Assembly: GCA_002989075.1 (NCBI GenBank)
Contig: PSQN01000002.1
Span: 884,097 to 948,096, forward strand
Source: Arthonia radiata
Taxonomy: Eukaryota; Ascomycota; Arthoniomycetes; Arthoniales; Arthoniaceae
Length of the DNA stretch: 64,000 nt
Direction: 5' to 3'
In this document: positions 1-64,000 of the stretch, piece after piece
Layout of the letters: the number at the start of each line of letters is the position of its first letter
Numbering within the stretch: position 1 is the stretch's first letter
Notes under the pieces: model-generated
Databases searched by the model: none
The model's input: the letters and a program-made list of their open reading frames with translations, nothing else
What the model was told of the DNA's origin: nothing
Position numbers and translations under genes: made by a program

Positions 1-661
1 CGGCTATTATAACGTAGATTGGGGGGGGGACCTTGGTACTAGGAGATCGACTACCGGCTATATCTTTTTACTCAGAAACGGAGCCCTTAGCTAGAATTCG
101 AAGCTACAAAAAACGGTCGCCTTAAGCTCTTGTGAGGCCGAATATATAGCCCTTAAAGAAGCTATAAAGGAATAGTTATTTATCCGATTAATTGCTATCG
201 AACTGTCCGGGATTTTCGAAGAAAATTCGATTACTACCGTTTTAGCGGGTACTTTTAAAAAGTCTGCGGATAAAAAGACTCGACGGGCTCTAACGCACCA
301 GGCAAGCATATATTTGCCCGGGCAAGCCGGTTAAATTAGACCGGAGACCCTAGTTTTGCCGGTAAAACTATTACTTACCGACAGTAATTTAGCAAAAGAA
401 CTTATAAAAAACCCTATCTTCCGAGCTAAATCTAAGTATATTGATATACAGTATTACTATGTTAGAGAAAACGTTTAGGCAGGTCAAACAGAGCTTAAAT
501 ACGTTTCTACAAAGGAACAATTAGCAGACAGTTTAATAAAACCGATCGACTTAGCTAAAATACTAACGTTTAGAACTTAAATTAGCTTATAATCCGGCTA
601 AAACAACTAGTTAATTAAGAGGGTATATTGAAAATTAACTAACTAGCTAGTTAGCCGGAAC
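1..661 (+). mobile_element. Ty1/Copia retrotransposon remnant, 3' end of pol plus start of its 3' LTR
   Basis: Conceptual translation of the plus strand shows the RNase H end of a Copia polyprotein, including the hallmark SSCEAEYIALKEA near base 130-170 and a typical C-terminal LADSLIKP stretch near 520-545. The purine-rich AAGAGGG at about 617-623 followed by TATTGAAAATTAACT fits a polypurine tract and the start of a 3' LTR at about base 626, with the LTR's initial TG altered. The element enters from outside the window, so only its 3' end is seen. It is an old, heavily RIP-altered fossil with many breaks. The Gypsy element that follows is inserted inside its 3' LTR, so the rest of that LTR should resume after base 7961. 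Confidence 0.8.
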
Positions 662-666
662 CCTTA

Positions 667-1116
667 TATTACGATCTTACTATATTAGGCTAGTACAGGG
701 CTAAGCGCAGCCCGCCTCATTAGAGTATTATATAGCATACCCGATAACTCCGATATAGCGACGTCAGCAACGTCGCTATATCGCAATAGGATCCCGACCA
801 CGCGACAAAAAAAGTATCGGGACCGTCGGACACAGAGGAACATACCTATATACCTTAGACTATATAGCTAAACTAATAGCCGACCCTAGAATAAACTTTA
901 GTCTATTAACTTAATATCTAAATACAAGTTTCTTAACTTTATTTAGGTAACGTACTTTACCTTCTATCTATCTTAGTTAAGCCCCTCTTACCTTCTATAA
1001 TCTATCTCGCCTCTCCTACCTTTTAGTCTCTAGCATACAAGACACTTACTACTAAGGTTAACAAGCATATAAGGCAAGTAAGCCTTAGTTCGGTTCTCTC
1101 AGCGACCGGCGTTATA
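667..1116 (+). repeat. 5' LTR of the Gypsy element
   Basis: 450 bp, collinear with 7507-7956 without any indel that I can see. Its first dinucleotide reads TA rather than TG and its last TA rather than CA, both consistent with RIP-type transitions. It contains a short hairpin around TATAGCGACG...CGTCGCTATA near 757-781. Confidence 0.9.
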
Positions 1117-4100
1117 CTTTAATAGACTCGCTACGAAAGTAGAGAAAGTAGATTAATTATGTCTACTACTTTAGTACCCAACAGCTGCGACGCTACAGAC
1201 AGGTTAGCCAACAGAATAGTTAGCACGAGTAAGATATCGAACGTTAACACTAAGATAGGAAAGAGCTTCTTAGATAAACGTTCTAAAGTTACTTTATTCT
1301 TAATACGCCTAGCCGTATACTTTAGAACTTATAAAGACTAGTTTCTGAACGATACTACTATAGTTCTATTCGCTACCTCTTGTATAGATAGAGATGCTTA
1401 TAAGTAGGTTGAGTATTACTTCGACGATTTCTTATTTACTCCGATAAAGAGTAGGCGCGAGGATACCGATAAGTTCTTCGCTAGCTTTACCTTCTTTTAG
1501 AAGAAGCTTCGTAAAATCTTTAAATAGACCGACGCTGGGCGCGTCGCTATTAGGAAGCTTAGGAACCTTAAACAAATAGAACTAGCAAGCAGGTATACCG
1601 CCGAATTTATATAGTATGCTAATTAAATAGAATAGAATAAGAAACCCCTTATCGAGACCTTTTACGAAGGACTTAAGGATTATATTAAGGAAATAATCTA
1701 TATTCGTAAAGAAAAGTTTAATAATCTCGACAACTTTATATAACGAGCAAAGAAGATCGATAACAGTAACTTCGAAAGATAGATAGAAAAGAAGAGTAAC
1801 CCTACTAACAGGTTCTATAGAGCAAAGAATCGAGCAAACTTACAATAAGACCGAGGCGATCTAATGAAGCTAAATTTTATAAAGCCTCGAGGGAAACTAA
1901 ACAACCAAGAAAGAGAACATAGAATAAAGAATAAGCTATACTTATATTGCGAAAAGCCAGGGCATTAAGTTAAAGAATACCGTTCTAAGAAATAACAGTT
2001 TAACAGTACCGACAGGACCGGGCATAACAATCAATCTTAGAAACCCTATCTCCTACAACAATAGTTTAATATAACTACTCAGATAAAAGAGGATAACGGT
2101 CGCAATAAGGCAATAGAACTACTAGCAGCCTTCTCTAACTACTAGTAGAAGGACCCGACCGAGGGCTACCTTCTCTAAGAATTGAGTCTCCTACAAAAGA
2201 CTACCCAGAACTAGTATAAGTACGTTACTAGACTAACTAAGGAGCAGAAGAATATCTACTGAAATACCTTCTGTAACTAGAAAAACACTCACTAGGTTTC
2301 GTCCAACGAGAAGCACTAAGAGTAGAATTTGTTTAATTTATACAAAAACTAGGATATAGACATTAAGTTATAGTAAGAAATAAAGGAACGACAAATAAAA
2401 CAGGAACAATAAAACTTATAGGACTGAAACAACATTAACCGTACTATTTCGAGACAGTAGATACGAGATACTACTACACCACATAAAATACTATCCTAGA
2501 CTGCGTGCTACAATAATGATTGTACGACCCACGAATCCGACAAATTGGGATTAGGATAGTAGTCAAAGAAACTAATATCCCCGAAACAAGGTTTAATACA
2601 AGAACTAGGCCTTATCCGAGAACGACCTAGGTTACCTTACCTAGAAACTCAAGAGAAATCTAAGAAAGAATAGACTATAGAAGCTAAGTAAGATAGTAGC
2701 TACGATACGTTATAGGCAAGACAACGACTTAAAGACGAAAATATAGATTCTAATGGTATAGAATCCTCGCTTAAGAACGATACTAACTAGAAAGAGCAAA
2801 CTCCAATTCGTTAGGAAGAAATAATATAGAGACTTTGTTAGTTAACCTTCTACAATAGAAAGTTAAGCGCTAATAGAGACATTAACGATATCCCGGGATA
2901 TATTTACTTACGTTTACGACGACTAGTAGACCATCTTATTAGGAGTCTAGAATTATATAGTTAGTACTAATATCTTTAACTAACAATATACAACCTATAG
3001 ATACGACGAGTCTTAACTAGTAATAGTTGTATAATTAAAGTAGAGATCGTAAATAACAAACTAGACGTTATAATAAAAGTAGTACTAGAACACCTTATAT
3101 AGGAATTTTTATAGCAAATTAACCGACAATAGGTTCCAGTACCTAAAATACTCTAGAACGTATACAATTAACAGAAAAAAGACTAGGTCGACTACTTCGA
3201 GGGCAGTAGTACCGGCCCGTCTAACAGTTAGACCCTTTAAGAGTCTAGCTCTACGCGAGCTCGGCTGCCTACGGAATATATCTATACACTCGGGCAACGA
3301 TAAACTACAGAAACATTAAAATTATAATCGATTTAGGCGCAACAGGCAACTTTATCTTAATACGCTGCGTTAAAGAGTACCAGATATAAACATAAAAGAA
3401 GAAATTACCCTACGTACTGTCTAGATTTTAAGGAGTAGAGGGAAGAGTTAACTACGAGACTTCGCTAATAGACATAATAATTAAGGACTATTAGAAAGAA
3501 ATTACTTATAATATTGTAAATATTAACTAGTACTACGCTGTACTAGGTATACCCTAGTTGCAACAATATAATTTAGAAGTAAATTAGAGAACTAAGAAGC
3601 TTCTCTTTACTAGATATAAGTACTCTAGACAAGAGTCGTTCTACAGAATAGATACTCTACAAGCTATTTTTAGTAGTAAAGATAAAGAGCGCGATAAAGA
3701 ACTTACGCGGGTTAGCATTACTATACTCCGACATTTAGATATCCTACGAGAGAAGTTTAACGCAGTATCTCGTCTATAGCTAGCTATACGCAAGTATAAA
3801 TAAGAGATAACTGTACGTCAACGATTCTATACGACGACAAGTACTTAGTTAATTACTAAGATACCCGAGGAATACGATTAATTCCGACATCTATTTAAAG
3901 AAGCTAAGCCGGACTTAGCTCTCTTAGAATATAAACCGTAGGATTACACAATACCTTTATAAAAGGGCAAAACGTTAATATTCGGTCTAATATACTTCCT
4001 ATTAGAAGCAGAAAATTAAGCACTTCGCAACTATCTTAACAAAAATCTTAAGAAAGGATTTATCCGGAAATTAATATTACTAGCCAGATACCCGATACTC

Positions 4101-6749
4101 TTCGTACCAAAGAAGAATAGTAAACTACAACTCTATGTAGATTATAGACAGCTAAACGGGGTAACTATTAAAAACCGATATCCTTTACTATATATCAACG
4201 AAATAACAGACCGGTTGTATAACGCGCAATAGTTCACTAAGTTTAATCTACGAGGAGCCTATAACCTAATCCGTATAAAGAAAGGCGAAGAATAGAAAAC
4301 AGCCTTCTATACTAGACACAGACTTTTTAAGTATTGCGTTATACCCTTTAGGCTAATAAACGCACTAGTATTATTTTAGAAACTAATTAACAACATACTT
4401 AGTAATTACCTAGACATATTTATAACTACTTATCTAGACAATATCCTAGTATACAGCCGTATACTAGAAGAACATAAGAAACATATTAAGAAGGTATTAG
4501 AAAGATTAGCGCGTACCGATTTACGAATCGATATCAAGAAAACCCAGTTTTATTAATAATCCGTCGAATTTCTTAGATTTATAATTACCGAGCACGGTCT
4601 CTAAATAGAAGATTCAAAGATCTAATCCGTTCTAACCTAACCTACACTAAAGAATATAAAACAACTACAATAGTTTCTTAGTTTTGCTAATTACTACAGG
4701 CAATAGATATCTAACTTTAGCCGAATTATAGCACCGCTGTCTCAACAGACAAAGCAATCGACAGAATTCTCCTAGACGTAGAAAGAACAATCAGTATTTA
4801 AAGAGCTTAAGGAAGCTTTTAAGATCGAGCCTATACTAGCAATATTTGACCCTAACCTACCGATTATTATAGAAACAGACGCGTTAGACTATACAATTAG
4901 AGCATATATAAGTTAAAACAACAAAGAAAGAAAACTTAGACCAGTAGCTTTCTACTTAAGAAAGATATTACCTACAGAACAGAACTACGATATTTACAAT
5001 AAAGAGCTTTTAGCTATTATAGCAGCATTCGAAACATAGCGAGCTTACCTAGAAGGAGCAAACTATACGATTATAGTATACATAGACTACAAGAACCTAA
5101 CTTATTTTATAACAACAAAGAAACTTAACCGTAGACAAGTTAGATAGTTAGAAACTATAGCTCTATACAACTTTATTATTACCTACAAGAAGGGTTTCGA
5201 GAACGATAGAGCTGACGCTCTAAGCCGACGACTAGATTACCTTAATAACAAGGAACACGTCGAGCACGCAATATTCTAAGAATATAATAACGAGATTAGA
5301 TACAATCAATTGGCTATAACAACAGAATTTGTTATCGAACTAGACAGCCGAATCTTAGATATTCTAAACGATCCTAAGACCTATTAGGAAAACGAGAAAC
5401 GACACCTAGGATTAACTAAGAACAATAGAGGCTACTACGAATTTTAAAGCAAAATCTACGTCCCAAGGAATCTAATCCGAAACATTATTAGTAACTTCCA
5501 CAATAACCCAACTAAAGGACACAAAGGCATCGATAATACTATAGAAAAGATTACAAGGACCTATTATATCCTAAGAATCCGACACTACGTCGAGGATTAT
5601 ATCCGAGAATACGATATATACGTAAGAACTAAGCACCCGAGGTATTTACTATATAGTGAACTACAACTACTTAAGATACCCGAGAGACTATAGTATATAG
5701 TCTTACTAGACTTTATTACTAAGTTACTAGCCTCTAAGGATCTACTTATAGGAATAGCTTACAACGCTATTCTAGTTATATACAATAAACTAACAAAGTA
5801 CGTGTACTTCGTACCTTACAGAGAAGCTAGCAACTTAAAACAGTTAGTGTATACCTTCCTACAGATTATCTTAGCTAACCACGGTTAACCGCAAAGAATT
5901 GTCTTAGACAGAGACTAAAAATTTGTCTTACGATTTTAGACATCCCTAATACAACAGCTAAAGACAAAACAAAAAATATTAATATTATTCTATCTACAAA
6001 CGGACGGACAGACAGAACGAACAAATTAAACACTTAAACAGTACCTCTGGGCATACATTAACTACCAGCAGAACGACTAGGTATAGTTACTACTAGTAGC
6101 GTAAGCAGCGCACAACGACACTAAAAACGATATAACTAAGATAACTCTATTCTATGTCTTGTATAGCTATTACCCTCTTTAGAGAAGACAACTACACAAT
6201 ACTACCAAAAACAAGACAGCTACACGAATAGCTACAAGTATAAAGACCCTTTACTAGCAGTTAAAGTCTAACAGCGAGTTTATTAACGAACAAACAAGAC
6301 AATAATATAATAAATTAAGAACTACCCTAAATACAAGCATAAAAGAGGGGGAAAGAGCTTACTTGCTTATAAGAAACTTAAAAACTATTAGACCAAGCAA
6401 AAAACTTGACTATACTAAGATAAGACCGTTTAAAATCTTACAGCAATTAAGACCTATAACATTTAAACTTAAACTCTCAAAGATAATAAGGATACATCTT
6501 ATATTCTACGTAGCGCTATTAGAGCTAGCCTACTCTTAAGAAGTAAAACAACTTAACCCAGAAATCCTCTCTGACAATTAAAAACCCGAGTATAAGGTCG
6601 AAACAATTTAAGCCTATAGACAATACCGAGGCAAACAACAATATCTTATAAAGTAGAAAGGATATTTTAAACACGAAAATTAATAGGAACCGGAATAAAA
6701 CCTAATTAACTATAAAGACACTATTCAACGATATTGAGACTAAAATATT

Positions 6750-7490
6750 AATTGGTCGTAGCAGCATTAATACCCTAATCTACTACTTAGTATACCTTAT
6801 CAACACCTAGGTTATCTATAAACAAACCAGCTCACTATATTAGTGGCCTACTACCTAACTTCGGGAACAGATTGTTACAAAAATCTATACTTAGGCTACT
6901 CGGCACCTCTACGATATTACTACCGAATATAGCCGCCAGCCATTCTTCTTTAAACAATATATTATTCTAATTTATTTTGTCCTACGCCTAGATACGCAAC
7001 TTTTTAAGCTTCTTCTCTAAATCTATAACCGCCGCTTTAATAACTTCGCGCTACCTTTTTGCCGTACGAACGACTTCCTTTTCTTCCGATAAACGCTTAC
7101 ATTGCCTCTAGAGAGCATTTAACACCTACAAGTACTAAGAACGAATACTCTAAGCTAAAAAATAAGTTAAATTAATAAGGATAATAAACATAAGATAGAA
7201 ACTAACTATCCTCTAACGACAAATAAACGTTATACGACTTCTTATCGCAAGTATACACAAAATACGATGCCTTCCTAGACTTTAGAACACACTTCTTATC
7301 TAAGTAAGAGTAACAGAAACATAGAGGCATCTCTCGACCACAGACTTCGATAAGGACAGTATTAATCTTAAGCGCTTTATTAGCGCTAAAGACTTTCTTA
7401 ACTTTAGGTATAACGACTTACAGAACTAAATCTACTATAGAAGAACGACAAGGTTTTAATGTCTCTAGAGCCGTCGAGGACGACTAGCCT
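6750..7490 (-). other. Antisense accessory coding trace inside the Gypsy element
   Basis: About 740 bases lie between the chromodomain and the 3' LTR, too many for a simple 3' untranslated region. The minus strand gives a Cys-rich patch (around GREMPLC, near 7310-7340) followed by a charged, helix-like stretch, while the plus strand gives nothing recognisable. I recall Cys-rich plus coiled-coil hypothetical proteins associated with fungal Gypsy elements that look like this, but the match is from memory only. The region is broken like the rest of the fossil. Confidence 0.35.
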
Positions 7491-7506
7491 TAAAGAGGAG
7501 ACCTTG

Positions 7507-7956
7507 TGTTACGATCTTACTATATTAGGCTAGTACAGGGCTGAGCGCAGCCCGCCTTATTAGAGCATTATACAGTATACCCGATAACTTCGATATAGCG
7601 ACGTTAGTAACGTCGCTATATCGCAATAGGATTCCGACTACGCAACAAAGAAAGTATCGGGACCGTCGGACACAGAGAAATATACTTATATACCTTAGAC
7701 TATATAGCTAGACTAATAACCGACCTTAGAATAAACTTTAGTCTATTAACTTAATATCTAAATACAAGTTTCTTAACTCTATTTAGGTAACGTACTTTAC
7801 CTTCTATCTATCTTAGTTAAGCCCCTCTTACCTTCTATAATCTGTCTCGCCTCTCCTACCTTTTAGTCTTTAGCACACAAGACACCTACCACCAAGGTCG
7901 ACAAGCACACAAGGCAAGTAAGCCTTAGTTCGGTTCTCCCAGCGACCGGCGTTACA
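7507..7956 (+). repeat. 3' LTR of the Gypsy element
   Basis: 450 bp copy of 667-1116, keeping the canonical TG...CA ends. By eye the two LTRs differ at about 30 positions, all transitions, which is the RIP signature. It is followed directly by the CCTTA target duplication. Confidence 0.9.
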
Positions 7957-7961
7957 CCTTA

Positions 7962-8999
7962 AGAGCCTAGAGTATTAAATAGATTCTACTAGCTATCTCG
8001 GCTTAAAATAGAATAAGCCTTTTACCTAAAGGATCGGGTCTAGTAGCCCGGGCCTAGAACAAAAAAAAGTATTGTACGACCCGTTCTAGATAGCTGGCCC
8101 GTAGTTTAAGACAATACAAAATAAACTTAGAGACTAATAGTTTTAGATAGACAGAATTACTATCTTGTGCGGTAAGTTATAGGTTATCTAGCCTCTATTA
8201 AAAGAATAGATATTTAGTAAGTCTTATACAGACTACTAAACTTAGATATATAAGTTAGAATCTCTCTAGAGAATTTTAGCTAATAAGACAGACAATATAA
8301 TAACAGCTTCTCCTTGCTACTAAGTATTGTACCTATATTAAGTCTAAGTATTGTACTAGTCTTAAGCTAGTCTCGTCTTTCTACTCTTTGTAGTAGTATC
8401 CTTCTTCTTTCCTATATTATTTTTAACAATCATAATAATTATTTCTAGATACTAAATTTTTTTTTATAAAATTTACTTTTAATAAAATTAACAGTAAGTT
8501 TAATAGCTTATAAATAAATTAAAATCTTATTAATATATATATAGTATTTTTTTAAAAAATACTATAAATAATAATATTATTAAAATAAACTAATATAAAT
8601 TAATTAAGTATATTGATAAAGTAATTATTTATAAACTACTATTATATAGCTAAAATATTCAATAATCTAAAAAGTATTATTTTATACTTATAGTTATTTA
8701 TTATATTATAAAGATTATTAAATATTTATCTTTTAGAATTACTATATAAAGATAGTAAGAAACTTAATAAATATTAATGTTAAAAAACTATTAAACTTTA
8801 ATTATTTAAAAAAGTATTTTTTAATTAATAAAAAAATAGTTATAATTAAATAGCTAGTTAAAACTTTAATAGTTTATATATAAATATAAATTATCTTTTA
8901 GCTTATAAATAAAAAGAATAAAAAAAGTATACTAAAAAAAAGTATACTAAAAAAAACTAAATTTATTTTATTTTTAACTATAAAATATTTAAATATAGT
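7962..8999. other. RIP-altered DNA, probably continuing the interrupted Copia LTR and then AT-rich spacer
   Basis: The first 450 or so bases keep moderate GC patches (for example GGATCGGGTCTAG near 8031), like the Copia fragment at the window start, then composition drops to very AT-rich from about 8440. Because the Gypsy element duplicated CCTTA on insertion into the Copia LTR, the rest of that LTR should begin here. Its end cannot be placed because no second Copia LTR is in the window. I see no gene. Confidence 0.5.
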
Positions 9000-9450
9000 T
9001 GTAACGCGGGTCGCTGAAAGAACTAAACTAAGGCTTACTTACCTTATATACTTATCGACCTTAATAGTAGGTATCTTATATACTAGAGACTAAAAGATAG
9101 AGGAAGCAAGATAGATTATAAAAAGTAAGAGAGACTTAATTAAGATAGATAAAAAGTAAAGTATATTATTTAAATATAGTTAAGAAACTTATATTAAAAA
9201 TATTAAGTTAATAAATTAAAGTTTGTTTTAAGAATAACTATTAGTTTAGCTATATAGTTTAAGATATATAAGTAGGTTCCTTTATGTTTAACGGTTGCAA
9301 TAGCTTCTCTGTCGCGCTATCGGAATTCTATTACGATATAGCGACGTTACCGATCTCGCTATATTAGAGTTATTAGGTATCCTATATAATGCTCTAATAA
9401 GGCTAGCTGCGCTTAGTCTTGTATTAGCTAGATATAGTAAGATCGTAATA
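9000..9450 (-). repeat. Solo LTR of the same Gypsy family, inverted
   Basis: This is the reverse complement of the 450 bp Gypsy LTR: it opens with TGTAACGC (reverse of GCGTTACA) and closes with GTAAGATCGTAATA (reverse of the LTR start, last base pair altered). It is flanked by a perfect 5 bp duplication ATAGT at 8995-8999 and 9451-9455, so it is an independent insertion reduced to a solo LTR by recombination. It is visibly more AT-shifted than the two LTRs of the full element, implying either greater age or more rounds of RIP. Confidence 0.88.
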
Positions 9451-12400
9451 ATAGTCTTTAGTTAAATTAGCTTTCTTATTAAATATTTAATAAGAAAGTT
9501 TAATTTAAAGTAAAACTATATCTTTTTTTTTAGCTTTAATATAATATTCTATAGTTAGTAAAATAAAAGCTTACTTAATTAAATTTTTTAAAAGTATTAG
9601 TAAATTTAGTAAATTTAAATAAAAGTGCTATAGCTAAATTAAACTTAATTATAGTTTATTTTTATTAATAGTTCTCTATATTTTTTATTAATAATTAAAA
9701 AACTTTAGTATTCTTTTAATAGATAGTAGTCTTAAATATAGTAGTATTAATAGTAAATATTAAAGTATTTTATTAGCTTTTTTAATAAAAATATTATAGA
9801 AGCTTTTAGCTAAATAATAGCTATTATTATTTAAATAGTTAAAATATTAGATATAGTAAAAAAGTAGTAGTATAAAAAATAATAATAATTTTTATTAAAT
9901 TTTTTATTTAGTTTAAAATTAAATTAATTATTTTATCTAGTAGTTTTTTTAATAGCTCTAACTTAATAGCATATAGATATATAAATAGATTTAATTTATA
10001 ATTATAGCTAGTAAAATTAATAATTAAAGAAACAAAATTAAGTTTTACTTTATATATTTAGCTCTAGTAGTAATCTAAGATTACTATAATACTTAGTAAA
10101 TTAGCTATATAGAACTATGTTTTAAAAATATAATAGTTATAAACTACTATTAGAATAAATAAGCTTTAACTAATAATTTTATTAAATTAACTATTTTAAC
10201 TAATAAAGTATTGTAAAGTTAAAAGCTAGTATAGAGAAATATTTAAATTATAGTAATTTTTATTTATAATAGTAGAGTCTATAATAGTAAAGAAGATAAA
10301 ACTAGAGTTAAGTATTATTTAGTAAAAAAGAAGAAGTTTACTAAATAGTATTATAACTTATATATTTAGTAAAATAGACTTATTAGAACTATCTTTAAAA
10401 ATTTGTTTAATAAAGAATATATTAATTATCTTAAACTCTTTATCAATGGATCTAGAGGTAAGAATAGTTATAAATATTTTTTATTCTAGTTAGATCTCTT
10501 TAGTAATTAAAATATTCTATTAAAGAGACTATTTTCTAAGTTTTTCTTAGTATTAAAGTAGTTATAAGATAGATACCTCTTTTATTAATACTTAAAATAT
10601 ATTAGTCTACTAATATTTAAGATACTAGAGCTAGTAGTTATATATAGACTAAATAAAGAGTAATTAGTAGAGAAAATAATAACTAATAAGGTTAAGACTC
10701 TAGTTAAAATAGTTGACTACCTAGCTAGATAGTAAGTTCTACTAGTAGTCTATAGATAGTTATAAAATTAAGACATATTTAGTATTCTACTTTATATTCT
10801 TAGTAATAAACTTAAGCTACTTAATAAAGTAGCTAACTAAAACTAAGGTAAACTTAGTAACCTTTACTTTAAACTTATTAAAAAATTTTAATCAAAGATT
10901 TTAATACTAGTAGCTAATAGAAATCCAGATAGTCTAAATAAAATACTAAAACTCAATAATAAACTTAGAAAATAAAGTATTATACTAGTTAAGATTATTA
11001 TACTAAATCTTAGTAGTAATAGTCTTAAAACTATTAGTATAGATATTATTAAGAAGCTTAAAAAGTATTTTAATAGTAATAATAGAATTATTATTAATTA
11101 TATACTTGCAAATATAAAATACTAGATTATTTTTAAGACTAAAAAGAATATAAGTATTATACTTATACTTAATAATCTATATATTACTATAAATCTATAA
11201 TCTTATTTATATTATATACTTTTAGATATTATATTAAATACTAAACTTCTTTTTAAAGATTTAAGAGTTTAGTAGATAGTAAAAGTACTAAAGTAGAATA
11301 AAGAGAGTAATAAAAGATAATAGACTAGTATTTTAATAGAACTAACTCTATAGAATAAATTTTTTTTTAGCTTGTCTTCTAACTTAAAAATACTATTATA
11401 TCTAATATTTATTAGATTAAAAATTTCTATCTAAACAATATTTAATTAATTAGTAAAATTCTTAATAGTATTCTTTTAAGTCTAATTAAACTTACTCTAA
11501 TTAGTTTATATTTACTTAAAGTTTATTTTAAGAGTTTTAAACTAGTTTTAGAGAGTATTATAAATATTAAGTTTAGTATTCTATTTAGTATATTCTTTAG
11601 CTAATATAAGAATAGTAGCCTTAATAGTAGAAAAATTATTATTAAATAAAATAATAATCTATTTTTTATTCTTAGTATATTAAAGTCTATTAACTAGTCT
11701 AGTAATAGACTTTTTAGTTAAAATAATTAAACCTTAGTAGAGCTAAACTAGTAGTAAAGGTATAAATAAGTTTTTAGCTATAGTAGTAAACTATTTTTTT
11801 TTCTTTATATAAAAGATAGAGTAATTAGTAATATTAAATACTATAGTAAGATATTCTAGTAGATAATATAGTCTCTAGAATTAAAAGTAGAGGTTAATAG
11901 ATATAGTAGCTTTTAAGTAGAGTAGAGTAAGATATTTACTTACTAATAGATTAAGATATTATTTTTAAGTTCTAATAGAGAAATAGATAATTTTGCTAGT
12001 AGTTCTTAGATAGGCTATTAAGTATAGCTTAAACTAAAAAAAAAAGAGAGTCTTCATAATAATAAAATAAGTAGAGCTAGGGTAGAATTAGATAGTACTA
12101 AAGGCTTAGAATTATAAAAACTATAGAATAAAAACTATTGAAAGGATTTAATTAGAAGTTTATATATATTACTAAGCTAATATTCTTAACTATCTAATCT
12201 AGAAATATTTAAAATTATCTAGTTAGAAAGGTAGAAAGCTAGCTAAGCTAAGTTGAATTTATAATTATAGTAATTAAACTCTACTATAGCTTAACTACTC
12301 TAATTCAAGACTTTAATACTTAAAATATACTTTATAGCTAATAACCCTACTACTAAGTAGTTCTCTATAGTCTATAATATAAGTTTACTATTCTTATTAA

Positions 12401-13180
12401 TATTAATAATATTATTTGAGCTAGAACCCTTCTTAGTAACTATTATTATAACTCTACTATATAATTTTTATTTAATATCTATAATAGTACTACTAACCTA
12501 GATATATATTAAATTCTAATAATAGGCTCTATTAAACTTTATTAATAGAATCTTCTATATATAACTAAATTTAATTAAAACTAGACTTAGCTATCCAAAG
12601 AACTCTCTCTATAATATATCTTAGTTTTAACTTTATCTATAAGGTATTAATCTAGAATAATTAATAGATAGCTAAAGAGTAGTATTATAATCATAAATTA
12701 AGCTTAGTTTAGTTAGCTCTCTACCTTTCTAACTAGATAATTTTAGATATTTCCAGATTAGATAGTTAAAAATATTAGCTTAGTAATATATATAAACTTT
12801 TAACTAAATCTTTCTAATAGTTCTTATTCTATAGTCTTTATAATTCTAAGCCTTTAGTACTATCTAATACTACTCTAATTCTACTTATCTTAAGTAGATA
12901 GTAAAAAAAGTAAAGTATAATATATTTACTAGATAATAGATAAATAACTAAGAAGTAAAAAAAGAAAATAGATATATATCTCTATATACTAGATACCTCT
13001 AGACTAATCTAGATCTAGAGCTACTTTAATACTAAAGTAAGCCTAAAAACTATTACTTATTTATAACTATTATTTTTACTCTTATTTAGTATAGTATATT
13101 AACTACTATATATACTATCTAGGAAATAAATTTAGAATCTCTAATTTATTATAATTTCTTCTATCCTACAGTACCAACAG
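9451..13180. other. Extremely AT-rich, RIP-exhausted block
   Basis: The stretch is dominated by TA, TTA and AGTA words with almost no CG or CA/TG, as left by repeated RIP of duplicated DNA. Neither strand has a coding frame of useful length. It is presumably one or more old transposons, but no transposase, reverse transcriptase or other domain survives well enough for me to name a family. It contains the inverted repeat listed separately. Confidence 0.7.
12067..12888. repeat. Large imperfect inverted repeat, two arms of about 245 bp around a 325 bp spacer
   Basis: The sequence from about 12067 to 12313 matches the reverse complement of about 12640 to 12888. Shared blocks include TAAAGGCTTAGAATTATAAA against TTTATAATTCTAAGCCTTTA, and ATTATCTAGTTAGAAAGGTAGA against its reverse complement near 12730. 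Mismatches are mostly transitions. It could be a foldback or MITE-like element, or two copies of one repeat in head-to-head orientation. No target duplication is obvious at the outer ends. Confidence 0.75.
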
Positions 13181-13638
13181 ATATTGCTGTCTATATACCT
13201 AATATAGCTCAAAGACAAAAGCGCTGGCAATAAGGTCTCTCTACATTCCGTTAATATCTTTGCTAAGCCGTCAATCAGTCGTTCGCTCAATAGCAGATGT
13301 ATTCACAATTTTGCCATAGAGGGTCTTCGGACTGGTGTCGTCCGCAGCGGCATCTTGCACATCCTAGCAACGAGCGTCCCGTATCTGTCACCGCTCTCGC
13401 CTGGTCGCGGTGGGCTGCTTCACTTCGTGTTGGTGGGTCCCGCTAAGCGAGCACAAATCTTGAGAATATTGCGCTCGACGATTTGCTTTTGGAGGCTGAC
13501 AAGATGGCGCGCTGGTAAGCTTAGATTCTAGGCCACTGAAGCAGCGATGGGTATAGTGATATTCCTCCAGTAGTGGCGATGTACTATTCGTGCCGTGTAG
13601 TAGGTGTTCTCAATATCGAAACTGTCAGTCCGTATCGT
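13181..13638. other. Transition from AT-rich island to normal composition; no gene seen
   Basis: Composition changes abruptly at about 13160-13200, from almost pure A/T words to balanced sequence. The remaining 440 bases up to the stop codon of the phosphatase gene presumably hold its 3' untranslated region. No ORF or RNA gene is supportable here. Confidence 0.5.
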
Positions 13639-16600
13639 TCAGCCATGTTCATTACCATGATCTAAAAAGATCTCGACGAGCTCTCGCCTTTGGTCTTGCG
13701 ATGCAGTCCTGACCTTGGCTGTGGTCTGCTCGGGCAACCTCACCAAGACGTCGGCGAATATGGCCGCGTAGCTCTTTTGCACGAGCTGCTTGCGTGCAGT
13801 CAAGGGGTGACTCGAGAGAGTCTTTCTTCGGACGTGAAGCTTGGGCGACGCTGGCATTTGCGCTACGTTGCCGTCTTGGGCATTGTTAGCCACCTCTTGA
13901 GACAATGTGGCCAGCATAGACGTCAAGAGGACGAAGGAGACACTATGAGGAGAAGACGTCGATAGGATTTCCAGTATGACGGCTCGTTGGTCGTCTCGGC
14001 TGACTGTGAGCTTAGATCGATTGTTGGCGAAGTAGCCCTGAACCAGCTGACTCCAAAGTTCTTCCGTAATGACACCGTCAGTCAAGCTGTCAAGAAAGAG
14101 GAGTAGCGACTCGCAGAGCGCTTCAAGCCGATTGATTGGTGGCTCGTCCACTGGCATGACGGCATCGAATGCCTGTTCGGAGTCGAGCGCTTCCGCAACG
14201 TCTAGCCTCAGCTTTTGGCGTTGAGCGCTTTCCAGCTTCCACCCATCGAAAGGCCAGCCTGCGTGATGGATCCAAGGAGCCTCCTCCACCTTTGCTTCTC
14301 CGTCTTGTAGCATGCCCCATTCGGCGAGTATTCGCTCACTCAGGGCTTCTATGGCCCGAGTCAGCTTGAATAACTCTTTCGGAGCGGACGAAATTACTGC
14401 GCGCTCTCGCTCGCCGTCTTTATTGCCACCGATAGCCAGCCGTCCGTGCACCTTGCGTGCACCTCCCTCGGGCAAGCGGATGAGCTCGGCAATCGAGCGA
14501 CCAAAGACCGTAGGCATCCACGTGCCGGTGACAGGTATGAAGTGATCACGACCCTCTTTAACGCGCAAGATCAAGATGTCATCGAGCAAGCTACCGTCGT
14601 TGAACTTCCTCGCCAGGGCTTTCGAGCTCACGCACGCGCTGCATCGGATAGTGCAAGTACAACCAGGCTCTAGCGTAAAGATCTCTTGGACGTCCGTAGA
14701 CCATTCTTCCGCTACCTTCGGCTTTTCTTGTTTGACTGCGCCCCGTTCTGATTCATCACTTGGGGCGTCAATGCTTACCTTCAGCCAATCCGGCGTCGGC
14801 GACATCTTCCTTGCATCGCCTTGCTGTTGGGAAAGGAAACCAAAAACGGCAGTGGCCCGACCCGTATTGGCTAAAGTGAGAGTCTGCTCCTTCGTCTCTT
14901 CGTAGCGCACGTCGCCAAAGTATACTCCCTCACTGCCTTTGCTATTACCATTAGCTTGATTGTCTGGAATCAGAGTCATGACTGGTCTAGCTTCGTTCTC
15001 TGCACGATCCAAGTCTCTCGCGACCTCCGCATGGACTTGACTCTTCAACTCCGGTATTACTGCGTCATACTCCAACCTGAATACTGCATCCAGCGGCTTG
15101 TGGTCCGAGGACAGCACCCGTTGGTGGGAAACGTAATATTTAAGCTGGATCAGATCTTTGAAGCCTTCTTGTGTAGTGACCTCTACCGCATCATCTCCAG
15201 TCGTATACTCGTCACCGTTCTGATCGTTCTCTTCGGCGTCAGCCTCAGGATCATAGTCGTACAGTGTGCTCTCCTCGGATGCAGCCTTATCTACACCCTT
15301 CGCCTCAAGCTCCTTATCTTTGCGTTGAGCATCTTGCTCCTCGAGTATCATATTCTCGTAGTCTGTCTTATCCTTTCTGGTGCGGTAGAGTATGCGATCG
15401 CACCAGCTCGGGCCTCTCTTCTTGTCGCCCGAATCGAAGACGCCGACGCTGCCCACATCATATTTGTACGTTGGCAAGAACGTGATGGGACCTTCTCGCC
15501 ATCCGTCTTGAAACATGCGCCGTTGCTTTTGCATTTGGTGTAGTTCGTCGTGAGGAAGTAATGAGTTCAGAGTCGTCTGGAGATGAGCAGGATCTGAACT
15601 CGGATCCAGCGCGTCCTCGTCGTCTTGATGATCAGCGGCGCTGTCGCCATTGATCGACGTTGAGCTGCTTTCGGAGTCGTGCTCGCCTGAAGACATAGTG
15701 TGCGACGACTCTGTGGAGACAGTTGATGAAGTTTTTGGGGTCCCCGTGGGACTTGAGATTTTGATAGAGTCGGCAGACGAGGCAAGCTTAGAGTTCACCA
15801 GCTCTGCTTTTTGCTGATTGATGTCGTATTCATTGCGCGTATGTAGCATGAGAAGTTTTCTAACATCATCTCCAGGTACGCCCTCAAGCCGGTAGTTCAA
15901 ATCGCCAAACCAGAATGAAAAGTCTTCATCTCCAAGTCGTTCTCTTCGAGGCGACACATACCCGAGACTGTCTTCGATGGGCTCGTATTGAGTCCGGTTC
16001 ATAATCTGCGTGGCATCCCAATTTCTCCGATCCAACTCTGCCTTCCCCAGCCCGGAAGAAAGATGCGAGTTGACGAAGGCCAGACGCGTCGTCTCTCCTA
16101 GGACGATGCGTGTAGTGACTGCGCCCTTGTTCCCCATGTACCCCATCAGTCCCGTGCCGCATGATGTGGTGCTGACGGAGCTGATCTGGGGAGCCACATG
16201 CGCAGAAGCGAAGATGAACAGCATCAGGCCGGTGAGCTGTTGCTGCGCAATTAATTGGTATCCGCGCGGCAATGCTTGCTCCAGCTTCTCTCTCCACATC
16301 TTCGGGATAGTGGGGTCGCTGTAGGGCCGTAGCGCTTCTGCCGGCGAAGATATGTCCACGATCTCTTGCAGACCGAGGACGTAGAGACCAATATCATTAC
16401 GACCAGGAACACTTCCGTAATCATGCTTGGGCGCCGTTGGCGACTTCTTATGTCCACTTGCGACCCTGGCCTCTTGCTCGCTGATGTCCTCCCTTCGCGA
16501 TTCGGTCGGCAGATCATGGTTGCTGGCGCTCGCTGTATGAGAGACGTGGGTGTCCTCGAGTCCAGTGAGGGGCTCATGCACGCCCTTGCTCTTCACAAAC

Positions 16601-16848
16601 CAGTCGCCGACATCGTTGACCGTACCCTTCTTGCGTGCGACGTTCCAAGTTCCGATCTTGATGCGGATGCTTTGCGGGCGGGTAAATGCGGCGCGGCGAG
16701 CATGGATAGCCTCTGAAAGGGTTTGCTGCGTTGATACCGCCCGAGCAGCTTCAGTATCAGGATAGCCGCCTGGCAAGTCTTGATCGGATACTGTCTGGGA
16801 GGACTGGGAGATGGTGCTGGCACGCGTGCTGGCTCGGGACAGTGGCAT
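13639..16848 (-). CDS. OCRL/INPP5B-type inositol polyphosphate 5-phosphatase
   Basis: A single uninterrupted 1069-residue frame. It predicts a phosphoinositide 5-phosphatase removing the 5-phosphate from PI(4,5)P2 and related lipids on internal membranes. The catalytic core runs from about residue 65 to 590, with GTWNVA (66-71), LQEIVD (160-165), GYMGNKGAV (236-244), NSHLSSG (260-266), WFGDLNYRLEG (313-323), the PTYKYD...RGPSWCDRIL block (459-487) and SDHKP (581-585). A Ser/Thr-rich insert (about 355-425) interrupts the core. An ASH/PapD-like beta domain follows (about 645-790), and the C-terminus (about 830-1060) resembles the catalytically dead RhoGAP domain of OCRL. Synaptojanin-type proteins would instead have a Sac domain, which is absent. 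It is divergently oriented to RIT1. Confidence 0.93.
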   Translation of the reverse strand: MPLSRASTRASTISQSSQTVSDQDLPGGYPDTEAARAVSTQQTLSEAIHARRAAFTRPQSIRIKIGTWNVARKKGTVNDVGDWFVKSKGVHEPLTGLEDTHVSHTASASNHDLPTESRREDISEQEARVASGHKKSPTAPKHDYGSVPGRNDIGLYVLGLQEIVDISSPAEALRPYSDPTIPKMWREKLEQALPRGYQLIAQQQLTGLMLFIFASAHVAPQISSVSTTSCGTGLMGYMGNKGAVTTRIVLGETTRLAFVNSHLSSGLGKAELDRRNWDATQIMNRTQYEPIEDSLGYVSPRRERLGDEDFSFWFGDLNYRLEGVPGDDVRKLLMLHTRNEYDINQQKAELVNSKLASSADSIKISSPTGTPKTSSTVSTESSHTMSSGEHDSESSSTSINGDSAADHQDDEDALDPSSDPAHLQTTLNSLLPHDELHQMQKQRRMFQDGWREGPITFLPTYKYDVGSVGVFDSGDKKRGPSWCDRILYRTRKDKTDYENMILEEQDAQRKDKELEAKGVDKAASEESTLYDYDPEADAEENDQNGDEYTTGDDAVEVTTQEGFKDLIQLKYYVSHQRVLSSDHKPLDAVFRLEYDAVIPELKSQVHAEVARDLDRAENEARPVMTLIPDNQANGNSKGSEGVYFGDVRYEETKEQTLTLANTGRATAVFGFLSQQQGDARKMSPTPDWLKVSIDAPSDESERGAVKQEKPKVAEEWSTDVQEIFTLEPGCTCTIRCSACVSSKALARKFNDGSLLDDILILRVKEGRDHFIPVTGTWMPTVFGRSIAELIRLPEGGARKVHGRLAIGGNKDGERERAVISSAPKELFKLTRAIEALSERILAEWGMLQDGEAKVEEAPWIHHAGWPFDGWKLESAQRQKLRLDVAEALDSEQAFDAVMPVDEPPINRLEALCESLLLFLDSLTDGVITEELWSQLVQGYFANNRSKLTVSRDDQRAVILEILSTSSPHSVSFVLLTSMLATLSQEVANNAQDGNVAQMPASPKLHVRRKTLSSHPLTARKQLVQKSYAAIFADVLVRLPEQTTAKVRTASQDQRRELVEIFLDHGNEHG

Positions 16849-17182
16849 GGCCGTTGACGGTGAAGGCGTAGAGAGATTGCGTTTTACATTTTGATCTGTC
16901 TGATCATGGAGCGGGGAGTTTCAGAGGTAATCGTGTGACAGTCTATGACATGTCTGTATGTATACAGAGGTGGTGCTTGGTAGTTGGAGGATGTAAGACG
17001 AAGAGAAGAACCTCATATTTTGGAGTGGACTGGCGTCATCCTGCAGACGCCGAAGCCCGGTCCAGAGCGGGGCGTTCTAGCCCCTAACGCGGGGCCCTGA
17101 CCGGCGCTTGTGGCGGGTACGAACCCGCTAAGCTTTTCCCGAAAATGTCCCCATTGGAATCTAAAATCTACACTCCAAAAGC
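16849..17182. promoter_or_regulatory. Shared intergenic region between the divergent phosphatase and RIT1 genes
   Basis: 334 bases separate the two start codons, so both promoters must lie here or overlap the genes. It includes a GC-rich palindromic patch near 17040-17140 (for example GCGGGTACGAACCCGC) able to form hairpins. I see no clear TATA box. Confidence 0.5.
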
Positions 17183-18658
17183 ATGACTGCGTCTCTTACC
17201 GAGCAGGACCTCCTCTTTCCATCCGCACCGACTAGCATCTCATCCGTTGCGCGCCAGATCCATCGCGCTGGGTCGTCGCAATCAATAGCTGTCAGGTTAC
17301 ATTCTATCGACTCGGACACGGCATTCGTGACTAACCAAGCCGCATCGAAAGGCCTTCCGGTAGTCGCCAACGAGCGCTGTGGCAGCTGGTATGTCCCTCC
17401 AAGCATCAAGGCTGGCAGTGTCTACTTCAAAAGCACAGACGGCCACCATGGCCAGTGGGCATTCAGCTGGCGGCGGTTGAACTTACATATCCTACCAATC
17501 ATTGGCAAACACGGGGGATGTATAGTCGTCGACGCAACACGTAGGGGAAAGCGTATGAGAACATGTGACGGCGTCAAACATAGGTCTTCGTGTACTGATT
17601 GCCAAGCAGATGCTCCAGATGCTCTCAGTAAGACTGTCCCGATCTGGTGCGCCGTGCTGAATGCACTGCTCTTCCCCGAACAGAAGGCATTCCACTCTGT
17701 CACCTTACATCCAAGTCTGACAAGTCCCTCGGAGCGTGCTCAGATTGCGGCTCGTATACCTACATTCGTACAGCAATCGCAGGTAAGAGCCTTCCAAGCC
17801 ATCTTAAGGGAGTGCACTCATCCACATTAGGACCTCGACTTAGATGTGCTCCATCTCAGGAGCGCCGTGAGAAAGCCACTACGACCTCGCTGGGTCGTAC
17901 ACAGTCTGCCCGCACGTGGGGCCATGACTGATGAAGATTGTGACGACTGCAATATCAACCCGGTCTATCTCTGTATGGCTTCCACGTTCATCGAGCATTC
18001 CAACAATCAAGGTTATGTGCAAGGTGCGGGCGACGACAGCGAGAGCTGGGCCAAGGGGCTCACGCCTGAGCTTTTTTGGACTCATCGTAGTCAACTACTT
18101 GCATCTGCAAATTCAGATCTGCCCGCTATCATTGCTAACATCATCGCTAAGAAGACAGGCGATCTACAATCGTCGCCAATGTTGACTCAGATATCAGCCT
18201 ATCCTCGTCTGTACATTGGCTCGATAGGGCCTCATATCGCTGATGAGGCCGGCTACACCGAGGCCGCACAAATTGTGATCAGCCCGCACAACAACGAAGG
18301 CCAAGCCCAGGATCGTTCAGCGCAAAAGGTCTGTCTTCTACACCTGCAGTGCGCTGCAGGTAAGCTTGGGTCTCGAGACTTGCGAAGCGAGCTGTCGAAA
18401 TTGCCATCTTTCATGCAGCTACTGGGAGTAGATCGCCCCATACTTGTCCTCTGTCAGACTGGCAAGGACTTGTCTGTCGGCGTGGCGCTTGTAATACTGT
18501 GTCTTTACGCTGATGCTGACAAGGCAGTGAAGCAGCTAGACAAACCCACGATCAGGCGCAAGCTGGCGCTTATCAATTCGTCGCTGCCAGTCGCGAGCCC
18601 ATCAAGAGCGACTCTAAATGCAGTCAACTCTTTCCTGATGCAAGAAGTGCCATCATAG
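17183..18658 (+). CDS. RIT1: tRNA A64-2'-O-ribosylphosphate transferase (initiator tRNA modification)
   Basis: Exons 17183-17552, 17610-17782 and 17831-18658 give 456 residues. RIT1 adds a ribosyl-phosphate to A64 of initiator tRNA-Met so that it is excluded from elongation. Recognition rests on the N-terminal block CGSWYVPP, the core VVDATRRGKR joined to DALSKTVPIWCAVLNAL, then GYVQGAGDDSESWA and LTPELFW, and a C-terminal dual-specificity-phosphatase-like part (KLGSRDLRSELSKL, VLCQTGKDLSVGVAL). Introns are 57 and 48 nt, both multiples of three. The first has no in-frame stop, so retention would insert 19 residues between GKR and DAPDALSKT, while the second contains a stop. The stop codon lies 31 bases from that of the convergent hydrolase gene. 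Confidence 0.93.
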
Positions 18659-18689
18659 GCACGTGATCCAACGCCATTGTGGCCTTCCC

Positions 18690-19827
18690 TCACGACAGAA
18701 CATGGTGCACGTATTCGGCCACTTTGTTTGCCACGGCCGTACTGTCCCCTGCGCAAAAGTTGTGCCCGGTTCCATGCTGGTCAATCTCCATCCACGGACG
18801 GCTGTCACTGACCCAATCCCTGCGTTCTGCCAATGGAAGATCACTTGGCTCGTACGCTCGAGTCGCCCTCAGAGCATCTCTGGTTTTCTCTGCCACCCAA
18901 CCGTCGTTTTTACCGAAGTAAAAGAACAGCTTGGGCCGTGCAGTATCCTGAGGGTCCGTATTCATGGCGGAGGAAGGCGAGACATCCGCAGGCACTTCAG
19001 CCTGTTGCGCTCCAGCTGAGCCCCAGATGGTCTCATCGAAACGATCACTCGTGATCTCTCGCATCTCTTCTGCAGCCAATGATCTAGTGGAAAGTCTTAG
19101 TCTGTGTGCAAGCGTTTGGCCGCTGCACTACCTACATGCATTGTTGAACACCGAGGGGACTCCTGAAGAAAGCCACAGTCGTGTCAAGAGCTTGGTCCTT
19201 CTCACTCCCCGCCTCTTCCCCCTTATACTCAGCTGACTGAGCGACGATACCACGGAAAACACTCCACGGAAGGAGTTGAGCAAACACCCTCGCCGACGTA
19301 CCGCCTATTACTGGTCCTAGAGGAATAGACAGTGGCCAGCGGACTCGGGTACCATTGGGACTTTGCAGAATGTCTACGACGGTTGGAAAGAGCAAGATCC
19401 CGGATGTGATATGATATGGCAGCTGTGCGGTCTTTTGGGCTTCGTGATAATTCTCGAGAGTTCTGAGAAGTATATAGGTGCCGGCCGAATGCCCGATTAG
19501 AGTGAGGTGCAACTTATCATCAGTCGTGACAGACCGCTTCTCCGACAGCGCTTCGATGCCCTTTTGGACATGGCTGATCTGGTCTTCTAAGGAGTACAGG
19601 CGTGGCTTCTGCTCAGTTGCATTGACCTCAAAGCCGCCAAGACTCCTTCCATAGACTGCTACCCCAACGTCTGGATTCTGTGCATTGATCGTTTCGTGGA
19701 TCGAGGTAAGGAAGATTCGGTAGAATGCGATGAGGCCGGGGTTGCCAGTGATGAAGAAGATGGCATGTTTCTGGGGTCGATCGTCTGGCGCCTCCAATAA
19801 GATTTCATCTGGTATCGTTGTGCTCAT
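18690..19827 (-). CDS. Lipid-droplet-associated serine hydrolase (LDAH family)
   Basis: Exons (minus strand) 19827-19136 and 19083-18690, with a 52 nt intron, give 361 residues. The family is an alpha/beta hydrolase found on lipid droplets (LDAH in animals, YBR204C in yeast). The N-terminus has the strand-turn FFITGNPGLIAFY with the oxyanion region, the nucleophile elbow GHSAG, and a C-terminal GTGHNFCAG carrying the likely catalytic His. KNDGWV supplies a plausible acid. The exon junction restores C-I-S-L-A-A-E-E-M. Substrate specificity cannot be read from sequence. It is convergent with RIT1, with the 3' untranslated regions almost certainly overlapping. Confidence 0.9.
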
Positions 19828-20157
19828 CTTCGGCTCTGCGAGAGAGATGTGAGGTCAAAGGTAAGCGAGCAAGTGAGCTGGAGTTGCCGCCAAGCCCGGA
19901 CCGGAGCTCCGACTCCGAAGGATCACTTTAGTTCCTCCCTGGTCAATCTTACGCCCTTCCGAAGGATCAATGACTACCCTGAAGTAACCAGTAGAAAGCC
20001 AAAGAAGGATCGCAAGAGAGTATTTAGAGTCCGCCGCAGTCTTTGCAAGTGGCTTTGATTATCCACGACCCCCTCACAGACAGACTATATTGGGCGTCAG
20101 TAAACAGCATTCTTGGATTCATCTTCTACACGTATTCTGCGCTGCGGCACTTCAAAC
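19828..20157. promoter_or_regulatory. Intergenic region between divergent hydrolase and GNAT genes
   Basis: 330 bases between two start codons on opposite strands. The only notable sequence is a near repeat of GAAGGATCA (19917 and 19960). Nothing else is identifiable. Confidence 0.35.
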
Positions 20158-20709
20158 ATGGCCGTTAAAACTGTACACAGCCCACCCGCGTCCCTTCAGA
20201 CTCGCCCCGCAACAGACGACGATGTTCCCGCAATCGTGACCCTAGGCAGACGTGAATTTACAAAAGCATTCGCCTGTACAATGACCGAACACGACCTAGA
20301 GGTCTATCTCGCAGAGACATACACTGCCGAGCATATACTCAACGCACTTCATGATCCACAGCAGACGTGGAATGTCGCAACGACGGAATCAGGCTGTGCG
20401 GGCTTCGCCGTACTGCGGCGCGGATCCTCGGACCCGGCCATTGCGCAGTATCTCAAGACCATTGAGCTGCTGCGCTTGTATGTTGACAGTCATTACCACG
20501 GGTGTGGAGTAGCCAAGCTACTCCTGGAGACAAGCATGAAGTTTGCCACTTCGCAGGGCCATGAGACTATCTGGCTGGGCGTGTATGAAGAAAACCACAG
20601 GGCTAAGCGGTTCTACCAGAAGTTTGATTTCCAGTTTGTCGGCTCGCATGACTTTTGGACCGGGAGCACTGTCACGACGGATCTGGTTATGGTGAAGCCT
20701 TTGGTGTGA
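20158..20709 (+). CDS. GNAT-family N-acetyltransferase
   Basis: 183 residues from the ATG at 20158; the frame is open further upstream but only through a TTG. It has the GNAT fold order: N-terminal TRPATDDDVPAI, a beta-strand CAGFAVLRRG, then the acetyl-CoA-binding segment ELLRLYVDSHYHGCGVAK with the Q/R-x-x-G-x-G/A-type loop reduced to HYHGCGVA, then WLGVYEENHRAKRFYQKFDF (the classic N..A..FY.K.GF helix). It probably acetylates a small amine or a protein N-terminus; the substrate is unknown. The C-terminus ends in a beta-strand (TTDLVMVKPL) typical of the family. Confidence 0.85.
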   Translation: MAVKTVHSPPASLQTRPATDDDVPAIVTLGRREFTKAFACTMTEHDLEVYLAETYTAEHILNALHDPQQTWNVATTESGCAGFAVLRRGSSDPAIAQYLKTIELLRLYVDSHYHGCGVAKLLLETSMKFATSQGHETIWLGVYEENHRAKRFYQKFDFQFVGSHDFWTGSTVTTDLVMVKPLV

Positions 20710-20984
20710 AGCTCAGCTTCTTGTGTTCGCAGTAGGGCATAAGCTTGGGTGGACGACACTTGAAGTGGCAGTTGATCAGGCCACCGGTCACTCTGGCGTG
20801 ACATCCTGGTTGCTTCGAGCCCGCGCTGTGCTGGTTGAGGAAGAGCGCCTGGACACCGCCTCAAAGACGTCTGTCGATGACAAACCTTGAGCAGCCATGA
20901 CAAATGTTATCGGTTCACAATCAGCGGAAAGTGGTCCAAGCCGACGGTGGCCAACAGTAATCGAGAACATGCCTCCGAGAGCGC

Positions 20985-22432
20985 TCAATCATGGTGGCTC
21001 CGCTTGCGTGGATCATCGCTCTCCCCACCAATCTCTCCGAATTTGCGTTTCTGTGCCTGGGCCTGATACATCGCTTCTGCGCCACCGCCAGCATCCTCTT
21101 CAGCAGAACAGTGCCCCTGTTCGGAAACAGCACTTGCATCGTCGCCATCATCCACCTTGCTGAACTTGCGCTTCCGCGCTTGGCTGGCCTCGGGCTCTGT
21201 ATTGGTACTCTTCTGCACAAGCATTGCGGAGCCATGTACTTTCTGTTCGACAGCGGAGGCATCGGTACCGCCGTCCTTGACATCACCCGCCTCGTTACTG
21301 CCGTCCTGGGCGCTTTGCCCGTCCTTGCTCTTAGACGCCAGCCTCAGCGCCAAAGTCTCCCGCAACTTCACAATCTTCACACTGCGTTCAGCGTTCAAAT
21401 CCTCGCCAACACGCTTACGCTTCCTACTATCGTCCTTCGCCGCCGTCCTTCCACCATTGTCCTTCACCACAGCCTCCCCCCCTCCCTCAATCCCAACCCC
21501 CCCCCCTTCCGCCCCGCCTCCAAAATCTCCGCTTTCGCATCCGCAATCCTGCCCTCCAGCTCCACCATCTTCTCCCTCGCTCTGTAGGCTTTCGCAGCTT
21601 CGTTGAGTTCCTTCCTCGTCATCGACAGCCCACTCGCCTGCGCCTTCGCCTTCCGCGCCTCGATCGGCTCCTTCCGCACCGCTTTCGCGGATTTCTCCGC
21701 TATCTTCTTGGCTTCGCTCGCCCACCAGATGCTGCGCGATTGCACGGCGACGCTTAGGTCTCCGTGCCATAGCGTGCCCTCGCTTGCTGGCCATGCTTGC
21801 TCGACGGACGCGAGGAGGTTTCTGATGCGATTGGCGAGCGCGTCGTCGTGGTAGATGAGGGGCAGGGCTTCGCGCATGTCTCTTATCACCTCTCGCAGCA
21901 GAAGCCATGGCAGTCGTACGAAAGGTATGTTCCGCTCCTCTTCATCCGTTCCTCCAGTCGCGGCGTTACCGCCGAAGAGCGAGGGATCATGCGTCCACAC
22001 AATCCCGCCAAGCGGATCCTGCGCCGTCTCAATCAGCTTCAGACTCCTATGCGGGTATCTGAGATTGAATGCCATTACGATTTCGTGCAGCGAGAAGAAC
22101 TGGAGTGAGCAGCGCGTTATGTAGCGCTTGATGAGACCTGTGCGTAGGGGTCCGGGGAAGAGGACGAAGGCTTGGGAGGCGAGTTGGGCGGTTATGAGGA
22201 AGGAGGGGGGTGTGTGGACGGGGTTGGCGGGGGTGGGGTGGGCCATTGGAGGCTTGGGTGGTGGGAGTTTTGGAAGGGAGTTGTGAGAGATGGAGGACGG
22301 ATCGTGTGGATTTATGGGGGCTGGAGGTGAGGTGGGTGGTAGGTGAGGCGCGTATGCTGGAGGGACGTTTGCCTCACTTCGTGAGTCCTTGTAGGCGGCG
22401 AACCGGCTTGTCGACATTATAGTTCGTCCCAT
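20985..22432 (-). CDS. WPxG-family paralogue A with a long basic C-terminal extension; reading frame broken at a homopolymer
   Basis: From the ATG at 22432 the frame runs to a stop at 21464, after GGGLGLREGGRLW. A second frame from about 21500 down to 20985 clearly continues as coding, with basic repeats RKRKRVGED, ARKRKFSKVDD and QKRKFGEIGGE. The two meet at a run of ten C on the plus strand (21497-21506), as if one base were missing, so this is either an assembly error or a real frameshift. The N-terminal part carries the local family signature: LITAQLASQAFVLF, then LLREVIRDMREAL, then LASVEQAWPASEGTLW. A proline-rich segment precedes it. The basic repeats look like nuclear localisation signals. 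Function unknown; no match to a family I recognise. Confidence 0.65.
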
Positions 22433-22453
22433 GCGTTTCTCCGTGGACACTTG

Positions 22454-22702
22454 CTACTTAGACCAGTTCTCATTCACCGCCGTCCATGTCCCTGGCTTCT
22501 TCTTCGATCCTTCTTTGGGGGACGATGGCGGCGGCGACGGAGGGCATTTATGGCCATGCTCTGGTTTGACATCCTTTTCTTGGATCTCCTTCTCAGGCTT
22601 TGTCGGGTCGCAATCACCGCCGCAGATGCCGAAATGGATGAGTTTGTCCTCATAGTTGCGACATTTGGGGCAGAAGAGCCGCTCAATGACGTGTTTGCAC
22701 AT
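22454..22702 (-). CDS. Small cysteine protein 1 (family C)
   Basis: 82 residues from ATG at 22702. The N-terminus MCKHVIERLFCPKC...CGGDC has five cysteines in a C-x8-C-x2-C-x12-C-x3-C arrangement, then a Lys/Pro-rich tail. It has no signal peptide, so it is more likely a small zinc-ribbon-like intracellular protein than a secreted effector. The spacing is almost the same as in the protein at 23215-23436, which supports both being real. Its stop lies only 21 bases before the ATG of gene A on the same strand, which is unusually tight for a fungal pair and could mean a shared transcript. Function unknown. Confidence 0.5.
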   Translation of the reverse strand: MCKHVIERLFCPKCRNYEDKLIHFGICGGDCDPTKPEKEIQEKDVKPEHGHKCPPSPPPSSPKEGSKKKPGTWTAVNENWSK

Positions 22703-23214
22703 GATGTTTCTTCAAGACCTGCGGAAATTGTGGCAGGAGAACGTGATGGGTTTCAGGCCTGATACTCGAGGTCCACAGTGGAGACAGATGAGACGACTTT
22801 TGGTGGAACCAAACGGGATTGTGGGGACGCAGGCAATTGTATGGAAACGTGGAGGAGTTTGCAGGCAGCTGGCCGGCGAGACGGATGAACCCGTGGATTG
22901 ACCGTCTTGGCTGTCCACTGTGTTCGTACGAGAGACATTGGATACGTACCTACGGGCCGCGTATTGATCGGTTTCAACGTGGAACAAACTCGCAAATTGC
23001 ACCCTGTTGAGAAACGAAGCTCAAGACTCGACAGAAGACGTCGAACGCGACAGCGGTCGACGCGACAAACCATTGATGCTAAACATAAAGTCGCAGAGTC
23101 GAAGCGGAGACGCCGACGAAAAATGGCAATACTCCTTCAATGAGAGGATTGGCACTCGCTGGGCTTGGCACCTGCGTCCACTCGAGCTCTCCCAGCTCTC
23201 GTTTACCACACCGA
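22703..23214. other. Intergenic; no supported gene
   Basis: 512 bases. On the minus strand a frame at 22712-23002 includes a CLHCG and some further cysteines, and could be a 5' exon or a degenerate third member of the cysteine family, but it lacks the characteristic spacing, so I do not call it. Confidence 0.3.
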
Positions 23215-23436
23215 CTAACGATGTCGCCTCTGCTCCGCCTGCGTCTCTGCTTCATCTACCTCTAAATCTGGGCAGCGATGGTCATCGGCCGGCCCCAGAT
23301 GGTTCGTGATGACTTTCTTCGGGAACGGGTCAACCGTGCAGTTTCTGTCAGTGCAAGGAAGCCAACTGGGGTTTCGCTCAGGACCTGTGTATTTGCACCG
23401 CAAGCAGTGGTCTTGGATCCACTCTGTGAGGCACAT
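23215..23436 (-). CDS. Small cysteine protein 2 (family C)
   Basis: 73 residues from the ATG at 23436, which places MC at the very start as in the neighbouring copy. The pattern is MC-x8-C-x2-C-x13-C-x4-C (MCLTEWIQDHCLRC...WLPCTDRNC), followed by a charged tail ending QAEQRRHR. Identity outside the cysteines is low, so the duplication is old or evolution has been fast. It has no signal peptide or membrane segment. Function unknown. Confidence 0.5.
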   Translation of the reverse strand: MCLTEWIQDHCLRCKYTGPERNPSWLPCTDRNCTVDPFPKKVITNHLGPADDHRCPDLEVDEAETQAEQRRHR

Positions 23437-24044
23437 CGTATGTTTGTGTAAAAAGATGCTGAAGACGGTGAGAGTGTACTGGTTGCACGATGCACCCAAA
23501 GGGCGTTTAAATGGTGTTGGGTAGTAGGATGAAGTACCAAGGAGGCGTAACTCTGCAAGATGTGGAAAGAAGATTGAAGACCTATTCTCGTGTAGCCATT
23601 TGCAAGATGTTGTAGAGATTCGGCAACGTTACGGCTCCACACCGTTGCCTATCGTAAAAAGACTTGAATCGCATGATGGCACGCTTTGTCTATGAACGCG
23701 TCGCTAATAACACCCGAACGGGCGGACGCTGTCGAGACGCTCGGAAAGACCGGATACATTGGCCGTCATATGCGCAGCACGTGATGTGAGGATCATGAAG
23801 GATCCGAAAACCGCGAACGTACAAGAGGAAACTCAGCTTTTGACTGACAAGAATAATAAGGAGTTGAATGATGTGAGGGAAAATAGGAAAGTTGTATGCG
23901 AAGATTTGCCGTCCGGGTGCTGGCCGGAATATTCGTGATTGCCTCACCACGCTATCCGTCGACCAGCTTACAGCATGATAATTCCATGCTTCCTCCCTTG
24001 GCGTCTTTTCGATTCCTTTTCCTTTTCGACGCGCATCAACTCTC
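23437..24044. other. Intergenic; nothing identified
   Basis: About 600 bases between the cysteine gene and copy B. No frame resembles any of the three local families, and no RNA gene or repeat is visible. Confidence 0.3.
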
Positions 24045-24440
24045 TTATTTCTCTTCCTTCCACAACTCCTCCCGCCCACCCGGCCACAACTCCTCCACCG
24101 CTGCGAGTAGGCGACGCGTCGTCATCCCGTACTCTCCATCCCACCATGCGTAGGTCCTCCACTTGGCGTGAAACTCCTTGACTTTCCGGGCCACATATTT
24201 CAGTTGCCTGTCATCGACGTTCATGAGGTTGAGAATGATGTCTTCACTGTGCTTCTTTACATCTTCAGAGAATGGTTGAGATGGGCCGATGCTGAAGTGG
24301 TCATGGTAGCGCTTGGTGATCCAAGCTCGGTCGTCATGTGGAACAACCGATAGTCCTTGCGCGAGAAGCTGGCGGACGTAGGCCCGATCTTTGGTGAGTG
24401 TTGGTAAGTTGACAAACTCCGGAGACCACATAACTGTCAT
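24045..24440 (-). CDS. WPxG-family paralogue B
   Basis: 131 residues from the ATG at 24440, a single exon. It is one of the clearest members of the local family: AYVRQLLAQGLSVV near the start, QLKYVARKVKEFH in the middle and LAAVEELWPGGREELW almost at the C-terminus. An alternative upstream exon is possible, because an acceptor-like CATGACAG precedes the codons for MWSPEF, but the chosen start already aligns with copy C (PEFVNLPTL against ENLPLVKSV). Mostly helical by composition, no signal peptide. Function unknown. Confidence 0.65.
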   Translation of the reverse strand: MTVMWSPEFVNLPTLTKDRAYVRQLLAQGLSVVPHDDRAWITKRYHDHFSIGPSQPFSEDVKKHSEDIILNLMNVDDRQLKYVARKVKEFHAKWRTYAWWDGEYGMTTRRLLAAVEELWPGGREELWKEEK

Positions 24441-24910
24441 GTAACAAGAGTGCGAATCGGCGTGATTTGCAGCGCACCGAGTTCCAAGGAAACAGCGAAG
24501 AAGCTAAAGTATTCATAAGTGAGAAGTGGCTTGCTTCCTTTCAATCTTAAGGCGGAACATGAAAACCTTTGCACTACAACGCAAACACTGACTCGTCAAT
24601 GGCCTCTCAGCCTTGTTGTAACTTCTGTAACCATCATCACTGGAAGCAACGGCCGCTCATTCGTGCCCTGAAGACCATGCTGGGCGACCAACAGCTGACG
24701 AGCGAACTGGTGTCATCAGTGGCTATGAGCGCGGAAGACCCCTCCACAGGGCTAGCAAACTTAAAACGCCGACACCCGTCCTGAGAAATCATGGTTAAGG
24801 GCAAACTCTAAACAGCCTCAACAATTGACCGATCACCTAAGAACAGCAAACATGAAAACCCGTTACTTCGGTCCACGGCCCGACAACCAACCATACATCG
24901 CAGTCCCTTC
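24441..24910. other. Intergenic between copies B and C; nothing identified
   Basis: 470 bases. Short frames exist on both strands, but none has a family signature. Confidence 0.3.
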
Positions 24911-25435
24911 TCAGAGCTGAATAACATTATCAACATACCCTCTCCACAGCTCGTCCTTTCCACCGGGCCATCTCCTTTCAACTGCATTCAGCGTCTTCTC
25001 GAACCAATGCCATCCATCGGGGGAAACAATGCACATAGCATCAGAGCTATGCAACTTCTTCATCTCATGTAGCATACCTCTCACGAGATGTTCAGGCCAG
25101 ATCATGAATTTGGGATTGCTGATACCGTTGCTCTGCTCGATGACACTTCCAACGAATGGACGAGAAGCGTCATTGACCCATCTTTCGGCCCAGTTGCGGC
25201 ACAGCTGATCTCGGTGGGACGTCGTGAACACTGCGAACGCCTGGGCGGTGCATTGGCGGATGAAGGCGTCGCGCTCAAGATGGTTAGTGACTGACTTAAC
25301 AAGTGGAAGGTTCTCCATTGGTAATAGGTTTGCTGTGCTGAATGATGTTGAGAGATAATCGCTGAGTGGCTGCATAGAACCTTTAAATACCATGCCCCGT
25401 GTGCGTTTATTACCGCAGGCAATTGTTAGCCACAT
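24911..25435 (-). CDS. WPxG-family paralogue C
   Basis: Up to 174 residues from the ATG at 25435. Internal ATGs at 25393 and 25375 are alternatives, and a TATTTAAAG on the minus strand just before 25375 leaves the true start open. Signature blocks are AFIRQCTAQAFAVF, HLVRGMLHEMKKL and LNAVERRWPGGKDELW, followed by a short tail. It is next to copy B on the same strand and most like B and G in the N-terminal helix. Function unknown. Confidence 0.65.
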   Translation of the reverse strand: MWLTIACGNKRTRGMVFKGSMQPLSDYLSTSFSTANLLPMENLPLVKSVTNHLERDAFIRQCTAQAFAVFTTSHRDQLCRNWAERWVNDASRPFVGSVIEQSNGISNPKFMIWPEHLVRGMLHEMKKLHSSDAMCIVSPDGWHWFEKTLNAVERRWPGGKDELWRGYVDNVIQL

Positions 25436-25860
25436 CGCTGATTGCTAAAGCGCAGCAAGAGGGATACTTGAATGCGATACGCACAATCGATGAGCATTTA
25501 GTCGCAAACAAGGTATGGCTTGCAGTATCCAATATTGTGAGTGCTAGTTGTGCTCAGCCTGGAACGAAGTACGCGGGCCGAATGCAAGTACTTCTTCGAT
25601 ATATAAGCACATTTACAACACATTGAACATGCTCGAAGGGCGTTTGCGATATAGTCAACGGTTTGCAATAGATGTTCGCAATAGACGTTTGCGCATCGAT
25701 GGGCATTCATCTTCAAGAGCAGGTTTGTAGCTCAAGGGTCCAGTTGTCGTTGTTCACATTGTCTTTGACTTCATCGATTATTACTGACAAAAGTTTCCTT
25801 GCAGCCACTCAATCTGCCCCAACGCTTTTTTCTCACACTACAAGCGACGCAACTCTAACC
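25436..25860. other. Intergenic between divergent copies C and D, with short degenerate repeats
   Basis: The start codons of C (minus) and D (plus) face away from each other across this 425-base region. It holds four imperfect copies of a 13-15 base word near 25640-25705 (GTTTGCGATATAG, GTTTGCAATAGATG, TTCGCAATAGACG, TTTGCGCATCGATG). No gene is supported. Confidence 0.4.
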
Positions 25861-26612
25861 ATGACCACCCAATCAGACGAATCCCATGGTCTGTCCACTG
25901 CCTTCGCAGAATTGCTGCGGTTAGCGGACAACAATGACAGTAACGGCACGCTAAAAGGCGCAGCTACCTCAACTACTTCTAAGGTCACCACAGCTCAGAT
26001 GCCCTTCGTGAGCGAGCATGAAGTTTGATTTTCTGATATGGACGTCTTCATATACACCGCTGGGTTGACTGTCACTCCAGATTGCGACATGGTCCTTTCA
26101 GATTATTCGCCCAGCATTTCAGTGCCGGCAAGCGCGGGCCAGCCTCTCTGCGGCCCTGCTAGTTGCTGCTGTGATGGAATTCCAAACAGCGAGGCACATA
26201 CAATCCCTTGGGTGGATCCTTGCCCGATGGAGAGTATAACGCATACGGACGCCGCCGAAGTCCGCGTCCGCCAACACGCGGTCATGATATACAGCCTCTT
26301 TCCTCCTCAAATCCGGAAACGACTGCGTGCCATTAGCAATATTGTATTCAACAGCGCGCAAGCGCATCAGGATGAATCTCTCTTGGTGCATGCCCGTCTG
26401 ACTGCTGGTATCGTTTCTTGAGAAGGAATCTCCTGCCTGTGAGGCATACCGTACGGGTGATGTGGACATGGTCGGGGCGGTGGCTGTCGGAGCTACCTGA
26501 AGATAAGAGAGATGATATCGAGGAGTACTTTACGGTGATTGGAGATAATCGGCCATGGGGCAAGCAGGACTTATGGTTGACGCCGGAGAAGCTGTGTGCA
26601 ATGTTTGATTGA
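25861..26612 (+). pseudogene. WPxG-family paralogue D, apparently decayed
   Basis: The frame begins at the ATG at 25861, meets TGA at 26026, resumes in the same frame (26029-26418), then the family C-terminus continues in a different frame to 26612. Signature pieces remain recognisable: VRVRQHAVMIYSLFPP, then HTVRVMWTWSGRWL, then IEEYFTVI...PWGKQDLW. I tried canonical GT-AG introns around both breaks and found none that restores the frame, so two inactivating changes is the simplest reading. Unusual splicing cannot be excluded without RNA. It is transcribed opposite to copies B and C, in the same direction as E. Confidence 0.55.
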
Positions 26613-27254
26613 CAGTGGCTGTACGCGACTTCATCCGCCGCATAGTTATCTAAAAGGCCCGGTTTAGGCCACTACTCTTTACATTGCCAAGCCATGCAGA
26701 CGTGATCGAAGTCTGCGGCACAAAACCTGCGCTCTGCCTGGCATCAAGTCTATGAGATAATTAGATCTATGCCGAGGCACGAGCTATGAGCAGAAATTTC
26801 TTGAAGCTCAACGCATGAAAAACAAGACCGCAGAAGGAGTCGAAAACAGTCGAGAGCCGAGATGAGGGAGTCAACGGCGCGTCATGGATCCAAATGCGGT
26901 GAGTGCAGGCGCTGAAGAGGCTCAAAGGCTAATGAGACACCTCAAGAGATTATGTCTCGAAACAGGAAGTCCATCTCGGCGCCACGACCCCAAAAACACG
27001 CGAAGCATACTCCAACGCGGTCATGCGACACATCCGTTCGTTTGCATCAAACGTCCATGCACAAACGACCACGATCGCTGAAGGCGTTGTTATATGCTTG
27101 ATTCCTGCTGTTTCTTTCATGACATTGACAAACTCATCCAAACTCAGAAGACACCATTAGCTACCGACTAGAAGTCTTACCCTCATCAACCATCGCCCTA
27201 CCTTACAACATCTCCAAGCCCTTACCATCGACATCCCAGAACCCCACTGCAACC
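26613..27254. other. Intergenic between copies D and E; nothing identified
   Basis: 642 bases with no family signature in any frame. The last 80 bases before copy E are CA/CT-rich (for example ACCCCACTGCAACC), as expected for a fungal promoter-proximal leader. Confidence 0.35.
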
Positions 27255-27857
27255 ATGACCCCCAAACCCTCAAATCCGGTCAAGCCCACCGCTCTTAACC
27301 CAAACACACTTGGCATTCCCCCCTCCAGCCCCAAAGACGACGACATCACCTCGACCCTCTCGTCATACTTTCTCGAAGACGACGAAATTCAACAAATGAC
27401 CCGCGTCGAAGCCTACATACGCCAAACCGCCGCCATCCTCTTCAGCCTCCTCCCTCCCGCCGCACAGGACAACATCCGCCACAAAGCCAGCGTCATTTTC
27501 CTCACAACAAAAGAACTCCAAGGAGACGCTGACGAATATATCGAAGCCGGCTTGCCCGTCACGCCCGAGTTCATGCATGTGTCGTGGCTGCATCTGAGGT
27601 ATCTGATCCGGAAGATGCGGAAGGAGTTTGAGCGGATGGTGGAGCGGTCGGTGGAGCGAGAGTTGGAGCGAGAATTCGAGACGTGTCGGAAGGCGCCGGA
27701 GTATGTTGCTGTTATTGAGCATTATTGGCCGGAGGGGATGAGAGATTTGTGGATGACTGTGAGTGAGTTGGAGAGGAAGGAGGAGGAGGTTAGGTTGATG
27801 GGAATGAGACCGTGGGGAGAGGTGAGGGGGTGGAGTGGGATTGAGGGGATTGTGTGA
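27255..27857 (+). CDS. WPxG-family paralogue E
   Basis: 200 residues, single exon, ATG at 27255. It is a well-preserved member: AYIRQTAAILFSLLPP, HLRYLIRKMRKEFERM and VAVIEHYWPEGMRDLW. The N-terminal 60 residues are Pro/Ser/Asp-rich and unlike the other copies. A Glu/Arg-rich helix (ERSVERELEREFE) lengthens the middle. The 5' half uses C-ending codons strongly and the 3' half G-ending ones. No signal peptide. Function unknown. Confidence 0.72.
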   Translation: MTPKPSNPVKPTALNPNTLGIPPSSPKDDDITSTLSSYFLEDDEIQQMTRVEAYIRQTAAILFSLLPPAAQDNIRHKASVIFLTTKELQGDADEYIEAGLPVTPEFMHVSWLHLRYLIRKMRKEFERMVERSVERELEREFETCRKAPEYVAVIEHYWPEGMRDLWMTVSELERKEEEVRLMGMRPWGEVRGWSGIEGIV

Positions 27858-28219
27858 AGGTTTACGTGATGTTGTGAGCTGTGCAGCGACTGCGGTTGTT
27901 TAGCTTCCGTGTGTGAGCTCTGTTTCAATACTGAGACTCTGAACGTGATGAACTTTAATGTGGACACGCAGAAACGCATCCAACGTCATTGCTCTATTCT
28001 CACTGTAAGGAAAAGCGCACACTGCATGGAAGTAATCGTACAAACCGCTTTGAAACATTAGATCCACCTAAAAGATCTTGAAACGCAAGCCCATCTCCAT
28101 ATTCCTGCGCAGCAGCCTGATTTGGCATCAGACGCTGTGGGCATCCTTTTGCCATAGAACATCTGAAGCCTATCACCCACCGAGGTCGCAATTCAACCTA
28201 CACCGAGGACGGAACAAAC
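27858..28219. other. Convergent intergenic region between copies E and F
   Basis: 362 bases between two stop codons on opposite strands, presumably 3' untranslated regions. Nothing else is identified. Confidence 0.35.
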
Positions 28220-28876
28220 TCATCGTTGGTATGGCAGAGTTCGATATAGATCTCCGTGACCCCACGGCCAAAGCTTATTAATGGCTTTGAGCATTTTGTC
28301 GACTCTCGGTGCAAGTTCGCTGTTCTCAGGGCGACTCAAGTTGAATTTTCGGATTTCCCTTTGTAGCAACCTGATCGCGTATCTCAATTCAGCAATCGAG
28401 AACAGCGTGAAGTCGAGAGAACTGGGTCTGCCTGAAGCTCTGCTGCGAAGATAATCTTCCCAGGCCTGAGGCTCGTAGAACACCATGCTCAATAGGTCGT
28501 GAACGCGAGATTGTCGTGCGTCTGAAAGTATGTTGAACTTATCTGTGGTGCAGCCAATAGCCAAGGAAAGCCTGAGACGAAACGGTAACGCGCCAACATC
28601 GAAATTCTTGTCTAGAACCTCGTCCAGGGTGGGAATTCCTTCCTGTGCTGCGTTCAAGCTTGCCGTGGCAGATTGTGAAGCGGGAGTAGCGATATCAGCC
28701 ACTCGCCCGCGCGCCAATGTTGGGAGTTGCGCAGCGCCAGATCCTTGAGATGGCGCCGTTCGGTTCGGTCCACTATCTGCGGTTGGTTGACGCTGCTCAT
28801 TTTCTGCGTCGGGGTCGTACACCACGTATTCAGAGGGGTGTGGCCAGGGAACACTGCTTGACTGTTCATCTGACAT
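28220..28876 (-). CDS. WPxG-family paralogue F
   Basis: 218 residues from the ATG at 28876; the frame extends a little further only through a GTG. The N-terminal 100 residues are Ser/Gln/Pro-rich and probably disordered. The family region follows: VGALPFRLRLSLAI, then ELRYAIRLLQREIRKF, then LKAINKLWPWGHGDLY. It is the most divergent copy, with Tyr replacing the final Trp and the N-terminal RQ lost. Function unknown. Confidence 0.65.
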   Translation of the reverse strand: MSDEQSSSVPWPHPSEYVVYDPDAENEQRQPTADSGPNRTAPSQGSGAAQLPTLARGRVADIATPASQSATASLNAAQEGIPTLDEVLDKNFDVGALPFRLRLSLAIGCTTDKFNILSDARQSRVHDLLSMVFYEPQAWEDYLRSRASGRPSSLDFTLFSIAELRYAIRLLQREIRKFNLSRPENSELAPRVDKMLKAINKLWPWGHGDLYRTLPYQR

Positions 28877-29476
28877 TGCACTTTGCTTATTGATGAACAC
28901 TTCAGGTTGATGCAGAACTGAACAGCAGCTCGAGATGGTGGAGGTCTGCCATCTTTATAGCCTCCATCAATGCATCAGAGACGTGCTTGTAGCGTGCCTG
29001 ACAAGCTATTGAAGTTGTTAGCAATCATTTGTATTGACTCCGTTGTTGTTGAGGGATAGGAAAACTTTTCGTAGCAGAATGGTTGTCATTCCGGAGGCAA
29101 AGACTTGACACTTTCAATACTCGTTGCACAATACTCGTTCCGTAGGACACAGTGAGTCCGCGTATAGTTGCTGGAAACCTCGTATAGCCGCTGGGAGGCG
29201 CCATCATCGGTACACGTAGGTTATCCCGCTTTCCGCTCCGAAGCGACCACTCGTCGAAGCGGCAATGGCCTCTGCACGCCGTGCGGACACGCCGCATCTT
29301 GCCATCGCTCGGCATAGCCGGCAGAACTATCACGTTGAAATCTGCCAATATAAAGCAGGGCCGCCTCACCCTTTACATACAGTACAATCCTCACACATAC
29401 ATCCACGACGCCAAAGATCATCCCGCACATACAACCAAGAGACCGATATCAGCTGTACTTGACCGCCAGCAGAGCC
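28877..29476. other. Intergenic region upstream of the divergent copies F and H1
   Basis: 600 bases separating two genes that diverge. It holds the TATA box listed next; otherwise no frame or repeat stands out. Confidence 0.35.
29349..29354 (+). promoter_or_regulatory. Probable TATA box of gene H1
   Basis: TATAAA, 128 bases before the H1 start codon, with a CCTCACCC and CA-rich stretch downstream that fits a fungal transcription start and leader. Confidence 0.45.
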
Positions 29477-30027
29477 ATGATGACTCTCGAAAAGAGGGAC
29501 CTTGCCCCAGACGGCTGCGTACTCGTTGGTAAGTTAGCCCCACTATCTGTCTTTTCGATATGCACAGGCCAAACTACTTTCGATGTTTCGAGGAGGCTGT
29601 TCAGGTTTGAGAGAAACAGGCGTGGACGCCGCTGAGCTGACGCCTTGCTTCAGATGAAGTCAACGATATCCGCGTGTACTTCTCGCCAAATTACAGCATT
29701 ATCAATCGCGCTATCGGTTGGAGGCCAAAAGAGCTAGCAGACCTTGAGCGCGACGGGGTCAAGGATCGCGCTTACGGGCCTGAAAAACTCAAAGAATTGA
29801 CGTCCAGCGGACTGCGTACGCATCTGCCGGGGAAAGTAGCCGAGTGGAACGCCTTGCACAAGGACAAAGAAATTGAGTGGGCCGAATTCACGTAGGTGAG
29901 GTGGCGCGCAATTTTGAGGTCCAGCATTGACACCTGTCGCAGGGGAATCACCGATAGGGATGTCTATTTGAATCTGAATCGTGGAGATCATACCATGATA
30001 GACGTGCAGTTCCCAAGGAAGGCATGA
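29477..30027 (+). CDS. Hypothetical protein H1 (three-exon family), tandem duplicate of H2
   Basis: Exons 29477-29528, 29654-29891 and 29943-30027 give 124 residues. The splice phases (1, then 2) and the 85 nt last exon are identical to H2, which confirms the model. Exon 1 encodes MMTLEKRDLAPDG; exon 2 carries VYFSPNYSIINRAIGWRPKEL and YGPEKLKELTSSGLRTHLP; exon 3 ends VQFPRKA. No signal peptide, membrane segment or family I recognise. The block WRPKEL..LE..........YGP....ELTSSGL..HLP.KVA is shared with H2 and looks like the functional core. Function unknown. Confidence 0.7.
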
Positions 30028-30597
30028 CTGGTTTGAGCTTAGGACTGAATTTTGATGGGTTCACGCCATCACTAGAGTCACAAGCTCACTTTCGTGGATG
30101 CAGCCTCGCAGATGTACTTTGAACTTGTTAGCAAGGACTGTCCTACGATATCATCCGTTGTGTTAAGCAGAGCGATGTACACGTGCACCCCTGCTGGGCA
30201 TGTTATTTCGCTCAAAAGTGTACCTTCGTCTGCCTGGATTTCGTCCCAAAGCGGAGACGAGAACCACAAGACGTCTTGGAGATTGCCCAACAAAGATAAC
30301 GTGAGATGTGGTATCAAGTGCAGGGTGCATGGATTTCATGTGGCGCTCGGCGCATCTCACCTCAATGAAACCTCGCGTGTAAACGACCGTCGCTTTGTTC
30401 TCCCGTTCGTTTGCGGATGGCACCTCTCACCAAAGAGCTTCGCAATCGACCAAATGTCACCGTTTATCTTTGCTTATATGACTCGCATCATTTCTGTTCT
30501 TGAATTATTTGACAGACCGAATCAAATTACCCAACAAAGAAACAGCAACTAAGGCTTGAAAATTACCTTGCTCGTCTTGATCATCGGACAAATCTGT
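30028..30597. other. Spacer between tandem duplicates H1 and H2; nothing identified
   Basis: 570 bases including the presumed promoter of H2. No TATA box as clear as that of H1; short frames without similarity to the local families. Confidence 0.3.
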
Positions 30598-31171
30598 ATG
30601 ATGTCTGAGAACAAGGGTGCACAGAAATCTCACGATGATCTCTGGGTACGCGTTGGTAAGTTCTGGAGCATGCGGTCTTCTCATTCTGTCGCTTGTGCTG
30701 CAGCAAACCTACCGGGGTCCCTATGGTCTTTCTGGACAAAGGTGGAACAGAAGCTTGAACGCTGACATCACATTCTTAGACAAGGTTGACGGCGTGGCCG
30801 TGTACGTCGCTCGTACTCGCAACGCCATTAATTCTGAGCCAGTGTGGAGGCCAAAAGAGCTAGCGCACCTGGAATACGACTTTGATTTGGTGCGTCGATA
30901 CGGTCCGAAGGAAGTACAAGAGTTGACGTCGAGCGGCCTGCATGCGCATCTCCCGGAAAAAGTTGCTAAGTGCAATGAGAAATACCTAGATGAAGATGGG
31001 AAACCGAAGAAGAAGGTTGATCGAGTCTACTTTGAGTGAGTGACCTAATATCTGAGACGCAGCTCGGAGACTTATTAGAGACGCAGAGATATTACCGACA
31101 GCAGTCTCTGGTTGATGTTGTATGATGGAAAGGAGCATATTGGTGACGCGGTGATTCCGAGGAAGGCGTGA
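30598..31171 (+). CDS. Hypothetical protein H2 (three-exon family), tandem duplicate of H1
   Basis: Exons 30598-30655, 30780-31035 and 31087-31171 give 132 residues. Exon 1 ends ...WVRV-G as H1 ends ...CVLV-G; exon 2 contains VAVYVARTRNAIN, WRPKELAHLEYD and YGPKEVQELTSSGLHAHLP; exon 3 ends DAVIPRKA. Relative to H1 it has a longer N-terminus and a Lys-rich insert (EDGKPKKKVDR) near the second junction. The core is strongly conserved while the flanks are not, as expected under selection on a folded domain. Function unknown. Confidence 0.7.
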
Positions 31172-31415
31172 GAGCACCGAGCGGCGCGTTGATATACATG
31201 GATGTTTTGCCACGGTTGGGAAGCTGGCGCAGGTAGTCATGAACTGGTTTCAATTTTTGGGGATGGCCAATCCTCGACAACATGACATCCACGATGACAA
31301 ACCCGCATGCATCAAGGAGTAGTCTGAACTAATACCTAGATCAACCGTCTTCATTGAAGCGCATACTCTCTTCGTCTCACCGGCTCTGCTAACGGCTCAG
31401 AAGTGCCCACTGCCT

Positions 31416-31898
31416 TCATGGGCCGGTTAGATCAGTTGACTCGTCTTCCTCGAGGACTCTGGCCTTTTTCTTCGGGGGCCCAGTCGGCAATGCAAACTCC
31501 TCCATATTTTCACAAAGCTGGCCTTCGCCCCCTGGCCAGTGCTTTGCAACTAGTGCCAGATATTGATTGACCAAATCGCGTTCCTGAATGATCACGTTCT
31601 TGAAATTGGAATCATCGGGCACCTTGAACCTTCCGTTGAACGCTCTCATGCGTCGAACGATGGTTTTGAGTGAGGACGACGGCATCGTGACAAAGTGTGG
31701 TGAGATGAGCTTGTCGGCCAACATCATGACGCGATGGCGCTCTTGCTCCTCTACGCCTACGTAGCATTTGTAGAAGAGATCGACGAGTGCGTTTTGTCCG
31801 GGTCTGTCGAACGACGCGAAAGCCTGCGCTGCGGACTGGCGTAGAAGTGCTTCCTGTTCCGGGAGCATATTTTGCTTTGGGGTCGGTGAACTGGTCAT
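31416..31898 (-). CDS. WPxG-family paralogue G with a nuclear-signal-like tail
   Basis: 160 residues from the ATG at 31898, single exon. It has the N-terminal helix ALLRQSAAQAFASF, the middle SLKTIVRRMRAFNGRF and the C-terminal YLALVAKHWPGGEGQL, so the final Trp of the signature is Cys here. After the domain comes PTGPPKKKARVLEEDEST, close to a classical monopartite nuclear localisation signal. Together with the basic tail of copy A this suggests that at least some members act in the nucleus (inference). It lies downstream of and convergent with H2, and next to BDP1 on the same strand. Confidence 0.68.
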   Translation of the reverse strand: MTSSPTPKQNMLPEQEALLRQSAAQAFASFDRPGQNALVDLFYKCYVGVEEQERHRVMMLADKLISPHFVTMPSSSLKTIVRRMRAFNGRFKVPDDSNFKNVIIQERDLVNQYLALVAKHWPGGEGQLCENMEEFALPTGPPKKKARVLEEDESTDLTGP

Positions 31899-32079
31899 GG
31901 TTTCGAAAACTGGAGCGTCTTGCTATCAGTCGCAATAGATTCGCCGTTACATTGCCACTGCACCTTTCGACATATCGTTCTACCTACCTGTTTGTTTGAC
32001 ACGCATGCTGTAGCAAGCGGACAAAGAACTGCCTCAATAGCAAGCGCTTGCCGGATTGTCTGAGGCTTCATCACATTTC

Positions 32080-34870
32080 TCATGTCTCGATTGACTGCGT
32101 AACTTCATCGCCTCCATCGTAAATGCCATATTCGTCGTCAAACTCCTCTTGCCCCGCTTCCATCTCATCCTCCGCAGTGCCGTCAGCAGCAGGACTACCA
32201 GCAGGGCCACCGTCGCCATCTTGCCCAGCGGCGGGTGGCGCCTTATCTTGGTGCGTTTTCTCACGCCGAGCCTTCTCCTTCTCCTTCTGCCGCTCTCGAG
32301 CCCGCTCCCTTTTCTTCTTCACATTCTCCTCCAGCTCTTCGCGTTCCAGCTCGAGTTGTTTCTGCTGCTCCACCCGTTCCGTCTCAAGCTCTTTGTTCAG
32401 CCTCACAGGGTCCTTGAACAAATCCTCGCTCTTCCCGGTCATCTCCGCATACTTCGCCAGACTCATTGGAATCTTGTCAGCTGTGGGCCCAACCATGACC
32501 CCCTTGATTCGTGCGGGATTGCCTTTCTCCTCACGAACGAACTTCAGCTTTACCTGGCGGCGTGTCTTGTCTGGGAACATCTTCTGAATGATTGTGAAAT
32601 CTGCGCCGAACACGCTGATGGCCTCATAAAATTTGTCAGTGCTTACTTCATTCCAGCGTCCGCCACGTCCGGAGATACGCTCGCGCTTGTCGCGCTTGTG
32701 TGCTTTGGCCCAGGTCTGCGTGGTGACACGATTAGCAAGTTCAGACTCTTCATATGCGTCTGCGTTATCGGCGCCTTCTACAGCTGCAGCCTCGGCTTCC
32801 GCGGCGGCTTGAGGGTCATTGACCCGAGTATCGGCTGACGTATCAAAGACGAGCTGACCATTCACGACCTTCATGCCTGGTGCTCCGTCATCAAGCGCGC
32901 CTCCTGCCGCCTGCTGCGCTTGCTCGTCAGCGCGCTCGAGGCGTTGAGTGACTTCGTCAGCTTGCGGCGCTTGATCGCCGTCCTCGTCAGGCGACTCCAG
33001 AGCCCGAAGCTGCTCTTCCTCTTGCCTTGCCTTGACCTCTTTCCAATTGACCTTGCGCATGGCGCGTTCAAGTCGAGATACTTTGCCTTTGCGTGTATCA
33101 CGTGTCAAATCCCACATCGCCGTGGACTTGTGGTCAATGCGGTGATCTTCGTCTTCGGATGTAGAAGGTGATCGGTTTCGTGGACGACGCTGGCCAGAAG
33201 TATTCTCAGCATCTTCGTTGGGGTCTCCTTCATAGCCGTCCGCGGCAAGAGCGGGTTGGTCGTTATCGCGACCGGCTTCGGTCACCGAGACTTCACTCGT
33301 AGTAGTTGGTGCCGTATTAGGTTGCTTTTTGCGCCGTGATCGAGTAGATGCCTTGACTTGGCGTCGCACTGAATCTGAAGTCGGTGCGACCGGTGCGGCG
33401 CCTTCGGCAGCGTGGTTGACTTGAGTGTCCTCAGCACCCGGCGCCGCCTGGGCACCTGTATCCTGAGCTTCACTTTGGTCCAACTTCTTCTTCGACCTTG
33501 CAGGACGCCCCTTTGCTGTTTTGCGCCCACTTGTTGTGGCCAGATTGAGTGGTGCGGCTGGTTGAGCGCTGTTGCCCACAGCGTGTTCATTGTCGTTACT
33601 ATCCTCAGCACGCCCTTCACCTGATCCGTTAGATTGCAGATTGAGTGTGGTCTCGTAAGGCTGCGTGCTGGTGGTTGTCTTCTTCGCGGTGACCTTCTTG
33701 GGCACCACCTTTCGTGACCGTTTCTTCGCTTCACTTACGGCAAGCGCTGCTTTGGACCTAGGTCGCTGGTTGACCTTAAGAGAATCTGAAGAAGCTAATT
33801 TGTCCCATGGATCGTTTGTTGTGGTATCATCCACATTTTCATTCTCTTCGCTGGTTTCTGATTGCTGGGCCGCTTTCCTCCCTCGTCGATTCTTCTGAGT
33901 ATGGCCTTTCTCTCGCACTTTATCCAGCTGAATAGTGGTCGCATCGTTTGATTGGCCGGTCTCGGTATGTCTGGAGCCTTTGCCCGCTCGAGTGAGTTGC
34001 CGCTTGCGCTGTGCTGCCGAGGATATCGTTTGCGAATTATCTCCGCCTGCGGCATTACGCGCGCTCTGCTTGCTATTTTGAGGCGTTTGCTTGGGCTTCG
34101 AAAGCGCAGCGGTGGACTTTCTGGACGTCTGTGTAGTTCGCCGTGCCGCAGCGCCTCCACTCTCTGAGGAGTTCTGCTGATCGACTGTGGGTTCGATCTC
34201 GTCTGATGCTACCATGTTCTCTTGCGCGTCAAGGGCTCTTGCACGGGGATGCTCCGCATCTGGCGTATTCCTCAGGTCGCCCACCGATCCCTCGTCGGCT
34301 AGCCTGTCGTTTACCGCGGTAGAAGTATCCCGGTTGGTCGAACTGACCGTCTCGTTGATAATGGCATGATCGGCGGCGTCACCATGCGCGGTGAGCGTAG
34401 GGTTAGAAGACCTGTCAAGTCGCTGGCGTTTGTTGGGAGCTTGGCGGGGACTGTGATCTTGGACATCTTCCTGTGACTCGGCGGCCGCTGTATCTCTTGC
34501 GCGCTTCTGTGCTGGCGCACTTAGCGAATCTAGGCGCGGTGTCAGACTGCGGTTATGACCAGTCACTTGCGCTTGTAATAGGGGTGAGACATCAGCGGGC
34601 ACCTCAGGCTGTTGAGCTCCAGCTTCGCGTGGAAGAGGAGACGAGGCATGCGAACTGGCTTGAGGTGTCTGTGAGCGCGCGACAGGTGTAGATTGTTTGG
34701 AGAGCGAGACGGAAGTGGAAGCAGGTACGCCGGGTCGTTTACGTGGTGGAGGAGCCTTGGGTGCGACTTTCTTGTTTGCGGACTTGTCTGAAGTACAACA
34801 TTAGAGGATGTTGCGGGCTCCGACCTGATAGGATGCGCATACTGATGAAAGAGGTCCCAAGGGAAGACAT
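32080..34870 (-). CDS. BDP1: Transcription factor TFIIIB subunit B'' (Bdp1)
   Basis: Exons (minus strand) 34870-34843 and 34787-32080, with a 55 nt intron, give 911 residues. Exon 1 encodes only MSSLGTSFI-N, and the join gives INKSANKKVAPKAPPPRKRPG, the conserved Bdp1 N-terminus. The SANT/Myb domain lies at about residues 718-770 (RWNEVSTDKFYEAI...FGADFTIIQKMFPDKTRRQVKLKF) and is followed by a charged helix. The long N-terminal half is a low-complexity Lys/Ser/Thr/Gln region. Bdp1 works with TBP and Brf1 to recruit RNA polymerase III to tRNA and 5S genes. The tiny first exon is easily missed by ORF-based annotation. Confidence 0.92.
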
Positions 34871-35297
34871 GGCGCTCCGAATGGCGATTCGCATGCGCCT
34901 CTCTCCTCTTTAGCAATACTCAATGATCGAAGGGCATGATAAGTTGTTGCTGAGAGCAAGCAAAGAGTCATTGGCGCCGTCAGCTTTGCTGCTTGCTAGC
35001 GTGCAACTAGCCCCCTCCGGGACGCCAAGTCTTTGATGACTAAGCTCGTCTCCAATCTTCAATCTCCTGCATCGCCCTCCCTTGGTCCCCGTTCATCCCG
35101 AACCGACATCTCATCATGCACTCGTAATAGCGTTGTCATGTCTCCCAGCGCATCGAGAACCACCCAATGCATGCTGTGCTAGTATTAAAGCCGGCAGAGG
35201 AGGCCAGCGCGTGTCTCAGGGATCACTCTCAACTTCGGCGCTCATGAAACTCGCAACTCCCTTGTCTGCCTCCATGTTATCAGTCGAGACTTTGAAG
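34871..35297. promoter_or_regulatory. Divergent intergenic region between BDP1 and BRE1
   Basis: 427 bases between the two start codons. A leaderless in-frame ORF continues upstream of the BRE1 ATG, but conserved sequence begins only at MEDRKRP, so I treat this as promoter and leader. No clear TATA box. Confidence 0.4.
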
Positions 35298-37517
35298 ATG
35301 GAGGACCGAAAACGACCCGCCCTTGATGATGACACCCGATCAGCTCCGCCGCTCAAGAAGCAGGCGGTCTCCCTGAATGGCAGCAGCCAACATCCTGACG
35401 CCGACATGCCCTGGAAGGAAGACATCGAGGTACGCCAGCCCCTTCCAAAACCTACCACGACCGCTCAACATTCTTTTCTACCATTTTCAAGCGCGCGCTG
35501 ATCAAGCCGTTCAACTTAGACGTTCCAAAAGGATGCGATTATGCGTCAGATGAAAGAGTATCAGAGAGAGTCCAAGACGCTTAAAGACGAGTTGGAGAGC
35601 GTTCGCCGACATGCTCAGTACCATGATGAGCATTTGCGCACTATCGATAGATGGTTCGCACAGCTCGTCGACGAAGTGGCCCTGCTTTGCAACGACGTAC
35701 CCGAAGCTGCCAAGCCACCGGACTTTGAACTCTTTGAGTCAGCCCTTCTAACAGCATCTTCGGAAAAATTCGAACAACATTTGAAGAAAAAGTCTGATCA
35801 GATTAAAGCCACAATATCGCAAATCTTCACGAGGCATGCTCACTCTGGGCCTGACACCGCCAGATTGCAGCAGCAAGTTACGCAACTCCTGTCAGCACAA
35901 AGGAGTCATACTGTAGACCGCCAAAATCTCGAGGATCTGGCAGCTTCACTCGAAGAGCGACTCGAGAATGCATCCATGCGGTACATGATGGCCGAGAAGA
36001 AGGTGGACAGATTAAAAAGCCTGCCTGTTCAAAAGCTTGAGGCACAAGCAAAGCAGCCGCCCAAAATGGATGAGGACGAACCGCGCTCAGCAGAAAAGTC
36101 AGAAGCATCCAAACAGGTAAACGGCGTTCCCGCAGAATCCTCAGCCGAGTCCGACGCCGCAAGAAGAGAAGCAATTGCATCAAGAGACAAGACTAAAGGG
36201 CACCTTGACAAGCTTGTAGAAGAGAATCGGAAGCTGATCGACGACCTGACTGCTGCACGGGCAAAGACAGCAACCTTATCAGATGAAGACTATTCTCACA
36301 CTGAGCTGTACAAGACACTCAAGTCTCAGCATGAGGACGTTATCAAGCGGGTCAACGATTTGCAATCGGTGCACACTCAACTACGCGCAGAGATCAGACA
36401 GTTACAGGCGGAGCGGACGAAGTTTAAAGATGAAGTTGAAAGGGAGCAGGACAATGCCATTAAGGAGTCAGAAAGCCAAGTGACCCGACTTGGCATGGAC
36501 GTGAATCGCATACGCAATGAACGCGATGTTGCGCTGCAAGATCTCCAAGTGGCGCGCTCTGATCGAAGGGAGGCAGACGAGTCAACGGCGAGGCGAGCAG
36601 AGCTTGACGTTGCCAAAGACTCAAGAATCACATCGCTCGAGTTCGAAATCGAGCGATTGCGTGCGACCGAAGAAGGCAAGCCTACCGATGATGCTGAAGA
36701 TGTCAGCACACTGGACATCGAGTCTTTGCGAAGCAGACTGCAGAACGCAGAGAGTGCAAGAAAAATGCTCATGCAGGAGCTGAGCGGCATGGAACACTCA
36801 TACAAGAGAGCTATTGCTGCTGGTTCGCAGAAGTTGAATAATGCGCTGGATTTCGAGGAGCGGCTTGCAAGGCTGAACGCCGAGAAGGAGAAAGCGAACC
36901 AGAAGTACTTCCAGACAGAGCGTGCCAAAGGTGCGCAGGCGGTTGAATTGCGGGCATTGCGAGACCAGCAGAAGAAGACAAGCGAAATCATCGCGCAGAG
37001 CAAGGAAGCGGAAAATCAGCGGCGCGCATACGCCACTTCTCTGGAGAAGCAGCTTGCGAACGCACGCGACGACCTGGCCACCGTGGAGAAGAACCATCGT
37101 GATCTTCAGCAACGAGAGTATGACTTCAAGACGAAGAGCGAGCGATTGACGACACAAGTTGCGGAGTTACAGAAGCAGCTCACCGCCAAGGACGACATCG
37201 TGAAGACGGCACAGGAGACCAGTCGGCAATGCGAAAAGGAAACAGCAGAGCTCAAGGTACGGTTTGAGGGGTCACAAAAAGATGTCGAGATGTATAAAAA
37301 GCGCAGCCTCGGGGCGAAGAACGAAGAGTATGAGACGTTGAAGCAGATCGCGACCTGCACCATCTGCAGGAAGAATTTCAAGGAGGTCGCGTTGACGAAG
37401 TGCGGTCATGTGTTCTGCACGCAGTGCGTTGACGAGCGATATAACAGTCGGGCGCGGAAATGCCCAAATTGCAGCGCGCCATTCGGTCAAAATGACAGGC
37501 TCAAGATTACACTGTGA
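35298..37517 (+). CDS. BRE1: E3 ubiquitin ligase Bre1 (histone H2B monoubiquitination)
   Basis: Exons 35298-35429 and 35520-37517, with a 90 nt intron, give 709 residues. The N-terminus MEDRKRPALDDD...PPLKKQ is typical of fungal Bre1 and supports this start. Most of the protein is long coiled coil. The C-terminal RING (about residues 655-705) reads CTICRKNF...CGHVFCTQC...CPNCSAPF, a full C3HC4 set. Bre1 with Rad6 ubiquitinates H2B on its C-terminal lysine during transcription, upstream of H3K4 and H3K79 methylation. All metal ligands are present, so it should be active. Confidence 0.95.
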
Positions 37518-37928
37518 GCGGAGAACTGGCTTTTTTCGACGTCACGGCCATATGCCTGGTGGCGGAGCCATCAGCTTCCTCCGCCAGCTACTCAGGTAGG
37601 CGCGACCAGTCCAGCTAACTTCCTCAATCATGTATGGAGTAAGGAACTTTCTGTGACGAGGGTGAACACGGTGAAGGGCTGGATTGGATGGAAACAACCA
37701 CACAACTCACAACGATGTACGTTATACGGAGTCCCAGTGAATCTGGGCTCGAGAGACACGGACGGCGGCTTCCTGCAATCCATACGGAGCAGCGTGGTCC
37801 AGAGCGATGTATTACCAGATTTTAATCACGAGACTGCTTCTAGCATGTCCACACCCAGACACTTTCCTCCTGAACATGAAGTTTCGCCGTCTTTTCTTTA
37901 ACCCTGCCGTCCACAACTATGACCTGTC
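37518..37928. other. Intergenic between BRE1 and BMT5
   Basis: 411 bases holding the BRE1 3' untranslated region and the BMT5 promoter. No other feature seen. Confidence 0.35.
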
Positions 37929-39155
37929 ATGCCCAAACACAAGCGCCCTTCCAAACCCCCTCCCCACTCCCCAAAACCCATTCAACCCCGAGCACCTGCA
38001 CCCAAAAAGCAGACAACCCACCATCAGCCATCCCAACAACCGCCAGCGCGACCATGGCCAGCCACAGCGGACATCCTCCTCATCGGCGAAGGCGACTTCT
38101 CCTTCGCGCATTCGCTCTACACGCAACACCGTAGCTCGTTCAATAGTCTCACAGCAACGTGCTACGACTCCCGCGAAGAGTTGCTACGGAAGTATCCGCA
38201 GTCTGAGCGGTTGATCGCGGATCTCGAGATACCCATACCTAGCGAACACGACGATGATGACAGTGAGGACGCGGGAGAGGGGTCCGATCTCGATGACTTG
38301 AATGAGTTGCAAGGTCTAGAAGAAGAGGGAGGAGAAAGCACATCGAAAGGCAACAAGGCGCCAGCGAAGGTCCTCTACAACATCGACGCGCGCAAACTAT
38401 CCACGTACAAAGCGCTGAAGAAGCGACATCTCGACTACATCATCTTCAACTTCCCGCACGTGGGCGGGTTGTCCACGGACGTGAATCGGCAGGTGCGGCA
38501 TAATCAGTCACTGCTCGTTGACTTCTTCAACGCGGCGAAGGCGCTTCTCCAGTTCACCTCCGCCAACCCATCCAAGTCTCCTGGCAGAGGGCGCGGAGGA
38601 GAGAGCAAGAGCAATCCGCAAAATAGACCTGCAGGTGGAGGTGCAAGAGGAAATTCAAAAGCCGGGGAGGCAGGCAAAGTGATGGTGACGCTGTTCGAGA
38701 GGGAGCCCTACACGCTTTGGAACATTCGCGATCTGGCGAGGCATTGTGGATATGTCGTTGAGCGGAGTTGGAAGTTTGACTGGGCGGCTTGGGAGGGGTA
38801 TATGCATGCTAGGACGTTGGGGAATATCAAAGCAAAGGGAGAGGGGGACGATGACGCTGGGGAGGATGCACGGCAGCTGGACGGTGGGGAAGAGGGGGGG
38901 GAGGATGATGTGGCAGATGGAGACGAGGATGAGTTTCAGGGCTTCAGCGATGAAGACCGTGATCAAGGAGCTGCTGAGCAGGAAGATCGACATGAAGATG
39001 AAGATGAAGCAGATACCGTGGCTAGTAAGCGTCCTGGTAGATGGCGGGGCGAGGAGCGAGAGGCGAGGACGTATCTATTCAGTCTGAAACTCGCAAGCGG
39101 TCAGGCGAACGACAAGGAAAGAAAGAAGGGAAGTGGCGAGAGCGACACTGACTGA
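37929..39155 (+). CDS. BMT5: 25S rRNA (uridine-N3)-methyltransferase, Bmt5-like
   Basis: 408 residues, single exon. The Rossmann-like methyltransferase core starts at about residue 48 with ILLIGEGDFSFAHSL, the SAM-binding signature of this family. It continues with ATCYDSREELLRKYP, NIDARKL, HLDYIIFNFPHVGG and HNQSLLVDFF, and ends with VMVTLFEREPYTLWNIRDLA and VERSWKFDWAAWEGYMHARTLG. It methylates N3 of a uridine in 25S rRNA in the nucleolus. An acidic insert (about 107-140) and a long acidic C-terminal tail are lineage additions. Convergent with GID9, 127 bases between stops. Confidence 0.9.
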   Translation: MPKHKRPSKPPPHSPKPIQPRAPAPKKQTTHHQPSQQPPARPWPATADILLIGEGDFSFAHSLYTQHRSSFNSLTATCYDSREELLRKYPQSERLIADLEIPIPSEHDDDDSEDAGEGSDLDDLNELQGLEEEGGESTSKGNKAPAKVLYNIDARKLSTYKALKKRHLDYIIFNFPHVGGLSTDVNRQVRHNQSLLVDFFNAAKALLQFTSANPSKSPGRGRGGESKSNPQNRPAGGGARGNSKAGEAGKVMVTLFEREPYTLWNIRDLARHCGYVVERSWKFDWAAWEGYMHARTLGNIKAKGEGDDDAGEDARQLDGGEEGGEDDVADGDEDEFQGFSDEDRDQGAAEQEDRHEDEDEADTVASKRPGRWRGEEREARTYLFSLKLASGQANDKERKKGSGESDTD

Positions 39156-39282
39156 GCCTCCGCCCACCATTCATGCAATCATGTATCATGATCGTAAAAG
39201 CGCCAACGCTATGCATGCCCTGATTCACCACCATACGCCTTACTCTCCAAACCATCTCTCTGTACCCCTACCCTCCCAGCAC

Positions 39283-40643
39283 TCACGAGATGTAAACCTT
39301 CCTCAACTGGTCCCACGAGCACCTCTCGTTAACATCCGCTGGATCTACAATCTCTCCTCTATCCACCTCAGCACCTACACCAGCACCACCCCTAAACTTT
39401 GACTGAAAAGCCATCAACCGCTCCCGCCCGTACACCCTTCCGTTGGGGAGTACCACCGGATCCGCCTCCACGATACTCTTGCTATGATGCGCGTACGGCA
39501 CGTTCTTCGCTAATGCATTCAACTCGGTACTGCAAATAGGGCACACACTCTGCCCGATCGCCGCCGCTTTGCTCACAGGCTTCTTCGACCCCGGATGATT
39601 GTTCGCGCCGCTCTGCTGCGGCGAAGAAATGGTATTGGCATTAAGCGCAGAGCTAGGGCTCATATGACTGGAATGGCAACTCGGCGTCTTGAGCGCCGAC
39701 AGTCCCGCAGAGAGCGCGATGAACAACGGCGGACTCTGCGGCAACGACAACAACTGATGATACGTCTTCAGAAACAGCTCCGCCAGATACTCCCACCGAC
39801 TCTCACTGTACAGCCCCCGATACGGCTCCACCCGCGTCTCCGGGCCCATCACCAGCAGCATGCCCGCCCGTTTTGCTAGATTCTCGTTCTCCGGACTGGC
39901 AAGGTACTTCCGCGCGTAACTCTGCGCCGTCTTCAGCTTCGCGGGCTGGCGGTCGTGGTGCCGGACCATTTCTATAAACTCTTGCAGGCGGAGCTCGTAC
40001 TCCAGGTCTGAGGACAGCTTTTTCAAGGAGGCTTTGTTGTCAGCGCACCAGGAGAGGGCGTCGGAAGTGGTGCGTGAGCGGAGGGAGGCGGAGATGCGGC
40101 TGCATTGCAGGAAGGCGTCGATGTCCACGAGCTCTTCTATGTTCTGTGACGTTGCTAGTTTCTGCGCGGTGGCGGTGTATCCGCTGCGTAACAGATAATC
40201 CACGAGTAACCTGTTCAGGCGTATCTTGGACCAGGCGTCGTATTTCGCGTCCGCGGCGCTGTGCACGCTCTCCAGCTCTCTTACGTGCTCGAGTCGTGCG
40301 CGGCTCTGGCGGTGCAGCGACTCCTCCTCTTTATGTAGGGTCGAGAGTTTGCGTTTTAAGGTTTCCATTCGCTTGATCATGTCGTCGATGCTGGAGAGCG
40401 TGGAGGACGTGTTGGCGGGGTCGGCGGCTTTGAGGGTCGTTTTGAGTTTTGTGGTTAGCCATTCTTTGTCGTGCTCGAGGGCGCGTTGGGCGGCTTTGTG
40501 GGTGCGGCGGTGGAGCTCGTAGGGGACGCGGAGGAGGGGTTGGTCCTGGGGGTGTTAGTGGTGCGGTGGTGGGGGCGTGGGGCACGTACGAGGAGGAGGT
40601 GGTTGTCGAGGTTCAGGGTGGAGATTGGGGCTTCGGTGGCCAT
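39283..40643 (-). CDS. GID9: GID/CTLH E3 ligase subunit Fyv10/Gid9 (MAEA homologue)
   Basis: Exons (minus strand) 40643-40590 and 40545-39283, joined across a 44 nt intron with a good CTAAC branch point, give 438 residues. Exon 1 encodes MATEAPISTLNLDNHLLL. Then come an N-terminal coiled coil, a LisH motif (LNRLLVDYLLRSGYTATAQKLA, about residue 127), CTLH and CRA helices, and a degenerate C-terminal RING (CPICSTELN...LPNGRVYGRERLMAF). Gid9 pairs with Gid2 as the catalytic RING dimer that degrades gluconeogenic enzymes after glucose return. The paralogue Gid2 shares the layout but usually has a different RING, so Gid9 is preferred. Confidence 0.88.
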
Positions 40644-41059
40644 GATGGGCTGATAAATGGCCAGTACGCGGAATGAGTGTGTTTGAAGATTGTGGTATGA
40701 GTAGGGTCAGCAGTGGTGGTCAAGTGCAGCGGAGTGTAAGCGGAGATAAGGATAAGCACGTGGTGGTGGATGACGTGAAAGTGCGTGACAGGAGGCCCCT
40801 TTTTGATTCTTTAGAGAATCAACAGATGGACGTAATTTGTCCGCTCTACTTGATATACTTCGTGAAACGTGCGTATGTAGCTAGCTATGGCTCCCATTTA
40901 CAAAGTGTTTCAGGACGGTAATACAGCAATCATAGTAAGTACATGCATATTGCAGCAAACGAGAACGCGTGAGCATTTTATAGCTACGAGTCAGCTTCCT
41001 TTCGTGCACGTAGAAATTGTACATAAGCGCACGAGTCTTCCCAGAAGGCAGCTGCACCC
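40644..41059. other. Intergenic between GID9 and RBG2
   Basis: 416 bases with no supported feature; it should hold the GID9 promoter and the RBG2 3' end. Confidence 0.3.
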
Positions 41060-42606
41060 TCACTTCGCAACGATAGAAACCACATCCTCATCCGCAATCG
41101 GATGACCGACGCCCACTCGCTGCGGCACATGCCGTGCACTTGCTCCCCAGACCAGCGCGTACTTGAAGTTGTCCTTGAGCGTGCGGTGCACCTGGTCGCA
41201 TACGTCTTCGATAGTTGAGTTTGAGCGTACGATCAGGGCCTCGCTGAAGTCGGGGTCAATCCCTTTCCTGAATGTCGGTTGGTGTTAGCATATGGCTGAC
41301 TCCGACGAACAACCATAAGCATAAGCTGATACTGACCGTTTGGTGTAACATCGAATAAGCTGCAGCTCCTCCCAGCATCGGTCAACCACATCTTGCACGC
41401 CGAGGTTCATCTCGCACGACATGACTTCTGTATTGGGCTCGCGCGCTAACTTGTCTAAGAACTCGATTGACACTGAGTCGATCTTGTTGTAAACATAGAG
41501 GCTGCAATGCATTAGCTGAGTTTCAAAAGAGACGTACTGCCGACCGAGCAGCTCACCACTTGATGTATTTGCGATGATCCTTCATGATCACGTCGATAAA
41601 GTCGTCGACGGTTGCATGTTCATCGCGCACAAGCACTTCGCAATTGAGCATCTTGTAATCACGCAGGATGTTGTACACCATCTTCTCATCGAGGTTCTTC
41701 GGCGGTGATTGAAAGGTGATCTTCATGCCGCCAGCCTTCTTCTGCTTGAGGTAGATGTTGCTGAGAAGGTGAGCATGAAGATACCAATACGGTCGCGCAT
41801 ATCCACTCACGGCGGTTCTCGGTTGAGCCTGATGCCCACTGCTTCCAATTCCGCCTCCAACAGTGCGCGCTGCTCAGCTTTCTTGGTGGCATCGAGGATC
41901 ATGAGGATCAGATCACTCGTCTGTCGTTCACATCAGCAACCCCGTCTTCAATGACGGCAGAGCATCACGCGTCACCTTCGCAGCCGAAATGACCTGCCGC
42001 CCTCGTCCCTTTCCCTCAGCAGCACCCTCGATGATACCAGGCAGATCCAGGATTTGAATCTCAGCTCCACCATACTCCAGCACACCAGGAATGGCGGTCA
42101 GCGTCGTAAAGCTGTATGCCGCAACTTCACTTTTTGTCTTGGTGATTTTCGACAAGAAGGTGGATTTGCCGACCGACGGAAAACCAACGAGCGCAATGCG
42201 AGCATCACCGGACTTGCTGACATCGAAACCTGAGCCACCGCCAGACCCAGGGGCGCTGGTAGGCTCGAGCAGCTGTGCACGGAGACGTGCGAGTTTGCTG
42301 TACCCTTGTCTGAGCCGCCATCACAGGATATCGTTGAGTTGCTGGCTTACCCTTTCAGCAGGCCAAGATGATACTCTAGACGCCGTGGTGAGTCTCGTGG
42401 TCAACCTCGTATGTACGAAAGTATATCGTACCGGTGGCCTTGTTTTCTTTCCTTCCATCAGCGAATGACTATTGTGGCCGAGTAGTGAACATGTCTACTT
42501 TGCGTCCTCCTCATCTCATCCTCGATCCTGGAACATCTATTAATGGTGAAATGCCAGGGGGGCTCAGAAAGACGCACTCCTTGATCTTTTCCGTGATGTT
42601 GACCAT
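41060..42606 (-). CDS. RBG2: DRG-family ribosome-interacting GTPase, DRG2/Rbg2 type
   Basis: Nine exons (minus strand, 5' to 3'): 42606-42578, 42527-42499, 42446-42432, 42375-42351, 42297-41976, 41920-41811, 41760-41557, 41501-41337, 41267-41060, giving 368 residues, the usual length. Motifs are G1 GFPSVGKS (about residue 70), G2 FTTLT, G3 DLPG, G4 NKID, and a C-terminal TGS domain ending [26 protein letters not shown] and [11 protein letters not shown] match DRG2 rather than DRG1. Rbg2 binds Gir2 and helps ribosomes resume stalled translation. Exon 3 is only 15 nt and exon 4 is 25 nt; the model is supported by the conserved [21 protein letters not shown] that it restores. Confidence 0.9.
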
Positions 42607-43601
42607 CGTGTGGAAGCCCTAGGAGTATGCGCTTTGACGACCTTGTTTCGACAGAGAACGCAGCTCAACTCTGGGTCGGGCGTGGTCGGGATGGAAAGTC
42701 CGTAAATCTACTATTGTAATCAGAGGAAGAAGATGTCGCTGCCAAAAAGGCAGTCTCCCTGTGCTCCAGTTGTGTACACGAGTCGTGTGTAAGGCTGTAT
42801 CCTAGCTTGCCTAGAACGGAAATTGGGTCTTGCGCTCTTCTTACGTCGAGGGCTCGCCCTTTGCTTTCCTCTACATCCTCCCTTGTCTCACGCGCTTTGG
42901 AGTCTCGATCATCCGCGCCGGCGCCCGTGAACAACCTAATGCTTCCAGACTGCTTTCACGTGTTCCCACTCCTGCACCATCCTTTACGCCACGCCAATTC
43001 GACGACTGTAGTGCTTCGTCTACATACTATTGTACACTAAATCTTGTCGAAAGACATATTTCTAATTGTTGCCACCGTCATCCCTGTATCCTTTTCCCCC
43101 TTCCGTACTCGGAAAAAAAAATCACCTTTGGTACACTACCACTTAAGGACACATGTCCCTCATCCGGTTGACGTCACTCCGCACTTTGCTAAATAACGAT
43201 TACGGACGAGGCCAATTGTCCATGCTGGGCACGTCTGTGCATGTCAGCTCCGAAGGCATGCCCGCACATAGTATGCTGCTCAGGGAACAGCTGGCCTCGA
43301 CGTCAAGCTGGAAATAGCATGTTTATCTGCTCTGTCTAATTCATCACCAAGACCTGAGGACAACAAGACATACGTTGACAGTATACACTGACCTTACCTT
43401 CCGCTCCTTAACATTAATGCCCTGATGGGATCAAGTGCTGAGATCTGTAGATTGATAGAGGCCAAGTCAAGTAATGGAAACAGAGCAGTAACACGTAGCG
43501 CAGACTTGTTCTTATGTCGCGCGTAAAGCAACTATCAGTATTAATACCTACTTCAATGCCTCTTTCGAGTTGTGATAAGATTCCTGCTACACGGCATCAG
43601 C
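42607..43601. other. Intergenic, about 1 kb; nothing identified
   Basis: Short frames occur on both strands (for example 42807-43040 on plus) but lack codon bias or recognisable motifs. There is a short A-run near 43110. Confidence 0.3.
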
Positions 43602-44078
43602 ATGCATCTGCCTGGACACAACAATGATACAGAGGGGCAAGAACAAAGGCAGAGACCCCAACATCCATTGCAACACCCTCCAGACGAGGCTTTGGTCAAT
43701 GACCTCTCCCGCCACCTTAAGCCAATATTGGACCAGCACTACCAACAGGTAAGCAGAAGCGGCCACTTCTTCCTGCATGGCTTTGGAAGGCGACCAGGGG
43801 GAGGTGCTCATATCACACTTCACGGCTGCAATGGGACATGGAATCAAGTCGCCGCCTCAGCCTCCCCGAGCCAGCAACATCTCAGCGCCGTCGACTGGAT
43901 CCTCCAGCAGCACGTTCGCGAGCTCGAGCGGAATATGAGCAGCTTGTCAGAGCGGATAGAAAGGACCGAGGACCTGGACGCGGCGTACAACCTTGTCGTA
44001 CACAAGCAGGGGATCACGAGCGTGAAAGAGTGTGTAGAGCACATGAGGCAAGCTTTGAGGGAGCGTGTCCCGCCATAG
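43602..44078 (+). CDS. Hypothetical protein with C-terminal coiled coil
   Basis: 158 residues from the ATG at 43602. The N-terminus is Gln/His/Pro-rich, then EALVNDLSRHLKPILDQHYQQ. A Gly/His patch follows, then an amphipathic helix from SAVDWILQQHVRELERNMSSLSERI to the end. A good donor (CAG-GTAAGC, 43749) lies in the middle of the frame, so the Gly/His patch may be an intron that happens to stay open. I do not recognise the family. The helical C-terminus, with RIERTEDLDAAYNLV, looks like a genuine coding sequence. Confidence 0.5.
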   Translation: MHLPGHNNDTEGQEQRQRPQHPLQHPPDEALVNDLSRHLKPILDQHYQQVSRSGHFFLHGFGRRPGGGAHITLHGCNGTWNQVAASASPSQQHLSAVDWILQQHVRELERNMSSLSERIERTEDLDAAYNLVVHKQGITSVKECVEHMRQALRERVPP

Positions 44079-44852
44079 CTACCTGATACATAGGCGAGCA
44101 TCTGAAGAAACAGCAGCCCCACCTTCAATCACGACTCCTGAACTTGCGGAGAAGTAACCGATGAGATGGAACAAGCTCATAAAGCAGCACACTCTTCATG
44201 CTCCTCACAGTCAAGACCAGACGGCTTGACCGTAAGCAGATGATATGCCTAGATAGGTTTAGCGTATCTCCTTCTCCGCTATCATCCCGCCCAGCCTTCT
44301 TATACAGCGGCCTACATCTCGTATTCAGTGAGACCACGTCATTCATCTATTCTCGGTATGAAGTTCTGTGATTGAATTACCGGAGCAGTCTCTCTCGACA
44401 AAGAGACGGCCGTGTTGAGGCAACGGTCGCCGCCGCTAGGTCTCTCTCTATCTGTCTCTCTCTCGCATAGACCTTAGCAGCTTCTGAAGACTGGTATGTC
44501 TTGACCATGGACAACGCGTGGTCTCAGTCTGGAACCGTATGTTTAGAGCGCTTCGCCCGGCTCGTCATCGCTTGGGGCCAATGGCTCAACATGAGCAATC
44601 TGAAACAAACGCAATGCGGCTCTGCAACAGAGCGGACGCGAGCGTCTCCAAACCATCGCAGACTCGGTTCAACACGAGCTCGGCGCCGGAACGCATAAAG
44701 ACACATTTGTATAAAGGCTGCGTGCTAACAGCTTTCTTCCATCCCTTTCAACCACTCTGATAGCGTAGCGCAGCGTCTGTAAACTCCTGCACCAAGCGTC
44801 GTCTCAGCAACAATTAACGAGCTCATCGCCATTTTCCTAACATTGCAGCACA
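44079..44852. promoter_or_regulatory. Intergenic with CT-rich microsatellite and TATA box upstream of the CVNH gene
   Basis: A (CT)n-type tract lies at about 44440-44465. A TATAAA at 44710-44715 is 138 bases before the start codon at 44853, a fungal-type arrangement. No gene is seen. Confidence 0.45.
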
Positions 44853-45482
44853 ATGAACACCCTCCCCACTCTCGCCTGCCTCCTCACCTTCTCCGCCGCC
44901 TTCGCAAGCCCCCTCCACAGCAACGCCCCTCGCGCAGACAACAGCATCTCTGCCCGCTGCCCAGACGGCGCGCAGTTCTGGTTCCTGGGAGGTATCGACG
45001 ACACGCTACCGCCAGCGTAAGTCATCCCCGAGACCCTAGCAACCCAAGCCCTCACACGTTTCCGACCACCACCAACACATACCCGTCACTAACCACCCCA
45101 AGTTTCTCCGCCAACTGCAAAGACGCCTCCGGCAACAGCGCGCGCCACTTCATCAAACTTGATTCGGTCGTCAGGAACCAAAAAGGAAAGCTGGGGGAAG
45201 GGCTCGAGTGAGTATATCAGACGCGACGTATCAAGCGTTTGCACGGCATGCTGACGTTGGATACTCAGTGGCCATTTCTCAACCACATGTCGTGACTGCC
45301 GGATGGGTGACGACAGCGAGACGTCGCTGCATTGCAGTTGCAACGTTGGCGGCGCGGACGCTGGAGTGAGCACCACGGAGCTGGACTTGAATACGTTTCT
45401 GGCGGTGGACGATGATGGCGAGATTACGTATATGGGGAAGACGTATGTGCCTGCGGGGAGGTATCCGACGAGTGTGCCGTGA
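44853..45482 (+). CDS. Secreted CVNH-domain (cyanovirin-N homology) lectin-like protein
   Basis: Exons 44853-45016, 45103-45207 and 45269-45482 give 160 residues. An N-terminal signal peptide (MNTLPTLACLLTFSAAFAS) is followed by a short pro-like linker. The body reads FSANCKD...FIKLDSVVRNQKGKL, then FSTTCRDC, then LHCSCNVGG, then STTELDLNTFLAVDDDGEI. The paired F-C-L-x-C repeats with LDLN and DG-L turns are the CVNH fold, a two-lobed carbohydrate-binding domain. Fungal CVNH proteins bind oligomannosides; secretion suggests a role in the cell wall or with surroundings. Cys number is high enough for disulphides. Sugar specificity is not readable. Confidence 0.8.
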
Positions 45483-45721
45483 ATGGATTGGGTGAGGGCG
45501 TAGTGCTTGGGATGAGAGTGGGGAATCGGGGAGGACAGGGTTGATTTTGTACGGGCGTGTAAATGATCGATTGATTGCTTGATTACGCAGAGCCTTTGTT
45601 GTAGACTGCTAGGTTATAGTAGCATTAGGACGCATATCGAACTCAATTGTAAAGCTGTTGTGCAGGAGTGCGGTCCATCTTGTCTGTTCGTGCGTTTCTT
45701 CCGCTGCACCTGCGCAAGACT

Positions 45722-46291
45722 TCAGCGGCACTTCGAGAATCCTAGAGCGGTCTCAAAGTAGCTGGTGATGACGAGTATGTGAGCGAACTTATTGTGGAAG
45801 ACATGACGGTGATTGTTGTCAAATGGGACCGAACACAACGTGTGCCCAATGGCAAGGTGTTCAATTACGACGGAAGGGGCGTCGACCACCTTCCATACTT
45901 TTGCAGTTTTTCCGATGTCGTCTGGACTCGCAATAAGTGCTGGACGAGCACGGTACAAAATGAATACCTTTTTGGGCATCATCTCGAGATGCCAGTATTT
46001 GGAAACCATGCTTTCCTGCTCCACTTCTCGGTGCAAGAGTGGAAGAGTTTGGTGCTGGACGGTGCTTGCCAATGGAAGTATTTGAGGCGGCTATAGTTAC
46101 CTGAGCGTCTGGGCTAAAAGCTTGCGGGCAGTCTTGGCAGTCTGGCCGACAACGTTGCGAACGGGAGGTGGCGCAAGCTTTGGTAGAAAGTCCAATACCT
46201 CGGCGATGAACGAATGAAAGTACGGGATCAGGGATTTGCCCTGAATTGCGTTTGTTCTGAGATGGGCCGCGGAAGTGCTTCTTGATGTCAT
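45722..46291 (-). CDS. Possible hypothetical protein, two exons, low support
   Basis: Exon 46291-46101 (MTSRSTSAAHLRTNAIQGK to KLLAQTL) and exon 46064-45722 (VQHQTLPLLHREVEQES to ALGFSKCR) join in frame and give 177 residues. The intervening intron would be only 36 nt, shorter than any other in this window, so either the intron is atypical or the gene is misread. The segment KVWKVVDAPSVVIEHLAIG with VFHNKFAHIL looks coding. The opposite strand also has open frames here, which lowers confidence. I do not recognise a family. Confidence 0.33.
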
Positions 46292-46672
46292 TGACCGTTT
46301 GAACTCTGAACCCGGTACAGTATTACAGTTTCACGGCTTGCCAGTCCGAACAAGCGTACCGGATTGCAGCAACCAATCAAAGCACCATCACAACAGTTGA
46401 CGGCATGAACTTTATCATTCTCGAATCCCCTGATCTGAACCTAAACATTCTGCCGTCTCCAGATTGCCTGGACATGGACGTATCTGGGCTCTGGCGGACA
46501 CATCTCGCCAACGCCGACCCAAAGATTCCCAAGGTTTCATGTTTCGTCTGAATCTTCAGAATCTGCCCCCTGCTCGTAAAAGAGAGGCATTGTCTCTCGC
46601 TCGATGCTAAACTGCTGCGTTGTGAAATCGCGCTGAGTGATTGTGCCCACGCGACAGCAAAAGGACGGCACC
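46292..46672. other. Intergenic upstream of the first rhodopsin-domain gene
   Basis: 381 bases; nothing identified beyond short open frames. Confidence 0.3.
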
Positions 46673-48253
46673 ATGAACAGACTCCCTGCTCACGGCGACT
46701 ATGCCATCGACACCCCTCGCGCACGTACTGTTCTGGCCCTTGCCATCATCTTCGCTGTACTGTCAACAGTGTTCGTCATTGCAAGGTTCTGGGCGAGACT
46801 TCTTCGTAGAGTCGGCTTTGGTCTGGATGACTGGTTGATCCTGTTGGCGCTGGCGAGTGCACCGCATAGGGATGACTGTTGCAGCGCTGACGTGTCGCAG
46901 ATTTTTTACTGGGCAGAGTTCGTGGCTGTGTACTATGGTGAGCTGCCCGCGTACATCGGCTGTCATGATGATACTCATTGATTTTAGCTATTCACGCAGG
47001 TGGTATGGGCCACCATATCTGGCAATTGGATATTGGCCAAGTAACCGCTCTGGCGAAGGTGTGCGATAGCAGCGCGTTTGCTTTTGCGAAGACCTGCTGA
47101 CCTCATGACAGATCAACTTTGCGGGCCAGTTTACATACACTGTTGCGATTGGGACCGTACGTTGTGCGATTTGCGCTTTGCTCGCACGTATATTCATCGC
47201 ACGGTGGTCGTCCATTACTGGTATGTAACAGCTGTCGTTCATTCGTGATTCTCTTGACTGAGTTATCTGTAGCCTGGACTTTGTTCGCGCTCAACATCGT
47301 ATGGATCGTCTTCTCGGTGTTGTTCCTGCTTTTACGGTGTCGCCCATTCTCCGCCAACTGGTCAGTGGCCGCGAGAACCTCGCACAAGTGTTTGCCAAAC
47401 AACGACTTCCTCATTGGAGTCGCAGTGGTGGGCCTTATCTTTGATCTCGTGATCTGGATACTGCCGATACCGGTATGTGTCTCGACGGGTCGACCTCGCG
47501 GTCCACAAACAATGGTGCTGACCGTGAGACCAGATGATCATGCAGCTAAACTTGCCCAAGGCTCAGCGGTTGGCGGTGTGTGCCATCTTCGCGATGGGGA
47601 TACTGTAGGTTTCACGATCGTAAACTCACGAAGATTTTGCTGAACGTCATAGTGATATTGCAGTTGGCATTGCTCGCATTGTCACGATTGTCAAGCTCGA
47701 CGCAACAGACGGACCATGGGATGCCGTGAACCCAGCTTATTGGATATTGGTCAGTCTCAGAGCGTGCAAAGACCCCATTTTGGGATTTGAATGTACCCTT
47801 TTAGCGATTCGTTCGCCAGTGCTCACTCCAAAGGCTCTGGTTTTGAGTCTATCTTCGCTGGTGGGCCTGCCGTACAGAAACATTATGCTGACGAGTCACC
47901 CGCAGGTCGAGCCGGGCATCGCAATCATCGTCGCATGCGGCTGCGTGCTGAGGCCAGTGCTAGAAAGACTGTTGCCCAAGGGCCTCTTCTCGACAGCTAA
48001 ATTTTCGACAAGGCGATCGCGTATGTCCGGTCTGGACTCGCGAAAGGCTCACGGCAGTCAATACGCAACCAGTCAAGAAGACGAAATTGAGCTGGTGCCT
48101 CAAGAAGCTCAATCCAAGGGCCAGGTCGAGAGTTGTCTGAAAAGCTCCAACGCCAGCTGGTTGGGCGCAGCGGAAGAGGGCATTATTCAGCCCCCTGAGG
48201 GCATGATCGCCGTGAAGAAGGACGTCACTGTAAGCCATGTGAGTGAAGTATGA
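46673..48253 (+). CDS. Fungal rhodopsin-domain (SAT4/PTH11-like) integral membrane protein 1
   Basis: Eight exons: 46673-46852, 46901-46937, 46988-47058, 47112-47220, 47273-47472, 47534-47604, 47653-47749 and 47906-48253, giving 370 residues. About seven membrane segments: TVLALAIIFAVLSTVFVIARFW, then GFGLDDWLILLAL (the conserved D-D-W), FYWAEFVAVYYA, FAGQFTYTVAIGTVRCA, WTLFALNIVWIVFSVLF, FLIGVAVVGLIFDLVIWILPIP and EPGIAIIVACGCVLRP, with a cytoplasmic tail. LPIPMIMQLNLPKAQRLAVC is the family's IPMP..W.L loop. Intron 1 uses a GC donor (GCGAGT) rather than GT. This family covers fungal cell-surface sensors of unknown ligands; the PTH11 CFEM domain is absent. It ends 43 bases from the stop of the convergent acyltransferase. 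Confidence 0.82.
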
Positions 48254-48295
48254 CCTTCAAAAGGTCCTAGTGCAATGGCAAGGCGGCAGAAGAGC

Positions 48296-49912
48296 TCAGA
48301 GTGCAAGCCCGCTTGTCCACCATCTTTGACCTTGATGCCACACTGTCCAAGCTCCATCCCAACAGAAGATCCCGTCGCCCTTTTCGCCTAGGCCTAAGGC
48401 ACGCGCGGGACTGAGCGGAACCATCTCGGCCATCCAGAGGCCGCCCTTTGCGATATCGTTGACGAACATTGGTGCGGTATACCAGAACCAGAGCAACACC
48501 CAGGCGAGGTTGGCAAGGCGCCCGATCCAAGCGGGTATCTGTCTCCTTACGCCGTACTTTGACAGCATTTGATGCCACCACACCTCAGCGAAGATGCCGA
48601 TGGGCTGTAGCATGAAGAATAGCATGGCTTTCCAGGGCTGGCTGGCGCCGACCAGTGATGCACTCCCCGCCGCGTGTATGAGGCCAGACAAGAAGAAAGA
48701 CGTCAACACCGAGACAATTCGGGCTGGTATGGTGTGTGGTGTGATATTGAACCCAGAGATGAGCCAGTCGCTTGCAGCCAAGAACGACGCACGGAACGAC
48801 TGATGCCACCACCCTCCCCACCATCCGGCAAGGCCCTGATCGAGTACTACAGTGAAGCTTCCGTAATGATCTGGATATAGCCACGGCTCTTGCCAAGTTC
48901 CCAGCACTTTGCCGTCGAGTATGTTTGGCATCAAGAGGCCTGACAGAACAAGCATGTTACGCAACCCAAGCCACACAAACGCCATGCCGGCGAAGAGTCT
49001 GTATCCGGTCACCCAGAGGCCAGGCCAGTAAAGCATGAACTGAGGGAGTCCAGAGGGTGGGCTCGCATCCACGATGCCGCGGAAAAACGCATCATGATGC
49101 GTTATCGTGAACAGAAAATCAAGCATGAGGTAGCCCTTGATGAATACCCATAGATAATGTTGAATCATCTTGTCGTGCGACTCGAACCGTCGCAGCCCAG
49201 TTGTCGTTATGGGCCGGTCCACTACCTTGTCGTCTCGCTTGATGCTCTGGTTCAGCTGACTTTGGACAAAGGCAGGCACGGTGGGCATGGTAGTGAGCCC
49301 ATGATCCCACCCTATCAAGCGGAAGTTAATCCATAGATCCAATACCCACCAAAAGCGGTCCGCGAGGAACTCAGGGTAGTGCTGCCAATAGTAGTCAAAC
49401 TGAGAGCCAGCATATCCTTTGTCGTTGTGGTCTTGCTCGATCAGGTGGATTGATCCATTGATCAAAGCATTGAGTGCTGGCTTGCCAGTCTCATCACCCT
49501 TGGCCGAAATGCCTCGGGGCCTTCTGTGAATGCGTTTGAAGTCTACCTTCGGGTCGTTAAAGACGAGGAGTACAGCAGCCCATATGGTACCGAAAGTGGT
49601 GATGCCACCAACACCAAAGCCGGTAGAGGGGTTCAAGCCTTTGCAGTTGAGGATGATGTACGCATGGCAGCACGCGATGAGCGCAAACGTAAGGTAGCGA
49701 GTGAAACGGTTATGGAAAGGGCTGCTTGGGGGAATTAAAAAGAAAAGAAGGCCAAGAGCAGCGCCAATGCTTGCGATTGGGTATATGAATGGTAAAAATG
49801 TGCCATTTGCTATACCTTGATCATAATCGCGGTGATACTGCGCAACAGCATCCCTGTGAGAGGAGGGAAACCCCATGTTCGGGGCTGATCTGCGGCCGAG
49901 AAGATGCATCAT
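48296..49912 (-). CDS. Wax-synthase-domain / Tri7-like membrane acyltransferase
   Basis: 538 residues from the ATG at 49912; upstream extension is only by GTG. It has many membrane segments, for example YPIASIGAALGLLFFLIPP and YLTFALIACCHAYIILNC, and YLMLDFLFTI. The hallmark is SFFLSGLIHAAG, with the conserved His of the wax synthase / MBOAT-like fold, plus WWHQSFRASF in the WxxxFR-type motif and WYTAPMF near the C-terminus. In fungi this family includes acetyltransferases of secondary metabolism such as Tri7. No biosynthetic backbone gene is nearby, so the acceptor is unknown. Single exon. Confidence 0.82.
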   Translation of the reverse strand: MMHLLGRRSAPNMGFPSSHRDAVAQYHRDYDQGIANGTFLPFIYPIASIGAALGLLFFLIPPSSPFHNRFTRYLTFALIACCHAYIILNCKGLNPSTGFGVGGITTFGTIWAAVLLVFNDPKVDFKRIHRRPRGISAKGDETGKPALNALINGSIHLIEQDHNDKGYAGSQFDYYWQHYPEFLADRFWWVLDLWINFRLIGWDHGLTTMPTVPAFVQSQLNQSIKRDDKVVDRPITTTGLRRFESHDKMIQHYLWVFIKGYLMLDFLFTITHHDAFFRGIVDASPPSGLPQFMLYWPGLWVTGYRLFAGMAFVWLGLRNMLVLSGLLMPNILDGKVLGTWQEPWLYPDHYGSFTVVLDQGLAGWWGGWWHQSFRASFLAASDWLISGFNITPHTIPARIVSVLTSFFLSGLIHAAGSASLVGASQPWKAMLFFMLQPIGIFAEVWWHQMLSKYGVRRQIPAWIGRLANLAWVLLWFWYTAPMFVNDIAKGGLWMAEMVPLSPARALGLGEKGDGIFCWDGAWTVWHQGQRWWTSGLAL

Positions 49913-50706
49913 CGTGGTTGTTGTATATTTTGCCGTGGAGGTAGGCACGAGGCCGCCTCCCGTCTTGTATAGAACTCTGCAGACATTTGGGCGAGGGACA
50001 CTTGTCACGCCGTGGTCAGACAGGTGTTGATATGGGATGATTCGTTTCTGGGGCGGCCACGTGACACTTTCAACAACGTCACCATAGATGGGCTGGTGAG
50101 ATCGCGCTAGTCATAAATAGCTTAGACTTTCAGATCGTCGATATCTATCGTTCCGTCCGAAGGCTCATCCCGTCATCCTTCACAGTTTCCTCCCGCTCCT
50201 TACTCCAAGATACCATCATTTCCAACCTCAGTTGGGCGCCGAGGCAGCTTGAAACCCTGATACGCATTCTTACGCGTTCCTACATCTCGTGCCTTGCGCA
50301 ATGTGTGTTGCAACACTGCTAGGGTCAGCAGAAGCTGAAAGCAATCACGGACCTGCTGATTCAGGTGTTCTGTGCTCGTCGCAGAGGGTACACAACAGAC
50401 TAATTTGGTCCATCCACCAATACTTTCGCAAATTGCCTTGCAGTTCTCTGCTGCTGTCTCACGGGCACCACCGGGTTTGCATCGGCTACACGCATTGCAG
50501 AGTATCGCCATGCAACATCATACAAGCTGAGCGATCTTATCCCTTGGAGCCGCCGGAAGCATTTCCTGACCCCATCAACTATGATCGATCTTCTGCTGCG
50601 TTAATCTATTCCTATCTCTTGTTGGTGCGTGTCACTACGAAAGCAAGTGCCGTGCTGTTCAGTTCGTCTCCTCTTTCAGCAGCCATCAAGAGCGTTGCCG
50701 GCTTCT
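49913..50706. other. Intergenic between divergent acyltransferase and STAND_N gene
   Basis: 794 bases containing both promoters. TTTCGT- and CATCAT-like words recur, but no motif is strong enough to call. Confidence 0.35.
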
Positions 50707-52939
50707 ATGGAGATCATTGGTGGCGGTACGTCTTTGATCGCAGTCGCTAGCACAGCCAAAAATCTCTCCCAAAAGCTTTTCCAGATATGCCAAGATGTCA
50801 AGGGTGCGGAGAAAGACACAGAGCAAGTCGCAAGGAATGTTTCGCCTATGTCTGTAGTGCTCAAACAATTGGATGTCACCTTGCGACAATGCCGAGGGTC
50901 GTACAACTCCGAGCTTGAAGGTTGCGTGAAAACGATATCGGAGCGCTGTAACAGCATTCTTGAAGACATGCAAGATGTGGCAGACCTTGCAAGTGATGGA
51001 AGCAGCTTAGGGATTTTGATCGCTAAGCTCAAGTGGTGCTTTCGAAAAGATCGCATCAAGGTCTTGGAGGCAAGCCTTGGATCCCTTCAGTCGACCTTGA
51101 ATGTCTTGCAGCAAGTGGTGAACATTGCAGAATCAACAGCACAGTCTAAGCATCGAACCACGTGGGCTGCTTCAAGTGACTGCTGCACAATCGCTGAACT
51201 TTGACGCAGGACTGCCGCATCAGGTACAAAGGTGGGGAGAGAGAGCGTCCCGCCGAAGTTGATTTTACTCCTTATCGACAACCTTCAACGGGTTGGAAAG
51301 CTTGAGCGACTAGAACGCGAGTGCGATGAACATGAGGCGTTTGTAAGAGATCTACCATTGTCAGATATCACCCAATCGGGGTTATCCAAGTCCGCGAGGG
51401 CAAACCGGGACCTTGACACAGTATCTGCTGGTGCGCAAAGCGCAAAGCATCCATCGGGCATTGATCGTGGCGGGGGTGGTCCCAAGCTGCCGTGGGAGGC
51501 TTCTCATACGCGCTCTGCAGAAGGTAATCGTAATGAGCACATCCCAGTCACGGGAATTGCCTGAAGGCGCGAGTTCAGGCGCAGATACGGACTTCCCGCT
51601 ATACCAACCCAGGACCTCGAAGATATTGGCAGACTCAATAGCTCCTCGAGGTCCAGCTAGCAGGCTAGCAGCTTAGCAACAGACGGATCATTGGATGTGG
51701 ACGGAGTGGAGCGCACTGTCGACTTGCTCCTCCAGGAATATGTCAACAAAGGTGGAGGCACTGCGAAGCAACATTCGGCCCGTCCGCCCCCATATGCCGC
51801 CAAGTCACGCAGAGCGACGGTAACGTCGGATGATGGCGAGTATAACAACGATCGCGCGTATAGTAGAAGGGCATCGCCGACCTCTTGGATAACATCCTCT
51901 TCACCTCTAGTGGAGTATGGGCGTGACAATCAGACAGCTGGACGAGGGTCCGATTACTATTCCAGGAATACCCAGGGCAGACCACGTTCTCGTGGTAGAT
52001 CGAAGTCGAATAGCCTCTACAGCAGATCGCGCGATGATTATAGCAGGCCACCGGATGAACGCGTCCATCCGCGAAGCCGGTCCCCTCCTTTACCTCCACC
52101 CCCTAGCCGTCGGGTTTCGAGCTTCAGCACCAACATCAATTCTGATTCGCCCTCTGATATTGAAGAAAGACAGTGGCCTCGAAAATTCCGTAGCGAGGAA
52201 ACGGAGGTCGTTGACAAGTACCTTCGACTTTTGGAACGTTTTGCTGATAAATACGACGTCCCACACGCAGAACTAGCGAACGCTCAAGAACGTCACTCCA
52301 ACTTGGCACAAGAACTACATATCGAGCGTATCAAAGCGCAGACCAAGCAAGAAATCTTGACAGTGTTAAGCTCGAGGAGAGTCGGGAGCTTGCATCTCGA
52401 GAGACCAACAAACAGCGAGCGCCGGTGGTTCTGAAAGACCCCATTGGAAGATCTTTCATCTTACCAATCGACGCGTGCAGGCCCTGGCAGGTAAGTTGAC
52501 CCAACATGTGTCATGAGTTAGCGCGTTAGATGTTCACATACGTTCTTGTCTTCAACAGGCCATGCAAGGACTTATCACCTCATGCTTCTCTCACATCGAA
52601 ACTTTGCATCCTCTTATCGAAGGTGGCAAGTACGATCTAGTCGGACCTTCAGCAGAGGTTATCTTACCGCAGGTGTGGGAGTCCGTTATACAGCCTGAGT
52701 GGATTGTTGAAGTCCGCCTCCACTCACGACCAACCGTAGCAGAAGCAGCATTACAACATACCTTGTGTGCTCGACAGTCAGGCCTATCAAAACCCAACGA
52801 TACCACCCCACCCAATCATATCAACACATCTACGAGAACATCAGAATGCCGTGGACAGCGATTCAACTCGCTCAAGCGGTGGTTTCGTCGCGCAAAGTCT
52901 CCCACCAAAACGACTGAAGGGAGAAATGGTGAGCCCTAG
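50707..52939 (+). CDS. STAND-type N-terminal domain plus ubiquitin-like (ULD_2) domain protein, frame unclear in the middle
   Basis: Exons I can defend: 50707-51161, 51210-51523, 51677 to about 52362, about 52365-52490 and 52559-52939. The N-terminus MEIIGGGTSLIAVASTAKNL...LFQICQDV is the fungal N-terminal domain of STAND/NACHT receptors. Then comes an Arg/Ser/Pro-rich disordered part, then a helix (EEVVDKYLRLL-like), and a C-terminal ubiquitin-like domain (KDPIGRSFILPIDACRPWQ joined to AMQGLITSCFSHIETLHPLI and YDLVGPSAEVILPQVWE). No NTPase module lies between. Near 52362 coding passes from one frame to another (TKQEILT to VKLEESRELA). A GTACCT donor at 52218 would allow splicing to 52364 but would delete conserved-looking helix, so a 1-base frameshift is equally likely. 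Intron 51524-51676 is my best guess. Confidence 0.6.
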
Positions 52940-53456
52940 CTACTTAGAGAGACTTCAGACGCGCTGCATGAATTTGCATGTTCCCAAAACAGACCCACCA
53001 AACCCGTTTTAGGTCCCACATGATGGGCTCGTTACTAGGGAATGTATCGCAGTCGTGCGCAATAAAGAGTCTGCGTTCGACAATAGTATAGCCATATTGA
53101 GTTTGCGAAATATGTAAGCATCTAGTAACTTAATATCTATACTCACCTAGAATACGCTCTATACTCTGCTTTTTATAAGAAATGGTGGTATAATAACAAG
53201 AAAGAGGTATATCCTACAATAAGTGCGCTAGCCCTAATGCGGAAGCGTTTGACCCTTTTCTAACATGCAGGCAGGACCACATAGCCTTTCGTCAGGCTGC
53301 AGTATTGTTCCAAAAGTTACAATGCTAACCATTTCGCCGACCAAGAAAGAAACGATTCACCGCAAACACATGTACAGGACGGCGTAGCGATACGGAAAGG
53401 TTACACGAGCATACAGCAAGACTTGGAAGCGAACGACGGCACAATCGTATCCAGCT
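52940..53456. other. Intergenic, somewhat AT-rich; nothing identified
   Basis: 517 bases. AT-content rises around 53090-53215 (for example TAGTAACTTAATATC), which could be a short, degenerate repeat. No gene is seen. Confidence 0.3.
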
Positions 53457-54734
53457 ATGCCGCCCCAGGCATCAGGTCCCTCGGGTGGAAACACAGCAAG
53501 ATTCAATAATGAAGAGCCGCCTCTTGTTCCTGAGGAAAGCCGGAACCGTGTTCGAGGAGGCCTAATTGGCGTGCTCGTCTGTGATGCTCTTGGTGGCCCT
53601 GTCCAGTTCAAGAGGCCCGGCGAGTTCCGCGCAGTCGAGAACATGCGTCCTGTCACTCCATTCGACATGCCGGCAGGCTACTGGTCGGATGATGGAAGCC
53701 TTACGCTGTGCCTAGCTCAATCCTTCATCGACACTGGCGGCTTTAGTCCCGACGACTTTGCTCAAAAAGCTTGCTCTTGGATGAGGTCTGGGTACTTGAG
53801 CTCATCAAAGACTGCGTGGGAGTAAGCAATCGCTCTGATTCATACAAATCATGTTGCACGGCTGACTCTCGAAATGTCAGTGTCGGCATTTCCACAAGGC
53901 AGAGTCTCCAGATATGGACACGAGCATTGCGGGATGCCAAGCTGCAACAGAAAAAGGGCCATGACGTTGAGCATCGCGCGCAAGAGGAAGTACGTGCCAA
54001 TTTGGATCGCGAGTCATCAAGTGGCAACGGTAGCTTGATGAGATGTAAGTCTGAGAGCGATGCTCCCCATACAACTGCTGCTGCTAATCAGCGCAGGTGC
54101 TCCAGTTGGTTTGATGTACGGCCCTTCGCCGAACCCAGGCTCGAAATTCAACACAGAAGCCGAGATGCGCCGCGTCGCCCACGCCCAGAGTGCCTGCACC
54201 CATCCATACATCGCATGTGGCGATGCTTGCGCGCTGTACTCTGTCCTTGTTGCCATGGCCGTCAGCACGACGGAATCCCGCGAGGCCAGAAAGGCAGCCA
54301 TGGTCCGCGCCATCGCGACCGAAGATTTCACCGATTCGGTATTGCACGAACGCATGCACCGCTATCAGGAGCTGGAAGACTGGCAGGAAGTGGAGACGGG
54401 CTGTATCAAAAGCTCCGGCTGGGTGATCGACACTCTGGAATGCGCGCTTTGGGCGTTCTTCTCCACAGACAGCTTCCGTGACGGAGCGCTCAGGGTCGTC
54501 AATTTAGGTATGTCGTTATTGTAAGTCAGCACAGCATTCTCTCGCTAAAGGTGAGTAGGCGGCGATTCTGATACCGCGGGTGCTGTCTTCGGTGGCCTTG
54601 CAGGTGCATTTTATGGATACAATGAGATACCGAAAGAATGGCGCCAGTGTATTGCCAAACGAGAGATGGTCGAAACACTCGCGGATCAGTTCTTTCAGGT
54701 TTCCCTTTGTAAGATTGGGCTGCCGTCTGAATGA
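53457..54734 (+). CDS. ADP-ribosylglycohydrolase (DraG/ARH family)
   Basis: Exons 53457-53821, 53881-54044, 54097-54507 and 54559-54734 give 371 residues. Family motifs in order: RVRGGLIGVLVCDALGGPVQF (GxxxGDALG variant), YWSDDGSLTLCLAQS (Mg-binding T/S-DD), SSGNGSLMR (N-G-S-x-M-R), then SGWVIDTLECALWAF and the C-terminal GGDSDTAGAVFGGLAGAFYG (second metal site, D-x-D-T). All key acidic residues are in place, so it should be active in removing ADP-ribose from proteins or nucleic acids. Reversal of a toxin-type or host ADP-ribosylation is a plausible role but cannot be assigned. Confidence 0.9.
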
Positions 54735-55254
54735 CGAGCGGAAGGAGCTACCTGGACAATACAACTTCCCTCTATCGAACGACATGAACTGCTGAATGCA
54801 GGTAAAATAGAACAGAGAAGGCTGGCGTCGTCTGTTCGTCTGGTATATTGACCTGTGCAGAGCTTCTGTGATTACTGTTCGGTGAGCTCTCCGATACATG
54901 ATTGAAGCAATGTCGTCTGACGGTTTAGATGGCCAAGACGGCTCCACACGCCCAGCGCACGATCTAGCGCCGCCCAGCTCGCCTCGCCGCGGACAATCTT
55001 TCGCCTTCGCTCTGTTTAATATTTCGGTGATAAACAGCGACTACGTTCCGTCGCATTGATCTACGCGAACAAGGTGGATAAAGAGAAGGAGGGAGAAAGC
55101 TCGTGAAGGACTTCAGCTCTTCTTCATCTGTCCTTTGCTGTGTCAACCTCTTGGAACCAGTAAATGCTATCTTGCTTTAATGAGAAACAATGAAATCTCT
55201 ACCTACCTATTGAGATAGCTCTGCCTATGCACGGCCTAATTGATCATCCTAACA
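54735..55254. other. Convergent intergenic region; nothing identified
   Basis: 520 bases between the stop codons of the glycohydrolase (plus) and the second GNAT gene (minus). No motif seen. Confidence 0.35.
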
Positions 55255-56578
55255 TCAACTCTTAGCCATCCTAGCCGCTCGAAACAATTGCGTCTCCTTG
55301 TGCGCTCCATGCTCTGCAGTCGGCACGAAGCCTAGATGGTAATACACCTACACCCCTATGGTTAGCAAAGCCTCTCCATTCTCGCAGCTATTCCGCAAAC
55401 TCATCTTACCGGTCGCGAGTTCGGCATGCTTTCCAACACGCACGGCAGGCCCTCCTTGTCCGCCCGCTCGATCCCATACATCATCAGCGCCGTCCCGACA
55501 CCTCTCGCACGGTACTGCGCCTTCACCATCAGCGGCGCGAGATACCAGTGCGGTTGGTCCTTCAGTTCATTGACGCGGCCGGTGTCGAACTCTATGAACT
55601 CCTTCTTCCACTGCGAGTATGATGATCAGCGTCACGCGGACTCAGCGGCCACATGTCTATATGCGCTGCGCTCACCTCATCACTATGATGCTCGTACATC
55701 TCGCGCACTTCCTCAGGGCTGTACCCGGGCTTGTTGTGCCAGTTCAGAGAGCCAGCGATATCTGACCGCCAGCACCCGGGCACGAATGAGTCGGGGAACT
55801 CAACGCCGGGGATGGAAGGGTAGGTTGTTGGGTAGCTGTGCTGTTTGCCGCTCTCGTGCCATATTGCTACGCCCATCTGCATAGGAAGTGGTCAGCGTGA
55901 AGTGGTCAGCGTGAAGTGGTCAGCGCGAGTATGCGGTTAGGCGCTTGCGACCCATTCTCGTCGTTTTACCGTGGGCCTTTTAGTTTCGTTCTGTTGCTGT
56001 TCGCGATTCTTCCATCGCGAAGCATGGCAACTCCGCACTCTATGTAGACCTCTGGGCACCTGCAAACCAACGCTGTCACAAAGGTCTCGCGAACGACTTC
56101 CTTCCCTTCCACATACGACCGAGGCGTGCGGTGTCTCTACAATGCACACTCTTGCTATGCGGCGCTACGCTCATCAAATCCACAAAGTAAGCTCACCTAC
56201 CACATCACCACTCTCCGCATGCACGGCCTTCACAGCATGATACCCCTCCATCTCCAAACACGCCTTAAAATGCTTCGCCAGCCGATCTATCCGGATGTCC
56301 AGAGATGGGCGCGCATCCGGGCGCTCGACGCTGTCCCAGAACAGATCCGGCTGCGCGACGTAGATGATGGCTGTCTTGGTTGCGTAAGAAGCTGGCTACT
56401 CTTGTCTGTGGTCTGGGTCATGGGAGCGCCGTACCATCTCACGCACGTCGGCGTCGCCCTCAACGGGCACCACGCGGATCATGTCGCGCGGTAACCGGTC
56501 TTCGGGCTTCGTGGGTCTGCATGCTGCGAGAGGGTAGTTCGCGGGCATGTCTACCTCGTAGACTTTTGTGTCATCCAT
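55255..56578 (-). CDS. GNAT-family acetyltransferase 2
   Basis: Exons (minus strand) 56578-56435, 56374-56201, 55876-55676, 55610-55410 and 55347-55255 give 270 residues. Key blocks are RVVPVEGDADVREM joined to TAIIYVAQPDLFWDSVE, then YHAVKAVHAESGDV-MGVAIWHE, then PHWYLAPLMVKAQYRARGVGTALM with the acetyl-CoA loop Q-x-x-x-R-G-V-G-T, and PCVLESMPNSRPVYYHLGFV. Introns are 60, 324, 65 and 62 nt; the second is long for this genome and holds a 14 bp tandem repeat. Typical of fungal small-molecule or antibiotic-type acetyltransferases; the substrate is unknown. Confidence 0.83.
55886..55927. repeat. Three tandem copies of a 14 bp unit, inside an intron
   Basis: AAGTGGTCAGCGTG at 55886-55899 and 55900-55913, then AAGTGGTCAGCGCG at 55914-55927 with one change. 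It lies just upstream of the acceptor of the long intron of GNAT 2 and probably varies between strains. Confidence 0.9.
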
Positions 56579-57985
56579 CGTGAGGGGCGTTTGTTCACTG
56601 CTGGGTGTGACGCGTTCGCCTGGGGCTTTCGGAGAAGTCGTTTAGTCGCTTTGCCGTCCGTAGAGCGCGCAAGGTAGCCCAGCAAGGCGAATGGCACGGT
56701 GACGGTGTGGTCGCGGTCTCATGTTGCCACCACGTGGCTTGCCACACTCATTTGCACTTTCGCAAGCGTCGCGCCACCGCCACGGAGCATTCACTGTCCG
56801 CACCGACTCCACGGCATGGCAAGGCAAATCTGGATTAGCGTTCTTTACTGTGTCTGGGCTTGCGCATTTGGTCTTAGCAGCATTGCGACCCGCGGCTGTC
56901 CCCTGGCAGCGCTCGGCTTGTGGCCCTTGGTTGGTATCCGAGAGTGTACCTCCGACTTCGGCTAAGGTTACAATTTACCACCGTTGGCTTTTGATGAAAT
57001 TACTCCGTGGCTTGCTGATTTGATAAGTTGTCAAATGCCACGCTGACACACTCCGTCAGAATGGACGCTTATCAGATACGGTAGAATCCCAAAGCCGGGA
57101 CACATCTGCGTCCTACTGCATAATCACCAATAGTACAAAATCGCACGAATCACCAATGAAACCCGCTTCTCCGCCCGAGATTCCCCTGATGTCTGTACGG
57201 TCAAACAACCCGCCATGCCTCCACCGAGATGAGTCCGAAGAAACGACAGGCTGTGGCACCAACATAAGACACCAACACCAACACCCAAGCGCCAATGCAG
57301 CTCCGCGCCGTCTCCGTGGTTCCAACACAACAGCTTAGCCGACCGGGTCGCGGAGCCAGCTCCGCAGAGACGGCACGGCGCTCGGGCCGCGCCCAAGGTC
57401 CGTCGAGGCCTCCGCCCTGGTCCGCGATAACGGGCGGTCGCAATTCCCCGGATGTCGCGGTCGGTTGTTTGCGTACATCGTTGGTCTGTTGGAGGGCGGC
57501 GGAAGATTGCGAGTTTGTGGGTGAGATTGCGAATTTGTGGGGAGGTTGCGCGTTGCGTCTGGCTTGTACTGGGGGCTGGTGCGGGTGGTGCTTGCGGTGC
57601 TTGTTGGGTAGATTGGATGGATTGAAGTGGTGACGAGTAACGAGAGAGCTCTGAGCCTCAGGAATTTCGTACTCTCCAAGCTGTTCAGCTCTGGCAATGT
57701 GACATTGGAAACAGATGCGAAGGAAGGTTTTCTGGGCCACCAGTCTACCCTGACAGGCATCGTAATGGGTTGAATGAGGGCGAATAACGGCATGCTAAGT
57801 ATTACTATGCAGAAACATCTATGTACAATGACCGCTGGGCTTTAGCAAAGCCGCAGCGGACAGCATGAGTTTGAAAACTGACACTGATGCCTCCGGTAGT
57901 TTTGTAATCCGTCTGTGGCCGACATGCGCATGAGCTTCTCTTCAGCATGTGTTGGTCTTTCCCTTTTCTTGCAACGTTCGCACAC
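56579..57985. other. Intergenic, 1.4 kb; nothing identified
   Basis: It includes the GNAT 2 promoter and the permease 3' end. Long frames at 57201-57740 and 57335-57793 (minus) are Pro/Ser/Arg-rich and overlap each other, without a recognisable motif. Confidence 0.3.
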
Positions 57986-59934
57986 TTACGTGTTGAGCCT
58001 CGGCTCGACGTCCTTGATGTAGCGGTCCATCTCCAAGCTGACCTCGATAATCGGACCGGTATACGTCTTCCTCGCCCTGAACACCCAGTAACCCATCGCG
58101 ATAAGTAGTGTACCGCCTGCAATAACGCTCGCCCAGTTCATGCTTGCAGGAGCGGGGTGAGGCTTTTGCGGCCAGAACGAGAAAAAGGCGCCGACGATGC
58201 TGTAAGCCATGGACACGATAATGAGCGGGTACTCAGTCCTGCCGAGCGTGAACGGCCCATAGCGGATCGGCATGCCCTTGATTTTGCGGTAGAACAGACA
58301 GCCGGCAGAGATGGAGAAGGAAATGTAGTAGGCGGAGACGGTGAGCGAGGTGAAGGCGTTGAAGGCGGCGCTGGAGCCGATGTTGATAAGAGCGAGGCAG
58401 GCGTTGATGACGGTGCTGACACAGATGGCGACGAGAGGGAGGGGGTTCGAGCCGCTGATTTTGGTGATATGGCGATGGAAGGGAACGCCTGCGATGGATC
58501 TGCTATTAGCATGACGATTTATGCGGCAGGAAACAGCGATGCCCTTCACTTACCACGCTCACGGGCGAAGGCCCACAACATGCGAGAGGTCGCGGCGATG
58601 TAGCCCATAGTGGTGAACAAAAGCGTGATTAGAATGATGATGGCCTAGAAAGATATCGTCAGCATCAAGTAGCGGTCACAGCGGGGATCGAGACACCACC
58701 GCACCATTCCAGTCGCGCCCCCATTTGAGCCCACAGCCTGCGCGAAGATCTCGAGGAAGGGCTGGCCGGTCGGTGAATTGATTGCGGCGTCCAGGTCTCC
58801 TGCACAGAAAAGCACTGCCAGCAGAAGCGCAAAGCCAGTAGCGCCGTTAATCATTACCGACGCGATCATGGCACGTGGGATGACAGTTGACGAGTTTTCA
58901 ATTTCCTCGGCCATGTGAGTTGCTCCGTCAATTCCAGCAAAGACCAGCATGGAAACAGCGCTGCCAACCATGAATGATAACCCGTCTGTGGACCATCCGC
59001 CGTTGATGAACTCGCCGAAGACGTCGTGGGGATCTCCCTTGGGCCCAAGGTAGACCAACGGGATCAGGATGCCGAAGAAGCCGAGAACGTGGAGCAGTAA
59101 GATGGCTGATTCGATGCTGGGCAACAAGCGCGCCAGGAAAGTGTTCACAAAGAACGCAACGCCGAGGATCGCGAGGAACATCAGCGTGAGCTGCCATCTG
59201 GTCGGCGTAAATGTTGGATGATTGAGAACAGCGAGTGCTTGAACGATTTGTCCCGTCAGATACACCGCGCCTGCCATGGCTCCTTGCCAAGCGATGACGG
59301 TGATCCAGCCGGTGATGTAGCTCAAAAACTTCTTGCAACCTGGTGGGGCGAGAATGGCGACCCTGTGGACGACAGAATGGTCAGCAATCTCGAACAACGA
59401 CCTCTCAACATGTTGTGGAGGGCTAAAAAGGTAGGATCTTAGCCATCGCCATGTCGTGGACTTACCAGTTATACTCGCCGCCAGCGAGAGGCATCCTGTT
59501 TGCTCGGTCAGCAACTGATCAGACTGGGCGCACTCTGGCACATCCATTGAGCACAAACATCGAAGCTAGCTCTGCTAACACCAGAACCTGCGTGATCACG
59601 CCAAGCCATGCGAAGATAAATCCAAAGACTGCTCCCTGTGGTCCACCATTGGCGAGCGACTGGGGCAACACACTATCTCATCGTCAGCCAAAATCTTCGA
59701 AAGACTGCTCATGCCATCTGCGAACATTATGATCGTTTCCCATGTTCCCATGAGCGTGCATACAAGCCCGACAATGGAGATGGTACCGAATCTTCTGTTG
59801 AAGCGCTGCTTCTTGCCGAAGCGCGCGATTTCGATTTCATCTTTGGGATGCTCGCCCGAGATCCTCCTTCCTGGAGGGCTCTGGCTGTCGTGGGATGCTC
59901 GTTGATGGACGCTGCCAGAGAGTTTCGAGTCCAT
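57986..59934 (-). CDS. Amino acid/GABA/choline-type APC permease
   Basis: Exons (minus strand) 59934-59726, 59672-59559, 59495-59466, 59362-58705, 58644-58554 and 58488-57986 give 534 residues and about twelve membrane segments. Exon 1 ends LVCTLMGTWETIIM-like, joined to VLPQSLANGGPQGAVFGFIFAW, then ELASMMPLAGGEYNW (the family's consensus loop), then VAILAPPGCKKFLSYITGWI and FVNTFLARLLPSIE. Exon 5 has TTMGYIAATSRMLWAFARERG and exon 6 GVPFHRHITKI. This is the fungal GABA/choline permease subgroup (Uga4/Hnm1-like). Exon 3 is only 30 nt. A GTAAGT overlaps the final TAA, so a short further exon cannot be excluded. The substrate is not predictable. Confidence 0.86.
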
Positions 59935-61490
59935 ACTGTGTGACGCCTTGACGTGCCACGTGCGCACTTACACAACGTCGGGAAGACGCAAGACAGCGAA
60001 GGTACAGGCGACAAGTAGCGATGTTGGCAGAAGAACGAAAGGCACAAGGAGAAATAGGTCGGAGAAAGAAGTTTGTTGAGCCGCGCTACCAGCCGAGCTC
60101 GCAATGATAGGAGCAATAATAATGCAATAGCGGCGCCATCTGTGGCGGCAGCAATTGCGAGTCGAGGCGGCTGTCGGTTTCTTGTTTGAGCTTCACCTCG
60201 AGTCTCGACACAGATGTCAATGTCCCGAACGATTTAGCGCAGGACTCCATTGCTCTCATTGACGGAGTTCATGCAGCTTTGGAGGTCAAGTCTCCTAAAT
60301 CGATGCCACAAGCGTGTACCATGTCATGGTGCTACGGTATCTTCGGGTCATGTCGAGATTGACAATCGAGGCAGCTAAAAGACTTGGGTCTCGACCATAC
60401 CAACGAGCTCCGGGCCTTGGTTAAGTTGCGGCGGCGGCATGCATGGGTCGCGGGGAGGGGAACCTTGTGCTTGATTACAAGGGCAGCTGCGTCAACTTCG
60501 ACAGACATCGTAACCCGCGACTGCGTTCGGAAGCTAGGAAGGGCTCCGGGATGCGGAAGGAAGATGATACCATGGTGTCGGGCTCGCCTGACCGCGCTTG
60601 TTCCTGCAAGAAGATCTTGGAGCAGGGATTCCAGTGGCCTGGCTGTTAGCGTAGTCGTGCTAAGCGATTATGGCACTGCAAAGCTTCTCTTCTGCTCTGA
60701 CCAGCAACACACTAAGGTTGAAGGCTGGAAATGCCCTGTCTGTAATTGCGAGTTGGTAGGACGGTGAAGCTCACGGCAAGTCATTCTCTGAGCTGACCTA
60801 AATGGTCATACTGAAGTTTTCCCATTCAATCTTGATTCTCCATGTCGTCCTGTCGGTCGACTTTCCAAAAGTCTGAAGGTGTCAGCTTGCACCGCATGCC
60901 AATATTCGAATGCATCTCTCGTACCATGCAGGGACGCGATCATCATAGTTTGGGGCCTCTCAGTGCATGAGTGCCGGCATAGAGTACCGCAATACCCCGA
61001 TTTTGCGCATGAAACAGGCCCTCAGAGCAGGCAGTCGAGCGCTGGGACCAGTTGCCCCCAACAAAAGCCCTTTTCGTTAATGAAGGCGCCATTGACAAGC
61101 GAGGCGCCCCTGTCCGCTAGCCGCAACCGGCCTGGAGTCGCAATGGCTGGTTATCCGGGGAATGTGACCATCAGGCCGACTCTGGGAGCCTGCCGGAGGA
61201 CGAAACATTCGGAAATTTTCAGCCAACAGCGAACCGAATCTTCTCAGTCACAACTGGTTTAGGCCTAAGTTGCGAGCGCATTGGGCTTGGGCTTTGCACA
61301 ATTCTTGAATCATGTGAAGCGTCGTCACGAAGAAGGATCCGGCACTGGTGATAAGGTCTCAAAGTCATTCCATGTGAATCGGATAGACCTAAGCAGATCA
61401 TCATGGCTGTATTCTGCGTTCATTATTAGATTCACTGTGGTTGCTTGATTCGCGCTGGGATAGAGCTTGCAAGAGGTCGGGTTCCGCAAG
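59935..61490. other. Intergenic, 1.56 kb; nothing identified
   Basis: Several short frames (for example 60384-60767 plus, 60879-61262 plus) are present, but none has a motif or continuing codon bias. The permease promoter should lie at the left end and the second rhodopsin gene's at the right. Confidence 0.3.
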
Positions 61491-62875
61491 ATGGCTTCAG
61501 GACAAACTCAGATATCGTCCAGCAACAAGGGCCCAATCGTCAACATAGTAGCATGGGTGTTCATGGTCATAATGGTGCTTGCGGTCCTGACGAAAATCAT
61601 CAATAAGTGGCAGCGCACGCGGTCATTGATGCTCGACGACCTTTGGATAGCCATTGCAGCTGTAAGCTCTCAGTCACGGTGTTGTCAAGAAAGACCCAAT
61701 CGCTCACACGAGATCATCAGATATTAGCCATTGGACAGACCGTCGCAGTCAGTGAACAGGTTTCAGCTGGGCTGGGAAAACCATGGGAGTCCCTCGACCC
61801 AGCAAAGATCTCGATGTATGAAAAGGTTAGTCATCTTGTTACGCTCTCAACGTTTGACTGTCTAACTCACGAAATGTAGACTGGCTACGCATCGCAAATA
61901 CTCTACGTTGTCGTTCTTTGCTTTGCGAAAATGACCACGGGAAGCTTCATGACTGAGCTCGCGCCGGTCTCTTGGGTCATCTGGACCACAAGGTCTCTCC
62001 TGAGTTTCATCGGTGTGTGGACTGTGTGTGCGATCCTTGTGATTGCGTTTCAGTGTGGCTTGCCGGCGCCATGGCACAACGTTCTCGACCACTGCATCAA
62101 TCAGGTAAGCTGCATTCTGCCGGGAGAAGCGACGACAGCGATGTTGACAATGTCTTTAGGCGGCATTCTGGAGTATTTACGCCGCACTTGATGTTCTGGC
62201 CGACATCGTCCTCATTGCCATGCCCTTTATCATTGTTAGATCGCTTCAAACTTCACGGCAGAAAAGATTCGAGATCATAGCCGCATTCGCGGTGCGCGTC
62301 ATGTATGTACACTCCCTGTTGGTTTGGCGAACAGTCAGTTGCAACATGCTGACCATCGCCGCAGAGATATCCCCTTGATCATACTCCGGCTTGCATTTCT
62401 TGTCCCGGCTTTGCATTCCGGCAGCGACTCCTCGTCAATGTACCGGCCATCTTTAGTAACTGAGGTGCAGATGCACATGAGCGTGGTTCTGACATGCATT
62501 CCATTCATCAAAGCTGTCATCGATTCAATGCAACATGGGCAAATCGCAGGAGACATGGCCTACTCAACAGAAGTGGGCAGCAAGGGATTAACGCCGGGTG
62601 CTTCGTACGAGCTCAAGAAGTATTCTAAGAGATTGACCGGACATACTCAGAAAGAGGAGGACTTGCAACATCTGCGAAGCGGGTACCCACGGCTTGGCCG
62701 AATTGAACACCCATACTCAGAGATCAGCTCTCAAGCAAACGCAAGAGCACTCTCGCGGACCGAACATTCCGGGACCCAAGGCTTTGATCAAATCGGCGTC
62801 GAGACGACGATTACGACAGAGTTGGAGAAACAGAAGGCAATGCCGCAGGAGACCACGTACGCACTGGGCCGATAA
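61491..62875 (+). CDS. Fungal rhodopsin-domain integral membrane protein 2
   Basis: Exons 61491-61661, 61721-61825, 61880-62104, 62160-62302 and 62365-62875 give 384 residues. Membrane segments include IVNIVAWVFMVIMVLAVLTKI, LMLDDLWIAIAA (the conserved D-D-W), LYVVVLCFAKMTTGSF, LLSFIGVWTVCAILVIAFQCG and WSIYAALDVLADIVLIAMP. The second half, IIVRSLQTSRQKRFEIIAAFAVRV, matches the family loop. The C-terminal 150 residues are soluble and charged. It is the same family as the gene at 46673 but not a close duplicate, since intron positions differ. Loop and ligand unknown; possibly a cell-surface sensor. Confidence 0.8.
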
Positions 62876-64000
62876 CATGAGAATGGGAGAACTGCAACCG
62901 TCTAACAAGGGCCTCAATAGACTCAGAATGCGCATTGGCAACAGCTAAAGGCCGCGCACCGTCCATCTTTGGGGCAATGTTGTAGAAAAGATTGGATCAT
63001 CTATCGAGGCCAGAAGAACGGGATAGACGTATCCTGTAAACGAGCTTGGCCGGGCCAGCAAATTGGGGACAGAAATGAATAAAGACGCCAATGATGTGCC
63101 CTGGTGGCCCCGTTTCAGAAGTGGGCCAGTCTCCAGTCGCGGTCTCCATGTTTCAGTCAAGTAGGTTCTTGGAGGACCTGAGCTGGTCATGATTAGCTGG
63201 TAAAGTAGCAGCATCATCGCCGGTGGCAGCTTCGGCTCATAGCCAGTCGACTGACTCTACTGTGTCTTCGGTGGAGGTTCACGATCGGTGGCCGATTTGA
63301 TAGGCATCCTTGAAAAACCATCATCAGAGTATTAACTTCACTTCAATCTGTTCCTCCATGAGCCAAGAGAAGGAGTCAGCCAGCAGGCCGCTCAAACACG
63401 AAGCGCCAGAGCACACTGCCGAATATCTAAGGGTGTTGCAGCACATAAATTGTGGACCACGAACGTGTACAATGGGCGTTGGTTTAAAACTGGCTTATGT
63501 GGTTTGCGCGTCCATGACATGATGAGCGATGGCAGAGGGTTCGCCGCTCTCATGCAGGCGAAGTGCTTTGCCAGCCCTGCTCGCCGTCAGTTGCCAACCC
63601 CTTCTTAAATCTATCAATCAACGAGTGAAGTGTAAAAAGGTTTTCAGGCGTTTGAACAAAGTTCTTGCTAGAACCATGGTTCACTGCCGTTTTCGTTTTC
63701 GCGGGGCGGTCGCTCTATGACGGGGCGGTTACTTCTCGCCTTCGAAATGTACAAGCCTTGTGTCACTATAATTACTACTTCATTTAATCGTAGAAAGAGA
63801 GCATAGAACTTCGATATACGAAGCAAAGTGCGATCAACGAACCACGGCGCACGGCTAGCGGGTGTAACCCACATAGACATACTTAGGTCTCAACACGGGC
63901 TGCGCTTAGACATTATCGTTTTGTGTCAGTAATCGCAGATAGTTCTAGAAACCGCCTATCCATCCCCACAGCAAACTTGCAATTCGAGGCTACGAAAAGC
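62876..64000. other. Right-end intergenic; nothing identified
   Basis: 1.1 kb with short frames only (for example 62945-63217 minus, 63310-63522 plus). Composition becomes slightly AT-richer after 63580. No gene, RNA or element is supportable. Confidence 0.3.

Follow-up and report, generated by a model that had tools for sequence, protein, structure and literature searches.

A single-locus family of strongly diverged WPxG paralogs in the genome of Arthonia radiata

Organization of the locus

The window analysed here, i.e. the whole stretch of 64,000 nucleotides (G000 C16:884097-948096), lies within the 33,499,693-base genome of Arthonia radiata in 16 contigs; the genome has been described as 33.5 Mb in 17 scaffolds (PMC5887037). 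Between 21 and 32 kb of the window, the initial annotation predicted eleven genes on mixed strands that fall into three groups: seven genes of a family termed WPxG (W1-W7), two H genes and two genes for small cysteine proteins (C1 and C2). All eleven were confirmed at their predicted positions. The cluster fills the gap between a GNAT gene, preceded on the left flank by genes for an inositol 5-phosphatase, Rit1 and a lipid-droplet hydrolase, and a Myb-protein gene, followed on the right flank by genes for Bre1, a BMT5-like protein and a CTLH protein. The Myb protein contains the Pfam domain Myb_DNA-bind_7, and we take it to be Bdp1-like. The Rfam search of the window gave no match, the tRNA search found none, and literature searches listed nothing on this locus. 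Positions 1-12000 of the window are AT-rich, with a GC content of about 35% dropping to 19% at 8-12 kb. The TpA/ApT ratios of 1.7 and 1.6 in this block are strong indices of repeat-induced mutation, and the block probably consists of mutated repeats.

Most of the W genes lie on the minus strand. The frame of W1 that carries the family core (21464-22246) starts at 22246 or 22432 and stops at 21464, whereas the end reported previously, 20985, belongs to a second open frame; W1 was assigned a basic C-terminal extension. The second frame (20985-21941, minus strand) overlaps and extends W1 and is abundant in KRKR-like stretches. The change of frame takes place near a C10/G10 run at 21497-21506, and it may reflect a frameshift, an assembly slip or an intron. 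W2 (24045-24440, 131 residues), the core of which was the input for the structure model, W3 (24911-25318, 135 residues, alternative start at 25393), W6 (28220-28876, 218 residues, with a long N-terminal tail) and W7 (31416-31898, 160 residues, with the lysine-rich C-terminal stretch PPKKKARV) are also encoded on the minus strand. W5 (27255-27857, 200 residues) lies on the plus strand, as does W4 (25861-26612), and the region around its start codon resembles that of W4. The cysteine proteins C1 (22454-22702, 82 residues) and C2 (23215-23436, 73 residues) are open reading frames on the minus strand. H1 (29477-30027, 124 residues) and H2 (30598-31171, 132 residues) are spliced frames of three exons each on the plus strand, with exons at 29477-29528, 29654-29891 and 29943-30027 for H1, and at 30598-30655, 30780-31035 and 31087-31171 for H2.

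The codon score, computed on in-phase slices, favoured the proposed frame over the other five for all 10 intact genes or exons tested, namely six W genes (W1 as a whole frame), C1, C2 and the second exons of H1 and H2. The scores of W6 (0.08) and C2 (0.06) were low, yet the best of six. In the control, the proposed frame came out best for 9 of 10 held-out flanking genes. W4 is different, as its N- and C-terminal halves are in different frames, the codon scores of both halves are weak, and the proposed frame is the best of six for the C-terminal half only. W4 is thus a broken copy, in line with the initial annotation that one copy looks dead; alternatively, unusual splicing may account for its structure.

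The WPxG genes belong to one family

Profiles were built from five of the six intact W proteins and used to search 3986 open reading frames, from which those of 14 loci merely repeating a stretch of the window had been removed beforehand. In all six cases the left-out protein was the best other open reading frame, with scores of 50.5 (W2), 45.0 (W3), 39.4 (W5), 37.8 (W7), 27.3 (W6) and 27.3 bits (W1) and E values from 4e-14 to 7e-7 (6e-7 for W1). The C-terminal half of W4 was the next-best frame for five of the six profiles. Its N-terminal half matched W5 at 9.2 standard deviations, a score reached by none of 200 shuffles, while its similarity to the other W proteins was weak or absent (3, 5, 13, 57 and 117 of 200 shuffles). 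In the comparison with shuffled controls, the real score of each of the 15 intact pairs was reached by 0 to 4 of 200 shuffles. The leave-one-out profiles for the six intact members and the two halves of W4 therefore bear out the assignment of the seven genes to one family.

The family is strongly diverged. Only the tryptophan, the proline and one leucine are invariant in the core alignment, and the pairwise identity over the aligned core ranges from 14 to 27% in the 15 pairs. The tree of the six members has a median end branch of about 2 changes per site, and none of its three inner branches met both support limits; the tree is so weakly resolved that it does not give the order of the duplications.

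Distribution of the family

A W consensus query against the whole 33.5-Mb genome yielded seven matches at E<=10, all of them at this locus: W2 (4e-21), W3 (8e-19), W5 (2e-18), W7 (6e-16), W6 (1e-14) and W1 (4e-7), the last hit in two pieces, the second with an E value of 2.3. The search scored seven first-look candidates only and did not pick up the broken W4, which means that a decayed or strongly diverged copy at another place may escape it too. The pattern V/I-x3-WPxG-x5-L occurred at 45 places in the genome, against 28 for the reversed pattern; five of these are W2, W3, W5, W6 and W7, and none of the 20 examined as DNA among the 40 outside places resembled a W gene. A second pattern, WPxGxxxL followed by a Trp-like codon, gave 36 matches against 25 reversed, those true by frame being W2, W3 and W5 only, and control patterns with the spacing off by one base gave 7 and 37 matches, none of which was in the cluster. 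As far as tested, the W family is confined to a single locus. The initial annotation regarded the gene families as local; this holds for W by the consensus query and fails in part for H, a third member of which was found on another contig (see below).

None of the ten intact proteins, i.e. the six intact W proteins, H1, H2, C1 and C2, passed a curated Pfam cut-off (best E 0.015). NCBIfam gave no described family for W3, W5, W6 and H2, and no PDB sequence matched the W and H proteins. Relatives were also missing from a search of 5.8 billion proteins, run with W only, which requires shared 5-residue words. An exact word of this length is common to only one of the 15 intact W pairs, and hence most relatives of similar divergence would go unnoticed in the search. 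The label "undescribed" consequently stands for the scopes of Pfam, NCBIfam and PDB, and is weaker for diverged relatives in the large protein search. Given this word filter and the sampling gap, the missing relatives are not proof of a family new to the species; as Arthonia radiata is a sparsely sampled lichen fungus, the orphan status partly reflects sampling.

Predicted structure of the W proteins

The AlphaFold model of the W2 core, computed with a six-row alignment, is a helical bundle of fair confidence (pLDDT 81.6, pTM 0.75), with helices at residues 12-27, 30-44, 52-62, 72-89, 98-113 and 117-121. Foldseek comparison of the model with PDB revealed no match below an E value of 1.3, and nothing was found below 0.76 among viral models, where one protein was matched with a probability of 0.87, an E value of 0.97 and a TM score of 0.45. 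The best VIA-align Z scores, 7.3 and 7.1, are background for helical models. The W core is therefore predicted to be all-helical and has no convincing known fold, although the absence of a match is no proof that the fold is new.

Hydropathy analysis of the 10 intact proteins predicted no membrane span. By the same crude measure, the best 9-residue means at the N-terminus are 0.5 for W5, -0.5 for W6 and 0.9 for W7, i.e. these three have no hydrophobic N-terminal stretch, and the means of W1, W2, W3, H1, H2 and C1 peak at no more than 1.5-1.9.

The H and C genes

H1 and H2 share 43% of their amino acids (E 3e-25), and both introns lie at matching positions, which agrees with the earlier description of the two as tandem duplicates. 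The third member, H3, lies on the minus strand of contig C1 (G000 C1:672894-673274, positions 4895-5275 of locus L057) and is 35% identical to H2; its coding blocks are split at the position of the second intron in H1 and H2. Within 9.9 kb around H3, no W match was found at E<=10. Beside H3, a frame of 148 residues (L057 4177-4620, plus strand) includes MDPVSIVGTSVSLATAVAS, which is reminiscent of the N-termini of fungal NACHT/ankyrin proteins; the frame has no Pfam match above the cut-off.

C1 and C2 are both short, start with MC and carry a CxxC pair, and the cysteine order judged by eye is common to them. The local alignment score of the pair was reached by 364 of 2000 shuffles and is no better than chance, while the global scores under four settings were modest (15, 51, 85 and 146 of 2000 shuffles). 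The grouping of the two cysteine-protein genes is weakly supported by these scores, and we treat them as a possible pair. A lysine run like that of W7 is also carried by H2 and C1. The H and C genes lie at the same locus as the W genes, and may or may not be linked to W in function.

Duplication history

The closest pair in the cluster is H1/H2. With identities of 14-27% among the W pairs and 43% for H, no pair qualifies as recent duplicates. The cluster bears no mark of repeat-induced mutation either, as its TpA/ApT ratio is 0.56 and that of the flanks is 0.56-0.64. Taken together, the lack of a close pair and of repeat-induced mutation indicates an old or quickly evolving array and no recent burst of duplication.

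Short DNA repeats tied to gene duplication were found at the starts of W4 and W5, in the leaders of W3 and W4 and in H1/H2. The leaders of W3 (minus strand) and W4 (plus strand) have in common a stretch of 22 bases (I5; 25363-25384 and 25790-25811) with 86% identity, which points to 25318 as the start of W3 and to a common origin of the two leaders. The W4 and W5 starts have in common a stretch of 26 bases (D3) with 77% identity. We regard I5 and D3 as traces of inverted and tandem duplication, respectively, whereas the other short pairs listed may be chance. One 7-mer is present in four of nine upstream stretches, against a null distribution with a mean of 0.085 and a maximum of 3. Thus, of the birth-and-death cluster proposed initially, the duplication, the dead copy and the housekeeping flanks are found, and recent births are not, there being no close pair.

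Proposed role of the W proteins

Based on these results, we propose, with a probability of about one half, that the locus is an old local array built by repeated duplication and that the W genes encode small intracellular helical interaction modules. One gene would have been duplicated repeatedly, with changes of orientation, between the GNAT and Bdp1-like genes. Its products would be small soluble proteins, probably located inside the cell, that share a predicted core of five to six helices ending in WPxGxxxLW. Their tails appear variable, and some basic, in the sequences. Cores of this kind, small, soluble and helical and combined with variable tails, point to interaction modules, and the W proteins most likely serve in protein-protein interactions, where variable tails and surfaces may direct each copy to a partner or place of its own. 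This functional reading rests on the predicted type of fold and on the absence of other signals. W7 and W1 are possibly nuclear, judging from the single lysine run of W7 and the basic runs in the second frame after W1.

The reading nearest to this one is that the genes are ordinary, fast-evolving and poorly sampled, have orthologs in other Arthoniales and serve in any role of housekeeping regulation; the family would then look orphan since databases seldom include proteins of this class. Even the conserved BMT5-like neighbour (37.9-39.2 kb) shares only 55% of its residues, over 81% of the query length, with its nearest relative, from the assembly of Coniocarpon cinnabarinum, a member of the Arthoniaceae, and the requirement for 5-residue words works in the same direction. 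No direct evidence speaks against such genes, which are compatible with the proposed array and differ from it in breadth only; as the account of the locus, we consider this possible but rather unlikely. Secreted symbiosis effectors that target the algal partner would fit the small size of the proteins, their duplication and the probable lichen-forming host, but the crude hydropathy values of the N-termini, with no hydrophobic stretch in W5, W6 and W7 and means of only 1.5-1.9 in the six others, point the other way, and we regard such effectors as very improbable.

A role in self-recognition or defence was suggested in the initial annotation. In such a locus, selection would drive the copies apart and each would recognise a partner. 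Many diverged paralogs at one place, on mixed strands and with a dead copy, could be expected of such a locus. The ten intact proteins, however, carry no Pfam domain above the cut-off, be it HET, NACHT, HeLo or another, and PADLOC gave no match at E<=1 for any of the six W proteins; the low identity fits plain age equally well. The suggestion thus gained no positive support, and we regard it as improbable. It is very improbable that the W proteins represent a novel family of helical folds peculiar to lichens of the Arthoniales, in which each copy recognises a different partner and the locus acts as a lineage-specific array for self-recognition or symbiosis control. The array of intracellular interaction modules remains our preferred reading.

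Comparison with known systems

The locus provides an undescribed protein family that is defined by a profile and for which a structure model of fair confidence exists, from a class of lichen fungi represented by few genomes; the exact gene models enable testing of variation of the locus between strains. Regarding the fold, the ET domain of BET proteins (BRD3), a three-helix fold, was taken for comparison. The allorecognition loci of the HET/NLR type, e.g. het-B of Podospora (PMC10890737), are likewise made up of genes of filamentous ascomycetes that could evolve fast. They differ from the present cluster by HET, NACHT, NB-ARC, HeLo or similar domains, which Pfam did not find in the ten intact proteins. 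W is an undescribed single-locus family of paralogs that is ordinary as a kind, as locally duplicated orphan families are common in fungi. It resembles the lineage-restricted local gene families of fungi, with which it shares diverged copies at one locus, a broken copy and no relatives in the libraries, and from which it is set apart by how far its copies have diverged, at 14-27% identity.
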